Source: Verrucomicrobiaceae bacterium (GTDB lineage: Bacteria > Verrucomicrobiota > Verrucomicrobiia > Opitutales > Intestinicryptomonadaceae). Taken from it: a DNA stretch of 64,000 nt. Location: the NCBI GenBank assembly GCA_015061955.1, contig SUVO01000004.1, positions 1 through 64,000 of the forward strand, given 5' to 3'. The translations under genes were made by a program, and so were the position numbers. The notes under the pieces were generated by a model, which made no database searches, was not told the origin of the DNA, and was given only the letters and a program-made list of their open reading frames with translations. The first letter of the stretch is position 1. Each line of letters begins with the position of its first letter. This document shows positions 1-64,000 of the stretch, piece after piece.

Positions 1-1
1 T

Positions 2-667
2 TGGTTCGGTTCACAAAATGATGCCTTCTATGAAATGGAGAAAATCGTTGTCTACGGTATGCGTCCAGAAACGACTCAAGTTGAGAGGCTTTATCACATT
101 ATGAAAAACCAAGAGTCCAAAGAGGCACGACGCATGATAGCACGCCTTACCCGTGAAGATGGTTTGTACAAAGTTTTTGAGAAATACTACATACAGATGT
201 TCCATATTGGCAAGGGCGATGAGTACATACAAGATATGTTGAATAAATTGCCAAGTCCAACAGAAATGACGCCTGAAATGTTGCACTGTCACTTTATCGA
301 CTTTGCATATCCAGGCGATGATTACAGCTATCTGCCAATCTTTGGCTGCAACAAACGTGAATTTGCAACAAAGTTCCCAATGTCGCATGTACTAACTCAC
401 GAACTTCTGAACAAACTCTTTGATGCAAAAATCAAATCATACGCAACAACGCAGACTAAAGAGATTGTAAATGACATTATTCATTTCTTTAAGTCGACTC
501 TCCCCAAACTCACCTTTGTAAGACGCAAACTAACAGAAAAAGGTGCAGGTCTAATTTATGCCGTAATTCGTAAGTATGGAGTTGCATCCCGCGATGACAA
601 ATGGGCAATAAACCTCATAAAAGAGATAGATACCCCGGACAATTTTGACCACATATATACTTGGTAA
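2..667 (+). CDS. Unknown protein of mobile element, 5' end outside window
   Basis: The reading frame is open to the left edge, so the first ATG at 35 is probably internal and the gene begins outside the window. The visible 221 residues are soluble, basic and mixed in charge, with no signal peptide or membrane segment. I do not recognise the family. It lies 36 bp before another unknown gene and about 1.9 kb from a relaxase gene on the opposite strand, so it is most likely part of the mobile element. It has no visible catalytic motif. Real coding is supported by its length and by the tight spacing to the next gene. Confidence 0.6.
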   Translation, partial: WFGSQNDAFYEMEKIVVYGMRPETTQVERLYHIMKNQESKEARRMIARLTREDGLYKVFEKYYIQMFHIGKGDEYIQDMLNKLPSPTEMTPEMLHCHFIDFAYPGDDYSYLPIFGCNKREFATKFPMSHVLTHELLNKLFDAKIKSYATTQTKEIVNDIIHFFKSTLPKLTFVRRKLTEKGAGLIYAVIRKYGVASRDDKWAINLIKEIDTPDNFDHIYTW

Positions 668-703
668 TTGTTAATTTTTAATAATATAAATAAGAAAACA
701 ATA

Positions 704-1135
704 ATGAAAAATAAAACATACGCAAAAAATATAAATCCCAAAAATACTTACAACCCTTATTCGACTCAAATCAAGAAGGCGGCGTTATTGACACCAATCC
801 CATCACGATTGCTCACAAGCTTAAAGTACAAAGGAGCAAGTGCGACATCTACTGATTACCACACGCATCATATTTATGAGCGCAATTTGTTCCCAATGAA
901 GTGTGGGTATAACGCTGGAACTGCGATGATTACTGTATCTGCAGGCATGCACGCACACTTACACACTTTATTAGCCAAAGCAAAAACGTATGATGATTTC
1001 AGGCAATACGAACAAGCTATAAAGGCTGAATGTGGTGATATTAGCGACAACATAGCAGATGAATATATACAACGCATTGAATCTTTGCCGAGTGGTTTCG
1101 CTCTGTTGATACGACGAGTACTAAGTTGGTTTTAG
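704..1135 (+). CDS. Unknown 143-aa protein
   Basis: This is a small soluble protein of unknown function. The open frame could start at a TTG at 668, but the ATG at 704 (MKNKTYAKN) is a more natural start. The N-terminal part is rich in Lys, Asn and Thr; the middle has several His residues (DYHTHHIYER), and the C-terminal half looks helical. It follows the preceding unknown gene closely and ends about 35 bp before a strong rho-independent terminator, so the two genes probably form the end of one transcript. No signal peptide or transmembrane segment is visible. Confidence 0.55.
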   Translation: MKNKTYAKNINPKNTYNPYSTQIKKAALLTPIPSRLLTSLKYKGASATSTDYHTHHIYERNLFPMKCGYNAGTAMITVSAGMHAHLHTLLAKAKTYDDFRQYEQAIKAECGDISDNIADEYIQRIESLPSGFALLIRRVLSWF

Positions 1136-1171
1136 TTAATTATTATTGTTAGTTTAGTTTTTTCATAGGCA

Positions 1172-1196
1172 CAGCCCCAAGTGGGGCTGTTTTTTT
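1172..1196 (+). terminator. Rho-independent terminator
   Basis: A perfect 7-bp GC-rich stem (CAGCCCC/GGGGCTG, loop AAGT) is followed by seven T residues. It ends the plus-strand pair of unknown genes and overlaps the last codon of the convergent relaxase gene. There is no T tract on the minus strand, so it works in one direction only. Confidence 0.85.
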
Positions 1197-2565
1197 ATCT
1201 GCCATAACTTTTATGTTTTGGTGGATTGTTGTCAATTTCATCATCGACTTTGGGCTTATTTGCATTGCGTTCCTGTTCTTCTTGTTGCTTTTTTACGTGG
1301 CGCTCTTCCTGCCGCTCATAAAACTGCTGTTCTTGATAAGCTTCATATTCTTTTTCTTTACGAATACGTTCTTTTTGGTACCATTCATCAAGTGTCACTT
1401 GCTTTTCTTTAGGTTGAGTTGCTTCTACTTTTGTATTATCGACAGGTATTTTTTTACTTTTATGTTGGATTTTATCGCGGTCTATTTGCCTCTTTGCTGC
1501 TAATAAATCTTTGTAGTCCACTTTACCTTTGGCTTCTATTATTGCAGTTTTCCAATATTTAAACTTATATTGATATGGAACTTTTGCGTCGACTTTTTGG
1601 ATGATTTCATTTGCGATATCTTGACTTGTTTCTTCTTTTTTTAATCTAAAACGATCCCATATTTTTGATACGCTTTTAGCGCTGTTTGATATTACTTTAT
1701 TTAGAGCGATGTCATCATTGTTGTATTCAATTTCTTCGCGAAATCTGTTTATATACATTTGTTCTTCGCCAGGTGTACATTTGGGATCTTTATGCTTATT
1801 TGCAACTTTCGCGCGGAATCCATTTCCACATATTCGATTTGGGTTATTTGCAATATAATTAGCCTGAATCTTATCTATTTCATCTCTGCGTTTTGAATAT
1901 TTTGCACACAATTCATCTGATATTCCATCTATTTTTATTTCACCGTTATCTACGATCTTAGCTTGTATTCCAATTTTATTTAGCTCACGGACTAGCACGT
2001 TTCGGTATATTTGCGTTGCGACTATTGTAGCTTTTCCCATAGCACCTGCGTCTAGAGCTTTATATCCATTTTCTTCACCGTCCCAAGTAAGATTAAAAAA
2101 ATTAACATGTGTGTGAATTTGTGGGTCATTACAGCGACTTAACATGTGGTCACATGCAAAGTATAATGTTTGTCTAGTTTTGACGCTATGATTCTGATTG
2201 TTTTTTCGCTTTCGTACTTCTGCAAATCTTTCAATACATGATATTGCTTCATTAGTAGCTTTTGCATGTATATTAAATAAACGCGTATCATCCGCATATA
2301 GTGTCAATATGCTAAACGGTTTTGGTGCGGATATACAAAACGAAAACAATAGACGTTTACTTTGATTTGGGCGTAATTTTTCTTTAGTGATTGGATGGTG
2401 ATTTTTCAGTATGGAATCAAACACCTCGTTTAATGGTTGATTTTTTACGTCTAATATATCTACCAGTTTTCCACCAATTCTAGCGTTCCCATAATATGAT
2501 ATTAACTCATTCGCAAAATATGTAGTAGCTTGTTGTTTGTCTTTAATAACGTCAAATGTAACCAT
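1195..2565 (-). CDS. MobF/TrwC-type conjugative relaxase, relaxase domain only
   Basis: A relaxase nicks oriT and covalently holds the DNA strand during conjugative transfer. Seen here: N-terminal tyrosines (Tyr16, Tyr24, Tyr25), the segment SFCISAPKPFSIL at about 75-87, and the metal-binding three-His signature His140...DPQI-His151-T-His153, which is the hallmark of TrwC/TraI relaxases. The start ATG at 2565 is preferred over the longer frame (2589) because family members begin at this point. At 456 aa it is far shorter than typical MobF proteins because the C-terminal helicase half is missing; instead the C-terminus is a charged Lys/Glu/Gln-rich tail of about 90 residues. The region just upstream contains a cluster of hairpins that could be oriT. 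Confidence 0.85.
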   Translation of the reverse strand: MVTFDVIKDKQQATTYFANELISYYGNARIGGKLVDILDVKNQPLNEVFDSILKNHHPITKEKLRPNQSKRLLFSFCISAPKPFSILTLYADDTRLFNIHAKATNEAISCIERFAEVRKRKNNQNHSVKTRQTLYFACDHMLSRCNDPQIHTHVNFFNLTWDGEENGYKALDAGAMGKATIVATQIYRNVLVRELNKIGIQAKIVDNGEIKIDGISDELCAKYSKRRDEIDKIQANYIANNPNRICGNGFRAKVANKHKDPKCTPGEEQMYINRFREEIEYNNDDIALNKVISNSAKSVSKIWDRFRLKKEETSQDIANEIIQKVDAKVPYQYKFKYWKTAIIEAKGKVDYKDLLAAKRQIDRDKIQHKSKKIPVDNTKVEATQPKEKQVTLDEWYQKERIRKEKEYEAYQEQQFYERQEERHVKKQQEEQERNANKPKVDDEIDNNPPKHKSYGR

Positions 2566-2645
2566 AATGATACAAGTATAGTCTTCCACAGACTAATCCT
2601 CATAAACAAACTGCTACGCACTTTAAATCCACGTCTTGTTTCCAT

Positions 2646-2662
2646 TAGTTGCTGCGCAACTA
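2646..2662. repeat. Short perfect hairpin (7-bp stem)
   Basis: TAGTTGC and GCAACTA flank a TGC loop. This is the first of four adjacent hairpins upstream of the relaxase gene; the stem closes with GC on the loop side, a pattern shared by the next ones. Confidence 0.7.
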
Positions 2663-2685
2663 CAATCATCGGCGCGTTCATCATC

Positions 2686-2700
2686 CATTGCAACGCAATG
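2686..2700. repeat. Short perfect hairpin (6-bp stem)
   Basis: CATTGC and GCAATG flank an AAC loop. Same architecture (xxGC-N3-GCxx) as its neighbours. Confidence 0.65.
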
Positions 2701-2707
2701 TAATTGG

Positions 2708-2724
2708 GCGATGCTACGCATCGC
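2708..2724. repeat. Short perfect hairpin (7-bp stem)
   Basis: GCGATGC and GCATCGC flank a TAC loop. Third member of the hairpin cluster. Confidence 0.7.
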
Positions 2725-2737
2725 AAACGTGATACAC

Positions 2738-2770
2738 TAACTCCTTTCGCAACAAGTGCGAAAGGAGTTA
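2738..2770. repeat. Perfect 14-bp inverted repeat
   Basis: A 14-bp perfect stem (TAACTCCTTTCGCA and its complement) with a 5-nt ACAAG loop. It is the longest of the cluster and has no T tract on either side, so it is not a normal terminator. Candidate relaxase-binding or nicking hairpin. Confidence 0.75.
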
Positions 2771-2840
2771 CCAAAGACCGAGCGTTCCGAATAAATTTCA
2801 AGGATTATTTCTTTCCGATTATCTAACGGGAATACACAAA

Positions 2841-2869
2841 AACGAGAGCGTAAAAGTATAACTCTCGTT
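2841..2869 (-). terminator. Hairpin with T tract, minus strand
   Basis: AACGAGAG and CTCTCGTT form an 8-bp stem; on the minus strand it is followed by a short T run. It shares the CGAGAG core with the stronger terminator at 2916-2954 and may be a second, back-up terminator. Confidence 0.4.
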
Positions 2870-2875
2870 CTTCGG

Positions 2876-2914
2876 GATACCCCAAAAGTTGACTAAGTCA
2901 ACTCAGGGGGTATC
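2876..2914. repeat. Nested inverted repeat
   Basis: GATACCCC and GGGGTATC (8 bp) enclose a second perfect stem, AGTTGAC/GTCAACT with a TAA loop. The result is a long two-tier hairpin between two terminator-like structures. Function unknown. Confidence 0.6.
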
Positions 2915-2915
2915 A

Positions 2916-2954
2916 TCAAAAAATAAAAAAGCGAGAGTTGTTATAACTCTCGCT
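2916..2954 (-). terminator. Rho-independent terminator of the 318-aa gene
   Basis: A perfect 10-bp stem (AGCGAGAGTT/AACTCTCGCT, loop GTTAT) is followed on the minus strand by TTTTTTATTTTTT. It lies 12 bp after the stop codon of the minus-strand gene 2967-3923. Confidence 0.85.
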
Positions 2955-2966
2955 GTGTTTCACATT

Positions 2967-3923
2967 TTACGCTACTTCTCGTTTTTTAGAACTTATTTTG
3001 ATTCCTAACACTTTTAGTGCGATATTGTGAACATCATCGTAATTTTGTACGTTGGCGAATTCACTTACTTTGAGCGTGCCATTAAGCAACTTCCACCCTA
3101 GTGCCATGTTGTCATTCATTGGATTACCAGTGTAGTTTTCAATGCCATCCATAATGTTCAGTTCATTACTTATCGATTTCACTACATTACGTTTATCTTG
3201 AATGTCGACATATTCTGTTTTCACCAACTTTTGGATTTTATCCACAAGTGTTTCAGTTTGATCACTTTTAGGATTTTGATTGCTTTGAATTTCTTTCATT
3301 TTATTCTGTGCTATTGATAAAATCTCATAAAGAATAGCAATTTGTTCCTCTTGCGATTTACCTTCAAGTTCAGACTCGATTCGACTACTAAATACGACAG
3401 GCTTTTCTCGTTTGGCTTTGTATGGTCCCAACAGTTCTGCAATTTTGCTCTTTAAGACTTTGGCAGTTAATTTAGCAGTTGTATCTACAAATCCAATCAA
3501 TGCCTGCAAAATTTCAGCTTTTGTTTCACTTTGCATCTTGTCTAATTTTGATACGAGCTTGCGAACTGCTGATTCTGGGATAGTATCCAATTTTGTATTT
3601 TCCAAAACAAGGCGACTGTAACGAACCATTCGCGAATACATACTCTTGTCGTAATAATTAGGATATTGCTCATTGAATTCCTTGTGTTTGATACTTGGAT
3701 TATCCCTGAACCATTTGACAAACAGCACCGCTTTATTTACATCGTCATTACAATGTGCCGACATTAGCTGGTCTACCGTCTTATGTTCCAGTTGAGTAGC
3801 TATTTCTTTTTGTGATGAAATCAAATCTGATCGTATATCAATTACCTCCTTTCTTTTGCTTGAACCATCCGTACGGTTGGACTTGTTAATACTATAGTTA
3901 GAATTATTATTTATACTTTTCAT
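2967..3923 (-). CDS. Unknown 318-aa protein of mobile element
   Basis: A soluble, charged, mostly helical protein with a low-complexity Asn/Ser-rich N-terminus (residues 1-25). I do not recognise the family. The middle (about 60-170) contains a run of short helices and the segment around 195-230 looks coiled. There is no signal peptide, membrane segment or obvious catalytic motif. It has its own strong terminator. Position between relaxase and recombinase suggests an accessory, partition or replication role, but nothing in the sequence proves that. Confidence 0.6.
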   Translation of the reverse strand: MKSINNNSNYSINKSNRTDGSSKRKEVIDIRSDLISSQKEIATQLEHKTVDQLMSAHCNDDVNKAVLFVKWFRDNPSIKHKEFNEQYPNYYDKSMYSRMVRYSRLVLENTKLDTIPESAVRKLVSKLDKMQSETKAEILQALIGFVDTTAKLTAKVLKSKIAELLGPYKAKREKPVVFSSRIESELEGKSQEEQIAILYEILSIAQNKMKEIQSNQNPKSDQTETLVDKIQKLVKTEYVDIQDKRNVVKSISNELNIMDGIENYTGNPMNDNMALGWKLLNGTLKVSEFANVQNYDDVHNIALKVLGIKISSKKREVA

Positions 3924-4104
3924 ATAGATTATGTGATTTAATTATTATTATAGTAATAGCTCTTTGTTTTTTCGTCCTATATCCCCCTCCGTCGCAAAAA
4001 AATTAAAAAAAGTTGAAACTTTTAATAGTCATTAAGCGTTAGACCCTTGGGGTCGGGGGGGGGCTTGGGAGAGATGTCAAAGAACTTATACGTTGTATTA
4101 TTTG

Positions 4105-4119
4105 ACTGGCGTAGCCAGT
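4105..4119. repeat. Short perfect hairpin (6-bp stem)
   Basis: ACTGGC and GCCAGT flank GTA. Same xxGC-N-GCxx architecture as the hairpins at 2646-2724. Confidence 0.65.
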
Positions 4120-4137
4120 TACTTCTAAAAATATAAG

Positions 4138-4151
4138 GGGCGCTTGCGCCC
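4138..4151 (+). terminator. GC-rich hairpin followed by T-rich tract
   Basis: GGGCGC-TT-GCGCCC is a perfect palindromic stem, followed 5 bp later by TTTTTTTCTTTTTTT on the plus strand. It looks like a terminator, but there is no plus-strand gene just upstream, so it may stop an antisense or regulatory transcript. Confidence 0.4.
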
Positions 4152-4219
4152 AGACTTTTTTCTTTTTTTAGTATAAGCATGGGGTAGATAAATTTTATGG
4201 CATAGTAACTTTTAGTTGT

Positions 4220-4456
4220 ATGGTTACCATCGCAACTAAAGAAAAAGCTGATCACCTTCCTATCCTCAGGTACATGCAAAACGCATGTAATTTAAAATTA
4301 AGGGAGATCTACCTACGCGCACTTACACGTAGGCAGATAAAACTATGTTCGCAAATATTATCTGGCGAACGCATCACGCTAACAGGCTCACGCGCTACTC
4401 AATATATAACTCGTCGCAGAGTTTTGAAAGGAGGTGTTAAGAATGAAAAAGCGTAG
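4220..4456 (+). CDS. Small basic protein preceding the recombinase
   Basis: A 78-aa basic protein (many Arg/Lys) of unknown family, with a possible helix-turn-helix in the middle (RRQIKLCSQILSGERI). It overlaps the start of the serine recombinase gene by 14 bp and contains that gene's ribosome-binding site. A small basic protein beside a serine integrase could be a recombination directionality factor or repressor, but that is inference. A 7-bp inverted repeat (4271-4289) lies within its coding sequence. Confidence 0.45.
   Translation: MVTIATKEKADHLPILRYMQNACNLKLREIYLRALTRRQIKLCSQILSGERITLTGSRATQYITRRRVLKGGVKNEKA
4427..4435 (+). promoter_or_regulatory. Strong Shine-Dalgarno of the recombinase
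   Basis: AAAGGAGGT lies 7 bp before the ATG at 4443. It decides the start against the in-frame GTG at 4434. Such a strong site is unusual in this window, where chromosomal genes mostly lack one. Confidence 0.8.
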
Positions 4457-6377
4457 AGTTGTCGGTTATGCTCGTGTCAGTACTATGCTCCAGATCGCAG
4501 GTAAGGACTTTGACTCCATTGATGCACAGACTGAAATTATCAAAGCCTACGTCGCAAATCACCCTGAAATGGAGCTCATACAAATCTTTACAGACCCCGG
4601 TAAAAGTGGTAAAAACTTAGCTCGCCCAGGGATCCAAGCATTGCTGCAACGAATTAGGCAAGGCGATATTGATTGTGTATTATCTTATCGACTGGACCGT
4701 ATATCGCGTGATCACTTCGACTATTTTGAGTTTGAGCGTACCATTATGGACAATGGCGTTCAGGTCATATATACAAACGACATGAACCCTGATAATTCAC
4801 CACTTGGACAATTTATGCGTATGCTTATGGTCGCATTAGCTCAATTAGAACGCAACCAGACAATTCAACGAATAAATGATAAACATACGGCTTTGTTAAA
4901 ACAGGGCTTCCACGCTGGTGGATATGCACCAGTTGGATATTTATTGGGCGAAAAAAAGAATACACTTGTAGTCGATCCAGTTGCATCAAAGCATGTAAAA
5001 GAAATGTATTCGCTCTTACTAAAAGGAACAAAGCCATCGGCAATTGCGACGCACATGTATAATAAATATGGCACCGTTCCAAAACGAAAAACTCGCAACG
5101 GCAGAGAATACGGTGGGAATGTTTACTGTGAAAATTTCATTAGGCGTGTATTAGCTAACCCAGTTTATGCTGGCTATGTTCATCGCAAAGGTACTGAACT
5201 TTACAAAGGTTTGCATGAACCTCTGGTTTCGGCCAAGAATTGGGAAAAGGCTCAGGAAATTCTAAAAGTTCCACGCGAACGCAAGATTCCTGAAATCCGT
5301 TCTGGCAAGAATTTGTATGTTCTGAAAAGTAAGCTCTATTGTGGATGTGGCGCTATGATGACTTGTGGAGCATCTGGCAAACCAAAGAAAGATGGCTCTT
5401 TTACTTATTATATTTGTTCAGCACGCAATCACAAACGCATTGGACATAGATGCAAAAGTTCAATGTCCTCTAAAATATTAGAAGCTATTGTATTTTCGGC
5501 GTTGGGGCATATTGCGACACAAACTTTTACTTTAAAAGAAATAAAGGAAAGCTCTGATTCTTACGAAGCAAAGATTCTCAAAGAACGCAAGGAATTGGCT
5601 GTGCAACGCAAAATACAGAATGAAAAACTCAAAAGTATTGTTGCTAAATTTGCGGAATTCGACGGTAATGAAGTCGTAAAATCTGCAATAAATGCCCAGA
5701 TCCAAAAAGTATCAAGAGAAGTTGAACGGTTGGATAAGGCTATCGCTACTATTGATGAAGAGCTAAAACTTTTAGAAAATAAAGTGAATCTTGGAACAGC
5801 TCAAACAAAAGCTTTCTTGGAAAATATGGACGCGCTCCAAGCTGAAATTTCTGATGCAGAAAAACGAGCCATCGTTGAAAGCGCAATTTCTAAAGTAACT
5901 CTTATAGTAAAGTCGGTTAATGGATTCCGACGTGAATTTGAGCTGACAATAATTCCGACAGCTGAGTATATGGAACAAATTGGCGTTCTAACCTTAGAAT
6001 TTGCGGTGAACACAAGCAACGGATACAGCGAATGGAAAATAAAATCGCCATTTGTACTGACATCTGAAACTTACGGGAAAAGACAACCCAAGAAAACCCG
6101 TAAACAGAAAAAACATTGGCTTCACAAAGTTGTAAGTTGGCAACGTGTCTTAAATGCTGGTGATTCTCTTGAGGACATCGCAACCCGAGAAGGTGTAAGT
6201 AAACCTTTAGTTTGCCGAAAACTCAAACTGCTTGAAAGACTCCATTTCAGAATCATAGAAAGGATTCTGAAAGAAAGGTACGCCGACGTTAACGAAAAGC
6301 TAACCTTCCGTTACCTCTGTAAACTCGCCACTCTTCCCCAAAACCAACAACTAATCCAATGTAGCTTTTTAGCTTGA
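4443..6377 (+). CDS. Large serine recombinase (integrase) with C-terminal HTH
   Basis: Catalyses site-specific integration or excision through a phosphoserine link. Domains seen: N-terminal resolvase domain (GYARVS, nucleophile Ser13; DRISRD near 90), recombinase domain (about 160-270), zinc ribbon with CxC...C...C Cys residues (about 300-345), then a coiled coil (about 375-450). The last ~95 residues are an added basic segment with a helix-turn-helix around residues 574-600 (DIATREGVSKPLVCRKLK). At 644 aa it is longer than most phage-type serine integrases. It probably moves the element that carries the relaxase and the defence genes. A fragment of a relative is found at 38813-39088. Confidence 0.93.
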   Translation: MKKRRVVGYARVSTMLQIAGKDFDSIDAQTEIIKAYVANHPEMELIQIFTDPGKSGKNLARPGIQALLQRIRQGDIDCVLSYRLDRISRDHFDYFEFERTIMDNGVQVIYTNDMNPDNSPLGQFMRMLMVALAQLERNQTIQRINDKHTALLKQGFHAGGYAPVGYLLGEKKNTLVVDPVASKHVKEMYSLLLKGTKPSAIATHMYNKYGTVPKRKTRNGREYGGNVYCENFIRRVLANPVYAGYVHRKGTELYKGLHEPLVSAKNWEKAQEILKVPRERKIPEIRSGKNLYVLKSKLYCGCGAMMTCGASGKPKKDGSFTYYICSARNHKRIGHRCKSSMSSKILEAIVFSALGHIATQTFTLKEIKESSDSYEAKILKERKELAVQRKIQNEKLKSIVAKFAEFDGNEVVKSAINAQIQKVSREVERLDKAIATIDEELKLLENKVNLGTAQTKAFLENMDALQAEISDAEKRAIVESAISKVTLIVKSVNGFRREFELTIIPTAEYMEQIGVLTLEFAVNTSNGYSEWKIKSPFVLTSETYGKRQPKKTRKQKKHWLHKVVSWQRVLNAGDSLEDIATREGVSKPLVCRKLKLLERLHFRIIERILKERYADVNEKLTFRYLCKLATLPQNQQLIQCSFLA

Positions 6378-6419
6378 AAAATACTCGATGAAAAAGTATA
6401 CATCACAACTAGATTTTTT

Positions 6420-6689
6420 ATGATAAAGAAGAACGACATTTTAGTTTATGCAGAATGCTTAGAAGAAGGCGATGAGAATTGTTTGATGATCGCTTTGGAA
6501 GATGAATGTACTCCTGCTGATGTACCAATGGTAAAGGTAAAAGAATTGAACACAACTTTACCACTTCCTCCAATAAACTTCTTTGAAGCGTCAAATTATA
6601 AGGTTGTCGGACATGCCGAAGAAACGGATACCGCCGAAGAACTAGTAAAGAAATTTTTGCAAAATGGGTGTAATGATGGGCACAAATAA
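6420..6689 (+). CDS. Small acidic unknown protein
   Basis: An 89-aa acidic protein starting at an ATG 42 bp after the recombinase stop. No recognised family. Its composition (many Glu/Asp) contrasts with the basic small protein on the other side of the recombinase. It may be co-transcribed with the recombinase. No signal peptide or membrane segment. Confidence 0.5.
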   Translation: MIKKNDILVYAECLEEGDENCLMIALEDECTPADVPMVKVKELNTTLPLPPINFFEASNYKVVGHAEETDTAEELVKKFLQNGCNDGHK

Positions 6690-6845
6690 TCTAACAGCGA
6701 CAACGATATTTTTGTGTGTTATTATTTAATATCATAAGCTTTCTTATATACATAATAACTGAAAATGCGTTAGAAAGTTAAAAATGTTACACGATAAATA
6801 TATTTCTCAATTGGTTCTGAAAAATGATATTACAAATAATGAAAA

Positions 6846-6852
6846 TAAGGAG
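6846..6852 (+). promoter_or_regulatory. Shine-Dalgarno of first methyltransferase
   Basis: TAAGGAG, 8 bp before the ATG at 6861. It fixes the start of the first methyltransferase. Confidence 0.65.
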
Positions 6853-6860
6853 TTTCTAAG

Positions 6861-7922
6861 ATGAAAGTAGTGTCTCTTTTTTCTGGAATTGGAGGGTTTG
6901 AAGTTGGAATAAAAAACTCTAATTTAGATGCAGAAGTTGTGTTTGCTTCGGAAATTGATGTACACGCAAAATCATCTTATATTGCAAATTTTGGGAAAGA
7001 AAATTTACACGGGGACATTACAAAAATTTCAGAAAAAGATATACCAGACCACGATTTGTTAGTTGCTGGTTTCCCTTGCCAAGCTTTTAGTATTGCAGGT
7101 AAGCAAATGGGGTTTAATGATACTCGTGGAACCTTATTTTTTGATGTAGCAAGAATTTTAAAAGAGAAACAGCCAAAATATTTCTTATTAGAAAATGTCA
7201 AAAATCTCGTATCCCATAATAATGGTAACACTTTTAAATTAATAATAAAAACATTAAATGAATTAGGATATACAATTGATTTTTCAATAATTAATTCGTC
7301 TGAAGCTGGATTACCACAAAACAGAGAGCGAACATATATAGTTGGAATATTAAACGGAAGAAATAATAAAATAAACTCAGATAAAAGAAATAATAAAATA
7401 AATAAATTGAAATCTTCTTTTGAATATAAAGGTTTTAATTTTTTTAATTCATTAGTATTCCACGCTCCTCAAAAATATATAAAAGATATCTTAGAAGAAA
7501 CTAAAAACAAAAAATACTTGATTAGTAACGAAGATGTTGAAAACTTTATAAAAACAAATTGTTTTAATGTAAATAAAACTTGTGTTAATAAAATTGTTAA
7601 ATTATTTGATTTGCCAAAGAATGTATGGAAAGATTTTGAAAGACAACGAAGGGTTTATTCAATTTATGGGATATCACCCACAATCCTTGCGAGATCTGAT
7701 ACGACAAAAGTATATATAAGTAATTCTGAGGCATATATTAGAAAATTTACACCAAGGGAAAATTTTAGATTACAAGGTTTTGAAGATTCTTTTATTGATA
7801 ACATTTCAAATGTAGTTAGTATGACACAACAATATAAACAAGCTGGGAACGCAGTTAGTCCACCTGTAATTACTGCAATAATTAACCACTTTATTGGTTT
7901 TATGGAAGAAATACAAATATAG
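6861..7922 (+). CDS. DNA (cytosine-5) methyltransferase 1
   Basis: Transfers a methyl group from AdoMet to C5 of cytosine in a specific DNA site. Seen: motif I (LFSGIGGFEVG, from residue 6), catalytic motif IV (GFPCQAFS, Cys73), motif VI (LLENVKN), motif VIII (QNRERTYIVG) and motif X (QAGNAVSPP). The target recognition region lies around 170-290. The next gene, 3 bp downstream, is a paralogue that shares the N-terminal catalytic part almost word for word but differs in the recognition region. This is as expected for two enzymes that methylate the two strands of an asymmetric site. Confidence 0.95.
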   Translation: MKVVSLFSGIGGFEVGIKNSNLDAEVVFASEIDVHAKSSYIANFGKENLHGDITKISEKDIPDHDLLVAGFPCQAFSIAGKQMGFNDTRGTLFFDVARILKEKQPKYFLLENVKNLVSHNNGNTFKLIIKTLNELGYTIDFSIINSSEAGLPQNRERTYIVGILNGRNNKINSDKRNNKINKLKSSFEYKGFNFFNSLVFHAPQKYIKDILEETKNKKYLISNEDVENFIKTNCFNVNKTCVNKIVKLFDLPKNVWKDFERQRRVYSIYGISPTILARSDTTKVYISNSEAYIRKFTPRENFRLQGFEDSFIDNISNVVSMTQQYKQAGNAVSPPVITAIINHFIGFMEEIQI

Positions 7923-7925
7923 TAT

Positions 7926-8870
7926 ATGAAATTTAAATTTATAGATTTATTTTGTGGTCTTGGTGGATTTAGGATCGCATTTGAAAAATTAGGAGGCGAA
8001 TGTGTTTTCAGTTCTGATATTGATAAACATGTACAAAAAATTTATAAATTAAATTTTGGGGAGTTCCCTCATGGTGACATCACAAAAATTGATGCAAAAG
8101 ATATACCATCTCACGATATTTTATGTGCAGGTTTCCCTTGCCAACCATTTTCCATGGCTGGAAGAAGATTAGGATTTAAAGATACAAGAGGAACTTTGTT
8201 TTTTGATGTAGCACGAATTTTAAAAGAAAAGCAACCAATCGGTTTTGTTCTTGAAAATGTAAAGGGCCTAACTAATCATGATAATGGTAATACTTTAAAA
8301 GTAATTCTAAATACACTGAATGAAATTGGCTATAATTATAGATATAAAGTATTGAATGCGAAAAACTATAATGTACCACAAAATAGAGAGCGTTGGTATT
8401 GTATTGGTGTTCGAAAAGATTGCGATATAAACATTGATAATTTTATTTTTCCAAAAGAAGAAGTACTAAAAATATCACTGGCTGATGTTATAGAACCAAT
8501 AATTAACAATGATGGGTATTTGATATCCTCGACTTGCAAAAGAAATATAGAAGTTCATATAAAAAAGAAAAATATTTGTATATCAGATTATACCTTGGCT
8601 TATGATATAAGACCATCTCGATGTCATTTTACAACAGGAAATATATCTAATTGCTTAACTGCAAAAATGGGAACAGGTGGCTCTAATGTTGCTGTGGTAA
8701 TAAAACAAGAAAGAAAACTTACGGAACGAGAATGTTTGAGGCTTATGGGATTTCCTGATAGTTATATAATTGGGAATGGGTATCAAGCTTATAAACAAAT
8801 TGGGAATAGCGTAGTTGTTCCAATAATAAGCCGATTGGCTGAAAACTTTATAATGTTGTGCAATTTCTAA
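7926..8870 (+). CDS. DNA (cytosine-5) methyltransferase 2
   Basis: Second C5-cytosine methyltransferase (314 aa). Motif I (DLFCGLGGFRIA), motif IV (GFPCQPFSMAG, Cys72), motif VI (LENVKG), motif VIII (QNRERWYCIG) and motif X (QIGNSVVVP) are all present. It follows the first methyltransferase by 3 bp and is surely co-transcribed. Its stop overlaps the stop of the convergent candidate nuclease gene by 4 bp. The pair looks like an old tandem duplication with diverged recognition domains. Confidence 0.95.
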   Translation: MKFKFIDLFCGLGGFRIAFEKLGGECVFSSDIDKHVQKIYKLNFGEFPHGDITKIDAKDIPSHDILCAGFPCQPFSMAGRRLGFKDTRGTLFFDVARILKEKQPIGFVLENVKGLTNHDNGNTLKVILNTLNEIGYNYRYKVLNAKNYNVPQNRERWYCIGVRKDCDINIDNFIFPKEEVLKISLADVIEPIINNDGYLISSTCKRNIEVHIKKKNICISDYTLAYDIRPSRCHFTTGNISNCLTAKMGTGGSNVAVVIKQERKLTERECLRLMGFPDSYIIGNGYQAYKQIGNSVVVPIISRLAENFIMLCNF

Positions 8871-9643
8871 CAAGGTTTCAATACTATCGTATAATCTCCT
8901 TTTGAACGTCCAGAACCAGTTGTTACATTAAAAGGAATAGTTGTTAATTTTGTGATATTATCACCATGGTAAAAATAATGTGCCGTATATGGTTCATCAT
9001 ATAAGCTAATGCCGTTAAAAATTTTTTTCTGTAATTCAGGGGAGTTATTTATAATCCTTTTAATTTCATTATTTGCAAAATTCTTTATACTAGCACAGAT
9101 TTGCTGATCAAGATAGAAACTATCTTTTCCGTTTATATAGTTTTGATAAAATTTTGCCATATTGTTTATTGTTGTTTTCCAGCCTATTATTAGATTATGG
9201 TTTTTCACTAATTCTTCTTGCTTTTTACAATATAAAGAAGCTCCAGCACCTAATTCATAAAAACCAAATAATCCTTTAAAAGAATCGGGCCCTGTTTTCA
9301 AAATTTGAAATTTTTCAGATGTCATCATTTTAATAGAAATTCCAGAATAAGGAACTTTTTGGTAGTTAATATTGTTACTATCAAGAATTTCTTCTGACAA
9401 ATAGAAATTGTTTTCAGTTAAAAGATTATTTATATCATCTATAATGTTAACTAAATAACAATCAGAACGTGTAAAAACTTTTTTTCCTGATAAATTAGAG
9501 TGTTGTTTTGATGTTACTCGCGTCAACCATAAATTATTATTACGAAAATTGGACAAATATTCAGTATATAAATCTTTATTTGAATTAAAATTTGCGACAA
9601 ATTTTATTTCATCAAGATTTCCATCAAAAGTTCCCCTATTCAT
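8867..9643 (-). CDS. Candidate restriction endonuclease subunit B
   Basis: A 258-aa protein I cannot assign by family. It sits tail-to-tail with two methyltransferase genes and overlaps the other candidate nuclease gene by 8 bp, so it is almost certainly part of the restriction-modification system. A possible PD-(D/E)xK-like layout is SD (in FTRSDCYLV, about 79-87) followed some 35 residues later by SIK (in SGISIKMM), but the acidic residue before the Lys is missing, so the active site is uncertain. Two C5 methyltransferases plus two ~30-kDa proteins matches the known layout of BbvCI and Bpu10I, where two different subunits each cut one strand. It could also be a specificity or helper protein. 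Confidence 0.65.
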   Translation of the reverse strand: MNRGTFDGNLDEIKFVANFNSNKDLYTEYLSNFRNNNLWLTRVTSKQHSNLSGKKVFTRSDCYLVNIIDDINNLLTENNFYLSEEILDSNNINYQKVPYSGISIKMMTSEKFQILKTGPDSFKGLFGFYELGAGASLYCKKQEELVKNHNLIIGWKTTINNMAKFYQNYINGKDSFYLDQQICASIKNFANNEIKRIINNSPELQKKIFNGISLYDEPYTAHYFYHGDNITKLTTIPFNVTTGSGRSKGDYTIVLKPC

Positions 9644-10376
9644 TATGAATTCCTTTGCGAATGGTATTTAAATCTTTAGCAAGAGAAGACCATTTGACTT
9701 GCATTACATATCTTCTATCAGGGTGAACTGCACATTTTTTTTCATTTCGTCCCCATACTTGATAATTTAACGGTCCAAAATGTATCGCATTACTATCAAA
9801 ATTATGGGAAAGAACATAATTGTTTATTTCTTTTTTTGATGCCCATGAACCTTCATCTTTGGTCCCATGGTAAATAACATCAACGCTAATGTTTCCTACG
9901 TTCCCGACAAATAAAAATCGATCTAAAAATATGTTAATGATATTTTTCTGATTAACAATCTTATTAAAATTTTGAATTTCTGTAGTATATTTTCTTTTGC
10001 ATTCTGAAGCGCTATATCTTTGTTTGCCAGAATCATTCAAAGTGTCGTCTCCATAATGAAAAAGTTTTAAATTATTTAATTGTTCGACTCCTAAAACTTC
10101 TTCTACAAAAGGGAAGAAATCCGAAATTTTCTCCTGATGTACGCTATTGCCACTGCCTTTTTTTAAACTAACGTATTTTCTTATGTTTTTGTGTTCGATA
10201 TATAAATCTGGTTTAATTTGACCTGTTATTTTTTTAGCTGAAAAAGGCAAAGATTTATCAATATCAGTTGAGAATAGAAAAGTTAAAAATTTTTTAATGT
10301 TTCCATTGTATTCATTATATTTTTTCTTGTCTATATAATCGACTAAATCATTTTCGTTAACAAAGCCATCGTTCAT
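9636..10376 (-). CDS. Candidate restriction endonuclease subunit A
   Basis: A 246-aa protein with a plausible PD-(D/E)xK core: IKPDLYI at about 68-74, then YVSLKKG about 14 residues later (the usual acidic residue is replaced by Ser, and Lys is present). It is the first gene of a two-gene unit divergent from the Gabija genes and overlaps the second subunit gene by 8 bp. Together with the two methyltransferases it is best read as one half of a heterodimeric restriction enzyme. Function is inferred from context and a weak motif; no named family is recognised with certainty. Confidence 0.6.
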   Translation of the reverse strand: MNDGFVNENDLVDYIDKKKYNEYNGNIKKFLTFLFSTDIDKSLPFSAKKITGQIKPDLYIEHKNIRKYVSLKKGSGNSVHQEKISDFFPFVEEVLGVEQLNNLKLFHYGDDTLNDSGKQRYSASECKRKYTTEIQNFNKIVNQKNIINIFLDRFLFVGNVGNISVDVIYHGTKDEGSWASKKEINNYVLSHNFDSNAIHFGPLNYQVWGRNEKKCAVHPDRRYVMQVKWSSLAKDLNTIRKGIHNE

Positions 10377-10577
10377 ATTATTATAACCTCTCTAATAAAA
10401 TTCATACGTTATTTATGTTATAATGATTTTTACACTACTAAATGAGCTAAAAAAACATACAACTATAATGATTCTCTAAACAGAATTATTTTAATTAAAG
10501 ATAAATTTTGTTTACTGTGAGTCAAGAATATTGTATTTATCATAATCCCTTTATAAGCAATAAACGATTTAAAATCT
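10377..10577. promoter_or_regulatory. Divergent promoter region, restriction genes / Gabija
   Basis: About 200 bp of very AT-rich DNA between divergently transcribed units. It contains two copies of TATAATGATT (near 10419 and 10464) on the plus strand that could serve as -10 elements. No strong Shine-Dalgarno precedes either gene, and no long inverted repeat is seen. Confidence 0.35.
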
Positions 10578-12635
10578 ATGTATATATCAAAAATTCATAT
10601 AAAAAATTTTAGAAACTTTAAAGATAATGAAATTCTTTTCAATGAAGGATTGAACGTTATAATTGGTCATAACAATGCAGGGAAAAGTAATTTGTTAAAA
10701 GCTCTATCTCTTGTTTTAAATACACAGATTTCAAAACGATTGGGAATTCATGATTTTAACAAACATATATCTTTAGATGATTTAAAAAAGCATTCTCCAA
10801 AGATATCAATTTTTGTTACGATTACGGAGAGTAAGGATGAAGATTCTAATTCAGATGATTTGGTAACTATATCAAATTTCTTAACAAAATTAGAATCTTC
10901 ATATGAAGCCTTACTTACATATGAATTTTTCTTACCAGAAGAAGAAGAAGCTAAATATGAAAATGCATTGAGAGATTTAAGTAATATTAATGATGCTTGG
11001 AAAACAATTCAACAAAACTTCTTGAGAAAGTATGTTTCTAAAATATGGGGAGGAGACCCGAACTTGAAACAGCAAGCAGATGGAGAGTCTCTACAAAAAT
11101 TTGATTTTCAATTCTTGGATGCGATAAGAGATGTTGAACGAGATATGTTTTCAGGGGGAAATAAACTTTTAAAGGATGTCTTAAATTTCTTCATTGATTA
11201 CACTATAAAAAGCAATTCATCAGAAAATGGATGTGACCGAGAAACAAAGATTCAAAAGTTGAAAAAAAAATTTCAAGAACAAAGCCAAAATTTAATAAAC
11301 ATCTTGAAAGAAAGAATGAAACAAGGCAAAGAAGAAATTCTTAGATACACAACAGATACAGGAGTATCTTCTTTTGAAAATACAACATTAGATTTTGATG
11401 GTTCACTTTCTGAAGAAGAATTATTTTCAGCATTAAAGTTGATTGTCAAATACAATTCTGATTCCAATTTCTCTATACCTGTTACGCACAATGGATTAGG
11501 ATACAATAATCTAATTTTTATGTCTTTGTTGTTGGCGAGAATGCAGGCAAATTCAGATGGAGAATATTCTGGTGAAAACGCAAAAGTATTTCCTATTTTA
11601 GCAATAGAAGAACCTGAAGCACATCTTCATCCTTCGATGCAATATAAATTCTTAAAATTCTTAAAAGGGAGCAATAAAGTCAGACAAATTTTTATAACAA
11701 CACACTCTACGCACATAACAGCATCTGTAGATTTAGACGAAATAATATGTCTTTATTTAGATAATGATAAGTTGAGTGTTGGATATCCTGGTAGAGTATT
11801 TTCAAGCAACGATGAAAAGTCTAAAAAATATGTTCAACGTTTCCTTGATGCAACAAAGTCTGATATGCTCTTTGCAAAAAAGCTAATACTAGTAGAAGGA
11901 ATTGCAGAAGAATTACTTTTGCCAGTATTAGCAAAATATTTGAAGATTGTCCCAAAAAAAGATTTAGAAGATGAGCATGTGAGCGTAATTAATGTCGGAG
12001 GAAGATATTTTGACCATTTTCTAAAGTTGTTTGATTTTGATGAAACCGACGAATATAAAAAATATGCAATTCCAAAGAAGGTTGTATGTTTAACAGACCG
12101 AGATCCTATGCAAAAACGAAGCTCTGATGATACTTATAGATGTTGTTATCCTTTTGAAAAGAATACAAAATCAGATTCTGATGAATATAAGGATCATGCT
12201 CAAAAATACATAGAAAAATTTGAAAAACATAATAATATTCGTTTCTTTAGCCAAGATGAGAAATTTGGAAAAACGTTTGAATATGACTTAGCTTTAAATA
12301 ATCATAATTCAGAAATGCTTTTAACAGATTTTATTATAAATAGACCGATTTTGGAAAAACTCATCAGTTCAAAAACTTATGAAGAAGCGAAGAAGCAAAT
12401 AGGAAATACTATAGAAAACAAAAAAATAAAGGAAGGTTTAGAAATATCAGGTTGGGATGATGAAGATAAGTTAAAGGCTTTGATTGCTTCAATCTATCTA
12501 AATTCCATTCAAAAAGGAGAGAATGCTTTAGAATTATCTAGTAACTTAAAAGAGAACTTGAATAAAAACAATGATAATCACAAAGCTTTTGTTGTTCCGA
12601 ACTACATAACAGAGGCAATAAAATGGCTACTCTAA
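10578..12635 (+). CDS. gajA: Gabija GajA: OLD-family ATPase and TOPRIM nuclease
   Basis: GajA is the nuclease of the Gabija anti-phage system; it cuts DNA when cellular nucleotides fall. Seen: RecF/SMC-like start (ISKIHIKNFRNF), Walker A GHNNAGKS at 30-37, an ABC signature-like segment (NGLGYNNL), Walker B (LAIEEPEAHLHP) with a following ITTHS H-loop, then a TOPRIM domain with LVEGIAEELLLP, a Gly-rich turn and the acidic DRD triplet (VVCLTDRDP). The length (685 aa) is somewhat above common GajA proteins. The gene overlaps gajB by 13 bp, which means translational coupling. Its location next to a restriction-modification system in a mobile element is typical of defence islands. Confidence 0.9.
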   Translation: MYISKIHIKNFRNFKDNEILFNEGLNVIIGHNNAGKSNLLKALSLVLNTQISKRLGIHDFNKHISLDDLKKHSPKISIFVTITESKDEDSNSDDLVTISNFLTKLESSYEALLTYEFFLPEEEEAKYENALRDLSNINDAWKTIQQNFLRKYVSKIWGGDPNLKQQADGESLQKFDFQFLDAIRDVERDMFSGGNKLLKDVLNFFIDYTIKSNSSENGCDRETKIQKLKKKFQEQSQNLINILKERMKQGKEEILRYTTDTGVSSFENTTLDFDGSLSEEELFSALKLIVKYNSDSNFSIPVTHNGLGYNNLIFMSLLLARMQANSDGEYSGENAKVFPILAIEEPEAHLHPSMQYKFLKFLKGSNKVRQIFITTHSTHITASVDLDEIICLYLDNDKLSVGYPGRVFSSNDEKSKKYVQRFLDATKSDMLFAKKLILVEGIAEELLLPVLAKYLKIVPKKDLEDEHVSVINVGGRYFDHFLKLFDFDETDEYKKYAIPKKVVCLTDRDPMQKRSSDDTYRCCYPFEKNTKSDSDEYKDHAQKYIEKFEKHNNIRFFSQDEKFGKTFEYDLALNNHNSEMLLTDFIINRPILEKLISSKTYEEAKKQIGNTIENKKIKEGLEISGWDDEDKLKALIASIYLNSIQKGENALELSSNLKENLNKNNDNHKAFVVPNYITEAIKWLL

Positions 12636-14323
12636 TAACATCCGAAAACTCAATCCCTATAGAGCAACATTTCAGAGTTTCGGCTGGGCCAGGAGCTGGC
12701 AAAACTTATTGGTTGATAAAGCATATCAAAAATGTTCTTCATACTTCATCTCGATTACAAAAGACAAGAAAAATTGCGTGTATAACTTATACAAATGTTG
12801 CGGTAGAAACGATACAAAAAAGGTTAGGAAATTCTTCTAATCGAGTTGAAGTATCTACGATTCATAGCTTTTTATATAAACATATTGTCAAACCTTATGT
12901 AAGTTTTATTGCGGAAGAATATGGATTAAATGTGGAGCTTGTTGATGGGCATGATGATCGAATTTTATCTAACTATTCTTTTTTAGGTGAATTAAAATCA
13001 AAAACTGAGCAAAAATGGATTCAAGACAATCAAGTTATTATATCGTCAATTTCTAAAGTAAGGTGGGAATATGTTAAAAACGAGTTGAAAATAAAAGCGA
13101 CGCATCCGGTAAAAGTTGGGAAGTATTTCTTAAAAAAATCTACATATGATGTATATAAAAAAATGGCATGGGCTAAAGGAGTTTTACATCATGATGATCT
13201 TTTGTTTTTTAGTTATCACCTATTGCGAAAGTTCCCTTTTATCATCAGAGTATTAAATGCAAAATTTCCTTATTTTTTTGTAGATGAATTTCAGGATTCC
13301 AATCCCATACAAGTAAAAATACTTGAAATGATTGGAAACAGAGAAACCAAAATAGGTGTTATCGGAGACAAAGCTCAGTCTATATATGAATTCCAAGGTG
13401 CAGACCCTAAACAATTTGAAAATTTTAGTTTAGAAGGTCTTTGTTCCTATGAAATACATGACAATAGAAGAAGTTCAAATCAGATTGTAAATTTTCTTAA
13501 TCACATTAGAACTGACTTTGCTCAACAGCCAATTTTAAATAAAGACGCAGAAATTCCTTATCTTTTTATAGGGGACACTCTAATCGCACTTGAAAAAGCT
13601 AAAAGTATTTGTGGTTCGGAAGAAATACATGTACTTTCATACAAAAACGAAACCTGCAATGCCATAAAACAAAACACCTTAGGTTCTATTTCGGGAAAAA
13701 AATTCATGGACGAATTTCAAGTTAGCGATTCAAATTGGGATCGAAGAAATGTTGTATTAAACTGTGCAAAAGCTATTGAACTTGCAAAAATTAACAACTT
13801 TAAAGATGCAATAAAAAGTATACTCTTATTGTTTGACAATAAGAAAAAAAGGAAAAAGGATGCTTTAAATATTTTAACTACCTTTCTAAAGAGTTATGAT
13901 AAATATGCCGACAAAAACTTATTTAATTTTTTTGATTCATTTATAAACCCACATCTTAAAAATCATGGCGTAAGTCATCCTGATGTTACAAAAGGTAAAC
14001 CATTTGAGTTTTATAGTAACTACACTTATAAACAATTAGTAACATCAATTAATCTTGGAGAAACTAAAACATTATTTAGAACTATTCATAAGTCAAAAGG
14101 AGACGAATTTGATAATGTAATGTTGGTTTTAAAAAAGGATTCAGACTTAGATTTTTTACTTTCCCCGAATTTAGACGGAAAAGAAATCCATAGAGTTTTC
14201 TATGTAGCTGTTAGCAGGGCTAAAAAAAGACTGTTTGTAACTATCCCATCTTTAGAAAATAACGACCGAGAAAAATTACAAAATCTCAATCTTCAAATAT
14301 CCGATTTAGATGACAATTCTTAA
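12623..14323 (+). CDS. gajB: Gabija GajB: UvrD/Rep-like helicase
   Basis: A superfamily 1 helicase-like partner of GajA. Seen: Walker A AGPGAGKT at 21-28, motif Ia (ITYTNVAVE), Walker B (FFVDEFQDSNPIQ), motif III-like (GDKAQSIYEFQGAD), motif V (RTIHKSKGDEFDNV) and motif VI (FYVAVSRAKKRL). The 566-aa length fits GajB. The start ATG at 12623 overlaps the end of gajA. This is the last gene of the mobile element; no terminator is seen right after it. Confidence 0.9.
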   Translation: MATLITSENSIPIEQHFRVSAGPGAGKTYWLIKHIKNVLHTSSRLQKTRKIACITYTNVAVETIQKRLGNSSNRVEVSTIHSFLYKHIVKPYVSFIAEEYGLNVELVDGHDDRILSNYSFLGELKSKTEQKWIQDNQVIISSISKVRWEYVKNELKIKATHPVKVGKYFLKKSTYDVYKKMAWAKGVLHHDDLLFFSYHLLRKFPFIIRVLNAKFPYFFVDEFQDSNPIQVKILEMIGNRETKIGVIGDKAQSIYEFQGADPKQFENFSLEGLCSYEIHDNRRSSNQIVNFLNHIRTDFAQQPILNKDAEIPYLFIGDTLIALEKAKSICGSEEIHVLSYKNETCNAIKQNTLGSISGKKFMDEFQVSDSNWDRRNVVLNCAKAIELAKINNFKDAIKSILLLFDNKKKRKKDALNILTTFLKSYDKYADKNLFNFFDSFINPHLKNHGVSHPDVTKGKPFEFYSNYTYKQLVTSINLGETKTLFRTIHKSKGDEFDNVMLVLKKDSDLDFLLSPNLDGKEIHRVFYVAVSRAKKRLFVTIPSLENNDREKLQNLNLQISDLDDNS

Positions 14324-14571
14324 TGTCCCGAAGTGGTCAATAAAACAATGGAATAAGTTGAAAACTTTGAGGAAAAATTAAATAATTGAGTTATAATTTT
14401 ATCACTTTTAAAGTGTCGTAAGTTGTTGATAAAAATTTACCACTTGTCCAACGGGATGGGCTGATTTTTGCAAAATTTGGCGTTTTTTAAGTGGGTGTTG
14501 GACACTCTTATCACGCAAGGGTGGTAAACGCTTAAATCTGCTCAAAGCCCGATTTTTACGGGCTTTAGGCA
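14324..14571. other. Element boundary region with inverted GTTGGACA copies
   Basis: No gene between gajB and the tRNA-Ser terminator (a 62-aa minus frame here looks spurious). The stretch contains GTGTTGGACAC at 14495-14505 and an inverted partial copy (TGTCCAAC) at 14445-14452, plus a 13-nt palindrome at 14403-14415. The same GTGTTGGACAC word recurs beside a decayed recombinase gene at 38.7-38.8 kb, so this is the best candidate for the right attachment site of the element. Confidence 0.4.
14544..14566. repeat. Perfect hairpin (8-bp stem)
   Basis: AAAGCCCG and CGGGCTTT flank an ATTTTTA loop. No T tract follows on either strand, so this is not a standard terminator. It lies just beyond the tRNA-Ser terminator. 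Confidence 0.55.
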
Positions 14572-14618
14572 CAAAAAAATGGAGGAAATTTAACACCGGT
14601 TCGTATTAAATTTCCTCC
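14572..14618 (-). terminator. Terminator of tRNA-Ser
   Basis: A 13-bp perfect stem (GGAGGAAATTTAA and its complement, 12-nt loop) is followed on the minus strand by ATTTTTTT. It begins 2 bp after the tRNA 3' end. Confidence 0.85.
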
Positions 14619-14619
14619 A

Positions 14620-14708
14620 CGGAGAGAGAGGGATTCGAACCCCCGGTACCCTTTTGAGGCACACTCGATTTCCAATCGAGCACGTTCGACCAACTCCGTC
14701 ACCTCTCC
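14620..14708 (-). tRNA. tRNA-Ser(GGA)
   Basis: An 89-nt tRNA with a long variable arm. The acceptor stem GGAGAGG pairs with TCTCTCC (one G-U), the anticodon stem-loop is CTCGA-TTGGAAA-TCGAG with anticodon GGA, and the T loop is TTCGAAT. The discriminator is G, as in Ser tRNAs; CCA is not encoded. It is intact although the mobile element ends just downstream of it. Confidence 0.95.
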
Positions 14709-14833
14709 ATTAAACCTAATAATTCTTTAATAAGAAAAACTACCACAATTCTCCCTTTTCGTACAAAAATTGCAACAAAAAAAATGGAATCACGTTTATG
14801 ATGCCATTTCTTTCTTTAATATTATTAAAAATA

Positions 14834-15031
14834 TTAACCAATTTTCTTTTTACTATCAGCTACACCAAGGCACTCTTTCGCCAAATTTTGCAAACTATTA
14901 GCTATAAAATTTGAACGATTTCTATTATCTAAACGAGCCATTTCATCAATCTGTTTTACCAATTCCTGTGGCAAACTAATCGATATTTGTGTCATGCCTG
15001 GAATCTTTGTTGAACCCTTTTTACGTGCCAT
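14834..15031 (-). CDS. Ribbon-helix-helix DNA-binding protein
   Basis: A 65-aa CopG/Arc-type protein. Seen: the beta strand TQISISLPQELVKQIDEMA followed by a basic helix-turn-helix (RNRSNFIANSLQNLA). Such proteins bind DNA as dimers and are often antitoxins or small repressors. No toxin gene is adjacent. Its N-terminus (ARKKGSTK) is basic. It lies directly upstream of tRNA-Ser and may be chromosomal or a remnant of the mobile element. Start ATG at 15031. Confidence 0.7.
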   Translation of the reverse strand: MARKKGSTKIPGMTQISISLPQELVKQIDEMARLDNRNRSNFIANSLQNLAKECLGVADSKKKIG

Positions 15032-15157
15032 AATGTTTTCCTTTTCTTTATTTAAGATTATTTATTATGTAATAAATGCAAATTTTCAATATATATAATA
15101 TAAATCTATTATTACTGAAGTTTGAATATTTTTTTATAGCATTTCAATCTTTTTCTA

Positions 15158-15217
15158 AAAAAAAATCGGAATTTTTGTGTCCATTTTAAGTTTTTCACAC
15201 AAAAACCCGATTTTTTT
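15158..15217 (-). terminator. Long terminator after the histone-like secreted protein gene
   Basis: An extended stem pairs AAAAAAATCGG with CCGATTTTTTT and TTTTTGTGT with ACACAAAAA, with a small bulge. It lies 34 bp past the stop of the minus-strand gene at 15251. T-rich on both ends, so it may work in both directions. Confidence 0.7.
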
Positions 15218-15250
15218 AAAAAAATTTACTACTTAAATTCTTAACACTAC

Positions 15251-16102
15251 TTAGTTCTTTGGCATCATATATCTGAAGAACAATCTACAATAATATTCTT
15301 TCCCAGATTTTGCAAAGCCATAATCATATGCTATTACTTTATCTACAGATGGAGATTTCTTTCCATCAGAAATCTTATTACCCAAATTATTCTTTTCTAC
15401 AATTGACTTAACCTTTTGCGACGAACGCTGTACCGCATCATTATAGGCTTGCTCATAAGAACGCGACGAAAAACCAACTACCATTTGAGTTTCCAAATAC
15501 CAATTTTCAGGAATAGTATCGGTATAATTCATACGTTTTAAGCAACCGACTCTACCCGTTGTATCGGTAAGAAATGTTGTATCTTTTATCAAAGGCTTAA
15601 TTTTACCTGAACTCAACGAAACTGTCTTAGCATCGGCTACCGACTCTGCATCGGAAGCAGTTCTAGCAAAAGCAACAATTTTACAATCGATAACAACTTG
15701 TTTTGTCTTTATCTTCTTTTTCTGTTGAACCTTTGTTGGTGTAGGTTTTTTAGAAAGAGTCGATCTCGACAAGTTTGGCAACGTTTTAAACTCAACCTTT
15801 TTAGGAGCTGGACGCGTTACTTTACTTATCTCTTTCTTTGCTGTATCAACTGCTTTTTTAACTTCTTTTTTAGTTTTTTCAACTGCCTTTGCAGGAGCTT
15901 TAGCAACTGCGTTAGTTTTTGAAGCTGTTTTTTTAGCTGTTGATATAGCTTTATTTACTACTTGTTTTGCAGTTTTTACATCAGCAATGCTATTATTAAC
16001 AAACGCAAAACAACACATCACAAAAAGAACACATGACAACAATACATGTATTCGAACGCACACACGCGTAAAAAACTTATATAACATTACCCCAATCATC
16101 AT
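15251..16102 (-). CDS. Secreted or anchored protein with Lys/Ala-rich histone H1-like segment
   Basis: A 283-aa protein with a hydrophobic N-terminal segment (about 17-37) that reads as a signal peptide or anchor, followed by a Lys/Ala/Val-rich segment (about 42-110) like histone H1 tails. The C-terminal part (about 135-283) is folded-looking, with Cys residues and the motif YEQAYNDAVQRSSQKV. The function is unknown. The basic tail could bind polyanions such as cell-wall polymers or DNA. Start choice is uncertain: the second Met (residue 2) or Met6 would also fit. Monocistronic, with its own terminator. Confidence 0.65.
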   Translation of the reverse strand: MMIGVMLYKFFTRVCVRIHVLLSCVLFVMCCFAFVNNSIADVKTAKQVVNKAISTAKKTASKTNAVAKAPAKAVEKTKKEVKKAVDTAKKEISKVTRPAPKKVEFKTLPNLSRSTLSKKPTPTKVQQKKKIKTKQVVIDCKIVAFARTASDAESVADAKTVSLSSGKIKPLIKDTTFLTDTTGRVGCLKRMNYTDTIPENWYLETQMVVGFSSRSYEQAYNDAVQRSSQKVKSIVEKNNLGNKISDGKKSPSVDKVIAYDYGFAKSGKEYYCRLFFRYMMPKN

Positions 16103-16249
16103 AAGAGTCCCCCTTAAACGCCTCTAGAAGATACGATTTTTTTTAATCTGTCAACAAAAAAAATCATTTTTTTTATTTTTCAATGATATAAGTTTAAGAT
16201 AAATACTATTTTGTTTTCTCGACTAAAAAATAAAAAACTTAACATCGTA

Positions 16250-16277
16250 TTACAAAATAGAAAATTTCGGTATAATA
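16250..16277 (+). promoter_or_regulatory. Candidate sigma70 promoter of leuS operon
   Basis: A perfect TATAAT at 16272-16277 has a weak -35 (TTACAA at 16250-16255) 16 bp upstream. It is about 57 bp before the leuS start codon. Confidence 0.35.
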
Positions 16278-16334
16278 AGTTTGACCTTTTTTGCCAAATA
16301 CTAAAAATAATAAGAATTTTACAAATTTACCATT

Positions 16335-19085
16335 ATGGCTACAAATAACGCAGAATATAATTTTACAGAAATCGAAAAACACTGGCAGAACGTATGGGAC
16401 AACAACCGTACATTCGCAACCGAAGATATTAAAAATACCGATAAGAAAAAGTACTATATCTTAGATATGTTTCCTTATCCTTCGGGCGCTGGTTTACATA
16501 TCGGACATCCAGAAGGCTACACTGCTAGCGATATTATTGCTCGTTATAAATGGGCAAAGGGCTTTAATGTTCTACATCCTATGGGTTGGGACGCATTCGG
16601 CTTACCAGCAGAACAATACGCTGTAAAAACTGGTACACACCCAGCCATAACAACATCGGCAAACATAGATAACTTCAGAAAACAAATAAAAAGCATAGGT
16701 TTTGCTATCGATTGGGATAGAGAAATAAACACTACTGATCCAAACTATTTTAAGTGGACTCAATGGATATTCTTAAAACTCTTCCAACGTGGCTTGGCAT
16801 ACGTTGACGAAAAACCAGTTTGGTGGTGCCCTGCTTTGGGAACAGTTTTGGCTAACGAAGAAGTTATAGATGGTAAAAGCGAAGTTGGTAAATTCCCAGT
16901 AGAACGTCGCAAATTGCGTCAGTGGGTTCTAAAGATAACAGCCTATGCCGACAAACTTATTGAAGGTTTGTCTGATTTAGACTGGCCCGACTCTACTAAG
17001 CGTTTGCAGACAAATTGGATAGGTCGTTCAGAAGGAGCTGAAGTAGATTTTGAAATAGCAAACTCGAAAGCTGCTGGCAAAAAATTAAAAATATTTACAA
17101 CACGTCCAGATACTCTTTACGGAGCTACATATATGGTTATTGCTCCAGAACATCCACTCGTTGACGAGTTGGTTTCAGACGAAAACAAAGAAGCCGTTGA
17201 AAATTATAAAAAACAAATTGCATCGAAAAGCGACCTCGATCGCACCGATTTAGCAAAAGATAAAACAGGGGTTTTCACTGGCGCATACGCAATAAATCCA
17301 GTAAACAACAAACAAATTCCAATCTGGATTGCCGACTACGTTTTAATGAGCTATGGAACTGGTGCAATTATGGCTGTTCCAGCCCACGATGAACGCGACT
17401 ACGACTTTGCAGTAAAATTCAACTTGCCAATTATCAGAGTTATCGACAAGAAGAACGCCGATGGTTCAGATATAGCACTGCCCTTTACCGATGTTGGCAG
17501 CATGATAAATTCGGCACAGTGGGACGGCACTCCATCGCTTGAAGGTAAAAAGAAAGTTACCGAAATGCTCGAAGCACAAGGCTTGGGCAAGAAATCGGTT
17601 AATTATAAACTTCGCGACTGGTTGTTCTCGCGTCAACGTTATTGGGGTGAGCCATTCCCAATTGTCTGGGTTAGCCAACAAGCATACAAGCTTGCAGAAC
17701 AGTCTGGAAAATGGAATTTACCAAAAGAAGCAGTATCGTGCAAAAACGAAAATAGCGAAACTGTTTATGCTTTACCAATTCCAGAAGATAAATTGCCTTT
17801 AGAACTCCCTAAAATCGACAATTATAAACCTGCTGGTACTGGCGAAAGTCCACTTGCTAATGCAACAGATTGGTTGAAAGTTAAAGTAAATCCAGAAACT
17901 GCTGAAATTGTACAAGCATCAGAATGCGAAAATACTGAAGGTTGGTTCGATGGTATTCGCGAAACTAATACAATGCCTCAGTGGGCAGGTTCGTGCTGGT
18001 ACTACTTGCGTTATTGCGACAACACAAACAACAATGCCCTTATATCGCCTGAAGCCGAACAATATTGGCAGTATCCAGACTTCTACATAGGTGGTGCCGA
18101 ACACGCAGTTCTCCACTTGTTATATGCACGTTTCTGGCATAAAGTTCTATACGATTGTGGAGTTGTAAAAGGCTCAGAACCTTTCAAAAAATTGTTCCAC
18201 CAAGGTATCATTTTGGGTCAGCTTGAGTACACAGGCTACAAGAAAGACGGTGAGTTTGTAACAGCATCGCGTGCAAACGAAGAAGGTGTTGAAGCTGTAA
18301 AATTGACAGAAAACGATGTTGAAAAAGTTGGCGCAAACTTCGCACTAAAAACCGATAAATCAATATTGGTTGATGCTCGCAGTTTCAAGATGAGTAAGTC
18401 GCGTGGCAACGTTGTAAATCCAGATGATATCATTGCAAAGTATGGTGCCGACTCGTTACGTTTGTACGAAATGTTCTTAGGTCCACTCGAAGATCAAAAG
18501 CCTTGGAACACTAATGGTATTGAAGGTGTTTCGCGTTTCTTGAAAAAAGTTTGGCGTGAATACATTGATGTAGAAACTGCTTCAGTAAATAAGAAAATTG
18601 TAAAAGACGCACAAGATTCACCAGAGCTTTTAAAAGCACTCAACGAAACAATCAAGAAAGTTGCAACCGACATCGAAAACTTGCGTTTTAATACTGCAAT
18701 ATCGCAAATGATGATTTTCGTAAGCGTATTGCAGAAACAAAAACAAGTATCGCTTGAAAGTGCATCTAAATTTGTACAGTTGCTTGCTCCATTTGCTCCA
18801 CACATGTGTGAAGAAATTTGGGAACGTTTGGGCAACAATGGTTCTGTTGCTAAGGCAAAATGGCCAGAAGCAGACGAGTCAAAAATGCAAAATGTTTCAA
18901 ACAAAATTGCAGTACAAGTTAATGGTAAATTGCGTGGTGAATTAGTTGTTGACGCATCGATGTCGAAAGATGTAATTATCGAAAACGCAAAAGCTATTGA
19001 GAACGTAAAAACTTTCACAGAAGGTAAAACAATTGTGAAAGAAATCTATGTTCCAAATAAAATTGTAAATATTGTTGTAAAGTGA
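16335..19085 (+). CDS. leuS: Leucyl-tRNA synthetase
   Basis: Charges tRNA-Leu. Class I signatures are present: HIGH at 55-58 (in [12 protein letters not shown]) and KMSKS at 685-689, with the CP1 editing domain between ([12 protein letters not shown] and the [15 protein letters not shown] segment). The 916-aa length is normal to slightly long for bacterial LeuRS. Start ATG at 16335 is supported by the N-terminal sequence [14 protein letters not shown]. No Shine-Dalgarno is seen. The stop overlaps the next gene's GTG start by 4 bp, so leuS heads an operon with a FecR-like gene, lpxI and sufE. Confidence 0.97.
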
Positions 19086-19855
19086 AATCTTTAAAACAAA
19101 TACTAACATTATTGATATTGAGCATTGCTTCTACCTCTCTGCAAAGTGCAGAGGTAGAAGGTGCTGTTGTATTGCATTCAATTCGCAACACACCTGTTAT
19201 AACTCGTAATGGCTCAGCTGAAACTATAAAAACTGGAAAAATAACAGATGCTAATGGTTTGAAAATTTCTTGTGATAAAAACCAGTATGCATCGCTGAAA
19301 TTTTCTAACGAAATAGTAGTTGAAGTAATGCAGAAATCGGAAATAGAAGTGGTAAATTTTTCACAAATACAACCATTTCAACAAAACCATTCAGTACAAC
19401 GCGAGCTTAGCGAATCGAAACTCTTGTTGAATTTTAAAGGAAGTAAAATCCGAGTTATAGCAAAAGAACCAAGAGCTTTAAGTGAATTTGTAATTTCGAC
19501 ACGCTTGGGTGATTTCATAATGAGAGCAACCGAGTTTATTGTAGAAGATACGGGTACAGAAATATCGGTAGCTGTAATAAATGGTTTAGCTACGTTTAAA
19601 TCGCATAAAGGTAAAAGTGATTTTATTCGCAATAAGCAAAAAGGCATTATAAAAAATACAAATGCACAATCGAATTTCCCTTTGGAAATAGAATCGATTG
19701 GTATGCTTGAAGAAAAACATTTTATGCAAGATTTATCTGCATGTAAACAAGTTCAAGATTCTATTTTATTTGAGTTTAATTCTTCAAAAAAACTAACTGC
19801 TAAACGCGTTATATTTAAAGAATTTCTCTTAAAAAGTCCAAAGTACAATTACTAA
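19082..19855 (+). CDS. Secreted FecR-like domain protein
   Basis: A 257-aa exported protein (signal peptide about 1-22, cleavage after QSA). The region about 45-185 has the strand-rich pattern of FecR/periplasmic domains (GxKI...D.[16 protein letters not shown].. and [22 protein letters not shown]). It starts at GTG 19082, overlapping the leuS stop, and is followed by lpxI after 2 bp. The function is unknown; FecR-like domains sense or bind envelope partners. Confidence 0.6.
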
Positions 19856-19857
19856 TT

Positions 19858-20697
19858 ATGATATCACAATTTCTACCTACCGATTTCGATGCTACTGCAA
19901 AAATAGCAATACTTGCAGGGAAAGGCGTGTATCCACAATTGGTAGTTGACGAACTTGTAAAATTGCAAATTAAAACAACCTTGATTGCCTTTGAAGACGA
20001 AACATCGCCAGATTTAATATCGCAATTTTCGCCAGATAATGTCGAAACAATCAATGTTGGTCAGTTGGGTAAGCTTCTTAAATCGTTAAAAAAGCACAAT
20101 GTTAAATACGCCATAATGGCTGGACAAATAACGCCCAAAAAACTTTTCAAAGGCTTAAAACTCGATTTAAAAGCAATGCTTGTAATGGCAACTTTAAAGC
20201 GTAAGAATGCCGAAACTATATTCGGAGCGATAGCTAATGAACTTGCAAAAATAGGTGTAAATATGCTTGATGCACGCTCATTCTTAGACGAATCTATTGC
20301 ACCAAAGGGGTTTTTTACAGGCAAAAAATGGAGCGTATCAAACGATTACCTTCAACATGGAATGACTATCGCCAGAGAAATGGCACGTTTAGATGTTGGG
20401 CAAGGTTGTGTTGTAGCGCGTGGAAGTGTATTGGCTGTTGAAGCATGGGAAGGTACCGATCAAATGATAGAACGTGCTGGTCAATTCGATGCCAAAGATG
20501 CCCTTTTTGCAAAAACTGTTAAGCCTAATCAAGATTATCGCTTTGATGTTCCCGTTATCGGCGAACGAACAATAAGAAAGTTGGCAAAAGCAAATATAAA
20601 AAATGTTGCCATAGAAGCTGGTAAAGTAATAATCTTAGAAAAAGATAAAGTGCGAACCCTCGCAGAAGAAAACGATATTAAAATTTTCGGAGTATGA
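19858..20697 (+). CDS. lpxI: UDP-2,3-diacylglucosamine pyrophosphatase LpxI
   Basis: Hydrolyses UDP-2,3-diacylglucosamine to lipid X in lipid A synthesis. It is the LpxI type (DUF1009), not LpxH. Seen: N-terminal domain with AILAGKGVYPQLVVDEL and C-terminal domain with VVARGSVLAVEAWEGTDQMIERAG, the family's conserved segment. 279 aa is the normal length. Within an operon with SufE; its stop overlaps the sufE start (ATGA). The presence of LpxI shows the organism makes lipid A. Confidence 0.93.
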   Translation: MISQFLPTDFDATAKIAILAGKGVYPQLVVDELVKLQIKTTLIAFEDETSPDLISQFSPDNVETINVGQLGKLLKSLKKHNVKYAIMAGQITPKKLFKGLKLDLKAMLVMATLKRKNAETIFGAIANELAKIGVNMLDARSFLDESIAPKGFFTGKKWSVSNDYLQHGMTIAREMARLDVGQGCVVARGSVLAVEAWEGTDQMIERAGQFDAKDALFAKTVKPNQDYRFDVPVIGERTIRKLAKANIKNVAIEAGKVIILEKDKVRTLAEENDIKIFGV

Positions 20698-21104
20698 CAT
20701 TAATAGAACAACGCAAACAACAACTCAGAGACGAGTACGGAATTTTTCCAGATCCTCAAGAATTATTTGAGTATCTAATTGAAAAAAATAAAAAAGCTAA
20801 TCCCCTGCCCAATGAATTTAAAACCGATGAATACATAGTAAAAGGTTGTGTGTCGAGCTTGTGGTTGGTTCCATCGTTTAAAGAAGGTAAATGCTATTAT
20901 AAAAGTGATGCCGATTCTTTGATAACGCGTGCAGTGGCATCGGTAGTGTGCGAACTTTATAGTGGATTAACTCCACAAGAAGTTGAAATGTTAGATCCTG
21001 CATTTTTGGCAGAAGTAAATATATCAACACACTTATCGCCAAATCGTCGCAACGGGCTTAGTCAGTTGTGTGCAAAAATAAAAGACTTTGCAAAAAACAA
21101 ATAA
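20694..21104 (+). CDS. sufE: SufE-family cysteine desulfurase acceptor
   Basis: SufE accepts sulfur from the desulfurase SufS for Fe-S cluster assembly. Seen: 136 aa, conserved segment VKGCVSSLWLV with the active Cys (about residue 52) and a C-terminal NRRNGLSQLCAKIK segment. No sufS is nearby. Overlaps lpxI by 4 bp and lies in the same operon. Confidence 0.9.
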   Translation: MTLIEQRKQQLRDEYGIFPDPQELFEYLIEKNKKANPLPNEFKTDEYIVKGCVSSLWLVPSFKEGKCYYKSDADSLITRAVASVVCELYSGLTPQEVEMLDPAFLAEVNISTHLSPNRRNGLSQLCAKIKDFAKNK

Positions 21105-21122
21105 TTTTACTAAAAGATATTT

Positions 21123-21872
21123 ATGAAAGTATATATAAAATCAATAATTATTGCGTTAACTTCGTTGTTAGCTGTATCAGCTGGTGCAGAAGTTTTTAAA
21201 TTGCAGTCTCCCAATGGTAAACTTCAAGTAGAAATTGATGTAAATAAATGTTTCACAATATCTGCTAAAATGGGCGATAGAATTTTCTTGAAAGAAGTTA
21301 AAGCTTCAATGAAAACGCCTCGTACAAATATATGCGCTGGGTTGCCATATAGCTTAGATCGTCGCTTCCATAGAGGCGATGTACCATCGGAAGATTTTAA
21401 TCAATTAGAGTATAGCTATACTAATAATGGTTATAAGGTATATGTTCGTGCTTATAACGATGCTGTAGCTTATCGTGTTGAAATAAAAGACCATCCAAAA
21501 ACAGAAGTTATAATTTCGGAACAATTAGACATAGCTGGAAAAATTGCATATGGTAATGTAAAAGAAGCGCCTTTCTGTTTTTGGAATGCTACTGGCGAAA
21601 AAACACTACTAAATCAAATTGTATTTGTAGAAACATCAGATGCAGATTACCCATCTATGAAAATAAAGTACCCCAAAGGTGTAGGTATATCAACAGACTT
21701 CAAAAAATATAAATCTGACGACGAATTTGAGCCAACGTATATCTACAAATTAAACGGAAAAGCAAAGAAATTGCCATGGCGCGCATTCACTTCAGTGTAT
21801 GGATATGCCGATCCTCAAATAAAAAATTTAAAACTGCGCCTCGAAAAATACGATAATCGCAAAAAAAATTGA
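21123..21872 (+). CDS. Secreted GH97 N-terminal-domain-like protein
   Basis: A 249-aa exported protein (signal peptide about 1-22). The sequence SPNGKLQVEIDV near the N-terminus and YKVYVRAYNDAVAYRVEI at about 102-119 match the beta-sandwich N-terminal domain of GH97 alpha-glucosidases (SusB-like). The catalytic barrel is missing: the protein ends where it should begin. So it is either a truncated GH97 or a free-standing carbohydrate-binding-like domain. It follows sufE by 18 bp and is possibly in the same operon. Confidence 0.6.
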   Translation: MKVYIKSIIIALTSLLAVSAGAEVFKLQSPNGKLQVEIDVNKCFTISAKMGDRIFLKEVKASMKTPRTNICAGLPYSLDRRFHRGDVPSEDFNQLEYSYTNNGYKVYVRAYNDAVAYRVEIKDHPKTEVIISEQLDIAGKIAYGNVKEAPFCFWNATGEKTLLNQIVFVETSDADYPSMKIKYPKGVGISTDFKKYKSDDEFEPTYIYKLNGKAKKLPWRAFTSVYGYADPQIKNLKLRLEKYDNRKKN

Positions 21873-21984
21873 TAAAATGCTTGAATAAAACAAATCAATA
21901 AGACAATATACTTTATAGATTGTGCGTTATTTCTGCACACGAATTGTTCACTTTTTAAATATAAACACTAAACATATAAATTAG

Positions 21985-22800
21985 ATGAAAAGAAAAATCC
22001 TGACAATATTATCAGTTATTGCTTTGACATTCGCAGCTCAGTTTGCGTTTGCTCAAGATACAGATGCACCTGCTGCTGACAGCACTAAACCAGATCAGCC
22101 ACAGGTAAAAGAAAAATCGCTTGCCGATATGTGGAGAGCTGGTGGTTGGACAATGTATCCACTCGGTTTGTTCGCAGTATTTGGTACAACACTCGTTGTT
22201 TACAACTTTATAGCAGTTCGCAAGAAAAAGTTCTTGAATCCAGATGGTGTAAAACAAGTAGAAGGTATGATTAACAACCTCCAACTTCAAGAAGCTATTG
22301 ATTATTGCGAAAAAAATCCATCGCCAATTACAAATATTATCGGTAATGGCTTGGCAAGAGCTGATATGAAAGATGTTGATGCTGATGCAATAGCAGTAGC
22401 TATGGAAGAAGCTTCGGTTGAAGAATTTGCAAACCCATACGTAAAAATCAATTACCTCTCAGTTATTGCATCGTTGGCTCCTATGTTGGGTCTTTATGGT
22501 ACAGTTTCTGGTATGGTTAAGGCATTTAATACAATCGCAACAGAAGGTGCAGGTTCAGCTTCAAAACTTGCCGACAACATTTCAGAAGCTCTTATTACAA
22601 CAGCTACAGGTATGATTGTTGGTATTCCAGCTATGTTCTTCTTCTTCTTCTTTAAGAATAAGTATGGTGCAATTATTTCAGGTTCAAGCCGTATTATTGG
22701 TGACCTCATTTTCACACTCAAGCAGTCGTTGAAGTACGGTCCACAAACTGAAGAAGAACCAGCAGAAGCTCCAGCAGAAGCACCTGTTGAAAATCAGTAA
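21985..22800 (+). CDS. exbB: ExbB/TolQ-family proton channel protein
   Basis: Inner-membrane motor protein that works with ExbD to energise outer-membrane transport. Seen: an N-terminal signal peptide (about 1-24, a feature of long ExbB proteins), a first membrane segment (about 53-75), and the MotA/TolQ/ExbB core (about 120-250) with LGLYGTVSGMVKAF and ATGMIVGIPAMFFFFFF. The C-terminus has a Pro/Ala/Glu-rich tail. Followed by two exbD genes. No tonB gene is in the window. Confidence 0.9.
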   Translation: MKRKILTILSVIALTFAAQFAFAQDTDAPAADSTKPDQPQVKEKSLADMWRAGGWTMYPLGLFAVFGTTLVVYNFIAVRKKKFLNPDGVKQVEGMINNLQLQEAIDYCEKNPSPITNIIGNGLARADMKDVDADAIAVAMEEASVEEFANPYVKINYLSVIASLAPMLGLYGTVSGMVKAFNTIATEGAGSASKLADNISEALITTATGMIVGIPAMFFFFFFKNKYGAIISGSSRIIGDLIFTLKQSLKYGPQTEEEPAEAPAEAPVENQ

Positions 22801-22823
22801 TAAAAGTTTTATACTTGTAATTT

Positions 22824-23228
22824 ATGAAAACTTGGAGAACACCAGAAGGCGATGACAAATTCGAAATGACGCCAATGATTGACGTCGTCTTCCTCTTGAT
22901 TACGTTCTTCATGACCGTAACAAGTTATGCTTCGGCAGAGTTGATTCAAGTAGCAATGCCAAATGCCCCAGAAGCTAAAGTTCCAGACGATGTTGGTGAT
23001 AGACAGTTCTTGTCTATATCTGAAACTGGAACATTCTTCTTGGGTGCGTTTTCGGCAAGCTTAGAAGACATAAAAAAAGCCTTGATTGCACGCAATAGTG
23101 TTCCAGGCTTTAAAGGAGCATATATCAGAGCCGATGCTCATACTCCTCATAAATATGTCAACGATTTGATGAAAACTTGCGCAGAAGCAGGCGTATATAA
23201 TATTCTGTTCGGAACATTGAAAGACTAA
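22824..23228 (+). CDS. exbD: ExbD/TolR-family protein 1
   Basis: A 134-aa ExbD with one N-terminal membrane helix. The helix starts at MIDVVFLLITFFM and contains Asp20, the conserved proton-carrying residue. The periplasmic part is short and folded. Lies 23 bp after exbB and 4 bp before a second exbD. Confidence 0.9.
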   Translation: MKTWRTPEGDDKFEMTPMIDVVFLLITFFMTVTSYASAELIQVAMPNAPEAKVPDDVGDRQFLSISETGTFFLGAFSASLEDIKKALIARNSVPGFKGAYIRADAHTPHKYVNDLMKTCAEAGVYNILFGTLKD

Positions 23229-23232
23229 TACA

Positions 23233-23706
23233 ATGGCAGCAAAAACAAATGAAGTTCTAAATTCGGAAGATAGTTTCGACTTGACGTCGATGATCGACGT
23301 TGTCTTCCTTTTGCTCATTTACTTTATGTACTTGCCTATACAGCAAGAAGCCGATTTGCTATTCTCGTTACCAGCTGTGTCAGAACCCAGTGCAAAAAAT
23401 GCAGTTCTGCCCAGTGAACAAATCATAGAAATAGCTCCCGACGGCAGTATCTTCTTGAATGGTGCAGAAATTGAAAATCTCGGTAATCGCTTGTTCCCAC
23501 CTGCAACTTCAGCTAAGAAAAAGGTTGAGTTTAAGGAATTAGCGTCGACATTAAAAAGATTAAAACAAAGTGCTGATAGAGGTGGTATCTCGACTATTGT
23601 GTCGATATATCCAGATGCTGATGCTCCACACCAAGCATCTATATCAGTGTTAAATGCCTGCTCTACTGCAGGTATAAAACAAGTGTCGTTTGCTGAAGCT
23701 GATTAA
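23233..23706 (+). CDS. exbD: ExbD/TolR-family protein 2
   Basis: A second, diverged ExbD (157 aa) with the same layout: SMIDVVFLLLIYFM with conserved Asp22, then a periplasmic domain. It is not a copy of the first; the two share mainly the helix. Two ExbD proteins with one ExbB is a common arrangement in several phyla. Confidence 0.88.
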   Translation: MAAKTNEVLNSEDSFDLTSMIDVVFLLLIYFMYLPIQQEADLLFSLPAVSEPSAKNAVLPSEQIIEIAPDGSIFLNGAEIENLGNRLFPPATSAKKKVEFKELASTLKRLKQSADRGGISTIVSIYPDADAPHQASISVLNACSTAGIKQVSFAEAD

Positions 23707-23728
23707 TTTTTAGCATAAGTAAATTTTG

Positions 23729-23758
23729 AACGCGTCGAGAAATCTACGCGTTTTTTTG
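23729..23758 (+). terminator. Terminator of the exbB-exbD-exbD operon
   Basis: AACGCGT/ACGCGTT stem with a 10-nt loop followed by a T run, 23 bp after the second exbD stop. Confidence 0.8.
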
Positions 23759-23808
23759 TGTAAAAATAAGTTGATAAACATATAAAAACGTTTTAACATT
23801 TCCTTATT

Positions 23809-24669
23809 ATGAATAAAATTAAAGTATTATCGTTGTTTGTTATTGCTTTCGTTTCGGCATGTTCACCATCGAAACAAGAGCAAAAAATTAGAATGCACTC
23901 GCATAGAGGCGAGGCCGACTTCGCCCCACAAAATACAGTTGAGGCTATAAAATTAGCCTACGATATGGGAGCAGAAATGATAGAAACCGATTTTTCTATA
24001 ACCAAAGAAGGTATCATGGTATGTATTCATGGCAAAAATGAATTGAAGAAATTCTGGAATATAGATAAAAATCCACAAGATTTAACAGCCGAAGACATTA
24101 AGAATGCAAAAAATACATTAACCCCTCGTAAACCAAACGAGTCAGTATACGACGCAAAATACGCAAATGTAAAATTGCCAACAATAGATGATATTTTTGC
24201 AGTTATCCCCAAAGATAAACGTTTTGAATTAGAAATAAAAGGATACGGACCAAACTTTGCCGATAAAGTTGAGCAAGCTCGAATAAAAGCAGGTTTAGAT
24301 TATTGGAATATACTTGTAACGAGCTTCGATGCAAATGTAATAAAAGATTTCAAACAAAAATATCCAAAATATGAAACACTTTTTATCGTCAATATGGGCG
24401 ATAAAAAACGTAATTGGACACTTGAAAAAATTATAGCAACGGCAAAAGATGCCAATGTAGAACAAGTTGCCATAGGTAGTTATAGAAAAATAGATAAACA
24501 CTTTATATCAGCTTTAAAGAAAGCAGGTTTTAAAACTGGTGTTTGGCAAGTTCAAGACTTAGAAGACTTAGCTTTTGCAGCTGAACTTGGCGTTGATAGA
24601 GTTTGTTCCGACCACGCATATGAATTGCGTCGTAAATATAAACTCATAAAAAATTTAGATTTTAAATAA
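23809..24669 (+). CDS. Lipoprotein glycerophosphodiester phosphodiesterase
   Basis: Hydrolyses glycerophosphodiesters to an alcohol and glycerol-3-phosphate. Seen: lipobox ending at Cys18 (VSAC), so it is a membrane-anchored lipoprotein; catalytic start HSHRGEADFAPQNT (His32, Arg33) and METDFS-type acidic pair; later the ELEIKG strand. The usual second catalytic His lies in CIHGK, where most family members have His-Asp. 286 aa is normal for the family. Single gene with its own terminator. Confidence 0.85.
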   Translation: MNKIKVLSLFVIAFVSACSPSKQEQKIRMHSHRGEADFAPQNTVEAIKLAYDMGAEMIETDFSITKEGIMVCIHGKNELKKFWNIDKNPQDLTAEDIKNAKNTLTPRKPNESVYDAKYANVKLPTIDDIFAVIPKDKRFELEIKGYGPNFADKVEQARIKAGLDYWNILVTSFDANVIKDFKQKYPKYETLFIVNMGDKKRNWTLEKIIATAKDANVEQVAIGSYRKIDKHFISALKKAGFKTGVWQVQDLEDLAFAAELGVDRVCSDHAYELRRKYKLIKNLDFK

Positions 24670-24683
24670 AAGTAAAAAAAGCT

Positions 24684-24712
24684 AAAACGTCTTAATTTTA
24701 AGACGTTTTTTT
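24684..24712 (+). terminator. Terminator of the phosphodiesterase gene
   Basis: AAAACGTCTTAA and TTAAGACGTTTT form a 12-bp palindrome followed by T residues, about 15 bp past the stop. Its presence argues against the in-frame start at 24714 for the next gene. Confidence 0.8.
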
Positions 24713-24755
24713 ATTGTCTAAGAATAAAAAAAGTATAAAGTTATGTTATATTTTT

Positions 24756-25439
24756 ATGAAAGCCGAACAGTTATTTTCGTTACCGAAATCTTTAGAACAC
24801 TTTGCAGAATACTTCAAAGGCGACATGGAACCTTGGTTGTGGGTGCAAAATATAAAAACAGCCTTAGATAATGTTGATTTTGATAAGTTAGAATCAAAAA
24901 AAGATATCCCTGCCGGAATAACAATCGAAGGCAAAGTTTATATACATCCATCTGTAAAACTCCCCCCATTTGGCTTTATAAAAGGTCCAGCATGGATTGG
25001 TGCAAATACCGAAATGCGCCCAGGATGTTTTGTTCGTGGATACGTTATAATCGGCGAAGGTTGTGTAATTGGTAATTCGTGCGAGTATAAAAATGCAATG
25101 CTCTTAGATAACGTTGAAACCCCCCACTACAACTACGTTGGCGATTCAGTATTGGGAAATAAATCGCACCTTGGTGCTGGCGTAATCTGTGCAAATCTGC
25201 GTTTAGATAGAGCTAATGTTCCAATAAATTTACCAGAAGGTACAGTTGAAACTGGTATGCGTAAACTTGGTGCAATATTGGGCGATCAAGCCGAAGCTGG
25301 TTGTAATAGCGTACTCCACCCAGGAACAATTCTGATGAAACGTGCAATAGTACTTTCGTGTGCGTTTGGTGGAGTCTTAGAAGAAAATACAATAGTTGCA
25401 CCTCGTATAGAAATGCGTAAAATACGCCGTAGAAAATAG
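24756..25439 (+). CDS. Left-handed beta-helix protein, GlmU-C-terminus-like
   Basis: A 227-aa hexapeptide-repeat protein. After a short N-terminal helix (MKAEQLFSL), the sequence shows repeated [V/I]xIG-type turns (IHPSVKLPPFGFIKGPAWIGANTEMRPGCFVRGYVIIGEGCVIGNSCE) and then HLGAGVICANL, which resembles the acetyltransferase half of GlmU-like proteins. A uridylyltransferase half is missing. Start ATG 24756 is chosen because the longer frame begins in the preceding terminator. Substrate unknown; next genes make or transfer sugars. Confidence 0.7.
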   Translation: MKAEQLFSLPKSLEHFAEYFKGDMEPWLWVQNIKTALDNVDFDKLESKKDIPAGITIEGKVYIHPSVKLPPFGFIKGPAWIGANTEMRPGCFVRGYVIIGEGCVIGNSCEYKNAMLLDNVETPHYNYVGDSVLGNKSHLGAGVICANLRLDRANVPINLPEGTVETGMRKLGAILGDQAEAGCNSVLHPGTILMKRAIVLSCAFGGVLEENTIVAPRIEMRKIRRRK

Positions 25440-25440
25440 T

Positions 25441-26160
25441 ATGGAAATTTCAGTAATTGTACCCGTCTATAACGAGTACGACAACCTGCAACCACTGTTT
25501 GAACGCTTAAAATCTACCCTCGATAAACTCGATACTTCGTATGAGTTGATATTTGTAAACGATGGCAGTACCGATGCATCGTTAAATATGTTAAAAGAAT
25601 TTTATACTACCCATCGTGAAGTAGTTAAAATTATAGATTTATCAACTAATAGTGGTCAACATCAAGCAATATTAGCAGGCTTTGCAAATGCGTCTGGAAA
25701 TCTATTAGTAACAATAGATGCCGACTTACAAAATCCACCTGAAGAAATTGAAAATATTGTAGCTAAATTTAAGAAAGGTTTCGACTATATTGGAACTGTG
25801 CGAAAAACTCGCAACGATAGCGCCTTTAGAATTTATGCCTCAAAACTGATGAATAAAATTCGTAAAGTTCTTACGCATACACCAATTACCGATCAAGGTT
25901 GTATGTTGCGTGGATATGCAAAAAACATTGCAAAAAAAATCATAAATGAAGCAACAAACAATGCGTTTATCCCTATTTTAGGATACAACTATGCATCAAA
26001 TCCAACGGAAATTGATGTTTGTCATTCAGCACGCAATGCTGGAAAATCAAAGTACAATGTGTTCTCGTTAATAAAACTAAGTACTAATTTGTTAAAAAAA
26101 CAGAAGTCAGAACAATCTATAAAACGCAAATACACAATCAAGGAAAAAATTGGCTTTTAA
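25441..26160 (+). CDS. GT2 glycosyltransferase, ArnC/DPM1-like, no membrane anchor
   Basis: Family 2 glycosyltransferase that moves a sugar onto a polyprenyl phosphate. Seen: N-terminal ISVIVPVYNEYDNL, the DGSTD motif, and DADLQNPPEEI, as in ArnC. At 239 aa it is shorter than ArnC (about 320), because the two C-terminal membrane helices are absent; the protein ends in a basic tail. The start is the ATG just after the previous stop. The next gene (formyltransferase) begins 1 bp after the stop. The pair points to transfer of a formylated amino sugar, as in Ara4N addition to lipid A. Confidence 0.8.
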   Translation: MEISVIVPVYNEYDNLQPLFERLKSTLDKLDTSYELIFVNDGSTDASLNMLKEFYTTHREVVKIIDLSTNSGQHQAILAGFANASGNLLVTIDADLQNPPEEIENIVAKFKKGFDYIGTVRKTRNDSAFRIYASKLMNKIRKVLTHTPITDQGCMLRGYAKNIAKKIINEATNNAFIPILGYNYASNPTEIDVCHSARNAGKSKYNVFSLIKLSTNLLKKQKSEQSIKRKYTIKEKIGF

Positions 26161-26161
26161 T

Positions 26162-27046
26162 ATGAATGTTAAAGATGCAAAGATTGTATTCTTCGGCTTT
26201 GGCGATGTCGGGTACAAATGCTTAAAATATCTGTTAGAAAACGATTATTTTGTATTAGCTGTTTTTACTCACGACTTCGATTCGCACGAAAACAACTGGT
26301 TCAATACTCCCGAAAGTTTAGCCAAAGAATACGGTATTGATGTTTATAAGCCAACAAATTTAAAATCGGCAAAATGGATAAGAAAATTCAAATATATAAA
26401 TCCAGATTTAATTCTATCGCTGTATTATAGAAACAAAATTCCATCTGAAATATTCACGCAAGCACAATTAGGTGCATATAATTTACATGGCTCTTACCTA
26501 CCCTCATACAAAGGCAGAGCCCCTTTAAACTGGGCTATTATAAATGGCGAAAAATACACTGGCGTTTCTCTGCACATAATTGAAGAAACATTCGATACTG
26601 GAGATATTATAGCTCAAAAGAAAATTGAAATTTTACCCAATGAATACGTTGCCGATATTCAAACTAAAGTTGCCCAAGAAGCTCTTACTTTATTCAAAGA
26701 TAATCTCGACAATATTATCTTACAACGTGTACAACCAAAAAAACAAATCGATATAAAAGATGTAAAGGCATCGTACTATGGCAAACGAACTCCGCAAGAT
26801 AGCAGAATAGACTTTTCAAAATCGGCTGTAGAAATCTATAACTTAATACGCGCTGTAAGTTATCCTTTCAACGGGGCATTTTTTGAAGACGAAAAGTGTA
26901 AATACATTTTGTGGAAAGCTGATATTTTATATCAAAAACCCACTGCTCCAGCAGGAAGTATTATAAATCGTACACCACAAGCTCTTCAAATTGCATCGTT
27001 AGATGCTATTATACAAGCTACAAAATACGAAATTCTTCCAAAATAA
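26162..27046 (+). CDS. ArnA-type formyltransferase
   Basis: Formyltransferase acting on an amino sugar nucleotide, using 10-formyl-THF. Seen: N-terminal IVFFGFGDVGYKCL, the catalytic segment NLHGSYLPSYKGRAPLNW (Asn, His) and FDTGDI (Asp). The C-terminal domain fits the methionyl-tRNA formyltransferase fold. The second, decarboxylase half of E. coli ArnA is absent. Start ATG at 26162 is better than the upstream TTG. Stands in operon with the ArnC-like gene. Confidence 0.85.
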   Translation: MNVKDAKIVFFGFGDVGYKCLKYLLENDYFVLAVFTHDFDSHENNWFNTPESLAKEYGIDVYKPTNLKSAKWIRKFKYINPDLILSLYYRNKIPSEIFTQAQLGAYNLHGSYLPSYKGRAPLNWAIINGEKYTGVSLHIIEETFDTGDIIAQKKIEILPNEYVADIQTKVAQEALTLFKDNLDNIILQRVQPKKQIDIKDVKASYYGKRTPQDSRIDFSKSAVEIYNLIRAVSYPFNGAFFEDEKCKYILWKADILYQKPTAPAGSIINRTPQALQIASLDAIIQATKYEILPK

Positions 27047-27267
27047 GTTTATTTAAAGTAAAATTTATAGATTAGTATGTGCCTTAATTTTGTTATAAAA
27101 AACGCATATACTATATTTTTTGTAATAATAAATCTTTCAAGAAACCCTTTAAACATATTTGCATAATTATTACGCAAATATAATATAATTATTATGCATT
27201 ATAAAAAAATATAAAAACAATAAATATAATTGTTGATTTATTATAAATAATATAAACAATCATATTT

Positions 27268-27459
27268 ATGTCGGATAAAAATAATCATATAAGAAAGAGT
27301 ATTTGTTTGAGTCGTAAAACACTCGACATTGCACAACAACACGCAAACGAATTTTATTGTGGAAATTTAAGTGCATTCTTGGCATCAATAATTCTCGAGT
27401 TTAATTCAAAACAAAAAAAGCACTACCAAGAAGATAAAAATCGTTCACCAGAAAATTGA
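27268..27459 (+). CDS. Small ribbon-helix-helix-like protein
   Basis: A 63-aa protein with RKSICLSRKTLDIAQQHANEF, a CopG-like pattern, and LSAFLASIILEF as a second helix. Likely a DNA-binding dimer, possibly an antitoxin. No toxin is next to it. It is preceded by about 220 bp of very AT-rich DNA without other features. Convergent with the next gene. Confidence 0.5.
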   Translation: MSDKNNHIRKSICLSRKTLDIAQQHANEFYCGNLSAFLASIILEFNSKQKKHYQEDKNRSPEN

Positions 27460-27466
27460 GAAATTA

Positions 27467-29167
27467 TTACTTATTTAAGTACGAAAAAATACTCCTACGC
27501 CAAAAGCCAGCATTAGAGATGTCCTCAACATTTATGTCTGAGGAGTTTTTGTTTTCGGAAATATACATATTACTTGTTTTATGAACTGGTAAATATTCAA
27601 CCCAATGTACAGGAACAGAATGATATCTGCCATCGCCTCCATATACATCTACATAATCAACTCTGTTTAGCCCCTTAAATCCGTAGGCTGTAACTTTTAT
27701 AGTGCTTGTATCATCTTCACGAGAAGAATGTTCGGTTTTTAGAATATTACGCGTTATACAAGACGAATGCTTAAAATAATCATCACCATAGTAATTTGCC
27801 AGCGACTCGTGCTCCCAAAACGATGATTGCATATTTATGGCATCTTTATAAATATCTTCTACCGTTCTGGTTTGTTGATAGAGTGGAATTGCCAATAATG
27901 GAGCAAAAGCAAAATAAACATCTTTAAAATATTTTTCGTTAAATTGTTGAAAATTCAACATTGCCCTATCAAAATCATAATCGTAAAAACGTTCTGGATT
28001 TGTATCGATAACTGCTTCTTGTAAATGATTTGGCACAATAACATTTATTTTATTTTGTTTTATAAAACTAAAATCATCGCCAAATGCTATGCTAGAATCT
28101 TTCAACAAATCTAACATTTGTTTCTGAGCAAGTGCAGTAAACAACAAACGAAACTCAACTTCGTTATCACGATCTTTGGCATAAAAGAGAGCTTCAAACT
28201 CATGATTACTCATAAGAGTAAAATCGGAATCATCATCAAGATTTCTAGAAAACTTTTCCAATTCTCTTACAACTAATTTTTTGCGAAACGACCCAATAAG
28301 CCCATCGCCAACATCGGAAAGCGAAGATGGCTTTCTGGAAAATGTTAGGTTTTCGGCGGCGTCGTTTCCATAAATTAGAAGTTTTTTATCTTTATAAACT
28401 GGAATAGGTTTTGTTACAGTAGCATATAATGTTTGATGTCGTGTTACCCGTTGACGCTTTCCGTTTACAGTAGTCCACTCCGACCATGATATAGATTTAG
28501 TACCTTCGTAAGTTTTTTCGCCCCACTGCTGTTCTAAATATTCGCCAATAACAAACGGATTACCATTTATAACCCCCGACTGTGCAAATACAATAGATTT
28601 ACCTTCGTTAAAAGAATTATCCCACCCAAATAAACGATTTAATTCGTCTAAACGATCTGCTGTAAAGAACGCATCAAATTGCAAACGTGGAACAGTGGCT
28701 TCAATTAACTTTACAGTAATGTCCCAAGTATAAAGTTTGTTCAACGGAGCCATTTGGTCCCAAGCTGATTGCGTTTTTACAGATATGTCGTCTTCTAATT
28801 TTTCAATCAATTTACGCGTTTTTTTATAGAATGGATATGTTAAGATAATTAAAGCTATACCACCAACGCACGCACCAATTGCGTACCAACGCTCAACACA
28901 ATCAATCATATTGTAAGCTATTATGCCTCCTAAAAAGCCTGCAATAAAACCAATAATAATAAATAAACGCAAAAAGAACAACTTCCACTTCTTAGAATTT
29001 AACGAAGCAGACAACGCATTTATATCGGCAATCAATTTACGATTTGCACTTACATCAACACCCGACTTCTCGACAAGTTCTTTAAATTTGTCGAGAGTTA
29101 GTTGCGAAAATCTTGCACGAAACTCATCGCGATATCGCACAAGTGGATCGTATATATCTTCTATCAA
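27467..29167 (-). CDS. Large membrane protein paired with LemA
   Basis: A 566-aa protein with two adjacent membrane helices (about 63-84 and 92-110) after an N-terminal coiled segment, and a long soluble C-terminal part. It follows lemA with a 4-bp overlap. Proteins of this shape (two helices plus soluble domain, DUF3137-like) often accompany LemA. No catalytic motif is seen. Role unknown; a membrane or envelope function is likely from the pairing. Confidence 0.6.
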   Translation of the reverse strand: MIEDIYDPLVRYRDEFRARFSQLTLDKFKELVEKSGVDVSANRKLIADINALSASLNSKKWKLFFLRLFIIIGFIAGFLGGIIAYNMIDCVERWYAIGACVGGIALIILTYPFYKKTRKLIEKLEDDISVKTQSAWDQMAPLNKLYTWDITVKLIEATVPRLQFDAFFTADRLDELNRLFGWDNSFNEGKSIVFAQSGVINGNPFVIGEYLEQQWGEKTYEGTKSISWSEWTTVNGKRQRVTRHQTLYATVTKPIPVYKDKKLLIYGNDAAENLTFSRKPSSLSDVGDGLIGSFRKKLVVRELEKFSRNLDDDSDFTLMSNHEFEALFYAKDRDNEVEFRLLFTALAQKQMLDLLKDSSIAFGDDFSFIKQNKINVIVPNHLQEAVIDTNPERFYDYDFDRAMLNFQQFNEKYFKDVYFAFAPLLAIPLYQQTRTVEDIYKDAINMQSSFWEHESLANYYGDDYFKHSSCITRNILKTEHSSREDDTSTIKVTAYGFKGLNRVDYVDVYGGDGRYHSVPVHWVEYLPVHKTSNMYISENKNSSDINVEDISNAGFWRRSIFSYLNK

Positions 29168-29826
29168 AAGAATACCTCTTTTGCACGAGCCTTAGTTTCG
29201 GCTGAAGCCGAGAATGGAATACGAGTTGTATAACCAGCACGAGCAGCTACAATCATTTTTGTAGGCCACGAATAGATATCAGTATTCCACTGGTTTACTG
29301 TATCGTTATACAACGAGCGTGCTGCTGTAATTTCTTTTTGCAAATAAGCATTTTGTTGCATTGCATCGGCAATTACTAAATGAGCTTTCAATTCTGGATA
29401 AGCTTCAACTTGTGGAAACAAACGTGCAAAAGCACCATCAATCTGCTCAGCAGCTATATTACGATTTCCGTCGGCTATTGCACCACCACGAAAAGCTGCA
29501 ACGGTTTTCATAACATCTTTATCTAAATCTACCGATTTCTCAACAAGCTTTGCAACGTTTTGTAAAATTTGCACGCGTTGTTCCAAGTAGTTGTCGATTG
29601 TAGATGCGTCGGCTTGTATTTTCTGCTGAAGTTTTTTGAAATAATTTGATGCAGAAATTTTCATAAACAAAAAAATCAACCCAGGAATAATACCAAGAAC
29701 CCACAAGATAATTTCAAATAAAGTAGAGCCCCAACCTACTTGTACAGGAAGTTGCTTTTCAATTACATTAACATCGCGTCCTTGTTGATTGATTGGACCA
29801 TTAAGTTCGTCTAAATCGTTTGCCAT
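29164..29826 (-). CDS. lemA: LemA family protein
   Basis: A 220-aa LemA protein: one N-terminal membrane helix (about 33-55) and a long helical domain with NYLEQRVQILQNVAKLVEKSV and the conserved YPELKAHLVIADAMQQN...AARSLYNDTVNQWNT pattern. Function of LemA is unknown in general; it is linked to the membrane. Translationally coupled to the next gene (overlap 4 bp). The downstream partner is a large two-helix membrane protein. Confidence 0.9.
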   Translation of the reverse strand: MANDLDELNGPINQQGRDVNVIEKQLPVQVGWGSTLFEIILWVLGIIPGLIFLFMKISASNYFKKLQQKIQADASTIDNYLEQRVQILQNVAKLVEKSVDLDKDVMKTVAAFRGGAIADGNRNIAAEQIDGAFARLFPQVEAYPELKAHLVIADAMQQNAYLQKEITAARSLYNDTVNQWNTDIYSWPTKMIVAARAGYTTRIPFSASAETKARAKEVFF

Positions 29827-29838
29827 AATTATAACTTT

Positions 29839-30654
29839 CTATTTATCTAAATCCATATCGATAGGTGTTGTTTCAAGTTTATGCCATTTGCCATCTATCT
29901 TGATAACAACAATTTTTCTATCTTTATCGTAGAAGATAGTACCATCTTTGGCTTGTTTAAGCAACTTTTTCTTTGTGTATTTTGCGAATTCTTTATAGAC
30001 TTCGCCTTCTACTGCATGTTTGTAGTAGCTGTCGGTTTCAAAGTCTTCACGTTTTATATGTTTTTTAGCTTCGGTTCTGATTTTTTTCATATCTTTACCA
30101 GTAAGCTGAACGTCGCGTAAATCATCTTTACCAACACTCGCTAAAGTAAGTGGACTACGCATTTCTACTGCTCCATAAAAAATAGCTCTGTCGCGAGAGA
30201 ACATATACGAATGATACGGAACATCGCTACCTACTCTAAACCAAAAGTATGGCATATCTGCCATTTGATTATAAGCTGTGCCAAAATAGTATAATTCGCC
30301 AACAGGATAACCTTCTTCGATATGCTTATTTACCAACATAGTAATACGCGATTTATCGTCGGAAGCATAGCCCTCAAACAAGTGCAAGCCCCAACGCTTC
30401 TTATGTAAATCGCCACCACGCACCATAATTGTAGAAGTAGTCATTATAGGTGCATCAAAGAATATTGGAACTTCGAGCTTATCGACCTTAAATCCATAAT
30501 TATAGGCTCTGTTCTGCCAAAAATCCCAACCTTTATCTATACATGATGTAAAAGAAACTGGTGTTTTATAATCAACAGAAGTTTCTGTTTTTTTACCATC
30601 GGCAAAAGCAACCAATGCCGAAACAAGCAACGAGCAAGTTAGTATTTTTTTCAT
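29839..30654 (-). CDS. Secreted protein of unknown function
   Basis: A 271-aa exported protein: signal peptide about 1-18 (ALVAFA). The rest is strand-rich with many Lys and Tyr residues and a C-terminal helix rich in Lys (about 200-240). No recognised family. Lies between pyrE and lemA in the same minus-strand operon (45 bp after pyrE, 12 bp before lemA). Confidence 0.6.
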   Translation of the reverse strand: MKKILTCSLLVSALVAFADGKKTETSVDYKTPVSFTSCIDKGWDFWQNRAYNYGFKVDKLEVPIFFDAPIMTTSTIMVRGGDLHKKRWGLHLFEGYASDDKSRITMLVNKHIEEGYPVGELYYFGTAYNQMADMPYFWFRVGSDVPYHSYMFSRDRAIFYGAVEMRSPLTLASVGKDDLRDVQLTGKDMKKIRTEAKKHIKREDFETDSYYKHAVEGEVYKEFAKYTKKKLLKQAKDGTIFYDKDRKIVVIKIDGKWHKLETTPIDMDLDK

Positions 30655-30699
30655 ATCTGTTATATTTTCGATTCCTTACAACAACTACTCTATACAATA

Positions 30700-31269
30700 T
30701 TAACTTCCAGGGTGTGATGCTGGAATTGAAGCTAATTCTGGTGGAAGTTTATCGGCTTCGTATGTTGGGAACGAAAATTCTAATAAGCTTACGCAAGGAA
30801 TTTCAAACTTTGCCTTACCTTCGCTTCTATCAACTAAAACAGTTGCTGCAACAGGATTTGCACCAGTGGCCTTTACGATGTCGATACATTCCTGAACTCT
30901 GCCACCACGCGTAATTACGTCTTCAACAATAAGTACCTTTTCGCCTTCTGCCAACTTGAAATTACGACGCAACACTAAATTTCCATCTTGCTTTTCAGCA
31001 AAAATAAAACGTTTACCCATCTGACGTGCAACTTCTTGACCAAGCACCAAACCACCCATTGCTGGGGCTATAACGGTATCTACTTGTATATCGCCAAGTT
31101 TTTTTACGAGCATTTCAACAAGCTCTGAAACTCTGTCTAAATACTCGCAAACGCGCGCACACTGAAAGAAATGACCAGAATGCAAGCCACTTCTGAGGAT
31201 AAAATGCCCTTCCATAAGAGCACCAGTTTCTTTGAATATTTGTAGAATTTTTTGATTAGTATCGTTCAT
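30700..31269 (-). CDS. pyrE: Orotate phosphoribosyltransferase
   Basis: Makes OMP from orotate and PRPP in pyrimidine synthesis. Seen: PRPP-binding loop VLIVEDVITRGG (about 112-123), APAMGGLVLGQEVA, and the AEKQDGNLVLRR segment. 189 aa is the normal length. Begins 4 bp after the NUDIX gene stop; in the purU-NUDIX-pyrE operon. Confidence 0.95.
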   Translation of the reverse strand: MNDTNQKILQIFKETGALMEGHFILRSGLHSGHFFQCARVCEYLDRVSELVEMLVKKLGDIQVDTVIAPAMGGLVLGQEVARQMGKRFIFAEKQDGNLVLRRNFKLAEGEKVLIVEDVITRGGRVQECIDIVKATGANPVAATVLVDRSEGKAKFEIPCVSLLEFSFPTYEADKLPPELASIPASHPGS

Positions 31270-31273
31270 AAAG

Positions 31274-31780
31274 TTATAGTATTTCTTCTATTTTTGATGT
31301 TATTTTTCCACCACAATCGGCACGCAAAATGGTCAAGCCAGAATTATGACATTTTTTCCAGATATCCCAAAGTAAAAGCTTATCGGTTTCTGGAATTTTT
31401 ATTTTTCCACCAAAGATTTCAGCTTCATCTACAAGCTTAAAATCACCCTCAGATATTTTGTTTGGCAACGTTTGAATACGTTTTTTACAATCGAATAAAA
31501 ACATCAACCAATGACTTCCACCCTCATACGATTTTTCAGAAATCATCGAGAACAAGTGCAAATCGGCTTCGGTTAAATCTAAGCCGATTTCTTCTTTAGT
31601 TTCTCTGATTGCACACTCGAAAGGCGATTCTCCCAACGCCATTTCAAGCTTTCCACCTATCGGACTACACAAATTTTTATTAGGTTCTTTCAGACGTTCT
31701 ATTAGCAAATGTCTGCCTTGTGTATCACGAACAAACACAAGCACACTTATTTTAAATGGCAATTTTTCAGGAATTGACAT
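31274..31780 (-). CDS. NUDIX hydrolase
   Basis: A NUDIX pyrophosphatase of 168 aa. The signature GGKLEMALGESPFECAIRET followed by KEEIGL fits GX5EX7REUXEEXGU exactly. Substrate unknown; it may be an oxidised nucleotide or a metabolite near pyrimidine synthesis. Start taken at the ATG at 31780 rather than the GTG three bases earlier. Operon with purU (8 bp) and pyrE (4 bp). Confidence 0.9.
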   Translation of the reverse strand: MSIPEKLPFKISVLVFVRDTQGRHLLIERLKEPNKNLCSPIGGKLEMALGESPFECAIRETKEEIGLDLTEADLHLFSMISEKSYEGGSHWLMFLFDCKKRIQTLPNKISEGDFKLVDEAEIFGGKIKIPETDKLLLWDIWKKCHNSGLTILRADCGGKITSKIEEIL

Positions 31781-31788
31781 CACTAATA

Positions 31789-32646
31789 TTAGTCGAAAAT
31801 TACAGTTTTATTTTTGTATGTAAGAATTCTGCCTTCTACATGCAGACGTACAGCCGACGCCAACGCCTCACGCTCAAGTTCTCGTCCTTTGCGCATCAAA
31901 TCATCAACGTTATTACGATGGCTTACAGTTGTTACCAACTGTGCAATAATTGGCCCTTCGTCTAAATCTTTTGTTGCGTAATGCGCAGTAGCACCAATCA
32001 ACTTAACGCCACGCTCGTAAGCACGATGATAAGGCTTAGCACCTGCAAATGCTGGTAAAAAACTATGATGAATATTTATAACTGGTGCAGAACAAGTATC
32101 GAGGAAGTTCTCGCTCAAAATCTGCATATAACGAGCCATAACAACCAACTCGGCACCACTTTCTCTGATAATTTCAAGTTGTTTTGCTTCGGCTTGAGGT
32201 TTGGTTTCTTTAGAAACAGGAATGTAGTGATACTTTAAGCCAAACGTTTCAGCCAACGGACGCAAATCTTCGTGATTAGATATAACACAAGCAATCTCGC
32301 AATTTATTTCGCCCGAACGACAACGCATAATCATATCGCCAAAGCAATGCTCAAACTTCGATACCATAAGAACAATCTTTGGCTTACTACTTGAGCGAGA
32401 AAGCGATACTTCCATTTCCAAATCGCTTTTTGCAAATTCTTTAAACAAACGCATTTCTTCAGCTACATCGCCAACGGGAATCCATTCAACACGCTGAAAA
32501 AATATGCCTTCCTGACGGTCTCTATGTTGATCTGCGTGGAGAATGTTTCCACCACGAGCATAAATCCAACCCGAAACGCGTGCTACAATACCAGCACGGT
32601 CATGACCATGTAAAAGTGCTACAATTCTTTCTTCTTTTGTTTCCAT
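31789..32646 (-). CDS. purU: Formyltetrahydrofolate deformylase
   Basis: Releases formate from 10-formyl-THF. Seen: N-terminal ACT domain (about 7-80; ALLHGHDRAGIVARVSGWIYARGGNI) and C-terminal formyltransferase domain with INIHHSFLPAFAGAKPYHRAYERG and the catalytic Asp in DLDEGPII. 285 aa is the usual length. First gene of the minus-strand operon; divergent from panC across 126 bp. Confidence 0.93.
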   Translation of the reverse strand: METKEERIVALLHGHDRAGIVARVSGWIYARGGNILHADQHRDRQEGIFFQRVEWIPVGDVAEEMRLFKEFAKSDLEMEVSLSRSSSKPKIVLMVSKFEHCFGDMIMRCRSGEINCEIACVISNHEDLRPLAETFGLKYHYIPVSKETKPQAEAKQLEIIRESGAELVVMARYMQILSENFLDTCSAPVINIHHSFLPAFAGAKPYHRAYERGVKLIGATAHYATKDLDEGPIIAQLVTTVSHRNNVDDLMRKGRELEREALASAVRLHVEGRILTYKNKTVIFD

Positions 32647-32772
32647 ATAAAAATATTTTTACTATCTATATTTATCTACAGATAAGCTTTATTTGCAAGC
32701 ATTGATTTTAATATTTGCTTTTTTTAAAAATTTGTTGTGTACTAAGAGAATAAGAGAGCAGGATTAAATGCA

Positions 32773-33615
32773 ATGAAAATAATATCTTCTCCACAAGAAA
32801 TGAAAGCATTTTCTACTTCAGCAAAAGCCGAAGGTAAGAAAATTGCATTAGTACCAACTATGGGCGCCCTTCACGACGGCCATCTAAGCCTTATCGACAA
32901 AGCTAAAGAGCTTGCCGACATTGTAGTTGTATCGGTTTTTGTAAATCCTACACAATTTGGACCGAATGAGGACTTTGATAAATATCCACGTCAGTTAGAA
33001 GAAGACGCTCAAGCATGTCAACAACGTGGTGCCGATATAGTTTTTGCACCATCGGCTAACGATATATATGCCCCCGACGCTTCTACTTTTGTAAGTGAAG
33101 AACAAATAAGTCAGTATTTGTGTGGTCAATCACGTCCAAAACACTTTAGAGGCGTTACAACGGTTGTCAGCATATTGTTTAATATAGTAAAACCTGATTG
33201 TGCTGTTTTTGGTGAAAAAGACGCTCAACAAGTTTCTATAATAGAACGTATGGTTCGCGACTTATTTATAGACGTTGAAATTGTACGCGCACCAATTATT
33301 CGCGATGAAAATGGCTTAGCTTTGAGTTCGCGCAATAAGTATATGGATAGGCTTGAACGCTTGGGTGCTACACGTATCCACAATGCTTTAGTAGAAGCAA
33401 AGAAAATGATTGAAACCGAAAATTGCGACAACGTTGATCGCATTAAAGCTTATGTTATAAACAACATTGCTAACGCAAAAGCACGAGTTATTTATGCAGA
33501 AGTTGTCGATGCAAAAACATCGTTGCCTGTATCACGACACGAAACTGGGAAAAGCCGAATAAGTGTTGCTGTCTGGTACGGACAAACTCGCTTAATCGAT
33601 AACATTCAAATATAA
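32773..33615 (+). CDS. panC: Pantothenate synthetase
   Basis: Joins pantoate and beta-alanine with ATP. Seen: PTMGALHDGHLSLI (about 27-40), FVNPTQFGPNEDFDKYPR, the FGEKDAQQV segment and LSSRN. 280 aa, normal. Followed 17 bp later by nadB. Confidence 0.95.
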   Translation: MKIISSPQEMKAFSTSAKAEGKKIALVPTMGALHDGHLSLIDKAKELADIVVVSVFVNPTQFGPNEDFDKYPRQLEEDAQACQQRGADIVFAPSANDIYAPDASTFVSEEQISQYLCGQSRPKHFRGVTTVVSILFNIVKPDCAVFGEKDAQQVSIIERMVRDLFIDVEIVRAPIIRDENGLALSSRNKYMDRLERLGATRIHNALVEAKKMIETENCDNVDRIKAYVINNIANAKARVIYAEVVDAKTSLPVSRHETGKSRISVAVWYGQTRLIDNIQI

Positions 33616-33632
33616 TTTAAATTTTACTTAAA

Positions 33633-35219
33633 ATGAAATTCGACATAGTTGTTGTCGGCAGTGGTATTGCTGGGTTAAGCTTCTCGTTAAAGTCGGCTAA
33701 ACTCGGTTATAAGGTTGCCATAGTTACAAAAAAACAACGTTCCGATACAAACACTAATCACGCTCAGGGTGGCATTGCAAGTGTTACAAGTTGTGCCGAC
33801 GATTTTAACTCGCACGTTCAAGACACACTCATTGCTGGCGATGGTCTTTGTCATGAAGACGCTGTGCGAGCAATTGTAAGTGCTGGACCAGAACAGATTA
33901 AAAATTTGATAGAAGAAGGCGTTGAATTTTCAAAAGACGAGTCTGGTGAAATAGCCTTAGGCAAAGAAGGTGGACACTCGCAACGCAGAATTTTACACGT
34001 TAAAGATTATACAGGCAGAGCTATCGAAGAAGCTTTGTTAAAGTCGGTTGCAAGCAATAAGAACATATCGGTATTTGAACATCACTTTGCTATCGATTTA
34101 ATTCTGAAGTCAAAAACACGCAAGCTCAACGAAGGTGAAAACGATAGCGTTGTTGGTTTGTATGTTTACGACACCAAAAACAATTGCGTAAAAACTTTCA
34201 CAACAAAAGCTATAATGTTGTCGACTGGTGGCACAGGTTGTGTGTATCAGTACACAACAAACCCAGAAATTGCAACGGGCGATGGCATTGCTATGGCTTT
34301 CAGAGGCGGTGCTAAAGTTGCAAATTTAGAATTTATACAGTTTCACCCAACTGCAATGTACACACAAGATGGTGAGCGTTTCTTAATTTCAGAAGCTGTG
34401 CGTGGCGAAGGTGCAATTCTGCGAAACGCAAAAGGCGAAGCTTTTATGGCTCGCTACGACCAACGCAAAGACTTAGCACCACGCGATATAGTTGCAAGAG
34501 CTATCGATAGCGAAATGAAACGCTTGGGAACACCACACGTTTGGCTCGATATTACTCACAAATCGAAAGAAGAACTCAGCGAACGTTTCCCACAAATTTA
34601 TCAGCATTGCCTTGAAAAAGGCATAGATATTTCTAAAGATTTTATGCCTGTTGTACCTGCTGCACACTATATGTGTGGTGGTGTTCAAACCGATATGAAC
34701 GCAAGAACTTCGGTTGAAGGTTTATATGCCTGTGGCGAAGTTGCTTGCACTGGTTTGCACGGAGCAAATAGATTGGCAAGTAATTCGTTGTTAGAAGCTG
34801 TTGTGTTGGCAAACAACGCATCAAAAGCTGTTGATAAATACATCAAAGAAAAGCACGAAGAAAACCTCGATGTAAATCCATGGCGTGATGGCGATATGCG
34901 AGACCCTGACGAACGTGTAGTTTTACAACACAATATGGGTGAGCTTCGCAGAATTATGTGGGACTACGTTGGAATTGTACGCACTACCCGTCGCCTTGAA
35001 CGTGCATTGCATCGTTTGGAAAATCTCGAAAGAGAAATTGACGAATACTACTGGAATTTCAAAATTGAACCAGCATTGATTGAACTTCGCAATCAAGTAT
35101 TAGTTGCTATTTTAATTGTACGTTCGGCATTGTCTCGCAACGAAAGCAGAGGGCTCCATTTTACTCTCGATTTTCCACAAAAATCTATCGAAATAAAAGA
35201 TACAATCATTCAGAAATAA
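33633..35219 (+). CDS. nadB: L-aspartate oxidase
   Basis: FAD enzyme oxidising L-aspartate to iminoaspartate for NAD synthesis. Seen: N-terminal Rossmann motif VVGSGIAGL, NHAQGGIA, the EFIQFHPTA segment and HYMCGGVQTD with RLASNSLLEA, as in NadB rather than the related fumarate reductases. 528 aa. In operon with panC and apt; nadA and nadC are not in the window. Confidence 0.95.
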   Translation: MKFDIVVVGSGIAGLSFSLKSAKLGYKVAIVTKKQRSDTNTNHAQGGIASVTSCADDFNSHVQDTLIAGDGLCHEDAVRAIVSAGPEQIKNLIEEGVEFSKDESGEIALGKEGGHSQRRILHVKDYTGRAIEEALLKSVASNKNISVFEHHFAIDLILKSKTRKLNEGENDSVVGLYVYDTKNNCVKTFTTKAIMLSTGGTGCVYQYTTNPEIATGDGIAMAFRGGAKVANLEFIQFHPTAMYTQDGERFLISEAVRGEGAILRNAKGEAFMARYDQRKDLAPRDIVARAIDSEMKRLGTPHVWLDITHKSKEELSERFPQIYQHCLEKGIDISKDFMPVVPAAHYMCGGVQTDMNARTSVEGLYACGEVACTGLHGANRLASNSLLEAVVLANNASKAVDKYIKEKHEENLDVNPWRDGDMRDPDERVVLQHNMGELRRIMWDYVGIVRTTRRLERALHRLENLEREIDEYYWNFKIEPALIELRNQVLVAILIVRSALSRNESRGLHFTLDFPQKSIEIKDTIIQK

Positions 35220-35224
35220 ACAAT

Positions 35225-35740
35225 ATGAATACCATATTAAAACACATAGCAGAAATACCCGACTTTCCCAAAAAAGGTATATTATTTTACGATATCACAC
35301 CAATGTTAGCAAATCCTCAAGCTTATAAAAAAGCTGTCGATGCCCTCGCTGGTGAAATTGCAAAAACTAATCCACAAGTAATAATATCGCCCGAAGCACG
35401 CGGATTTTTCTTCGGTATTCCAGTAGCTATGAAACTTGGTATTCCGTTTATACCAGTTCGCAAACGTGGAAAATTACCACGCAAAACCCTCGATGTTGAG
35501 TACGACCTTGAATATGGTACTGATGTTCTATGTGTGCATGATGACGACATTGCACCAAATACAAGAGTTGCAATAGTAGATGATATTCTCGCAACTGGTG
35601 GAACAGCCAAAGCTATGTGCAAAATGGTGGAAACAAAAAATGCTCAAACAGTATGTTGTGCATTCTTTATGGAATTAGAATTTCTAAATGGCAAAAAATC
35701 TCTTGAGCCAGCAAAAGTAATCTCGATTATAAAAAAATAA
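35225..35740 (+). CDS. apt: Adenine phosphoribosyltransferase
   Basis: Salvages adenine to AMP. Seen: IPDFPKKGILFYDITP at the N-terminus, RGFFFGIPVA, and the PRPP-loop VAIVDDILATGGTA. 171 aa, normal length. Starts 5 bp after nadB. Confidence 0.95.
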   Translation: MNTILKHIAEIPDFPKKGILFYDITPMLANPQAYKKAVDALAGEIAKTNPQVIISPEARGFFFGIPVAMKLGIPFIPVRKRGKLPRKTLDVEYDLEYGTDVLCVHDDDIAPNTRVAIVDDILATGGTAKAMCKMVETKNAQTVCCAFFMELEFLNGKKSLEPAKVISIIKK

Positions 35741-35799
35741 AACATCTTTTTGCAGAAGTTTCTGTTATCTGTTAGACAAAAGCTAAAAATATTAACGTT

Positions 35800-36234
35800 A
35801 TGAAAAATAAAATAGTAAAAAAAATCATTGCGCTAATACCAATATTTGCCCTCGTCTTTTTGTGTAGTTGCGAAAGCGTAAACGCAAGCTTTTGGCCCTT
35901 AGATAAATCGTCTAATGGTGTTTTCGGTTCTCCAAAAAAAGCTTCAGAAGTTGATTTGTTCATAACACAGCATCCATCTTACAAATACAAAGAAGTTGGA
36001 ATTATCACCTACGAAACATTTTCTGCATATAACGATGAAGCGTCGGTGTATCAGATTATGCGCGAACGTGCAGCCAAAGCAGGTGTTGATGGTATTATAA
36101 TTATGAATGCTCAAGAATTTAGAAGTTCGCCAGCATTTGCGCCATACCCACGCAAACGCCGAGGCCTATATGAACGCTATGCCCCACCAGATATGTATAG
36201 ATACAGAGCAACTGCAATTATGAAAGTAAAATAA
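35800..36234 (+). CDS. Lipoprotein of unknown function
   Basis: A 144-aa exported lipoprotein: a hydrophobic N-terminus ends in LCSC, a lipobox (Cys25). The rest contains a small conserved-looking segment, YKEVGIITYETFSAYNDEA, and a C-terminal PYPRKRRGLYERYAPP stretch. I cannot name the family; YbjQ/Lpp-like small lipoproteins are one possibility. Ends 1 bp before the next gene. Confidence 0.6.
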   Translation: MKNKIVKKIIALIPIFALVFLCSCESVNASFWPLDKSSNGVFGSPKKASEVDLFITQHPSYKYKEVGIITYETFSAYNDEASVYQIMRERAAKAGVDGIIIMNAQEFRSSPAFAPYPRKRRGLYERYAPPDMYRYRATAIMKVK

Positions 36235-36235
36235 T

Positions 36236-36574
36236 ATGAAATATATTGCGCCAATAGCTCTACTTACCATTGCCAATGTTTTTATGATGTTTGCTTGGTA
36301 TGGGCATCTAAAATTTAAAAGTGCATCGTTGTGGCTTGTTATAGTTGTAAGCTGGTTGATTGCTTTTGTTGAATATTGCTTTCAGGTTCCAGCAAACAGA
36401 ATTGGTAGTCAGACATTTTCTACTGCCGAATTAAAAACATTACAAGAGGCCATAACACTTGTAGTTTTTTGTGCATTTTCTGTTTTATATCTAAAAGAAG
36501 AATTAAAGTGGAACTACATAGTTGGCTTTGCATTTATGGTAATAGCCGTTTTCTTTGTATTCAAAAAATGGTAA
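36236..36574 (+). CDS. DUF486 / DMT-superfamily small membrane protein
   Basis: A 112-aa protein with four membrane helices, matching the DUF486 family: MFAWYGHLKFKS, the EYCFQVPANRIG segment and the ending ITLVVFCAFSVLYLKEELKW. Drug/metabolite transporter fold; substrate unknown. Last gene of the panC operon. Confidence 0.85.
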   Translation: MKYIAPIALLTIANVFMMFAWYGHLKFKSASLWLVIVVSWLIAFVEYCFQVPANRIGSQTFSTAELKTLQEAITLVVFCAFSVLYLKEELKWNYIVGFAFMVIAVFFVFKKW

Positions 36575-36577
36575 AAA

Positions 36578-36601
36578 CGAGTATACAACTAAAAATACTC
36601 G
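36578..36601 (-). terminator. Terminator of recJ
   Basis: CGAGTAT and ATACTCG form a 7-bp stem with a 10-nt loop; on the minus strand it is followed by TTTTT. It lies 10 bp after the recJ stop and between two convergent genes. Confidence 0.6.
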
Positions 36602-36610
36602 AAAACACTT

Positions 36611-38338
36611 TTATTCTGAAAAACGCCAATCTATCAAAGTAGCCTGTGGCGACTTTCTTCTGTTCCAACGATTCCACCCAAGCTTTATAGCAAAATCAAC
36701 TGGCTTACCAACTGGTGGTACATTGTTTGCAAAACGCCATGCAACAGCGTTTATCCAACCACCATTTGCAAGAGGTATTTGAAAACGGAAATTCTGCCCT
36801 GCACCAAATGGTTCTGGTTCTTTTGTCAAAACAATGTTACACAAAGCAAATACAGGCTCTTTGTTACCTTCGCCAAAGGGATGTAATAGTTCAAGTTCGT
36901 CGAGTAATTCGAAACCAACATCGCCAGAATCTAGAGTTAAGCTTATGTTTACTTTTGGTGAGAAATCGAAGTCTTCGCCATATTTGTCGGATATAGTTTT
37001 TGATAAGCGTTCGCGGAATTCATCGATTGCACCATCACGAACCGATACACCAACAGCCATAGGATGCCCTCCCCAACTGCCGAGTAAATCGCTACACTCT
37101 TGCAGACACTCAACCATATCAACGCCCAAAACACTACGACCAGAACCTTTAGTAAAACCATCGTCAATCTCACCAAATACAATAACAGGCTTGTGATATT
37201 CTCTGCTTAGCTTACCAGCAATAATACCAACTACACCTGGGTGCCAAGATGGGTCGAACACAATTATACATGGATATCTGTCAAGATTACGAGCTTGTAC
37301 TTGTTTTATGGCATCTTCTAATACACCACGTTCTATGTCTTGGCGTTCTTTGTTGATGTCGTTCAATTCGCAAGCTGCTCGATAACAAGTAGTAAAATCG
37401 TCTCCTAAAAGCATATCTAAAGGAAGCGAGGCATCAGCAAGACGTCCACTTGCATTTATTCTTGGACCAAGTTTGAAAGATATGTCGATAGGAGTTATGT
37501 CTTCGCCTAAAGCTATACCACTTGCTTGAACGAGAGCTTGAATACCAGTTCTGCGAGTAGTTTTTAAACGCTTTATACCATAACGAGCTAAAATTCTATT
37601 TTCATCGGTTAATGGAACTAAGTCGGCAACAGTACCCATAGCAACTAAGTCGAGATAGTCTTTTAGGTTAATCTCCCAAGAAGCTTTGTTGTTGCGTAAA
37701 CGCATTTCTTTAATAAAGCCATGCGCAAGCTTAAATACTAAACCAACGGTGCAAAGATTACGCCATGGAGCGCCTTTTATGTCGAATACATGTGGATTTA
37801 TCAAAATATGATTTCCACAATCTACAGCTTCTTTAGCTTGGTGGTGGTCAACAATTATTAAATCAATGTCTTTTGATGTGATGTAGTCGATGGCCTCAAC
37901 AGCGTTTGTACCACAGTCCAATGCGATAAGGAGATTTGGTTTACCATCGGCAAGAGCGCGTTCTAAAGCCGATTTGCTCAAGCCATAACCTTCTTCCATT
38001 CTGCGAGGTACAAAATAACTTGGGTTTACCCCAAAACAACGCAATATGCTAACTAATAAAGTAGTACTTGTAATACCGTCAACATCGTAGTCGCCAAATA
38101 CTAAAATATTTTCTTTGTTGTCGATAGCTTTAACTATGCGTAAAACGGCATTGCGTAAATTTTGAACGCTAAAAGGGTCTTCTAAATTTGCAAGTTTTGG
38201 ACGCAAAAACATCTTAGCTTTTATAGGGTCGGCATATCCACGTTGAAGTATGAGAGCACCTAACAAGGGACTCACCCCTAAATATGCGCCTAAATCGGCA
38301 GCTAATTTTTTGTCGTAATCTGCAAAATCCCACTGCAT
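36611..38338 (-). CDS. recJ: Single-stranded-DNA exonuclease RecJ
   Basis: 5'-3' exonuclease of recombination and mismatch repair. Seen: DHH-family motif GDYDVDGITS (about 82-91), the second motif VDHHQ (about 160), a DHHA1 domain with GSWGGHPMAVGVS, and a C-terminal OB domain. 575 aa, normal. Monocistronic; convergent with the panC operon. Confidence 0.95.
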   Translation of the reverse strand: MQWDFADYDKKLAADLGAYLGVSPLLGALILQRGYADPIKAKMFLRPKLANLEDPFSVQNLRNAVLRIVKAIDNKENILVFGDYDVDGITSTTLLVSILRCFGVNPSYFVPRRMEEGYGLSKSALERALADGKPNLLIALDCGTNAVEAIDYITSKDIDLIIVDHHQAKEAVDCGNHILINPHVFDIKGAPWRNLCTVGLVFKLAHGFIKEMRLRNNKASWEINLKDYLDLVAMGTVADLVPLTDENRILARYGIKRLKTTRRTGIQALVQASGIALGEDITPIDISFKLGPRINASGRLADASLPLDMLLGDDFTTCYRAACELNDINKERQDIERGVLEDAIKQVQARNLDRYPCIIVFDPSWHPGVVGIIAGKLSREYHKPVIVFGEIDDGFTKGSGRSVLGVDMVECLQECSDLLGSWGGHPMAVGVSVRDGAIDEFRERLSKTISDKYGEDFDFSPKVNISLTLDSGDVGFELLDELELLHPFGEGNKEPVFALCNIVLTKEPEPFGAGQNFRFQIPLANGGWINAVAWRFANNVPPVGKPVDFAIKLGWNRWNRRKSPQATLIDWRFSE

Positions 38339-38526
38339 AGTTTGTATTAACTCATATCAATATACATATTTCAAGCAAAAACCGAATAAACTTTGTAATT
38401 ATGTATGAAAACTATTCTTATTTTTGGTAAAAAAGTAAAAATATAAAATTATTTGTTTGTTGAGTTTTTGATTTTCAAATAAATGTGAAGTTTTTAGAAA
38501 AAAATAAAAAAAAATCAAAAAAAAGC

Positions 38527-38554
38527 TTGCATTTAGATTCTGTTTGTGGATAAT
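38527..38554 (+). promoter_or_regulatory. Candidate promoter of tRNA-Pro
   Basis: TTGCAT (38527-38532) and GATAAT (38549-38554) are separated by 16 bp. The predicted start is about 10 bp before the tRNA. Confidence 0.45.
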
Positions 38555-38572
38555 GCTTAAATATTATTTTTA

Positions 38573-38646
<74 letters not shown>

Positions 38647-38656
38647 TATGAATTTA

Positions 38657-38695
38657 AAAGAGCGAACTGTGTTGGACACAGCTCGCTCTTTTTGT
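38657..38695 (+). terminator. Terminator of tRNA-Pro
   Basis: A long stem (AGAGCGA..CTGTG / CACAG..TCGCTCT with one bulge each side) is followed by TTTTTG. The loop and upper stem are formed by GTGTTGGACAC (38669-38679), the word that recurs beside tRNA-Ser. Confidence 0.8.
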
Positions 38696-38812
38696 TTAAA
38701 TTATTATACTTAAATAAGTTGTGTTGTTTTGTTGTCCAACACTGTTTCGCAATAAGATATTTTTTCTATATAAAAAAACACCGTATTTATACGCTAATTC
38801 ACTTGTTTTTTC

Positions 38813-39088
38813 TTAGAAGTGTTGGACACTTCTAATAGCTCGATTAATCTGTGTTCTAGAAATATCAGGTTTTACTTCTAAGACTTTCAACTCATCCTCA
38901 ACCTTGGAAATTTCAGCTTTAGTGTTATCCATATCCTTACTGATATTCTTTACTTGAGCATACAAACTTTCTTTAACGGTTTCATCGTCACCAAATTCAC
39001 CTATCATATTCAACTTTGTATTCAGTTCCTTCGTCTGTTTTGAGAGTTGATACTTTAATGTTGCCAGTATTATTTCGTTTTTTACGAT
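38813..39088 (-). pseudogene. Fragment of serine recombinase (coiled-coil part)
   Basis: About 90 residues are left of a large serine recombinase. The segment FGDDETVKESLYAQVKN and KAEISKVEDELKVLE lines up with FDGNEVVKSAINAQIQKV and KAIATIDEELKLLE in the recombinase at 4443-6377. No resolvase domain, recombinase domain or zinc ribbon remains: the frame begins after a stop codon and ends in the GTGTTGGACAC dyad. It marks an old integration event 3' of tRNA-Pro. Confidence 0.7.
38815..38833. repeat. 19-bp dyad with GTGTTGGACAC core
   Basis: AGAAGTGT and ACACTTCT flank TGG: a perfect 8-bp dyad with a 3-nt centre. Possible attachment site or att remnant. It forms the very end of the recombinase fragment's reading frame. 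Confidence 0.55.
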
Positions 39089-39168
39089 TTAAACATTCTT
39101 TTTTAGAGTTTTTTACGTCATTTGCAGGGAAGTAAAAAATAAAGCACAAAAATACTGTAAAACTTTAA

Positions 39169-40263
39169 TTACATCATTTGATGTAAAAAGTCTTTTATTC
39201 GGTTGCGAATTTCGATTTCTGACTTATCGACTGGGGTTACTATTTGGTAGTGTCGCCAATTATTATCGTTTGCTGACAAACGGAATTTTGTAAAGTACCC
39301 TGTTGAGATTTTGCCATTAGAAAAGAATGAGTAGCTAACAAAAAGTTGCTCGTTATTTTTGAAGAATATTTCATTTACTTGGATTTTCTTCCCGTTTACT
39401 TCAAGATAAATTTGTCTTGTAGATTTCACTAATGCGCCCGAGCTACGCAAGCATATCTCTACTGGATGTATGTCAGATGTATCGCCAACTTCGATTTCCA
39501 ATAACGACAAATTTGACGTTTTGTTATAGTATATTTTTCTAACAATCTTTTTTGCGTGTGGGAAAAATCTTTTATCATCAGCCGTCTGCACGTTCCTTGT
39601 TCCCAGCCAATCGCCCGATTTCATTTTTGAACTATCGATACAAAAACTATCACCATTTGGGATATCGCGTGTTCTCATTTCTGCAAATATTGATATCACG
39701 ACAACTACGACCACAAATATTATTGAACGCGCTTTGGGATATCGTTTTGTTTGCAAGGTTCTGACTATCCATACAATCATAAACAATATTCCAAAAAGTA
39801 TTTTATACAGGAAGAACGACATCAACCCACCTAAGCTTACATTAAAGCAATAGCTAATCCAAAACGACAAATTAGGAATCGTCAGAAGTACAAAAAGGAT
39901 TGTTGGTATTTGTGCTAAAACTACATTTCTGCCAAAACTCAATTCCAATGCAAGCAATAGAATTGATAACGCTAAAACTAAGCCTAAGGCATTTAACGAA
40001 AATCCTAGCAAAACAAAAGCCACTGAAAATATAATTAACAAGCTTACAACTATTTTTTTTCTAACGGCTTCTTTGGCTAGCTCTATTTTTACAACGCGTC
40101 TGACAAACTCGCAAACCAAGATAAACAATGGCATAAAAAGCCAAATATAAGCATCGTATTTTTCAAAAGGCGAACTTTGCCAAGATCCTATCAGATATGG
40201 CATTTTACAGGCAAGTGGAACTGCTCCGAAAAACAATAACAAACTTTTAAAATATTTCTTCAT
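39169..40263 (-). CDS. Membrane protein with C-terminal EpsI-like domain
   Basis: A 364-aa protein with about six to eight membrane helices (about 40-195) and a C-terminal periplasmic domain. That domain has GDWLGTRNVQ and HPVEICLRSSG, which fits the EpsI/DUF3485 pattern (HxPExCL) of exosortase-associated proteins. The exosortase catalytic ACSG motif is missing from its helices. The last gene of the exosortase operon, overlapping xrt by 4 bp. Usually EpsI follows exosortase as a separate protein or a fusion; here it is joined to its own membrane domain. Confidence 0.7.
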   Translation of the reverse strand: MKKYFKSLLLFFGAVPLACKMPYLIGSWQSSPFEKYDAYIWLFMPLFILVCEFVRRVVKIELAKEAVRKKIVVSLLIIFSVAFVLLGFSLNALGLVLALSILLLALELSFGRNVVLAQIPTILFVLLTIPNLSFWISYCFNVSLGGLMSFFLYKILFGILFMIVWIVRTLQTKRYPKARSIIFVVVVVVISIFAEMRTRDIPNGDSFCIDSSKMKSGDWLGTRNVQTADDKRFFPHAKKIVRKIYYNKTSNLSLLEIEVGDTSDIHPVEICLRSSGALVKSTRQIYLEVNGKKIQVNEIFFKNNEQLFVSYSFFSNGKISTGYFTKFRLSANDNNWRHYQIVTPVDKSEIEIRNRIKDFLHQMM

Positions 40264-41087
40264 TGCTTTGTAGAGTCTATACCAATTTTATTGAAAAATA
40301 TTCCAATGCACACATACACAAGCATTGTAGCAACAATACTAGAAATTCCAAATATCAGATGTGGCGTACCTGTCAGAAATGAATCGCCCCAATTATGCGT
40401 GCAGATAATCGTAAGCACAACTCTTACGGCGTTGAAGAAAATGAACAAAGGCACTATCAACGCAAAATACAAACCTTTAACCAATTTATCTTGAAAGAAC
40501 ATTGTAGAGGCTATCCAACCGAGCAAAATTAATGTCCAGATATGTTCAATTCCACTACATGCTGTTGTGATGATTATTTCTTTGCCATCAACAAATATAG
40601 ACGTTCCAGCAACTGAAACATCGTAACCTATGCAACTCAAAAAAATATTTACAATTTTTGTTTCAAGTATTCGCATAGGATAGCTAATAAACAAATGGAT
40701 TTGCACATAATTAGGAATTACAAACGCCCAAATTACAAAAGGAATAATTGTCAATAACGCGACTCTAAACCCACCAAAGAACAATGCCATAGCTATACTT
40801 ATCAGCAAAATAGCAACATTCCTGCACTGGAAATATGCCATCACTGCCGATATTGCAAGAACTATATATGCAAAAACTTCTTGCACTTGTTTGCGACGAA
40901 TGGAATTTAAAATATCTTTGAAATTGCACAACACCAAAACTGCGCCCAACGCCCACATTGAAAACGCAGAGTCATCGCCTAATACCTTCAATGTAAAAAC
41001 TAACGAATACAACGCCACGCAAACTATTAAAACTAATAGCATATTCCATACATTATTAACTGTTTTATTTTGCACGTTAATTTGCAT
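40260..41087 (-). CDS. Exosortase/archaeosortase family transpeptidase
   Basis: An integral membrane protease-transpeptidase that cuts C-terminal sorting tags and links proteins to the cell surface. The family's three catalytic residues are visible: Cys177 in TACSGIEH, Arg222 in FNAVRVV, and His243 in GTPHLIFG. 275 aa with about eight membrane helices. The motif reads ACSGIE; many exosortases have ACSGLR or ACSGIR. In operon with a TPR protein, two tagged substrates and an EpsI-like protein, which makes this the dedicated sorting system. It begins 11 bp inside the end of the TPR gene. Confidence 0.9.
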   Translation of the reverse strand: MQINVQNKTVNNVWNMLLVLIVCVALYSLVFTLKVLGDDSAFSMWALGAVLVLCNFKDILNSIRRKQVQEVFAYIVLAISAVMAYFQCRNVAILLISIAMALFFGGFRVALLTIIPFVIWAFVIPNYVQIHLFISYPMRILETKIVNIFLSCIGYDVSVAGTSIFVDGKEIIITTACSGIEHIWTLILLGWIASTMFFQDKLVKGLYFALIVPLFIFFNAVRVVLTIICTHNWGDSFLTGTPHLIFGISSIVATMLVYVCIGIFFNKIGIDSTKQ

Positions 41088-43410
41088 TTTGTGGTTTTGA
41101 AGGCGTCTGTAATGCTTTTATTTGGTCTTCAATTTCTTTATTTTCTGGCACAAATTTCAATACCTTACGCAAGACAAAAAGCTTACGTTCTTTAGTGGTA
41201 TTTGCTTGTTTAGAAATTCCTATTAAAGCTTTTACTAAGTTGTTTTTTATACTTTCAGACGGATGCTTTTGATAGCCCCTTTCAAGAAATACCGAAGCGT
41301 TTTCAAAAAGTTCATTTTCTAAATAAATTTCACCCATATTTAAATCGGCAACAAAATTTTCTGGAGCTAAGTTTGTTGCTTTTCGAGCATAATTCATAGC
41401 CTCGGCAGTTTCACCTATTTGCTGACAAACCTTCGATAACGCCACAAACGCCATAGCATTCGATGGATTTTCAGAAACTGTGTTTTGTAATATTTTCAGC
41501 GCCTCATTTACTTGCGACTTATCGCCTTTACTCAAATACGAAGCTAATACTAAATTTATATCAACCGAATTTTTGTTTTTTGCCAAGTTTTTCAGCAATG
41601 CAACCGATGTTTGTTTTTCGCCTAATTTGTGATATGCACTTGCTATTTCAAAATAGAAACCTGTTTCTGGACTAATATTGGTTGCTTTTTTCAATAACTT
41701 AATTTGCTCTTTGGCATCGTTGTTGACCTTTGCATACTCTGATTTCAACAATAACGCCAACAACTGATTATCTTTATTTTTTATGCGTTCGATATCCGAA
41801 ATGATTGCGAAGAACGAATCGAAAAGCTTGTTGCTTACAAGGAAATTGCCAGCTTCGCAAGCATTTGAAATATTTTCGGGCTTTAATTTTACTGCCGATA
41901 TATAAAACTTTTCTGCTTCTTTTATATTGTTGAGTTTAACATTTGCACGTGCCGAAAATATGTGTGCCAAAACATCGTTAGGTGCAACTTTCAATCTATT
42001 AGATGTTAATTTTAAGACATCGGCAAAATTACCAATTTGCATTGTAGATGCACACGTAATTGCAAAAGTTGCTTCTGAATAACCCAATTTTTGCAACAAA
42101 AGACGTGCCGATTTTAAGGTTTGATAATAATCTTTTTTTGCAAAAGATTTGTGCATTAACAAAAGATTTGCAAATGGATTTTCTGGCGAAAGTTTTAAAA
42201 GACTATTCAACAAAATTACATCGTCTCTATTCTGATTCAATGCCTCTGAAAAAATCTTAATTACATTTAAGATTTCCCAACTTGGAATTTGCTCTGGATT
42301 TTTCACAAGATTTTGAGCAATTATTGAGATTGTTTCCCAGTTGCGAAGTTCATAAGCACATTTAAGCTCTAAAATTTTACCATACACAATTTGCCCGAAC
42401 ACACCAGCCATCGACAATCGTTCGCGTGCTTTTTTATAATCGTTGTCTATGAAAAATTCGAGAGCTTCCATATAGTAAAGAAGTTCCAACGATATCTTAT
42501 CATTGGCTTCAAACAATTTTTTAACTTCTGCAATTGTCTGCTTGTCATTTATCGAACACGCCAATTCAGCACTACGAACCAATGGTGCAATTTGATAACG
42601 ACGCAATTTTGCCAATTCAAAATATTTTTTAGAGGCTGTATGTCTGTCTTCAAGTTCTATTGCAATCGACGCCTCAATTAAAAGCTTGTCGGCAAGGATA
42701 ATTTTATTTTGAGCTTTTATTTGCGAAACCAATTTTTGAGCCGTTGTTGAATCGTTGTCAAACAACCGAACCATAGAAATACAAATTAAAGCATTGTCTT
42801 TTTCGGTATCTGTTTTTGCAGAAGAAAGAGCTTTTTTAAATATAGCTTCTGTTGCACTATAACGGTTTGGCGATAATATTGAAACCCCTCTTACCAATTC
42901 TTTATAAAACGGATTTTTTATAAGCTTTTCTACCACCGATAATTGATTGCGTTTGTTTGAACGAATATAACTTTTTGCGATGGCAAAAAGCTCCTCATCG
43001 CCAAGGAACGACTTGTCAGCCAACGTTTCAAAACGCAACTCTAACGTTTCGTTCGTGCCAGATATAATCATTGCTCTGAAATAATTGAGCTTTGCCTGCG
43101 TATCTGGTGGATTTAAATTAGATACCATCATCCAAAAATACGCAGCATCTTTATAATTCTGGCGTTCTTGCGCAAGATTAGCTAAGGCGCGATACGCTTC
43201 TTCGCAAGATGTATCATTGGCGATGATTGAAAAATAAATATCGTAAGCTTTATTTTTGTTGCCTAATTCTAATTCTTGCTTCGCTTGAACAAGTTTATCG
43301 GAAGTTTCGTCATAAGCAAACGAAAAATAGCCCAAAAGGGCTATTACACTCAGTAAAAAAAGAGATAATCCAAAAATGATGATTTTTTGAAATCTTGCGT
43401 AATTTTTCAC
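41077..43410 (-). CDS. TPR-repeat protein of the exosortase system
   Basis: A 777-aa protein with an N-terminal membrane anchor (about 10-32) and many TPR-like helix pairs over its whole length (for example GNKNKAYDIYFSIIAND and PSNAMAFVALSKVCQQIG). It resembles the TPR proteins (PrsT-like) that accompany PEP-CTERM/exosortase systems. It lies between the two substrate genes and the exosortase gene: 5 bp from substrate 2 and overlapping the exosortase by 11 bp. Probably a periplasmic scaffold. Start ATG at 43410. Confidence 0.8.
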   Translation of the reverse strand: MKNYARFQKIIIFGLSLFLLSVIALLGYFSFAYDETSDKLVQAKQELELGNKNKAYDIYFSIIANDTSCEEAYRALANLAQERQNYKDAAYFWMMVSNLNPPDTQAKLNYFRAMIISGTNETLELRFETLADKSFLGDEELFAIAKSYIRSNKRNQLSVVEKLIKNPFYKELVRGVSILSPNRYSATEAIFKKALSSAKTDTEKDNALICISMVRLFDNDSTTAQKLVSQIKAQNKIILADKLLIEASIAIELEDRHTASKKYFELAKLRRYQIAPLVRSAELACSINDKQTIAEVKKLFEANDKISLELLYYMEALEFFIDNDYKKARERLSMAGVFGQIVYGKILELKCAYELRNWETISIIAQNLVKNPEQIPSWEILNVIKIFSEALNQNRDDVILLNSLLKLSPENPFANLLLMHKSFAKKDYYQTLKSARLLLQKLGYSEATFAITCASTMQIGNFADVLKLTSNRLKVAPNDVLAHIFSARANVKLNNIKEAEKFYISAVKLKPENISNACEAGNFLVSNKLFDSFFAIISDIERIKNKDNQLLALLLKSEYAKVNNDAKEQIKLLKKATNISPETGFYFEIASAYHKLGEKQTSVALLKNLAKNKNSVDINLVLASYLSKGDKSQVNEALKILQNTVSENPSNAMAFVALSKVCQQIGETAEAMNYARKATNLAPENFVADLNMGEIYLENELFENASVFLERGYQKHPSESIKNNLVKALIGISKQANTTKERKLFVLRKVLKFVPENKEIEDQIKALQTPSKPQNAN

Positions 43411-43415
43411 GATAC

Positions 43416-43901
43416 CTACGCTTTATTTGATTTCTTGCGAGAAAAGAGATATCCGCCACCAATGCAGAATGCTCCAAAAACTGCTGTGAATAAAACTGCT
43501 GGCAAAGGTTGTCCTGATGGTGCAATTTTATTTGTTCCAACTGTAAATGAGAATGGCATTGTAAAGCCGTAGTCGTCGCTATTTATGTTGTAAACACCTG
43601 CTTGCGAGGTTTCCTCTGCATAGTAATACAACAACCCTTTTTTCGCAAAACGGACAGTATCGCCATCTTTAAAATTTAAAGCCTGATTTATATTACTTTT
43701 ATCAATCTTATAAAACTTCGGATCATCATTTACAAAGTATCCGAACTTATGCAAATACAACGAAGAATCATCTGGCACAACGTAAATAGTTGTATCACCA
43801 GTTATCTTGAACGAACCGTTATTAAAAGTCCATCCAGCATGCAAAGGCGAAGCCAACAATGAAAAGCTAACAACAATAAATATACTAATTAATTTTTTCA
43901 T
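43416..43901 (-). CDS. Small secreted protein with QPLPA-CTERM tag (substrate 2)
   Basis: A 161-aa precursor: signal peptide about 1-22 (SPLHA), a mature domain of about 105 residues, then a tripartite C-terminal tag from about residue 129: SGQPLPA, a hydrophobic helix (with FTAVFG) and basic RKKSNKA. The mature part shares YFVNDDPKFYKI and ALNFKDGDTV with its neighbour. Family unknown. The tag resembles the VPLPA-CTERM type of exosortase substrate. Directly upstream of the TPR and exosortase genes. Confidence 0.8.
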   Translation of the reverse strand: MKKLISIFIVVSFSLLASPLHAGWTFNNGSFKITGDTTIYVVPDDSSLYLHKFGYFVNDDPKFYKIDKSNINQALNFKDGDTVRFAKKGLLYYYAEETSQAGVYNINSDDYGFTMPFSFTVGTNKIAPSGQPLPAVLFTAVFGAFCIGGGYLFSRKKSNKA

Positions 43902-43902
43902 T

Positions 43903-44385
43903 TTACTTTTTTATTTTTCCACGAAGAAAAAACAACGCTATCACACCAAAGATTGCTGTAAATATTATTGCTGGTAAAGGTTGACCTGAAACTTTGTAAG
44001 GCGTTGCTAAAAATTTTATATTGCCATTTCCTTCTCCACCAATTTTGTAGATATTATTTGTTGGATCGTCGTTATCTGCTTGCCAAAGATTTGTTTTGTG
44101 TGTAGCATTTTCATTATGCTTACGCACAATAAAAACTTCGTCGCCACTTTTAAAGTTAAGAGCTTTGTTTAAATCGGCTTCCGATATTTCGTAGAAAGTA
44201 GGGTCGTCATTTACATAATACCCCAACCCATCAGCATCAAAATCATCAGTTGTTGGCGATATATACAACGAACCATCGCCATCAAACTTAAAAGAGTGCG
44301 AGCCTCTATCAAAAGTAAACGATGCAAATGATGTTGTTACAAACATCATTAACAAAAATACAGACTTGATTAATATACTCTTCAT
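43903..44385 (-). CDS. Small secreted protein with QPLPA-CTERM tag (substrate 1)
   Basis: A 160-aa precursor (start ATG 44385; a longer frame to 44436 lacks a signal peptide at its N-terminus). Signal peptide about 1-21 (TTSFA), mature domain with YYVNDDPTFYEI and LNFKSGDEVF, then SGQPLPA, a helix (FTAIFG) and basic RGKIKK. It is a paralogue of substrate 2 (gap 1 bp), diverged outside the shared segments. First gene of the exosortase operon. Confidence 0.8.
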   Translation of the reverse strand: MKSILIKSVFLLMMFVTTSFASFTFDRGSHSFKFDGDGSLYISPTTDDFDADGLGYYVNDDPTFYEISEADLNKALNFKSGDEVFIVRKHNENATHKTNLWQADNDDPTNNIYKIGGEGNGNIKFLATPYKVSGQPLPAIIFTAIFGVIALFFLRGKIKK

Positions 44386-44446
44386 TTTATAAAATAAATA
44401 ATGTGAAAGTTTATAATATTGAATTTGTAAAATCAAGTTTTTTCAT
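44386..44446. promoter_or_regulatory. Divergent promoter region: exosortase operon / GH9
   Basis: Only 61 bp separate the start codons of the exosortase operon (minus) and the GH9 gene (plus). AT-rich, without a Shine-Dalgarno on either side. Both promoters must lie here or overlap the coding ends, so the two units are probably co-regulated. Confidence 0.4.
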
Positions 44447-47122
44447 ATGAAAAAAACGCAGTCGAAAATTTTTATTTGTCTGATGACAACATTATTTGTT
44501 GTTGCTTCGGCAGTTTTTTGTTGCGATACATTTGGTATTCGTTCTGCTACAATATCTGCTTTAAAATACAAACTTAACATTTTTCATACCGACAAAAATG
44601 TTGATGAAGAAATTGCAGGTAATGTTCGCGTTGAAATTTTAGACAATCGCAACATCTGCGTTATAGGCACATATTCTGAATTTTTACAAAACAGATTTGA
44701 AGTAGAATGCAAAGACTTTCTAAAAGGTATTGATAGCCCTATTGCAAATCTCAAAGATTGGACTCGTAATGTTTTTTACAACATTATGGGTGCAGATATT
44801 ATTTTGAAGTATCGCCCAAAGATTGCTAACGCATATCAAAATTACAAAGCCTTTAAAGTTTCGGGAGGTATGAAGGTTAAAAATGCTGGTTATTGGATTA
44901 ATCCAATCGGACAAGCCGATTTCCCTGACTTTAAGAATGGAAGAACAAAACTTACACGAAATGCCGAGGTTGCACATTACGCATTTTTGGAATTCGAAAA
45001 GCCGATGAAAGAAGGGCAAACATACACACTCAAAACTCCGTTGGGCGAAATTGTAAATTTTCAGTTTTCACAAAACACGCAAAATAAAATAATCAAACTA
45101 AATCAGCTTGGCTATTGTCCAAACGCCAGAAAAAAATACGCATACATTGGTGCGTGGCGTGGAACATTAGGCGCTTTGAATTTAGATTTCACAAACAAGC
45201 CTTTTGAAATTATCAACACATTGAATGGTTCTGTTGCCTACAAAGGCGTGCTTGAAAAACGACAACCTGATCCGACCTACAAAACAGGCACTCAATTTAC
45301 TGGCGAGCAAACCTATCAAGCCGATTTTTCGCCTTTTTCTACAATTGGCAAATACAAGTTACGTATAGAAGGACTTGGCGAAAGTTTGCCTTTTGAAATT
45401 TCAAACAACGCTATTGGCGAGGCTTTCTATATTCATTCAAAGGGGTTATATCACAAGCGTTGCGGGATTGCCAAAGAAAAACCATTTACAAACTGGACTT
45501 CGGGCGATTGTCATAAGACTATCTACAAATCAAATTTTCCACCAAACAACAGGCACTACAAAACAAGTAAAAATAAAAGAGTTTTCGGTTTTTTTGACTC
45601 GAATGCAAAACCAATCGAAGTTAAACATTTCACACTGATTTCACTCAATGCAAAAACCGATACTCCTATAAACATTTGTGGTGGTTGGCACGATGCAGCC
45701 GATTATGATAGACGACCTTACCATTATGACGTCGTTTGCGACTTGCTTGCATCATACATTTATCGCCCTCAAAATTTCACTGACAATCAATTAAACATTC
45801 CAGAATCCAACAACAACATTCCAGACATTTTAGACGAAGCCATCTGGGGAATGAACGTGTGGTTGAATCTTCAAAACGCAAATGGCTCGGTCGGAGGATG
45901 GATTGAAACCGATTCACATCCTAAGGAATACAATCCGAACAAGGATACTCAACCATATTTTCTGTCGGCATCTACGCGCGAAAGTACAATGCAATATTGT
46001 GCGCACGCAAGTATGCTTGCCTTGGCATTAAAAAAAGCAAATCACACAGAACTATCGCAAAAATGGATAATATCGGCAATAAAAGCATACGAATGGGCAA
46101 TCAAGCCCGAAAATAGATTTTCAGCACAATATGTTTATCCGATAAACAACAACGACAGAAGTTCTCCTCTTCAAAAAATTACATACAAAGAAGCCCCCGA
46201 AATTCCATCTGAGCTTTATTTTAAATCGGCGTTCAATTTGTATTTGTTAACTTCCGATAACCGATATTTGAACGATTGCCAAAAGCTAAAATCAAAAATG
46301 TCGCAAAATTTTGTAGAGACAAGTTGGAAGATAAATCCATTCTTATTTTGCGAGTTTTTGAAATACGGCAAAGATATAATTTTTTTGAAAGACGTCTATG
46401 CCGATTTAAAGAAGAAAGCTTTGCAAAATGCCGATATGCGTTTAGATTGGCTTGAGAATGCGTATCCATATCGCATAGCGTGGTATCCAAGCAATAATGG
46501 GTTTGTTGCACATATGTCGTGGGGCAACTATCATCCATTCAGAAACGCAAAATATTTTGTAAACGCATTTGAACTTACTGGCGATAGAAAATATCGCGAT
46601 GCTGTTTATCTTTGCAACGATTTCCACAATGGTGCAAATCCAACAGGGCAAACAATGACATCTGGTTTAGGAAAAATTTATCCTGTAAAATTTCTCGATT
46701 TACCTTCGTATTCCGATGGAATTTCCGAATACGTCTTAGGTATTACGCCTTACAGAAATACTTTTGGCTTAAATCGAGAAGCTTTGAGATTAGGCTATGC
46801 GTTAATTTATCCTCCAATAAAGAGAAGGAATTTTAATCCTCAACCAACAATGTTGTTGCCAAAATCAACAATCGGCAAATACAAAAATTTGGAAGAATTT
46901 TCAAAAAAGGTTGCCCAACTTCTGCCTATTTGGCGAAGATTTACAAACGTTGAAGCATACTCGGTTGCCGTCAGCGAATATACAATTTCAGAAACAATAT
47001 CGCCAGCAGTTGCTGTTTGTGGTTGGCTACTAGACGAGCAGTGGAAACCTTCCGAAGAAATAAAAAACAAGTACCCTGCCCTAAATCATAGAAAACTTGA
47101 AGGCTACGCACCATTGCCGTAA
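44447..47122 (+). CDS. Glycoside hydrolase family 9 enzyme, secreted
   Basis: A secreted endoglucanase-like enzyme of 891 aa. Seen: hydrophobic N-terminus (about 8-26), an Ig-like CelD_N domain (about 215-325; LNQLGYCPNARKKYAYIG), then the GH9 barrel: GGWHDAADYD with the catalytic Asp pair (Asp416, Asp419), and the C-terminal catalytic Glu844 in VSEYTI, followed by CGWLLDEQW. Substrate is a beta-glucan or related polymer; it may trim the locally made polysaccharide. An N-terminal stretch of about 180 residues before CelD_N is unassigned. No tag of the QPLPA type. Transcribed away from the exosortase operon and converging on the polysaccharide operon (gap 1 bp). Confidence 0.85.
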   Translation: MKKTQSKIFICLMTTLFVVASAVFCCDTFGIRSATISALKYKLNIFHTDKNVDEEIAGNVRVEILDNRNICVIGTYSEFLQNRFEVECKDFLKGIDSPIANLKDWTRNVFYNIMGADIILKYRPKIANAYQNYKAFKVSGGMKVKNAGYWINPIGQADFPDFKNGRTKLTRNAEVAHYAFLEFEKPMKEGQTYTLKTPLGEIVNFQFSQNTQNKIIKLNQLGYCPNARKKYAYIGAWRGTLGALNLDFTNKPFEIINTLNGSVAYKGVLEKRQPDPTYKTGTQFTGEQTYQADFSPFSTIGKYKLRIEGLGESLPFEISNNAIGEAFYIHSKGLYHKRCGIAKEKPFTNWTSGDCHKTIYKSNFPPNNRHYKTSKNKRVFGFFDSNAKPIEVKHFTLISLNAKTDTPINICGGWHDAADYDRRPYHYDVVCDLLASYIYRPQNFTDNQLNIPESNNNIPDILDEAIWGMNVWLNLQNANGSVGGWIETDSHPKEYNPNKDTQPYFLSASTRESTMQYCAHASMLALALKKANHTELSQKWIISAIKAYEWAIKPENRFSAQYVYPINNNDRSSPLQKITYKEAPEIPSELYFKSAFNLYLLTSDNRYLNDCQKLKSKMSQNFVETSWKINPFLFCEFLKYGKDIIFLKDVYADLKKKALQNADMRLDWLENAYPYRIAWYPSNNGFVAHMSWGNYHPFRNAKYFVNAFELTGDRKYRDAVYLCNDFHNGANPTGQTMTSGLGKIYPVKFLDLPSYSDGISEYVLGITPYRNTFGLNREALRLGYALIYPPIKRRNFNPQPTMLLPKSTIGKYKNLEEFSKKVAQLLPIWRRFTNVEAYSVAVSEYTISETISPAVAVCGWLLDEQWKPSEEIKNKYPALNHRKLEGYAPLP

Positions 47123-47123
47123 T

Positions 47124-48953
47124 TTACTTTCCACTCTTGCCAAAAAATTTGTAAAGCAAAACTCTAAAAACAAAGAGTGGATTTCCTATTACATATCTAC
47201 CAAAAAGCCTACAAGGCTCTTGCAATAAGCGTCCAAACCATTCAAGTCCAAGTTTTCTTAAAATAGGATTTCGTTTCAAGTTGCCAGAATAAACATCAAC
47301 TAATCCACCAACAGCAAGTGCAAGTTTACAATCTAATTTGTCGAGATTTTCCAAAAGCCATTTTTCCTGAATAACTGCTCCAAAGCCGACGAATAAAATG
47401 TCTGGTTTCTGAATGTTGACTTCTGCAACGACTGCATTGTGGTCTTCAAAATATCCAGAACGCGTGCCAACAATTTTCAAATTTGGATATTTCATTTTCA
47501 GATTTTCTGCCGCACGCGCTGCAACATTCTCGCGTCCACCAAGGAAATACATTGTAAGATTTTTTTCGCTTGCAAGCTTGCACAAATACGGAAGTAAATC
47601 AGTACCATTTAGATTATCGCAAAATTTGTATCGCATAATTTTGCACGCCAAGCGAACCCCACTACCATCAGGTAGAACAAAATCAAAACTATTCAAACGC
47701 TTGCGTTGTTCAGTACTTTCATAGGCACAATTTAGATAGTGTGTATTTATAAACGCAACCGATGTTTTTTTATTTTGCAAAATTCTATCTGTGAAGATTT
47801 CAATTATGTCAGCAAATCTTCCATTGAAAAATTCTACATCAAATATCTTTAACTTGCTTATCTTTTGAAATTCTTTTCTGCAAATATCAGAAAGAGTTTT
47901 TGCGTGTGTCTGCCATGAAAAAATCGATGAGCGTTCTTTGGCTTTTGCAATTAACTCAGTTCTTAACTGTTCATTTTCTATAAGAGTTTTTATTGAGTTT
48001 GAAATTTCAGAAACTTCACTCGGATTAAATTGTAATACAGTATCTCCACCAACTTCGGCAAGCGCAGAGACATTTGAACACGCACACACTACGCCATTTG
48101 ACATTGCTTCTACAAGCCCCAAGCCAAACCCTTCCGCAAAAGAAGGAAATACAAAAACGCTTGCATTTTTATACAAACTTGAAAGCTCGGCATTGCTTAC
48201 AAAACCCGAAAACACAATATTTTCAGCCGATATACTTTCTGTTGCCAATTTTCTTACAACGTCGGCATTATCCCAATCGGCACCAACAAAAACGAGTTTG
48301 TGATTTTTGCGAATATCCTCTGGCAACGCTTCAAACGCTTTAATCAAATTTGCATGATTTTTAGCTGGATGTTCAATTCGCGAAACGTAGAGAATATATT
48401 TCTGCAAATTCAAACGTTCAAGAATTGCATTATCAGGAGCAGGAAGTTTCGATGTCCCATTGTAATTTAGCTCAATAGAATTCTCATCAAGCTTCCAATA
48501 TTTTGCAATGTCGGTTCGTGTTGTTTTACTAATTGCAACAAGTTTACTGAATTTTTTTGCTAAGATAGGCTGCACCTTGAATAGTTGAAACATTCGCAAC
48601 CAACCATATTTGTTTGCAACCCGATATTGCGATAAATCGTGAATTACGCCAACTGTTGAAGTTTTGCCAAAAGGCACAAAACGTCTGTTGCCAGCAAGCA
48701 CAAGCACGCAATCAAATTTACGCGCGATGAAAGGCAATATAAAAATACTCCATAAATACCCTGCAAGCGATTTTGAAAAAATCTTTGGAACAAGAATTTT
48801 TTTGAAGTTAGAAAAATCATTTACGGCATCGTTTTCAAGAACAACTGTAATGTCTTCTTCAACAAGTTTCAATTCGGCAAGGACATTCATCATATAATTT
48901 GAGATACCCGATTTCCCCGAGTCGTAACCTAAACAACTAACTAAAAGTTTCAT
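47124..48953 (-). CDS. Fusion: GT4 glycosyltransferase + WecG/TagA glycosyltransferase
   Basis: A 609-aa two-domain enzyme. Residues about 1-370 are a GT4 (GT-B) transferase (YVSRIEHPAKNHANLIKAF; FPSFAEGFGLGLVEAMSNG). From about 375 it is a WecG/TagA/CpsF family GT26 domain (INTHYLNCAYEST; LPDGSGVRLA; FVGFGAVIQEKWL). Normally these are separate proteins. The GT26 part transfers an N-acetylmannosamine-like sugar to a lipid-linked sugar. The last gene of the polysaccharide operon, with a 4-bp overlap with the preceding GT gene. Confidence 0.85.
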   Translation of the reverse strand: MKLLVSCLGYDSGKSGISNYMMNVLAELKLVEEDITVVLENDAVNDFSNFKKILVPKIFSKSLAGYLWSIFILPFIARKFDCVLVLAGNRRFVPFGKTSTVGVIHDLSQYRVANKYGWLRMFQLFKVQPILAKKFSKLVAISKTTRTDIAKYWKLDENSIELNYNGTSKLPAPDNAILERLNLQKYILYVSRIEHPAKNHANLIKAFEALPEDIRKNHKLVFVGADWDNADVVRKLATESISAENIVFSGFVSNAELSSLYKNASVFVFPSFAEGFGLGLVEAMSNGVVCACSNVSALAEVGGDTVLQFNPSEVSEISNSIKTLIENEQLRTELIAKAKERSSIFSWQTHAKTLSDICRKEFQKISKLKIFDVEFFNGRFADIIEIFTDRILQNKKTSVAFINTHYLNCAYESTEQRKRLNSFDFVLPDGSGVRLACKIMRYKFCDNLNGTDLLPYLCKLASEKNLTMYFLGGRENVAARAAENLKMKYPNLKIVGTRSGYFEDHNAVVAEVNIQKPDILFVGFGAVIQEKWLLENLDKLDCKLALAVGGLVDVYSGNLKRNPILRKLGLEWFGRLLQEPCRLFGRYVIGNPLFVFRVLLYKFFGKSGK

Positions 48954-50095
48954 TTTATTTTCAAAAAGCTTTCTAAAAATTTTTCTTTTGTGAAATGTTT
49001 TTCTACAAATTCTTTTGCGTAATTACCAAGCTGATTTCGTTTTTGAACGTCTGTGGCAAGAGTATCTAATGCTTTTGCAAAAGCCTTTGTATCGCGCTCT
49101 GGCACAAGAATTCCATTTTTATCATTTTCTAACCACTGCCGAACTCCACCAACATTAAAAGCAACAACAGGTTTTGAATTTGCCATAGCCTCAATACCAA
49201 CAAGACCAAAGGGTTCTTGCCACATCGACGGAAAAGCAACAACGTCTGCGTTTTTATAAAACGTTTGTGGAGCATCAACAAAACCATGAAATTTGATTTT
49301 GTTTTCGAGATTCATTTGTATTGTTAAATCTTTGTAAAATGGGGTTCTTGCACCTTCGCCCAAAACATCTAATACAAAATCTTCTTTCATTTTTGAAAGC
49401 GATTCAAATAAAAGATGAAGTCCCTTACTTGCAACATGCTGACCTGCAAAAAGAATTTTTAATTTGCCTGACAAAACTTGATTTTGCGTTTCTTGAACAT
49501 CTACAAATGGCGAAATCAACGATATTTTATTTTTATCAATCCCATTTTTCACAAGCTCACCACGCATAAAATCCGACAATACAACGTAGCTTGAAAATTT
49601 TGTCATTACATCAAAAAGCTTTGGCATTGTTGAAAAATTGCGTTTAAGTGCGTTTACAAATCCGTTTACAAAGTGCCGCGGCGGAACAGCTATTGAACAC
49701 AGTCCACAACGAACTTTGTCATATTTTAATGAACAATTTTTTCGTTTGTATGGAAAATATTTGTAGCCCTTCGGACATACGTAAGTGTGGTCGTGAACAA
49801 AAAGTGTTGGCGAAAAATTTTCTAACGCGAATTTCAAGAACGTAAAATCTTCTGTTCTGTGCATCGTTTTTATCTGATAATGCAACGATGTTAATTTATC
49901 AGATTTTTTTACATCAACACAATTTTCAAATACCGACTGAAATTTTTCAAAAGCATTTGTCTTTGTTTTGTAAATCATATCACAAGCAAAGCCATTAGCT
50001 TTTAACAACTCAGCAACAGAAAAAATATATTTTTCTGTGCCTCCAATGAAACCTGCAAATTCAGATATAAACAAAATGCGTTTTGAGTTGCTCAT
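48950..50095 (-). CDS. GT4 glycosyltransferase
   Basis: A 381-aa GT-B fold transferase. Seen: FAGFIGGTEKYIFSVAELL at the N-terminus, LFAGQHVASKGLHLLFESL, and the C-terminal WQEPFGLVGIEAMANSKPVVAF pattern with its EX7E motif. Start taken at the ATG at 50095, which overlaps the previous stop (ATGA); the longer frame to 50164 runs into the neighbour. Contains a Cys-rich segment (CPKGYKYFPYKRKNCSLKYDKVRCGLC) around 125-150 that may bind zinc. Confidence 0.85.
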   Translation of the reverse strand: MSNSKRILFISEFAGFIGGTEKYIFSVAELLKANGFACDMIYKTKTNAFEKFQSVFENCVDVKKSDKLTSLHYQIKTMHRTEDFTFLKFALENFSPTLFVHDHTYVCPKGYKYFPYKRKNCSLKYDKVRCGLCSIAVPPRHFVNGFVNALKRNFSTMPKLFDVMTKFSSYVVLSDFMRGELVKNGIDKNKISLISPFVDVQETQNQVLSGKLKILFAGQHVASKGLHLLFESLSKMKEDFVLDVLGEGARTPFYKDLTIQMNLENKIKFHGFVDAPQTFYKNADVVAFPSMWQEPFGLVGIEAMANSKPVVAFNVGGVRQWLENDKNGILVPERDTKAFAKALDTLATDVQKRNQLGNYAKEFVEKHFTKEKFLESFLKIK

Positions 50096-51309
50096 TTTTT
50101 CAAGCTCCTGTAAAAGTCTAATGTCTGCTTGGCGACAGCTTGCCATGAATACTTTTCGGAACACAATTTATACGCGTTTTGGCAAATTTCATCTTTACTA
50201 CTTTGTGCAGCATAAAACGCTTCGACAGCCGAAGAAGTATTGTTAACTTGAAATAAAAATCCAGTTTTGCCGTTTTCAATCAATCGCCCCAAGCCTCCTA
50301 CATTTGAAGCTATAACTGGAATTCCCGATGCCCAAGCTTCCAACGCAACAATTCCAAAAGGCTCATGAATACTTGCAAGCGCAAACACGTCTGCCGATTT
50401 ATAGGCCGACAACAACAAATCGCTTTCTGGCAAAAGACCATTACAAATTGTTAAACGTCCCGACAAATTTAAAGTTTTAGCAAGCTCATTTATTTTCTGC
50501 AAATAAGAGTTATCGGTTATGAAGCCGACCAACGCCAAGTGTGTATCCTCGCCACGTTTCAACAACGCATCTAACAGTTCCAAAAGTGCAAGTTGATTTT
50601 TTTGTGGATCAATTCTCGATACACACAAAATCAATTTTCTATCTTTTGGGATTGAAAATTCTTTGCGAAAATCTGAAACAGGAATCTTTGAAAAGCGCCC
50701 AACATCTACGCCATTGGGAATATGCGCAATCTTTTTATCTGGATAAATTGAACGCATTTTTTCGTATTCATTTTCGCCAACACAAATAATTCCATCGGCT
50801 TCGATAACTGCATCGTTTGGCATTGAACAAAATTTTTCAAGAAGTTTACCATAGCCAATGCGATATTTTAGAGGCTCTTTCATCATATCAACTTCGCTTT
50901 GAGGGACGTCTAAATACCCACCATGAAAAGTTAAAACTGATGGCACACCTAACTTGCGTGCTGCAACAACAGCTGTTTTACCGACTCTACCAAGTGTATG
51001 CGAATGAACAATATCAAATCCACCATTTATAATATACTTGTATAACTGAAACGAAAACGGATTTCCTCCTTTTTTATCTAACGCAAAAATTCTTTTTTTA
51101 TCTAAAAACAAATGTGGATAAAAATAATCAAAGCGTTTTATTTGAAGTTTACTTTTTTCTTCACAAACACACTTACACAATGCAGTTGTTGCAAGAATTT
51201 CAGCATTTTCACCTTCTTGTAAAAAGTTTTTCGACAAGCTCCACACAGCACTTTCTGTTCCACCCCACTCCTCGAAAACAAAGCGTCGGATAACATTAGC
51301 TATTTTCAT
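50092..51309 (-). CDS. GT4 glycosyltransferase
   Basis: A 405-aa GT-B transferase. Seen: VFEEWGGTESAVWSLSKNF, HSHTLGRVGKTAVVAARKLG, CVSRIDPQKNQLALLELL and HEPFGIVALEAWASGIPVIAS. Likely retains an alpha-type linkage. Overlaps both neighbours by 4 bp. Substrate unknown. Confidence 0.88.
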   Translation of the reverse strand: MKIANVIRRFVFEEWGGTESAVWSLSKNFLQEGENAEILATTALCKCVCEEKSKLQIKRFDYFYPHLFLDKKRIFALDKKGGNPFSFQLYKYIINGGFDIVHSHTLGRVGKTAVVAARKLGVPSVLTFHGGYLDVPQSEVDMMKEPLKYRIGYGKLLEKFCSMPNDAVIEADGIICVGENEYEKMRSIYPDKKIAHIPNGVDVGRFSKIPVSDFRKEFSIPKDRKLILCVSRIDPQKNQLALLELLDALLKRGEDTHLALVGFITDNSYLQKINELAKTLNLSGRLTICNGLLPESDLLLSAYKSADVFALASIHEPFGIVALEAWASGIPVIASNVGGLGRLIENGKTGFLFQVNNTSSAVEAFYAAQSSKDEICQNAYKLCSEKYSWQAVAKQTLDFYRSLKK

Positions 51310-52127
51310 TTGCCATCCTTTCTGCCTTTATAATACGACATCTTTTGCAAAAATCTTACGCTGAATGAATGTGGAATTTCTGCAATTTTACCTGTTTTAA
51401 ACGCAAACAAAATATCGCGAAAAATATCAACTATCGCTCTGCGAATTGCATCTGAAAGAGTAAATTTGTTGCTACAAATTTTTTTATCGGCAACACCCTC
51501 GCCTGTAAAACGTCTAATAATAGATTGTTTGTCGTAATTATGCGAATGCTCAACAACGGCTTTGTTTGCGTAAATGATTTTGAAATTTTGTTCACTCGCT
51601 GTTTTTACAAGCATAACATCTTCTGAAAAATTTAAAGATTCATCAAAATGAATTTGCTCGAAAACCTTTGCTGATACAGCAGAACTTGCCATTGAAAAGA
51701 ACTCTGCCGATGATGGTTTACTTTTAGGAAACGCATGATTGTAATCAGAACAAACCCAAAGATGAGCGTCTTTTCTTGGAATTTGTCGGGCATAAACAAT
51801 GTCGGCTTCACCTTTTAAAATTGGCGAAATTAAGTTTTCAAGCCAAGTTTCATTTTGAGGAATTGCATCTAAATTATTAAAAACATAAATGTCGGCATTT
51901 GTTTTTGCTACTGCCAAGTTCAAAATTTTACCAGGCACATAAGCACCCTCTGCAACATTTACAATTTCAACGCCAAATTTTTCCAAAATTTTGCGAGTAC
52001 CATCTGTTGACGAATTATCAAAACAAAAAATCTTTTGGAACTCGAATCTTTGCGAATGCAATGCATCGAGCGTATGCTGGGCAAATGCGATGTCGTTGCG
52101 ACTTCTTACAACTATTGCAATTTTCAT
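51306..52127 (-). CDS. GT2 glycosyltransferase
   Basis: A 273-aa GT-A family 2 transferase. Seen: KIAIVVRSRNDIAFA at the N-terminus, FDNSSTDGT, and NLDAIPQNETWLENLI in the acceptor-binding region. A rhamnosyltransferase-like enzyme is possible. The start overlaps the flippase stop by 4 bp. Confidence 0.85.
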   Translation of the reverse strand: MKIAIVVRSRNDIAFAQHTLDALHSQRFEFQKIFCFDNSSTDGTRKILEKFGVEIVNVAEGAYVPGKILNLAVAKTNADIYVFNNLDAIPQNETWLENLISPILKGEADIVYARQIPRKDAHLWVCSDYNHAFPKSKPSSAEFFSMASSAVSAKVFEQIHFDESLNFSEDVMLVKTASEQNFKIIYANKAVVEHSHNYDKQSIIRRFTGEGVADKKICSNKFTLSDAIRRAIVDIFRDILFAFKTGKIAEIPHSFSVRFLQKMSYYKGRKDGK

Positions 52128-53662
52128 ACCGCAACCTTTCTGTTTACAAGTGCCTTAAACTTATTCGCAAAATATTGACGCTCTGATTTCGACAACACTA
52201 CAACCCAACTAATACCCAAATAAATAAGTCCCATACCGAGATATACAATACCCAACGCAAACAAAGAATGCATATTATCGCCCATAAAATTACGTATAAA
52301 ATAACCAATGCTACCAGCAATTAAAACTGCAAACGCTGGCGCTGCATATATTGAAAAGATATCTTTAAATGTTATTTTAAGCTTATAAACTGCAACTGGG
52401 AAAATGAAGAAAGCCGGAAATATAATGTTTGGTATTAATGCAGCCCACGCAATACCAATTGTCCCCATTACTTTACACAACCAAATACCTAAGCCTATTG
52501 TTGAAATAGCTTGCATAATAGAAATCATTGCAATGTATTTGTGCTTATTCGACACTTGTAAATATCGATACGGCACATTCCTAACTGCACAATACATAAA
52601 TTGTGAAATCAAAAATATTCGGCAAATTGAAATAACTTCCTCTGAACAAAAACCGAATAAAATCATTATGGTTTGAGGCGTTAGAATGTAAAAAAATGCA
52701 GTTGCACCAATCGAAACAAATGCACTAAAACGCAAACCATTTACCAGGATATTTTTCAGCCCAGAAATATCGTTTTTCTTCGCTAAGTTCGATGCCACAG
52801 GAATTACATTATCTTGAAATTGCGACGATAATGATTGCGACATTTCTGGCAAACGTGTACCAATCTGATACGCACTAACTGCTGGCAAGCCAAGAATTGA
52901 GCTAAGCACAAATCTGTCGGTTTTTGCAGTTATCAACATTGCCAAAGAATTCAAATACACGAACAAACTAAAATTCCAAATCTCTCCAAAAACTTTTAAA
53001 TCTGGACGAAGTATAAATTTAAACGTTGGAATTTTTTGCTTCACAACAACAACTAAAAATCCTGTAAACAATACGTTTATAACCGTTGAAAATACTACAA
53101 AAACAATAAATCTCGACTTACCTGCAATCAATCCGTAAATACCTATTATTTCGACAACTCGCAACAAAATCATCACAATGTTTTTTAAATAAATTAATCG
53201 CAAGCCTGTTAAAATATCCACAAAAGTTGAGAGTGGAAAAAGGATTGCCATACCTATACCGAATACAACTAATGCACATTTACAGTCGAACAACATTGTT
53301 GGGTTTGAAACGTTTGTCCATGTGTGCATATTTGCAATCCCAAGCCCTACAACACCTAAAATAATAGCCGAAACACCAAAATAAGCAAGCAACACAATTG
53401 AAATTATTTTGTTGTATTTTTCAGGCTCGGTTTCAAAGAGATGTTCGGCTGTAAATTTTTGGACAGTTGCCCCAAAACCAAAATTAAAAATTGCTACATA
53501 CGTGAAGAATGCCCACAGAATACTCCAAAAACCATAGTAATCTTCGCCTAATGCACGATACAAAAAACGTGTTATCAAGATTACATACAGGATGCGAATA
53601 GCAATCAGTCCGTAATTCGACAACGTGTTTATGGCAACAATTCTATTTAACGAGCGATCCAT
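52124..53662 (-). CDS. Wzx-type oligosaccharide flippase
   Basis: A 512-aa protein with about 12-14 membrane helices, of the MATE/Wzx flippase type (LIRFLYRALGEDYYGFWSIL-like N-terminal region, KAdrFVLSSILG). It moves lipid-linked repeat units across the inner membrane. Located within the glycosyltransferase operon; overlaps its neighbours by 4 and 20 bp. Confidence 0.85.
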   Translation of the reverse strand: MDRSLNRIVAINTLSNYGLIAIRILYVILITRFLYRALGEDYYGFWSILWAFFTYVAIFNFGFGATVQKFTAEHLFETEPEKYNKIISIVLLAYFGVSAIILGVVGLGIANMHTWTNVSNPTMLFDCKCALVVFGIGMAILFPLSTFVDILTGLRLIYLKNIVMILLRVVEIIGIYGLIAGKSRFIVFVVFSTVINVLFTGFLVVVVKQKIPTFKFILRPDLKVFGEIWNFSLFVYLNSLAMLITAKTDRFVLSSILGLPAVSAYQIGTRLPEMSQSLSSQFQDNVIPVASNLAKKNDISGLKNILVNGLRFSAFVSIGATAFFYILTPQTIMILFGFCSEEVISICRIFLISQFMYCAVRNVPYRYLQVSNKHKYIAMISIMQAISTIGLGIWLCKVMGTIGIAWAALIPNIIFPAFFIFPVAVYKLKITFKDIFSIYAAPAFAVLIAGSIGYFIRNFMGDNMHSLFALGIVYLGMGLIYLGISWVVVLSKSERQYFANKFKALVNRKVAV

Positions 53663-54824
53663 TTTTTAATTCTTCTATATCTGAGTTCATTAAAGCAAAG
53701 AAGTCTTTTACGTGTTTTGGTTCAAACTTTGGTTCAGCATTTGAAAGCATACATGCGTAAGAATCTTTTGCCGTTGGCATATATCCGTGCATTCCATTTA
53801 AGGCTTTTGAGCCTAAATCACATGGCGATATTTGAACACCTTCATCTGTAATAAAGATATCTTCACCATATTTATTATCTTCAAAATTTATTCCGTATTT
53901 TTGTTTTTCAGCGTCTGTCAAGAAGTGCCCCTTGTATGTCGACAACGCATCTTGAATTTTTGTTTTTACTGCTTGCGATTTTGTAGGATACCAAAAGCGT
54001 GCCATTGTAGAATCGAAGAACGCAACGTAATCGGTTCCAAATTTGAGATTCAAATTTTTCACAACGCTCATTAAATCGCAAATTTCAGATGTTGGAGTCA
54101 TTCCATGGTCGGAAATTATAGTAAAATTAAAATCTTTTCCAGTGTTTGTAAGAGTCTGCAAGATTGAATTAACTTTTTGCTCATATACCGACAATTTGTT
54201 TTCGACTGCTGAACTATCAAAAACGTTATCGTGCATAAAGGCATCAAAAGCTCCTGTATAGACAAACACGAAATCGGCATCATCTGCTATTGCTTGTTTT
54301 GCTAAGGCAACATTTTCGTCTTCCGATTTTCGCCAATCGGAGATATGAAATTTCAATCCCGACGCTTTCAGAATATCGTGAAGATTTTTTACTGGTAACA
54401 ATCCATCAGGCGCAAAAATATCGTTTTTTTCGCAATAGTCAAAAAACGGAAGCTTATTAAATGGCACTGAATAAAGACTGAAATATCCTGTGTATCCTAG
54501 CATTTTAGCTGTAAAGCGAGAGATTATTCTTCTAATTCGGCCTCTATTAAACAAGCATTTTGGGTGAACCCCTACTCCAAAAAAATATTTTAGATATTTA
54601 AAATTTTTAAAAGGCGATTCTTTTGCACTATAATAAAAAAATGAAAAATGTTTATGTTCTTGCGGATATTTTCCAGTTAAAATTGTAGGCACAGCTGCCG
54701 ATGAATAGCCAAACTGCATTTCTACTTTTTTACGATAACCCAAAGTATCTTTCAGAAAATTATATTTTGAAACAATCTCCCAACCAAGTGCATCTACAAA
54801 CATATAAACGTATGTTTTTTTCAT
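53643..54824 (-). CDS. Alkaline-phosphatase-superfamily hydrolase in the polysaccharide operon
   Basis: A 393-aa phosphodiesterase/pyrophosphatase-like protein (no signal peptide, so cytoplasmic). Metal-ligand segments: VDALGWE (N-terminus), GYSSAAVPTILTG with the presumed Ser/Thr nucleophile, VYTGAFDAFMHD, ISDHGMT and MHGYMP. Start at the ATG 54824, overlapping the stop of the polymerase gene by 4 bp. Its role may be removal or transfer of a phosphate-linked group such as phosphoglycerol, but the substrate is not evident. Confidence 0.75.
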   Translation of the reverse strand: MKKTYVYMFVDALGWEIVSKYNFLKDTLGYRKKVEMQFGYSSAAVPTILTGKYPQEHKHFSFFYYSAKESPFKNFKYLKYFFGVGVHPKCLFNRGRIRRIISRFTAKMLGYTGYFSLYSVPFNKLPFFDYCEKNDIFAPDGLLPVKNLHDILKASGLKFHISDWRKSEDENVALAKQAIADDADFVFVYTGAFDAFMHDNVFDSSAVENKLSVYEQKVNSILQTLTNTGKDFNFTIISDHGMTPTSEICDLMSVVKNLNLKFGTDYVAFFDSTMARFWYPTKSQAVKTKIQDALSTYKGHFLTDAEKQKYGINFEDNKYGEDIFITDEGVQISPCDLGSKALNGMHGYMPTAKDSYACMLSNAEPKFEPKHVKDFFALMNSDIEELKNGSLVK

Positions 54825-56149
54825 TTTGCCCTCTTTTCTTGTGAAATTCTTACGTTTGTCATGGTAGCAATTATTGCGAACATTATCATAATCTCGTATG
54901 AATTTGTTTGTTGTTTTAAAATCCACTCAAAACACGATTGTCCATAAACTGCGCTTAATGCCCCTAAAACGCCAATTGTCATAAAGAATCCATTTGCATC
55001 CCAATATGCTTTTATATTGCGTATGTTTTGGTAGTAATAATATCCGAACCACAATAGCAACGATACCAATCCAATCCAGCCACACTCTGCGGCAACAAGC
55101 AAATAGATAGTTTCAACAATACCACTTTTAAAATCTTCATACGGACGTTTTATACCAGTACCCTCCCAGTATCTGTATGGTGGATTTATTTTTAAGCCCC
55201 AATTGTTTAAACCAACGCCAAAGAATTTATCTTCTGCCATATTTACAGCTGCTTTTGCAAATGCTACACGACCTTGTGCCGATGTTTCTGGCGCATTTTC
55301 AAAACGATCGATAACCATAGGTGCGGCTCGCATCACTGCCACAACTGCACACACACCGATAAGCGCTAATATTTTTGCTTTTCGTGAATTCATCTTATTG
55401 CGTGCTGAGAACAAAATAACAATACCTAACGACAACGGTAAAAAAATGATTGCACCACGAGAAAGCGAAAGTATCACAACAAAAGATGAGCATAAAAATG
55501 CACTCACAAAAAAGTAAAAATTACGTTTTGTCATTTCTTTGTTAAGAATTAACGACAAAAATATTGGTGCCAACATATTTGAAAACATCGCTGTTGAATT
55601 GCGATGAATAAAGACCCCCGAAGGTTGATAAATTCCCCAAAGCAAGCGTTGCACAAGCATATGAAAAAACGTAAAGATTATAAAACCACCTAATGCATAC
55701 AAAATAACATCAAAGTTTTTTTCGCGAACAATGGCATTATAAACTGTAACAAAAAATATGTAGTGCAAAATCATCTGCATTACAACATAACCCGAATATA
55801 CTCGGTTTTCGGCGTTCACAATCGATATGCAACTGAAAATAAAATACAACAAATAAAATCGGCTTCCACGCGGGAACAACACAATATCTTTTGAATTTTT
55901 ACCAATCAGGAAAGCCCCAAGCAACGCCCACGCAATCATATCGGTTGCTAACACTTCATATCCTCGCACGGTACCTTTATAAAATTCATCGGTAAAAAAG
56001 TTTATCCCAGTTGAATACACAAATGGGATAAACAAAATCATCATAAAGTATGCAATTTTTTGCATACGCACATTGTCTTTAAGCATTACAATTGCGACAG
56101 GAACGCCGAATATTAGCATTGCAAAAAAGGCTATGTGTTTTAGCTCCAT
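54821..56149 (-). CDS. O-antigen ligase/polymerase-like membrane protein (Wzy/WaaL)
   Basis: A 442-aa protein with about 10-12 membrane helices and a large periplasmic loop around 275-345 (FFGVGLNNWGLKI..RYWEGTG), fitting the O-antigen ligase/polymerase superfamily (PF04932-like). In this locus, Wzy-type polymerisation is the more likely role because Wzx, Wza and Wzz are present. Start ATG at 56149. Confidence 0.8.
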   Translation of the reverse strand: MELKHIAFFAMLIFGVPVAIVMLKDNVRMQKIAYFMMILFIPFVYSTGINFFTDEFYKGTVRGYEVLATDMIAWALLGAFLIGKNSKDIVLFPRGSRFYLLYFIFSCISIVNAENRVYSGYVVMQMILHYIFFVTVYNAIVREKNFDVILYALGGFIIFTFFHMLVQRLLWGIYQPSGVFIHRNSTAMFSNMLAPIFLSLILNKEMTKRNFYFFVSAFLCSSFVVILSLSRGAIIFLPLSLGIVILFSARNKMNSRKAKILALIGVCAVVAVMRAAPMVIDRFENAPETSAQGRVAFAKAAVNMAEDKFFGVGLNNWGLKINPPYRYWEGTGIKRPYEDFKSGIVETIYLLVAAECGWIGLVSLLLWFGYYYYQNIRNIKAYWDANGFFMTIGVLGALSAVYGQSCFEWILKQQTNSYEIMIMFAIIATMTNVRISQEKRAK

Positions 56150-56163
56150 TTAACTAAGAACTC

Positions 56164-57237
56164 TTATCGGTTGCCGAACCAGTATGCAGGTGGGTTGAGC
56201 ATCAAGTTGATAAGCTGTGCTGTTGGCAACAACTTTTTAACAAACACATTGTATTCGCCCATAGCATCTTTGGGGATATAGACAATATCGCCTGCGGCAA
56301 GTGCGAAATTTTCTGCACGTCCTGCTATGACATCGTCGATTGCAATTTTGTAAATTTTCACAGGAGCTTTTGTTCCGACAGGCGCCTTACGTATTACAAG
56401 TGCGTTCTTCCAATAATCGTCTGCCAAGCCTCCACAATAAGCCATTATGTCCATAAAGGTTGTACCACTTTTCCAGTTAACAACGCGTGGAGTTTTTACC
56501 TCACCTATAACCATTACGCGTGAATCTTCACGTTTTGGAATATAAACTAAGTCGCCTGGGAACACGCGAATATTATGCAACTGATTACCACGCACTATTG
56601 CTTCGTAAAAATCAACTGGCAACATTTTACCATCGCGAACAATATATGCATTATTGATATCAGCAAGATCGATTGTGTTATCGTCTAATATGCCGATAGC
56701 ATAACCTTTGCCTTTTGCTATCAAGTCGGCAAGGCGAGTACTTGAAGTTACCGAGTATTCACCTGGCTCGCGAACAGCGCCCAAAAGCGTTGCTGTTTTA
56801 CCCTGAATCATTTCTGGCATCAAGGAAACTTGTGGGTGCTTTACTAATTTTTTCAAAGATTGTTCAAGCTTTTCAGTTGCCTCAACAATTGTCATATCCT
56901 TTACCATAACAGGTCCGACTGCATCCATAACGATATAGCCATCGGGCGTTACGATTGTTGACGCCGACGAATTGTTGTTAAGGTCATCTTCGTTATATAC
57001 GCGAATTCTAAATCTGTCGCCTCCTTGTAAACGATATGGCGGATATGGAGTTTTTTCGATTTCCAACAACTCTTTTTCAACATCTGCCGAATTAGCAACT
57101 TCAACAACCTGTGCGCCAATTCGCTCTACATCAGGTGGCGTTGTCAATTCATCAGGATCGATGTCGTGCTGGCACGCCGACACACACAAGATCAAACTGC
57201 CTGAAATCACTTTAAAAATTTTTGACATATTTTTCAT
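56164..57237 (-). CDS. Wza-like polysaccharide export lipoprotein
   Basis: Outer-membrane polysaccharide export protein of 357 aa. Seen: lipobox VSAC (Cys22), then the PES domain (YRLQGGDRFRIRVYNEDDL; VTPDGYIVMDAVGPVMVKDMTIVEA) and two SLBB-like domains (VTLLGAVREPGEYSV-like; VMVIGEVKTPRVVNW). Followed within 2 bp by the start side of the Wzz fusion gene. Wza and Wzz in one operon with Wzx/Wzy indicate a Wzy-dependent capsule or exopolysaccharide. Confidence 0.92.
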   Translation of the reverse strand: MKNMSKIFKVISGSLILCVSACQHDIDPDELTTPPDVERIGAQVVEVANSADVEKELLEIEKTPYPPYRLQGGDRFRIRVYNEDDLNNNSSASTIVTPDGYIVMDAVGPVMVKDMTIVEATEKLEQSLKKLVKHPQVSLMPEMIQGKTATLLGAVREPGEYSVTSSTRLADLIAKGKGYAIGILDDNTIDLADINNAYIVRDGKMLPVDFYEAIVRGNQLHNIRVFPGDLVYIPKREDSRVMVIGEVKTPRVVNWKSGTTFMDIMAYCGGLADDYWKNALVIRKAPVGTKAPVKIYKIAIDDVIAGRAENFALAAGDIVYIPKDAMGEYNVFVKKLLPTAQLINLMLNPPAYWFGNR

Positions 57238-57238
57238 T

Positions 57239-60200
57239 TTATCTGCGTTCGTAGTAATATTTAGGTACTTGAATTAAGATACCACCAAATTCTTTGTCTT
57301 CTGGAAGAAGATTTTTTGCCATGTTTTCTGGAGCAATCACATTTATCTTTTTAGTAGAGTCAAACGATGGCATAAATACAATCAAGTTAACAAGCTTTGC
57401 GAATTGCGAAATTACAAAGTAGTTATCCTGACACAACACTGTTAAAATAACACTTTCGTATTTTTCCGACAAAACTTTGATATCGGCAATAAGTGCATGA
57501 AAACGTTCCTCGTGAACGTGCAAAAGATTGTGATATTCAAAAACCCCACGCGAAGAATCTTCTTTTTCAGTTATAATACTTTTATAGTATTTAGGCGTTT
57601 CGCTAATATCGTTTTTAAACACGCAATCAATTCTAAACGTTTTGTATTTGTTGAAATCGTTTAAAGTAATGATGTCGTTTATAATTGAATTACAGCACTG
57701 CGATTCGTTGTATTTTACAAATAACGCAACTCTCTTATTTTCACGACGCTTAATAAGCAACGAGTATGTTCTTGTTATAGCCGAATCGCGAACATATTTT
57801 TCAACTGTTCCGATAAGTGGAATTTCGCCAAAGTCTTTCAAGCCAAAATTCAAAAATTCTTTTGAAGCCAAGAACTTAAATTTCAAAACTTTGAATACCA
57901 CTACGCCAATAAGATAGAGGAACGAAATCACAAATGCAACTATCACCGATTTTATATGGCGATTTTTCATTGTAGAACTTGAAGGCACATCAGCGTGTGT
58001 GAATATACTTAAGTCAGGAACTGACGTTGTCATTAGCACTTCGATATTCTGCAAACTTATATCGATTCGTTCAATTTGCTTTTTTAGCACATTTTCTTGC
58101 GCTAACAATTCTTCGTACCTATGGAATTTATGATGAATTTTACTTATTAAATTCTGTAAAATTTTAATGTCTTCGGTATGAACTACTATCATTTTTTGCA
58201 AAGACTTTTTTTCAAGTTTTGCATTGGCAAGTTGCAATTCCAAATCGGCATACGTTTGATTTTTTCGATACGTTACCTTCGATGGCATTGATTGTTCTTT
58301 TTTCTCTTGCGCTTGTTGTTCTTGCAAATCTTGAATTTCTTCCAACAACATTTTAATTTTTGGATTAGAATCGGTATAACGCTTTCTTAGCTGTTTGAGC
58401 GTTGCGCGTTTGCCTTCTAAGGAAATTTGAGTTGTGTGGTCAAGCGTTGTTTCAAATTCGATTTCTTTTGGAGTTTCCTTCAACAAGCGTTCAAGCTCGG
58501 TAATCTTTATATCAACGTCCGCAAGTTTCATTTTAGATGCATTTAAATCTGACGCAACTTTTGTAAGCTCTTCGCGTCTGGAAATAATTTCTTCCGATGG
58601 GAAACGTTGCGACTCGGGCGAGATAAGCTCGCACATTTTTTCTTTGATGATTGCAATTTCAGCCAAACGTTCTTTTTTCTTTGCAAGACGATCGTTAAGC
58701 ATTGCATTAATTGACGAATTCTGACGCGACAAATATTCTGCTATACCAAAATCTGCCACTCGGTTTGCAATTGCCGTCGCAATTTTAGGCGCCGAAGCGT
58801 ATGCTGTAATTGTTATGATGTCGCTTTTTGCTTTTTCGATTGAAACAACAACATTTGAAAGCATCTTTGGTTCAAAATCTTTAATTGATGTCTTCAATTC
58901 AGCAGCAACCTTATTTGAAACTATATTCGAGGTAAAAATATGCGCCACTGTTTCTGTTCGCATTGGCATATAGAACGTTGGAATTTTATCGGAACGTGTC
59001 TGGTGATAAATTCTAACGGTTGCAGCCCAAGCGCGCGTTGAGTGATAACTTAGGTAGTAAAAAACTTGCATAGAAATAAGCAATGTTACGATAAAAATTC
59101 CTAAGAGGATTTTCCATTTTGTAATAACGTACAAAAGCATTGCTCTTATATCGAACTGAAATAAGTTCAGAAAACTACCTTCAACTTCTCTGGTATATAA
59201 AACGGAACTAAGACTATCATTATCTTGTGTTAAATTCAAATCATCATCATTCATAGTGGGCGATAAATTATTTTTCTTAGAACTATTTTGTGTGTATTTT
59301 GAAACTGTTTCTACCAATGTTTCTTCTGCAAATTCCATTCGTTCTTGAAACAGCTCGTACACTTCTGCACGCCGTTTTGCAAAATCTTTCGGATTTTTCA
59401 GCGCGAATTCAACTTGCGATGTGAGTAAGTCAAAATTACATTTTTCAACGCTACCAGCAATCGACAACCCAAACTTTGCCATAAAGTTTGTTATTTTACT
59501 TCCGCGAGAAATACCAACAATTGCAGTTCCAACATTTGCCGACAATATAAGCAAATGAAGGCGCGACGAAACTACAACATCGCATTTTGATGCTATTGCA
59601 GTAATATTTCGCCAATCAGATACACCGTCTAAAAGGAACGATTTATCTTTGTTTTTCATATGCTGGCGAATTTTATCCATGAAAGCCAAGTCTGTTTTTG
59701 GATTCATTGGAATAAAAAAGATTTTAGCGCTATTGCGTTCTATCAGATTATCTAATGTAGCAGAAAAACGTTCGATGTCGTTTATCGGACGTTGCGACGA
59801 CACACATACACCAATTTTTGCGCCATCAGAACACAATGCCTTTTTATTTTTGTCAGACAAACAATCTAAAAACGAATCGTTATGACTTGTTAAAATTGTT
59901 GCAGAATCGGCAATAGCAGCCGCATTTGGCAGTGATGCAAATTTTCTAAGGCGCTTCAAAGATTGCGTATCGCGCATAAACACCAAGCTACAATTCTTCA
60001 ACGCCAATGATATCTTTTTGCCGATTTTACGAATAAGATAGTTTTCTGCTACTTTTTTTACATCTACAATATTTGCAGTTGTAGCACTTGCAATTTTACA
60101 AAGTTTTGCTTTCTTTCCTCCTATCTTGAAATGGACAGGATTAAACTGCGAATCCATACCAACATTCCAAATTATAGTTTCCAAGCCAGCTTTTTGGGCA

Positions 60201-60514
60201 ACCTTCAAGCCAACGAGCCCTGCTTCGGGATAATCTGAAAGTCCAGTTGCTCCTGCCCAAATATATACGTGGCTACTTTTTATGGCCTTAATTGTTTCTT
60301 TTGGGTTTTTATCGAGCCTGCCAAAACCTAAAAGCCCAACTGCTTTACACGAAAATAATTTTGCAGTTTCTTTTGGTTTTGCTGTACTTACGCAAATTTC
60401 TGAATTGGGAAAATTTCGACGTATTATTTTAATAATAGACTCCAATATCGCTTCATCGCCGATATTGTCGCATCCGAACGGAACTGAACCTAAGAAAAAT
60501 TTAATCATACCCAT
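57239..60514 (-). CDS. Fusion: polysaccharide pyruvyltransferase (CsaB-like) + Wzz chain-length determinant
   Basis: A 1091-aa protein. Residues 1 to about 405 are a CsaB-type pyruvyltransferase (FFLGSVPFGCDNIGDEAIL; VVVSSRLHLLILSANVGTAIVG). From about 455 it is a Wzz/GNVR protein: helix (about 468-490), periplasmic coiled coils, GKRATLKQLRKRYTDSNPKI, second helix about 845-865. The C-terminal 220 residues resemble the kinase domain position of BY-kinases but no Walker A is visible. An internal ATG at 59254 (residue 421) marks where a separate Wzz gene could begin. The start overlaps the stop of the Fe-S protein gene by 1 bp (TAATG). Confidence 0.8.
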   Translation of the reverse strand: MGMIKFFLGSVPFGCDNIGDEAILESIIKIIRRNFPNSEICVSTAKPKETAKLFSCKAVGLLGFGRLDKNPKETIKAIKSSHVYIWAGATGLSDYPEAGLVGLKVAQKAGLETIIWNVGMDSQFNPVHFKIGGKKAKLCKIASATTANIVDVKKVAENYLIRKIGKKISLALKNCSLVFMRDTQSLKRLRKFASLPNAAAIADSATILTSHNDSFLDCLSDKNKKALCSDGAKIGVCVSSQRPINDIERFSATLDNLIERNSAKIFFIPMNPKTDLAFMDKIRQHMKNKDKSFLLDGVSDWRNITAIASKCDVVVSSRLHLLILSANVGTAIVGISRGSKITNFMAKFGLSIAGSVEKCNFDLLTSQVEFALKNPKDFAKRRAEVYELFQERMEFAEETLVETVSKYTQNSSKKNNLSPTMNDDDLNLTQDNDSLSSVLYTREVEGSFLNLFQFDIRAMLLYVITKWKILLGIFIVTLLISMQVFYYLSYHSTRAWAATVRIYHQTRSDKIPTFYMPMRTETVAHIFTSNIVSNKVAAELKTSIKDFEPKMLSNVVVSIEKAKSDIITITAYASAPKIATAIANRVADFGIAEYLSRQNSSINAMLNDRLAKKKERLAEIAIIKEKMCELISPESQRFPSEEIISRREELTKVASDLNASKMKLADVDIKITELERLLKETPKEIEFETTLDHTTQISLEGKRATLKQLRKRYTDSNPKIKMLLEEIQDLQEQQAQEKKEQSMPSKVTYRKNQTYADLELQLANAKLEKKSLQKMIVVHTEDIKILQNLISKIHHKFHRYEELLAQENVLKKQIERIDISLQNIEVLMTTSVPDLSIFTHADVPSSSTMKNRHIKSVIVAFVISFLYLIGVVVFKVLKFKFLASKEFLNFGLKDFGEIPLIGTVEKYVRDSAITRTYSLLIKRRENKRVALFVKYNESQCCNSIINDIITLNDFNKYKTFRIDCVFKNDISETPKYYKSIITEKEDSSRGVFEYHNLLHVHEERFHALIADIKVLSEKYESVILTVLCQDNYFVISQFAKLVNLIVFMPSFDSTKKINVIAPENMAKNLLPEDKEFGGILIQVPKYYYERR

Positions 60515-61821
60515 TACTTTTTAAACTCTCTCCCATTTAATTTTGCCCATTTTTTCATTACAACATTTCCAACCGAGTTTGGCAACACTTTTAATAATAA
60601 TATTTTGCCTCCCCCCGTTATGCTTTTTGTAAGTCTTGTTATAGTATGTTGTGTTCTTATTGGGAAAAGCATCAAAAAGCTATTTGTTAAACGTTGTAGA
60701 ATTGTTTGTTTACCTAACACTGAGAGCAGAGCGTTTTCAAAATCAGTTTCATTTAGAAGCTCTTTAAAGTGTTCCGACTTGTTGTGTGGAACAACTTTTT
60801 CTCGAAGTGGAATGTTGTATTTTAAGCATTCCTCAAATGGGAATTTTTCTACGTCTGCAAAATTTGATATTTTCTTAAATAAATTTTGGGATTTGGGTGT
60901 GTTGAGCAGAATTAACGAAACGCCTCTGCCAGAATTCCAATTTTTTGAGATACGTTCTATTCCCCAGAAATCAGCAATGGTAGCGTCGGAAATTCTTTGT
61001 TGTTGCGAGAACGGGCAATCTTTACATGAACTACGCTTGAATAGAGCCGATACAAACGCTTTAAACCAAGGGTCTTTAAAACGTACTATTTCTTTCCCAT
61101 TGGCAAATGTAATTCTTGAACTTTGCGACGAATACGTTGCGAAGTTTCTTGCCTTTGCACGAAAATCAAATTTCACAACTTTGCTTGAATATTTCTTTTC
61201 AATATCGGCAATGTATTTTTTCCAGACATTTGGACTACCTACGCCATGACAAGAAAAATCTATTGTAAACAATTTTTCAGATAATTTTTCGCCAATAAAA
61301 AGTTTCAATCCTGCAATCTGGCAAGGAGTTCCTGAAAACAACACATACTTACCTTCCTTCAAAAATGTTTTTGCTTCAGCAAAGGTAGTTGCTGTATTAC
61401 TTGGAATATACTTTGATTTTCTGAATGCAGAAAGTTCATCAATACTAAAGGCTTTTCTGTGTTGTACCGAAAAATCTTCTTGCATTTCTGCACCAAAGAA
61501 AACGCATTCGCATTCGTCTGCAAAAGCTTGTGCAATTGCTGTAAAAGCTCCACCCGACGAACTTTCTTCTGCTACAACTTTATTTTTATGAACCGACGCA
61601 ACTGCATATTGCGCTTGATTAAAAACTAACGCTTTTTGCGCGTCTGCGTTTATCGGGCAGACCTTTGCGCACAATCCACAATCTATACAAAGCGTTGCAT
61701 CTATTTGGGGAAAGAGAAAGCCATCAGCGTCTTTTTGCATAACGATAGCCTTCTTTGGACACGCCTGTACACACGCACCACAGCCACAACATTTTTCAAA
61801 ATCAATTCCTGTTTTAAGCAT
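60514..61821 (-). CDS. Coenzyme F420 hydrogenase/dehydrogenase beta-subunit-like Fe-S protein
   Basis: A 435-aa cytoplasmic protein. N-terminal ferredoxin domain with two 4Fe-4S clusters: Cys12, Cys14/17/21 and Cys45, Cys48, Cys51, Cys55. Then the FrhB-like N and C domains (FSGTPCQIAGLKLFIGEK; FSCHGVGSPNVW; KDCPFSQQQRISDATIADFWG). Such proteins often accompany pyruvyltransferases in polysaccharide loci; the reaction is unknown. It lies 2 bp from the nucleotidyltransferase-fold gene. Confidence 0.9.
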   Translation of the reverse strand: MLKTGIDFEKCCGCGACVQACPKKAIVMQKDADGFLFPQIDATLCIDCGLCAKVCPINADAQKALVFNQAQYAVASVHKNKVVAEESSSGGAFTAIAQAFADECECVFFGAEMQEDFSVQHRKAFSIDELSAFRKSKYIPSNTATTFAEAKTFLKEGKYVLFSGTPCQIAGLKLFIGEKLSEKLFTIDFSCHGVGSPNVWKKYIADIEKKYSSKVVKFDFRAKARNFATYSSQSSRITFANGKEIVRFKDPWFKAFVSALFKRSSCKDCPFSQQQRISDATIADFWGIERISKNWNSGRGVSLILLNTPKSQNLFKKISNFADVEKFPFEECLKYNIPLREKVVPHNKSEHFKELLNETDFENALLSVLGKQTILQRLTNSFLMLFPIRTQHTITRLTKSITGGGKILLLKVLPNSVGNVVMKKWAKLNGREFKK

Positions 61822-61823
61822 AA

Positions 61824-62894
61824 TTACGCCAACCTTTCCCAGATTTTTTTGTATGTTGAGAAATTTTTTGGGGTTTTAAGTTCGCTATTCTTTTCAAAGA
61901 ATGCAGAAGCTAAAAATATAAGTTTTTCTCTTGGATTTACTGATTTTTTATAAAATTCGTAATCTAATGGAATCGTTTCAAAAAGTTTGCTTAATTTTAA
62001 AAGTATTATAAAATCTTTAATTCTTCGCAAAATAGAATGTTCGCAGTTGCTATGAAAAAATTTAAAATATCTAAATGCTTTGTCTAAAATTCGCTGAGAC
62101 AGGCGAATGCGTTTTTCAAATTCTTGTTTAGTAAAATCTATTTTAGGCGACATTTTAAATTCGACAGCCGATTTATACAAACACACAAATTCTTGCCAAT
62201 TTGTATGTTCTATATTGGACATATTTTCTATTATATTTAATCTGTCTGCAGTTTTGAATGGCAGATTATCTTTGCAAGCTAAGTAGATATCGCCAGTAGA
62301 AAGAATTGCCTTGTTAATGTTTCGCGCTATAAAATCCTTGTCGGCAATTGATAGGTCTTGTTTTGAAAGCAATCTTTCGTATGCGAAAACAAGCCCTGAA
62401 AATCTATTCATTGTAAGCTTTACTATTTCGGAACGAAGAATTTTGTTATCTTTGTTTACTGTAAAGATTTCTTTAAATTTTTGATTATCTCCAAAAATTA
62501 CATTAGCCCCTAATGCCATTTCAAGCCATGCCATAACATTCAAACGCTTTTGTGCGTACGAAACTTTTACAGCTTTTGAAAAATCTACATCTATTTCTAC
62601 TAATGGCTCTAACAGTTTTGAAAGATTATCGAAGAATGTGTTTATTTCATTTAATTGAGCTTTTGAAACATTGTTGCGTGCCAACACAAAAAAGTCTAAA
62701 TCGTTATAAAGTTTGTATGAATTTTCAGTTTGCAAAATGCCACCTTCCCCACGCCCATAACCACCACCTAAGACTACAAATTCAAGATATTTTGCTACAC
62801 TACTTTCTGATATTTTTTTTGAAACAGTAGTTATAAACGAGTCTAACAATGCCTCGATTTGAGCATTGTAAATAAATGTGTATTTCGACTTCAT
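61824..62894 (-). CDS. Nucleotidyltransferase-fold protein
   Basis: A 356-aa protein with the nucleotidyltransferase fold signature GGGYGRGEGG (about 43-52) and NDLDFFV (Asp65, Asp67), followed by a long helical C-terminal part. The acidic residues are in place, so it may transfer a nucleotide or be a sugar-activating enzyme. I cannot tell the substrate. Overlaps the next gene by 4 bp. Confidence 0.65.
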   Translation of the reverse strand: MKSKYTFIYNAQIEALLDSFITTVSKKISESSVAKYLEFVVLGGGYGRGEGGILQTENSYKLYNDLDFFVLARNNVSKAQLNEINTFFDNLSKLLEPLVEIDVDFSKAVKVSYAQKRLNVMAWLEMALGANVIFGDNQKFKEIFTVNKDNKILRSEIVKLTMNRFSGLVFAYERLLSKQDLSIADKDFIARNINKAILSTGDIYLACKDNLPFKTADRLNIIENMSNIEHTNWQEFVCLYKSAVEFKMSPKIDFTKQEFEKRIRLSQRILDKAFRYFKFFHSNCEHSILRRIKDFIILLKLSKLFETIPLDYEFYKKSVNPREKLIFLASAFFEKNSELKTPKNFSTYKKIWERLA

Positions 62895-64000
62895 TTACTT
62901 TGGTCTCCAAACAACCTCGATACCAACGAACGCAACACTACTTGAAAATCGGTTCTTAAGGTTTTGTGATTTTTGAAATGAAGGTCGTCCATAACTTTCC
63001 AGTCTTCGTCTTTTTTACCCGTAGAATCGGCATAATTAAAGACCCCTGCTTGATAATCGCTTCCGTAAAATTTCAAATTTTTAGGATTATTTGCAACTTG
63101 AATAGAATCGCCAACAAGTGAAATTTTGCCACACAAACATTCCCACAATCGTGGAAGTTTATCTTGCGAAAACTTGAAGAAATAAATATCACGCAAACGT
63201 TTTGAACGTTTATAACACGCAATCTTGGTTGTTTTATCGTTTTTAATTGGAATTTCTACCAAGAATTTTTCAGGTTTGCCAAATATCAACGACAATAACG
63301 AAAATGGCAATAATCCAGCAAAAAGAATTCCAGCAGATAGTCTTTCTAATACGTTGAAGAACTTGCATATAATTGAATATGTGTGCGATTCTGCTAAATC
63401 GAAAGAATGCTCCATCTTTGTTTTTGTCGATGTTAGTGGGTCTATTATAAACTGACGGAAAATTATTTTGTTGTCTATATCGAGATTTTGCCCAACGTAA
63501 GTGCGATCATAAATTATACAATTTTTTATCTTCGTAAAACTATCTATCAACGACAATTTCCCCATTATCACCGAACCACCAATTTTACACGCACCTTCTA
63601 TCAAACAATTATTATCGATTGCCAATGGTGGTATTAGTTCTGTTTTATACATAACAACATCGTTTACGCCTAAGAAAACGCCTTCTTCTGCCCCATAGCC
63701 ATTCATAACAAACCCGTCAGTGAATTTGTTAAGAAGTGTCATATTCACATCAAAATATTCCTTGAGCGAAGATATTTCAAACGCCACATACGGAGGCAAC
63801 TTGTCGTTGCATTTGAAAACATTTTCGAGCTGATTTGTATTGATAGAATTTTTCAGCTCATCAAAAAACGATGTTCGTGTTTTAAAATTTTTGTCGTAAC
63901 AAATTAAGCAAAATTTTTCGCAAACAAGATTGTAAGAATTGTCGGCAGAGAAATCTTCTTCTATCTCGATTTTAATTGGTGTCCCCCACTTTGAACGCGA
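62891..64000 (-). CDS. LbH + sugar-transferase-like protein, 5' end outside window
   Basis: The frame is open to the right edge, so the N-terminus is missing (370 codons visible; the internal Leu start at 63799 is not real). The visible part has a hexapeptide-repeat region (about 135-190: LIEGACKIGGSVIMGKLSL, CIIYDRTYVG), a hydrophobic segment (GILFAGLLPFSLLSLIFG), and then FSQDKLPRLWECLCGKISLVGD, which resembles the end of bacterial sugar transferases (PF02397: SLDELPQLWNVLxGDMSLVGPRP) in degenerate form. Possibly the initiating phosphoglycosyltransferase of the locus. First visible gene of the polysaccharide operon. Confidence 0.6.
   Translation of the reverse strand, partial: SRSKWGTPIKIEIEEDFSADNSYNLVCEKFCLICYDKNFKTRTSFFDELKNSINTNQLENVFKCNDKLPPYVAFEISSLKEYFDVNMTLLNKFTDGFVMNGYGAEEGVFLGVNDVVMYKTELIPPLAIDNNCLIEGACKIGGSVIMGKLSLIDSFTKIKNCIIYDRTYVGQNLDIDNKIIFRQFIIDPLTSTKTKMEHSFDLAESHTYSIICKFFNVLERLSAGILFAGLLPFSLLSLIFGKPEKFLVEIPIKNDKTTKIACYKRSKRLRDIYFFKFSQDKLPRLWECLCGKISLVGDSIQVANNPKNLKFYGSDYQAGVFNYADSTGKKDEDWKVMDDLHFKNHKTLRTDFQVVLRSLVSRLFGDQSK

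Follow-up and report, generated by a model that had tools for sequence, protein, structure and literature searches.

The window analysed here, a 64,000-nucleotide stretch of a Verrucomicrobiaceae genome, encodes a five-gene cassette which very probably represents a separate exosortase subtype that recognises a tag of its own and forms, in this genome, a dedicated unit within an exopolysaccharide locus. This reading is based on the gene content, the catalytic residues, the separate lineage of the enzyme, the co-occurrence of tag and enzyme, the kept gene order and the exopolysaccharide neighbourhood. The exosortase lineage and its tag apparently form an unnamed subtype for which NCBIfam release 20 holds no model. 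A paper on either was not found by text searches of an open-access collection of papers, which does not disprove that one exists. The first-pass annotation had suggested an undescribed exosortase/tag subtype, and the suggestion is supported by the lack of any NCBIfam subtype or tag match, by the separate lineage, and by the co-occurrence of tag and enzyme in the class and the phylum.

Cassette layout and tagged substrates

All five genes proposed in the first-pass annotation were found on the minus strand (Table 1). Read from 44385 to 39169, they encode two paralogous secreted proteins of about 160 residues, a TPR protein, an exosortase and a DUF3485/EpsI-like membrane protein. The successive junctions measured +1, +5, -11 and -4 bases; the genes therefore overlap at two of the four junctions and nearly abut at the other two, so that their description as five overlapping genes holds for half of the junctions. 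The same five-gene cassette, with the tags SGQPLPA and SGSPLPP, was present in congener G004, where the flanking GH9 and WecG-GT4 genes were kept too.

Table 1. Features of the cassette and its neighbours in the window
Feature	Positions	Strand	Evidence
Substrate 1 (160 aa) with signal segment and beta-rich body, ending in SGQPLPA tag, C-terminal helix and basic tail	43903..44385	-	Translation, paralogue comparison, AlphaFold2 model
Sorting tag of substrate 1	43906..43992	-	Tag HMM A5, E 6.9e-16 (tag belongs to training set)
Substrate 2 (161 aa), tagged, paralogous to substrate 1	43416..43901	-	Translation, paralogue comparison
Sorting tag of substrate 2	43419..43520	-	Tag HMM A5, E 1.5e-15 (tag belongs to training set)
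777-aa TPR protein (start codon GTG; single hydrophobic segment, at the N-terminus), remote from PrsT	41077..43410	-	TIGR02917, TPR Pfam matches, hydropathy
Exosortase, 275 aa, Cys177/Arg222/His243	40260..41087	-	PF09721, TIGR04178, catalytic residues
Polytopic membrane protein with DUF3485/EpsI-like domain at C-terminus	39169..40263	-	PF11984 27.5 bits; hydropathy
GH9 glycosidase (CelD_N domain) next to the cassette and oriented divergently; also present in congener G004	44447..47122	+	
Neighbouring exopolysaccharide locus	47124..64000	-	WecG-GT4 fusion, further glycosyltransferases, flippase-like, Wzy_C, Poly_export/SLBB, pyruvyl transferase fusion, sugar transferase

The two substrates shared 34% identity (E 6e-25), and each had one N-terminal and one C-terminal hydrophobic segment by hydropathy. 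Both ended, as had been claimed, in SGQPLPA, a helix and a basic tail, the tail consisting of Lys/Arg. The AlphaFold2 model of substrate 1 (mean pLDDT 75.2, pTM 0.60) comprised a signal-like helix and a beta-rich body; residues 130-137 formed a linker modelled with low confidence, and residues 139-158 a C-terminal helix. The fold of the body is tentative, because the alignment used for the model mixes substrates without a detectable body relationship. Between the substrate bodies of the window and those of other genomes no relationship was detectable, and a shared function therefore rests on the tag, typically [ST]GQPLP[AG] with a helix and basic residues after it.

Elsewhere in the window, a complete-looking Gabija pair was matched by PADLOC models at 10578-14323 on the plus strand (GajA 953 bits, GajB 737 bits). 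At 6861-10376, two methyltransferases (MTase_II) were followed by two opposite-strand ORFs matching the C- and N-terminal halves of PDLC03402, a single type II restriction enzyme model; the enzyme is therefore made as two proteins, or its gene is split. Together with a relaxase-like ORF (1195-2589) and a recombinase-like ORF (4434-6377), both named by reading, and a tRNA-Ser(gga) at 14619-14709, these defence genes occupy positions 1-14709, which possibly represent an integrated element.

The enzyme and the tag compared with known families

The window exosortase (P0004) matched PF09721 at 92.1 bits (cut-off 25.7) and the general exosortase signature TIGR04178 at 42.8 bits (cut-off 23), the latter being the only exosortase model of NCBIfam release 20 that it passed. 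The residues Cys177, Arg222 and His243 had been numbered correctly in the first-pass annotation, and were invariant in all 25 aligned exosortases of the lineage; we take the conserved Cys, Arg and His to be the catalytic residues of the exosortase superfamily. None of the five lineage enzymes scanned singly reached the cut-off (200-400 bits) of a named NCBIfam exosortase subtype, the best subtype scores being 52-78 bits overall and 52 to 78 bits in the four relatives. For the window enzyme, the best subtype was exosortase V (XrtV, NF035943; 61 bits, cut-off 313), with 55.6 bits to XrtA (TIGR03109, cut-off 208) and 41.3 bits to XrtD (TIGR04152, cut-off 400). Exosortase V was also the best subtype for P0014 and P0015 (77.8 and 70.4 bits), again below its cut-off, in a comparison of enzyme scores alone.

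When 56 exosortases were placed in one tree, the 25 lineage members lay beyond a long branch (length 1.73, support 93/97), with 31 others, including the exosortase P0011 of the same genome, on the opposite side. These 31 remained after P0011 and 47 loci had been filtered by length and score. The tree covers the lineage and the 31 other exosortases of the class, and the separation from the named subtypes is by HMM score. The third exosortase-family protein of the genome, P0012 (L034:7705-8583, G000:C8), was lost at the filter; it reads ATECNGF where others read TACSG and, by reading, had no exopolysaccharide genes alongside within the 16 kb fetched.

A search for the DNA pattern of QPLPA in the 2.43-Mb genome gave three matches, in the two cassette proteins and antisense to another gene, and the reversed control pattern gave one. 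The pair of tags is accordingly no accident of sequence. In this genome-wide search, a check proposed by the first-pass annotation, only the two cassette proteins carried QPLPA. The PEP-CTERM model TIGR02595 was matched above its cut-off by 45 proteins of the genome and at E<=10 by 47, with tails of VPEPSTY or close to it at the best 12 loci; both cassette substrates were absent from the 47. As QPLPA was confined to the two cassette proteins beside 45 PEP-CTERM proteins, two kinds of tag are therefore present in one cell. Among 19 tagged proteins of the lineage, none passed the cut-off of any NCBIfam sorting-tag model, so that the comparison of enzyme and tag with the known subfamilies, also proposed earlier, left no NCBIfam subtype or tag model at its cut-off. 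The nearest tag models, both in relatives, were VPXXXP-CTERM (19.4 vs 30 bits) and LPXTG (14.4 vs 15.9). Three of the 19 tags touched TIGR02595 when isolated (best E 0.013), and no full-length protein passed it.

The first-pass annotation had placed the tag closer to the VPLPA-CTERM group than to the classic PEP-CTERM tag. The PLP core is indeed common to both, but the likeness ends there: the VPLPA-CTERM model TIGR03370 had no match at E<=10 in the whole genome, in a search which works, because 7 of 14 control genomes gave sub-cut-off matches. This bears on the alternative that the cassette belongs to the VPLPA-CTERM/XrtD (or XrtV) system as a divergent branch and is not a separate subtype. 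The shared PLPA core would fit such a branch, as would the enzyme profiles, since the XrtD and XrtV models matched all 25 lineage members at E<=0.001 with the best E-values of any subtype model (the lowest to any family being 2.9e-22, XrtD). An EpsI-like domain accompanies the exosortase in both systems, and the C-terminal part of the XrtD model matched the DUF3485 partner of genome G100 at 26.6 bits. The alternative is nevertheless unlikely, since the five singly scanned members scored 37-78 bits against cut-offs of 400 (XrtD) and 313 (XrtV), and since the genome had no VPLPA-CTERM match. In addition, the XrtD model (486 positions) spans the EpsI-like part, which in the cassette is a separate polytopic protein with its own gene and membrane segments, though G603 has it fused to the enzyme.

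Tag, enzyme and partner genes in related genomes

Thirteen congeners were searched, and a close exosortase was found in one, G004. Across 384 genomes of the class, the lineage was present in five (the window genome G000, G004, G188, G224 and G100) at 87-512 bits, the next score being 51. Strong tag matches (E<=2.3e-9) fell in exactly the same five genomes, four of which had supplied training tags; G100 had not. A tag match in a sixth class genome (G247, E 9.9e-4) proved internal to a 636-aa protein. In G188 and G224, the same order of TPR, exosortase and DUF3485 genes was observed, with an adjoining tagged protein (VGSPLPA and TGQPLPG, respectively) that had a different body. The three genes were also present in G100, with no tag within the 17 kb read around them; two tagged proteins, visibly like the G224 substrate, were detected on other contigs of G100 by a tag HMM of six tags, none of them from G100.

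The genome of the window held three PF09721 exosortases in its 2.43 Mb (35 contigs): P0011 on contig C14, the window enzyme, and P0012 on contig C8. P0011, the presumed enzyme of the 45 PEP-CTERM proteins, might then serve the QPLPA proteins as well, with the local enzyme doing something else; the two further exosortases, the large PEP-CTERM set, and the helix and basic tail common to both kinds of tag would all allow for this. It is very improbable, however, given that the tag adjoined a window-type enzyme in many loci and that strong tag matches were found neither in the 8 congeners searched of the 12 without the lineage (best E 0.0015) nor in the remaining 379 genomes of the class, many of them with other exosortases. 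A distinct subtype, with the tag recognised by the local enzyme, is the reading preferred here.

The phylum was sampled by a draw of 387 genomes, searched with a five-sequence exosortase profile; genomes with a score of at least 110 bits, above a gap down to 80 bits, were counted as having the enzyme, and there were 50 of these. With a broad tag HMM built from 19 tags, for which 12 training genomes lay within the draw, the tag was found at E<=1e-4 in 43 of the 50 enzyme genomes and in 2 of the 337 others. Without the 12 training genomes, the counts were 31 of 38 vs 2 of 337 (Fisher p 3e-36, a value computed as if the genomes were independent, although they are not). Most positives came from three families (f95, f100, f111), and the co-occurrence counts genomes, not independent events. 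When the matches in all 45 tag-positive genomes were read, 44 had a GxPLP tag before a helix. In the class, no strong tag match lay in a genome without the exosortase; of the two phylum genomes with a tag match and no enzyme, G645 proved to have no tag, while G615, an assembly of 610 contigs, had real tags and no exosortase at E<=0.01. The pairing of substrates and sortase proposed in the first-pass annotation is thus borne out by the coincidence of five and five genomes in the class and by the 43 of 50 vs 2 of 337 in the phylum.

Seven of the 50 enzyme genomes had no tag at E<=1e-4. Three of them (G617, G560, G643) had a local GQPAPS variant and G476 had GGPLPG, both noticed only on inspecting the failures. 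No tag was found in the stretches fetched from G573, G641 and G494, those of G573 and G641 ending inside the TPR gene. The GQPAPS variant at L207, L208 and L209 had few basic residues at the very end and lay upstream of a TPR protein of about 1010 aa and the exosortase.

Of the 46 enzyme genomes outside the window's class, 20 had their loci fetched, mostly the best-scoring. The DUF3485 gene was adjacent to the enzyme in all 20 and the TPR gene in 16, and the order of TPR, exosortase and DUF3485 genes is found again in both classes. An HMM trained on the window's class alone detected tagged proteins within 8 of the 20 stretches, directly upstream of the TPR gene in 7; the 11 tagged proteins concerned carried [ST]GQPLPG, SGKPLPG or GGQPLPG (E 1.8e-7 to 0.0072, the listed noise starting at 0.021). 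In genus g224 of family f100, each genome had 2-6 tag matches, scattered and away from the enzyme, with an often divergent core (GAPLP, GSPLP, GEPLP), and at three such loci the TPR gene was not adjacent to the enzyme. A dedicated or one-to-one system is therefore not universal in the lineage. At L187, L190, L191, L193, L217 and L219 (g224 genomes G492, G536, G490, G496 and G631), a GQPLPG tag and helix were followed by about 50 residues ending in HTISPGPDLFC[QL]RE, which is unusual as the tail of a sorting tag. The cassette had also been called self-contained. The five-gene unit is present, but the term is too strong, because tagged proteins lie elsewhere in some relatives (G100, G492, G536) and the cassette borders the exopolysaccharide locus.

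The EpsI-like membrane protein claimed for the cassette was confirmed as polytopic, and passed PF11984 (DUF3485) narrowly (27.5 vs 26.1 bits; four relatives, 15.0 to 30.1); the EpsI model TIGR02914 itself was matched at 12.3 bits, below its cut-off of 42.8. His266, Pro267 and Cys271 were invariant in all 19 aligned DUF3485 partners. The gene adjoined the enzyme in 24 of 24 loci (G004, G188, G224, G100 and the 20 phylum loci) and in six of seven further loci, the enzyme of the seventh lying near a contig end. In G603 (L214:2974-4950), a natural fusion of 658 aa comprised the exosortase at residues 20-277 and the DUF3485 partner at 330-654. This adjacency and fusion make the DUF3485 protein a likely physical partner of the exosortase.

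Exopolysaccharide neighbourhood and proposed function

The cassette sits at the end of the exopolysaccharide locus. Relatives of genes of this locus were found at 13 of the 24 cassette loci, in both classes (tblastn, E<=1e-6 within the fetched stretch), including kept runs of BacTransf-NTase-Wza-Wzy and WecG-GT4-GT4-GT2. Relatives of the window RecJ, used as a control, were found at none of the 24. Such exopolysaccharide relatives were absent at 11 of the 24 loci, three of these on stretches under 8 kb. GH9-like matches were observed at four more cassette loci besides G004 (L138, L148, L152, L153); since such genes recur near other cassettes, this hints that the GH9 glycosidase is a polymer-trimming enzyme of the same locus.

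The position beside an exopolysaccharide locus would also suit an enzyme that is a polysaccharide-biosynthesis factor, with the small proteins simply anchored by their C-terminus in the inner membrane and left unprocessed, as cleavage of the tag by the enzyme is itself predicted from sequence. This seems quite improbable, because a short GxPLP motif was kept while the bodies diverged beyond detection, and a plain anchor needs no such motif; the co-occurrence moreover reaches tagged proteins far from the enzyme, in G100.

Recognition of the tag by its own exosortase remains the preferred reading. In the model of Haft et al. 2006 for EpsH, as given in passages of PMC1569441, export is directed by a signal peptide, and the C-terminal helix then anchors the protein so that its motif lies on the periplasmic side, where it is attacked by the cysteine of EpsH. 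The cassette unites the parts of this model in one operon. Like the PEP-CTERM/EpsH (XrtA) system described in those passages, it has a motif-helix-basic C-terminus, a signal peptide, a polytopic Cys-triad enzyme, exopolysaccharide neighbours, and EpsI and TPR companions. It differs in its tag core, which is GQPLP and not PEP, in having two adjacent substrates and not tens, and in an enzyme and a TPR protein that score below the XrtA and PrsT cut-offs (TPR protein vs TIGR02917, 86.8 bits, cut-off 312.2). Dedicated GlyGly-CTERM/rhombosortase pairs, according to passages of PMC3237569, likewise have enzyme and target genes side by side when targets are few, whereas their enzyme (a rhomboid-type serine protease) and motif are unrelated.

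We infer here cleavage and its site, the acceptor, where the protein ends up, and what the DUF3485 and TPR partners do. The small tagged proteins would be exported by Sec, and each would be anchored in the inner membrane by its C-terminal helix, with the GQPLPA motif at the periplasmic face. Cys177 of the exosortase, aided by Arg222 and His243, would attack at or near this motif, and the enzyme would then free the tagged protein or pass it on to an acceptor. The exosortase would have the DUF3485 membrane protein as its physical partner and the TPR protein as a membrane-anchored adaptor, and the freed small protein may join the polysaccharide made by the neighbouring genes. A more specific version, put forward tentatively and rather doubtful at present, is that the exosortase is a transpeptidase-like enzyme which links one or two dedicated small proteins via the GQPLP site to the polysaccharide made by the locus, or to its lipid-linked unit, the DUF3485 protein presenting the acceptor. 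If this were true, a polymer and the protein attached to it would be encoded by one and the same locus.

The attachment target of exosortases is still open, partly because typical genomes have tens of substrates. Passages of PMC12188702 likewise discuss the target of exosortase substrates as unresolved. The tag and the enzyme model are new means for annotating dozens of genomes of the phylum. In the cassette, one enzyme, two small substrates, two partners and the polysaccharide genes are found together, and the acceptor and the cleavage site may therefore be readable from one small protein.
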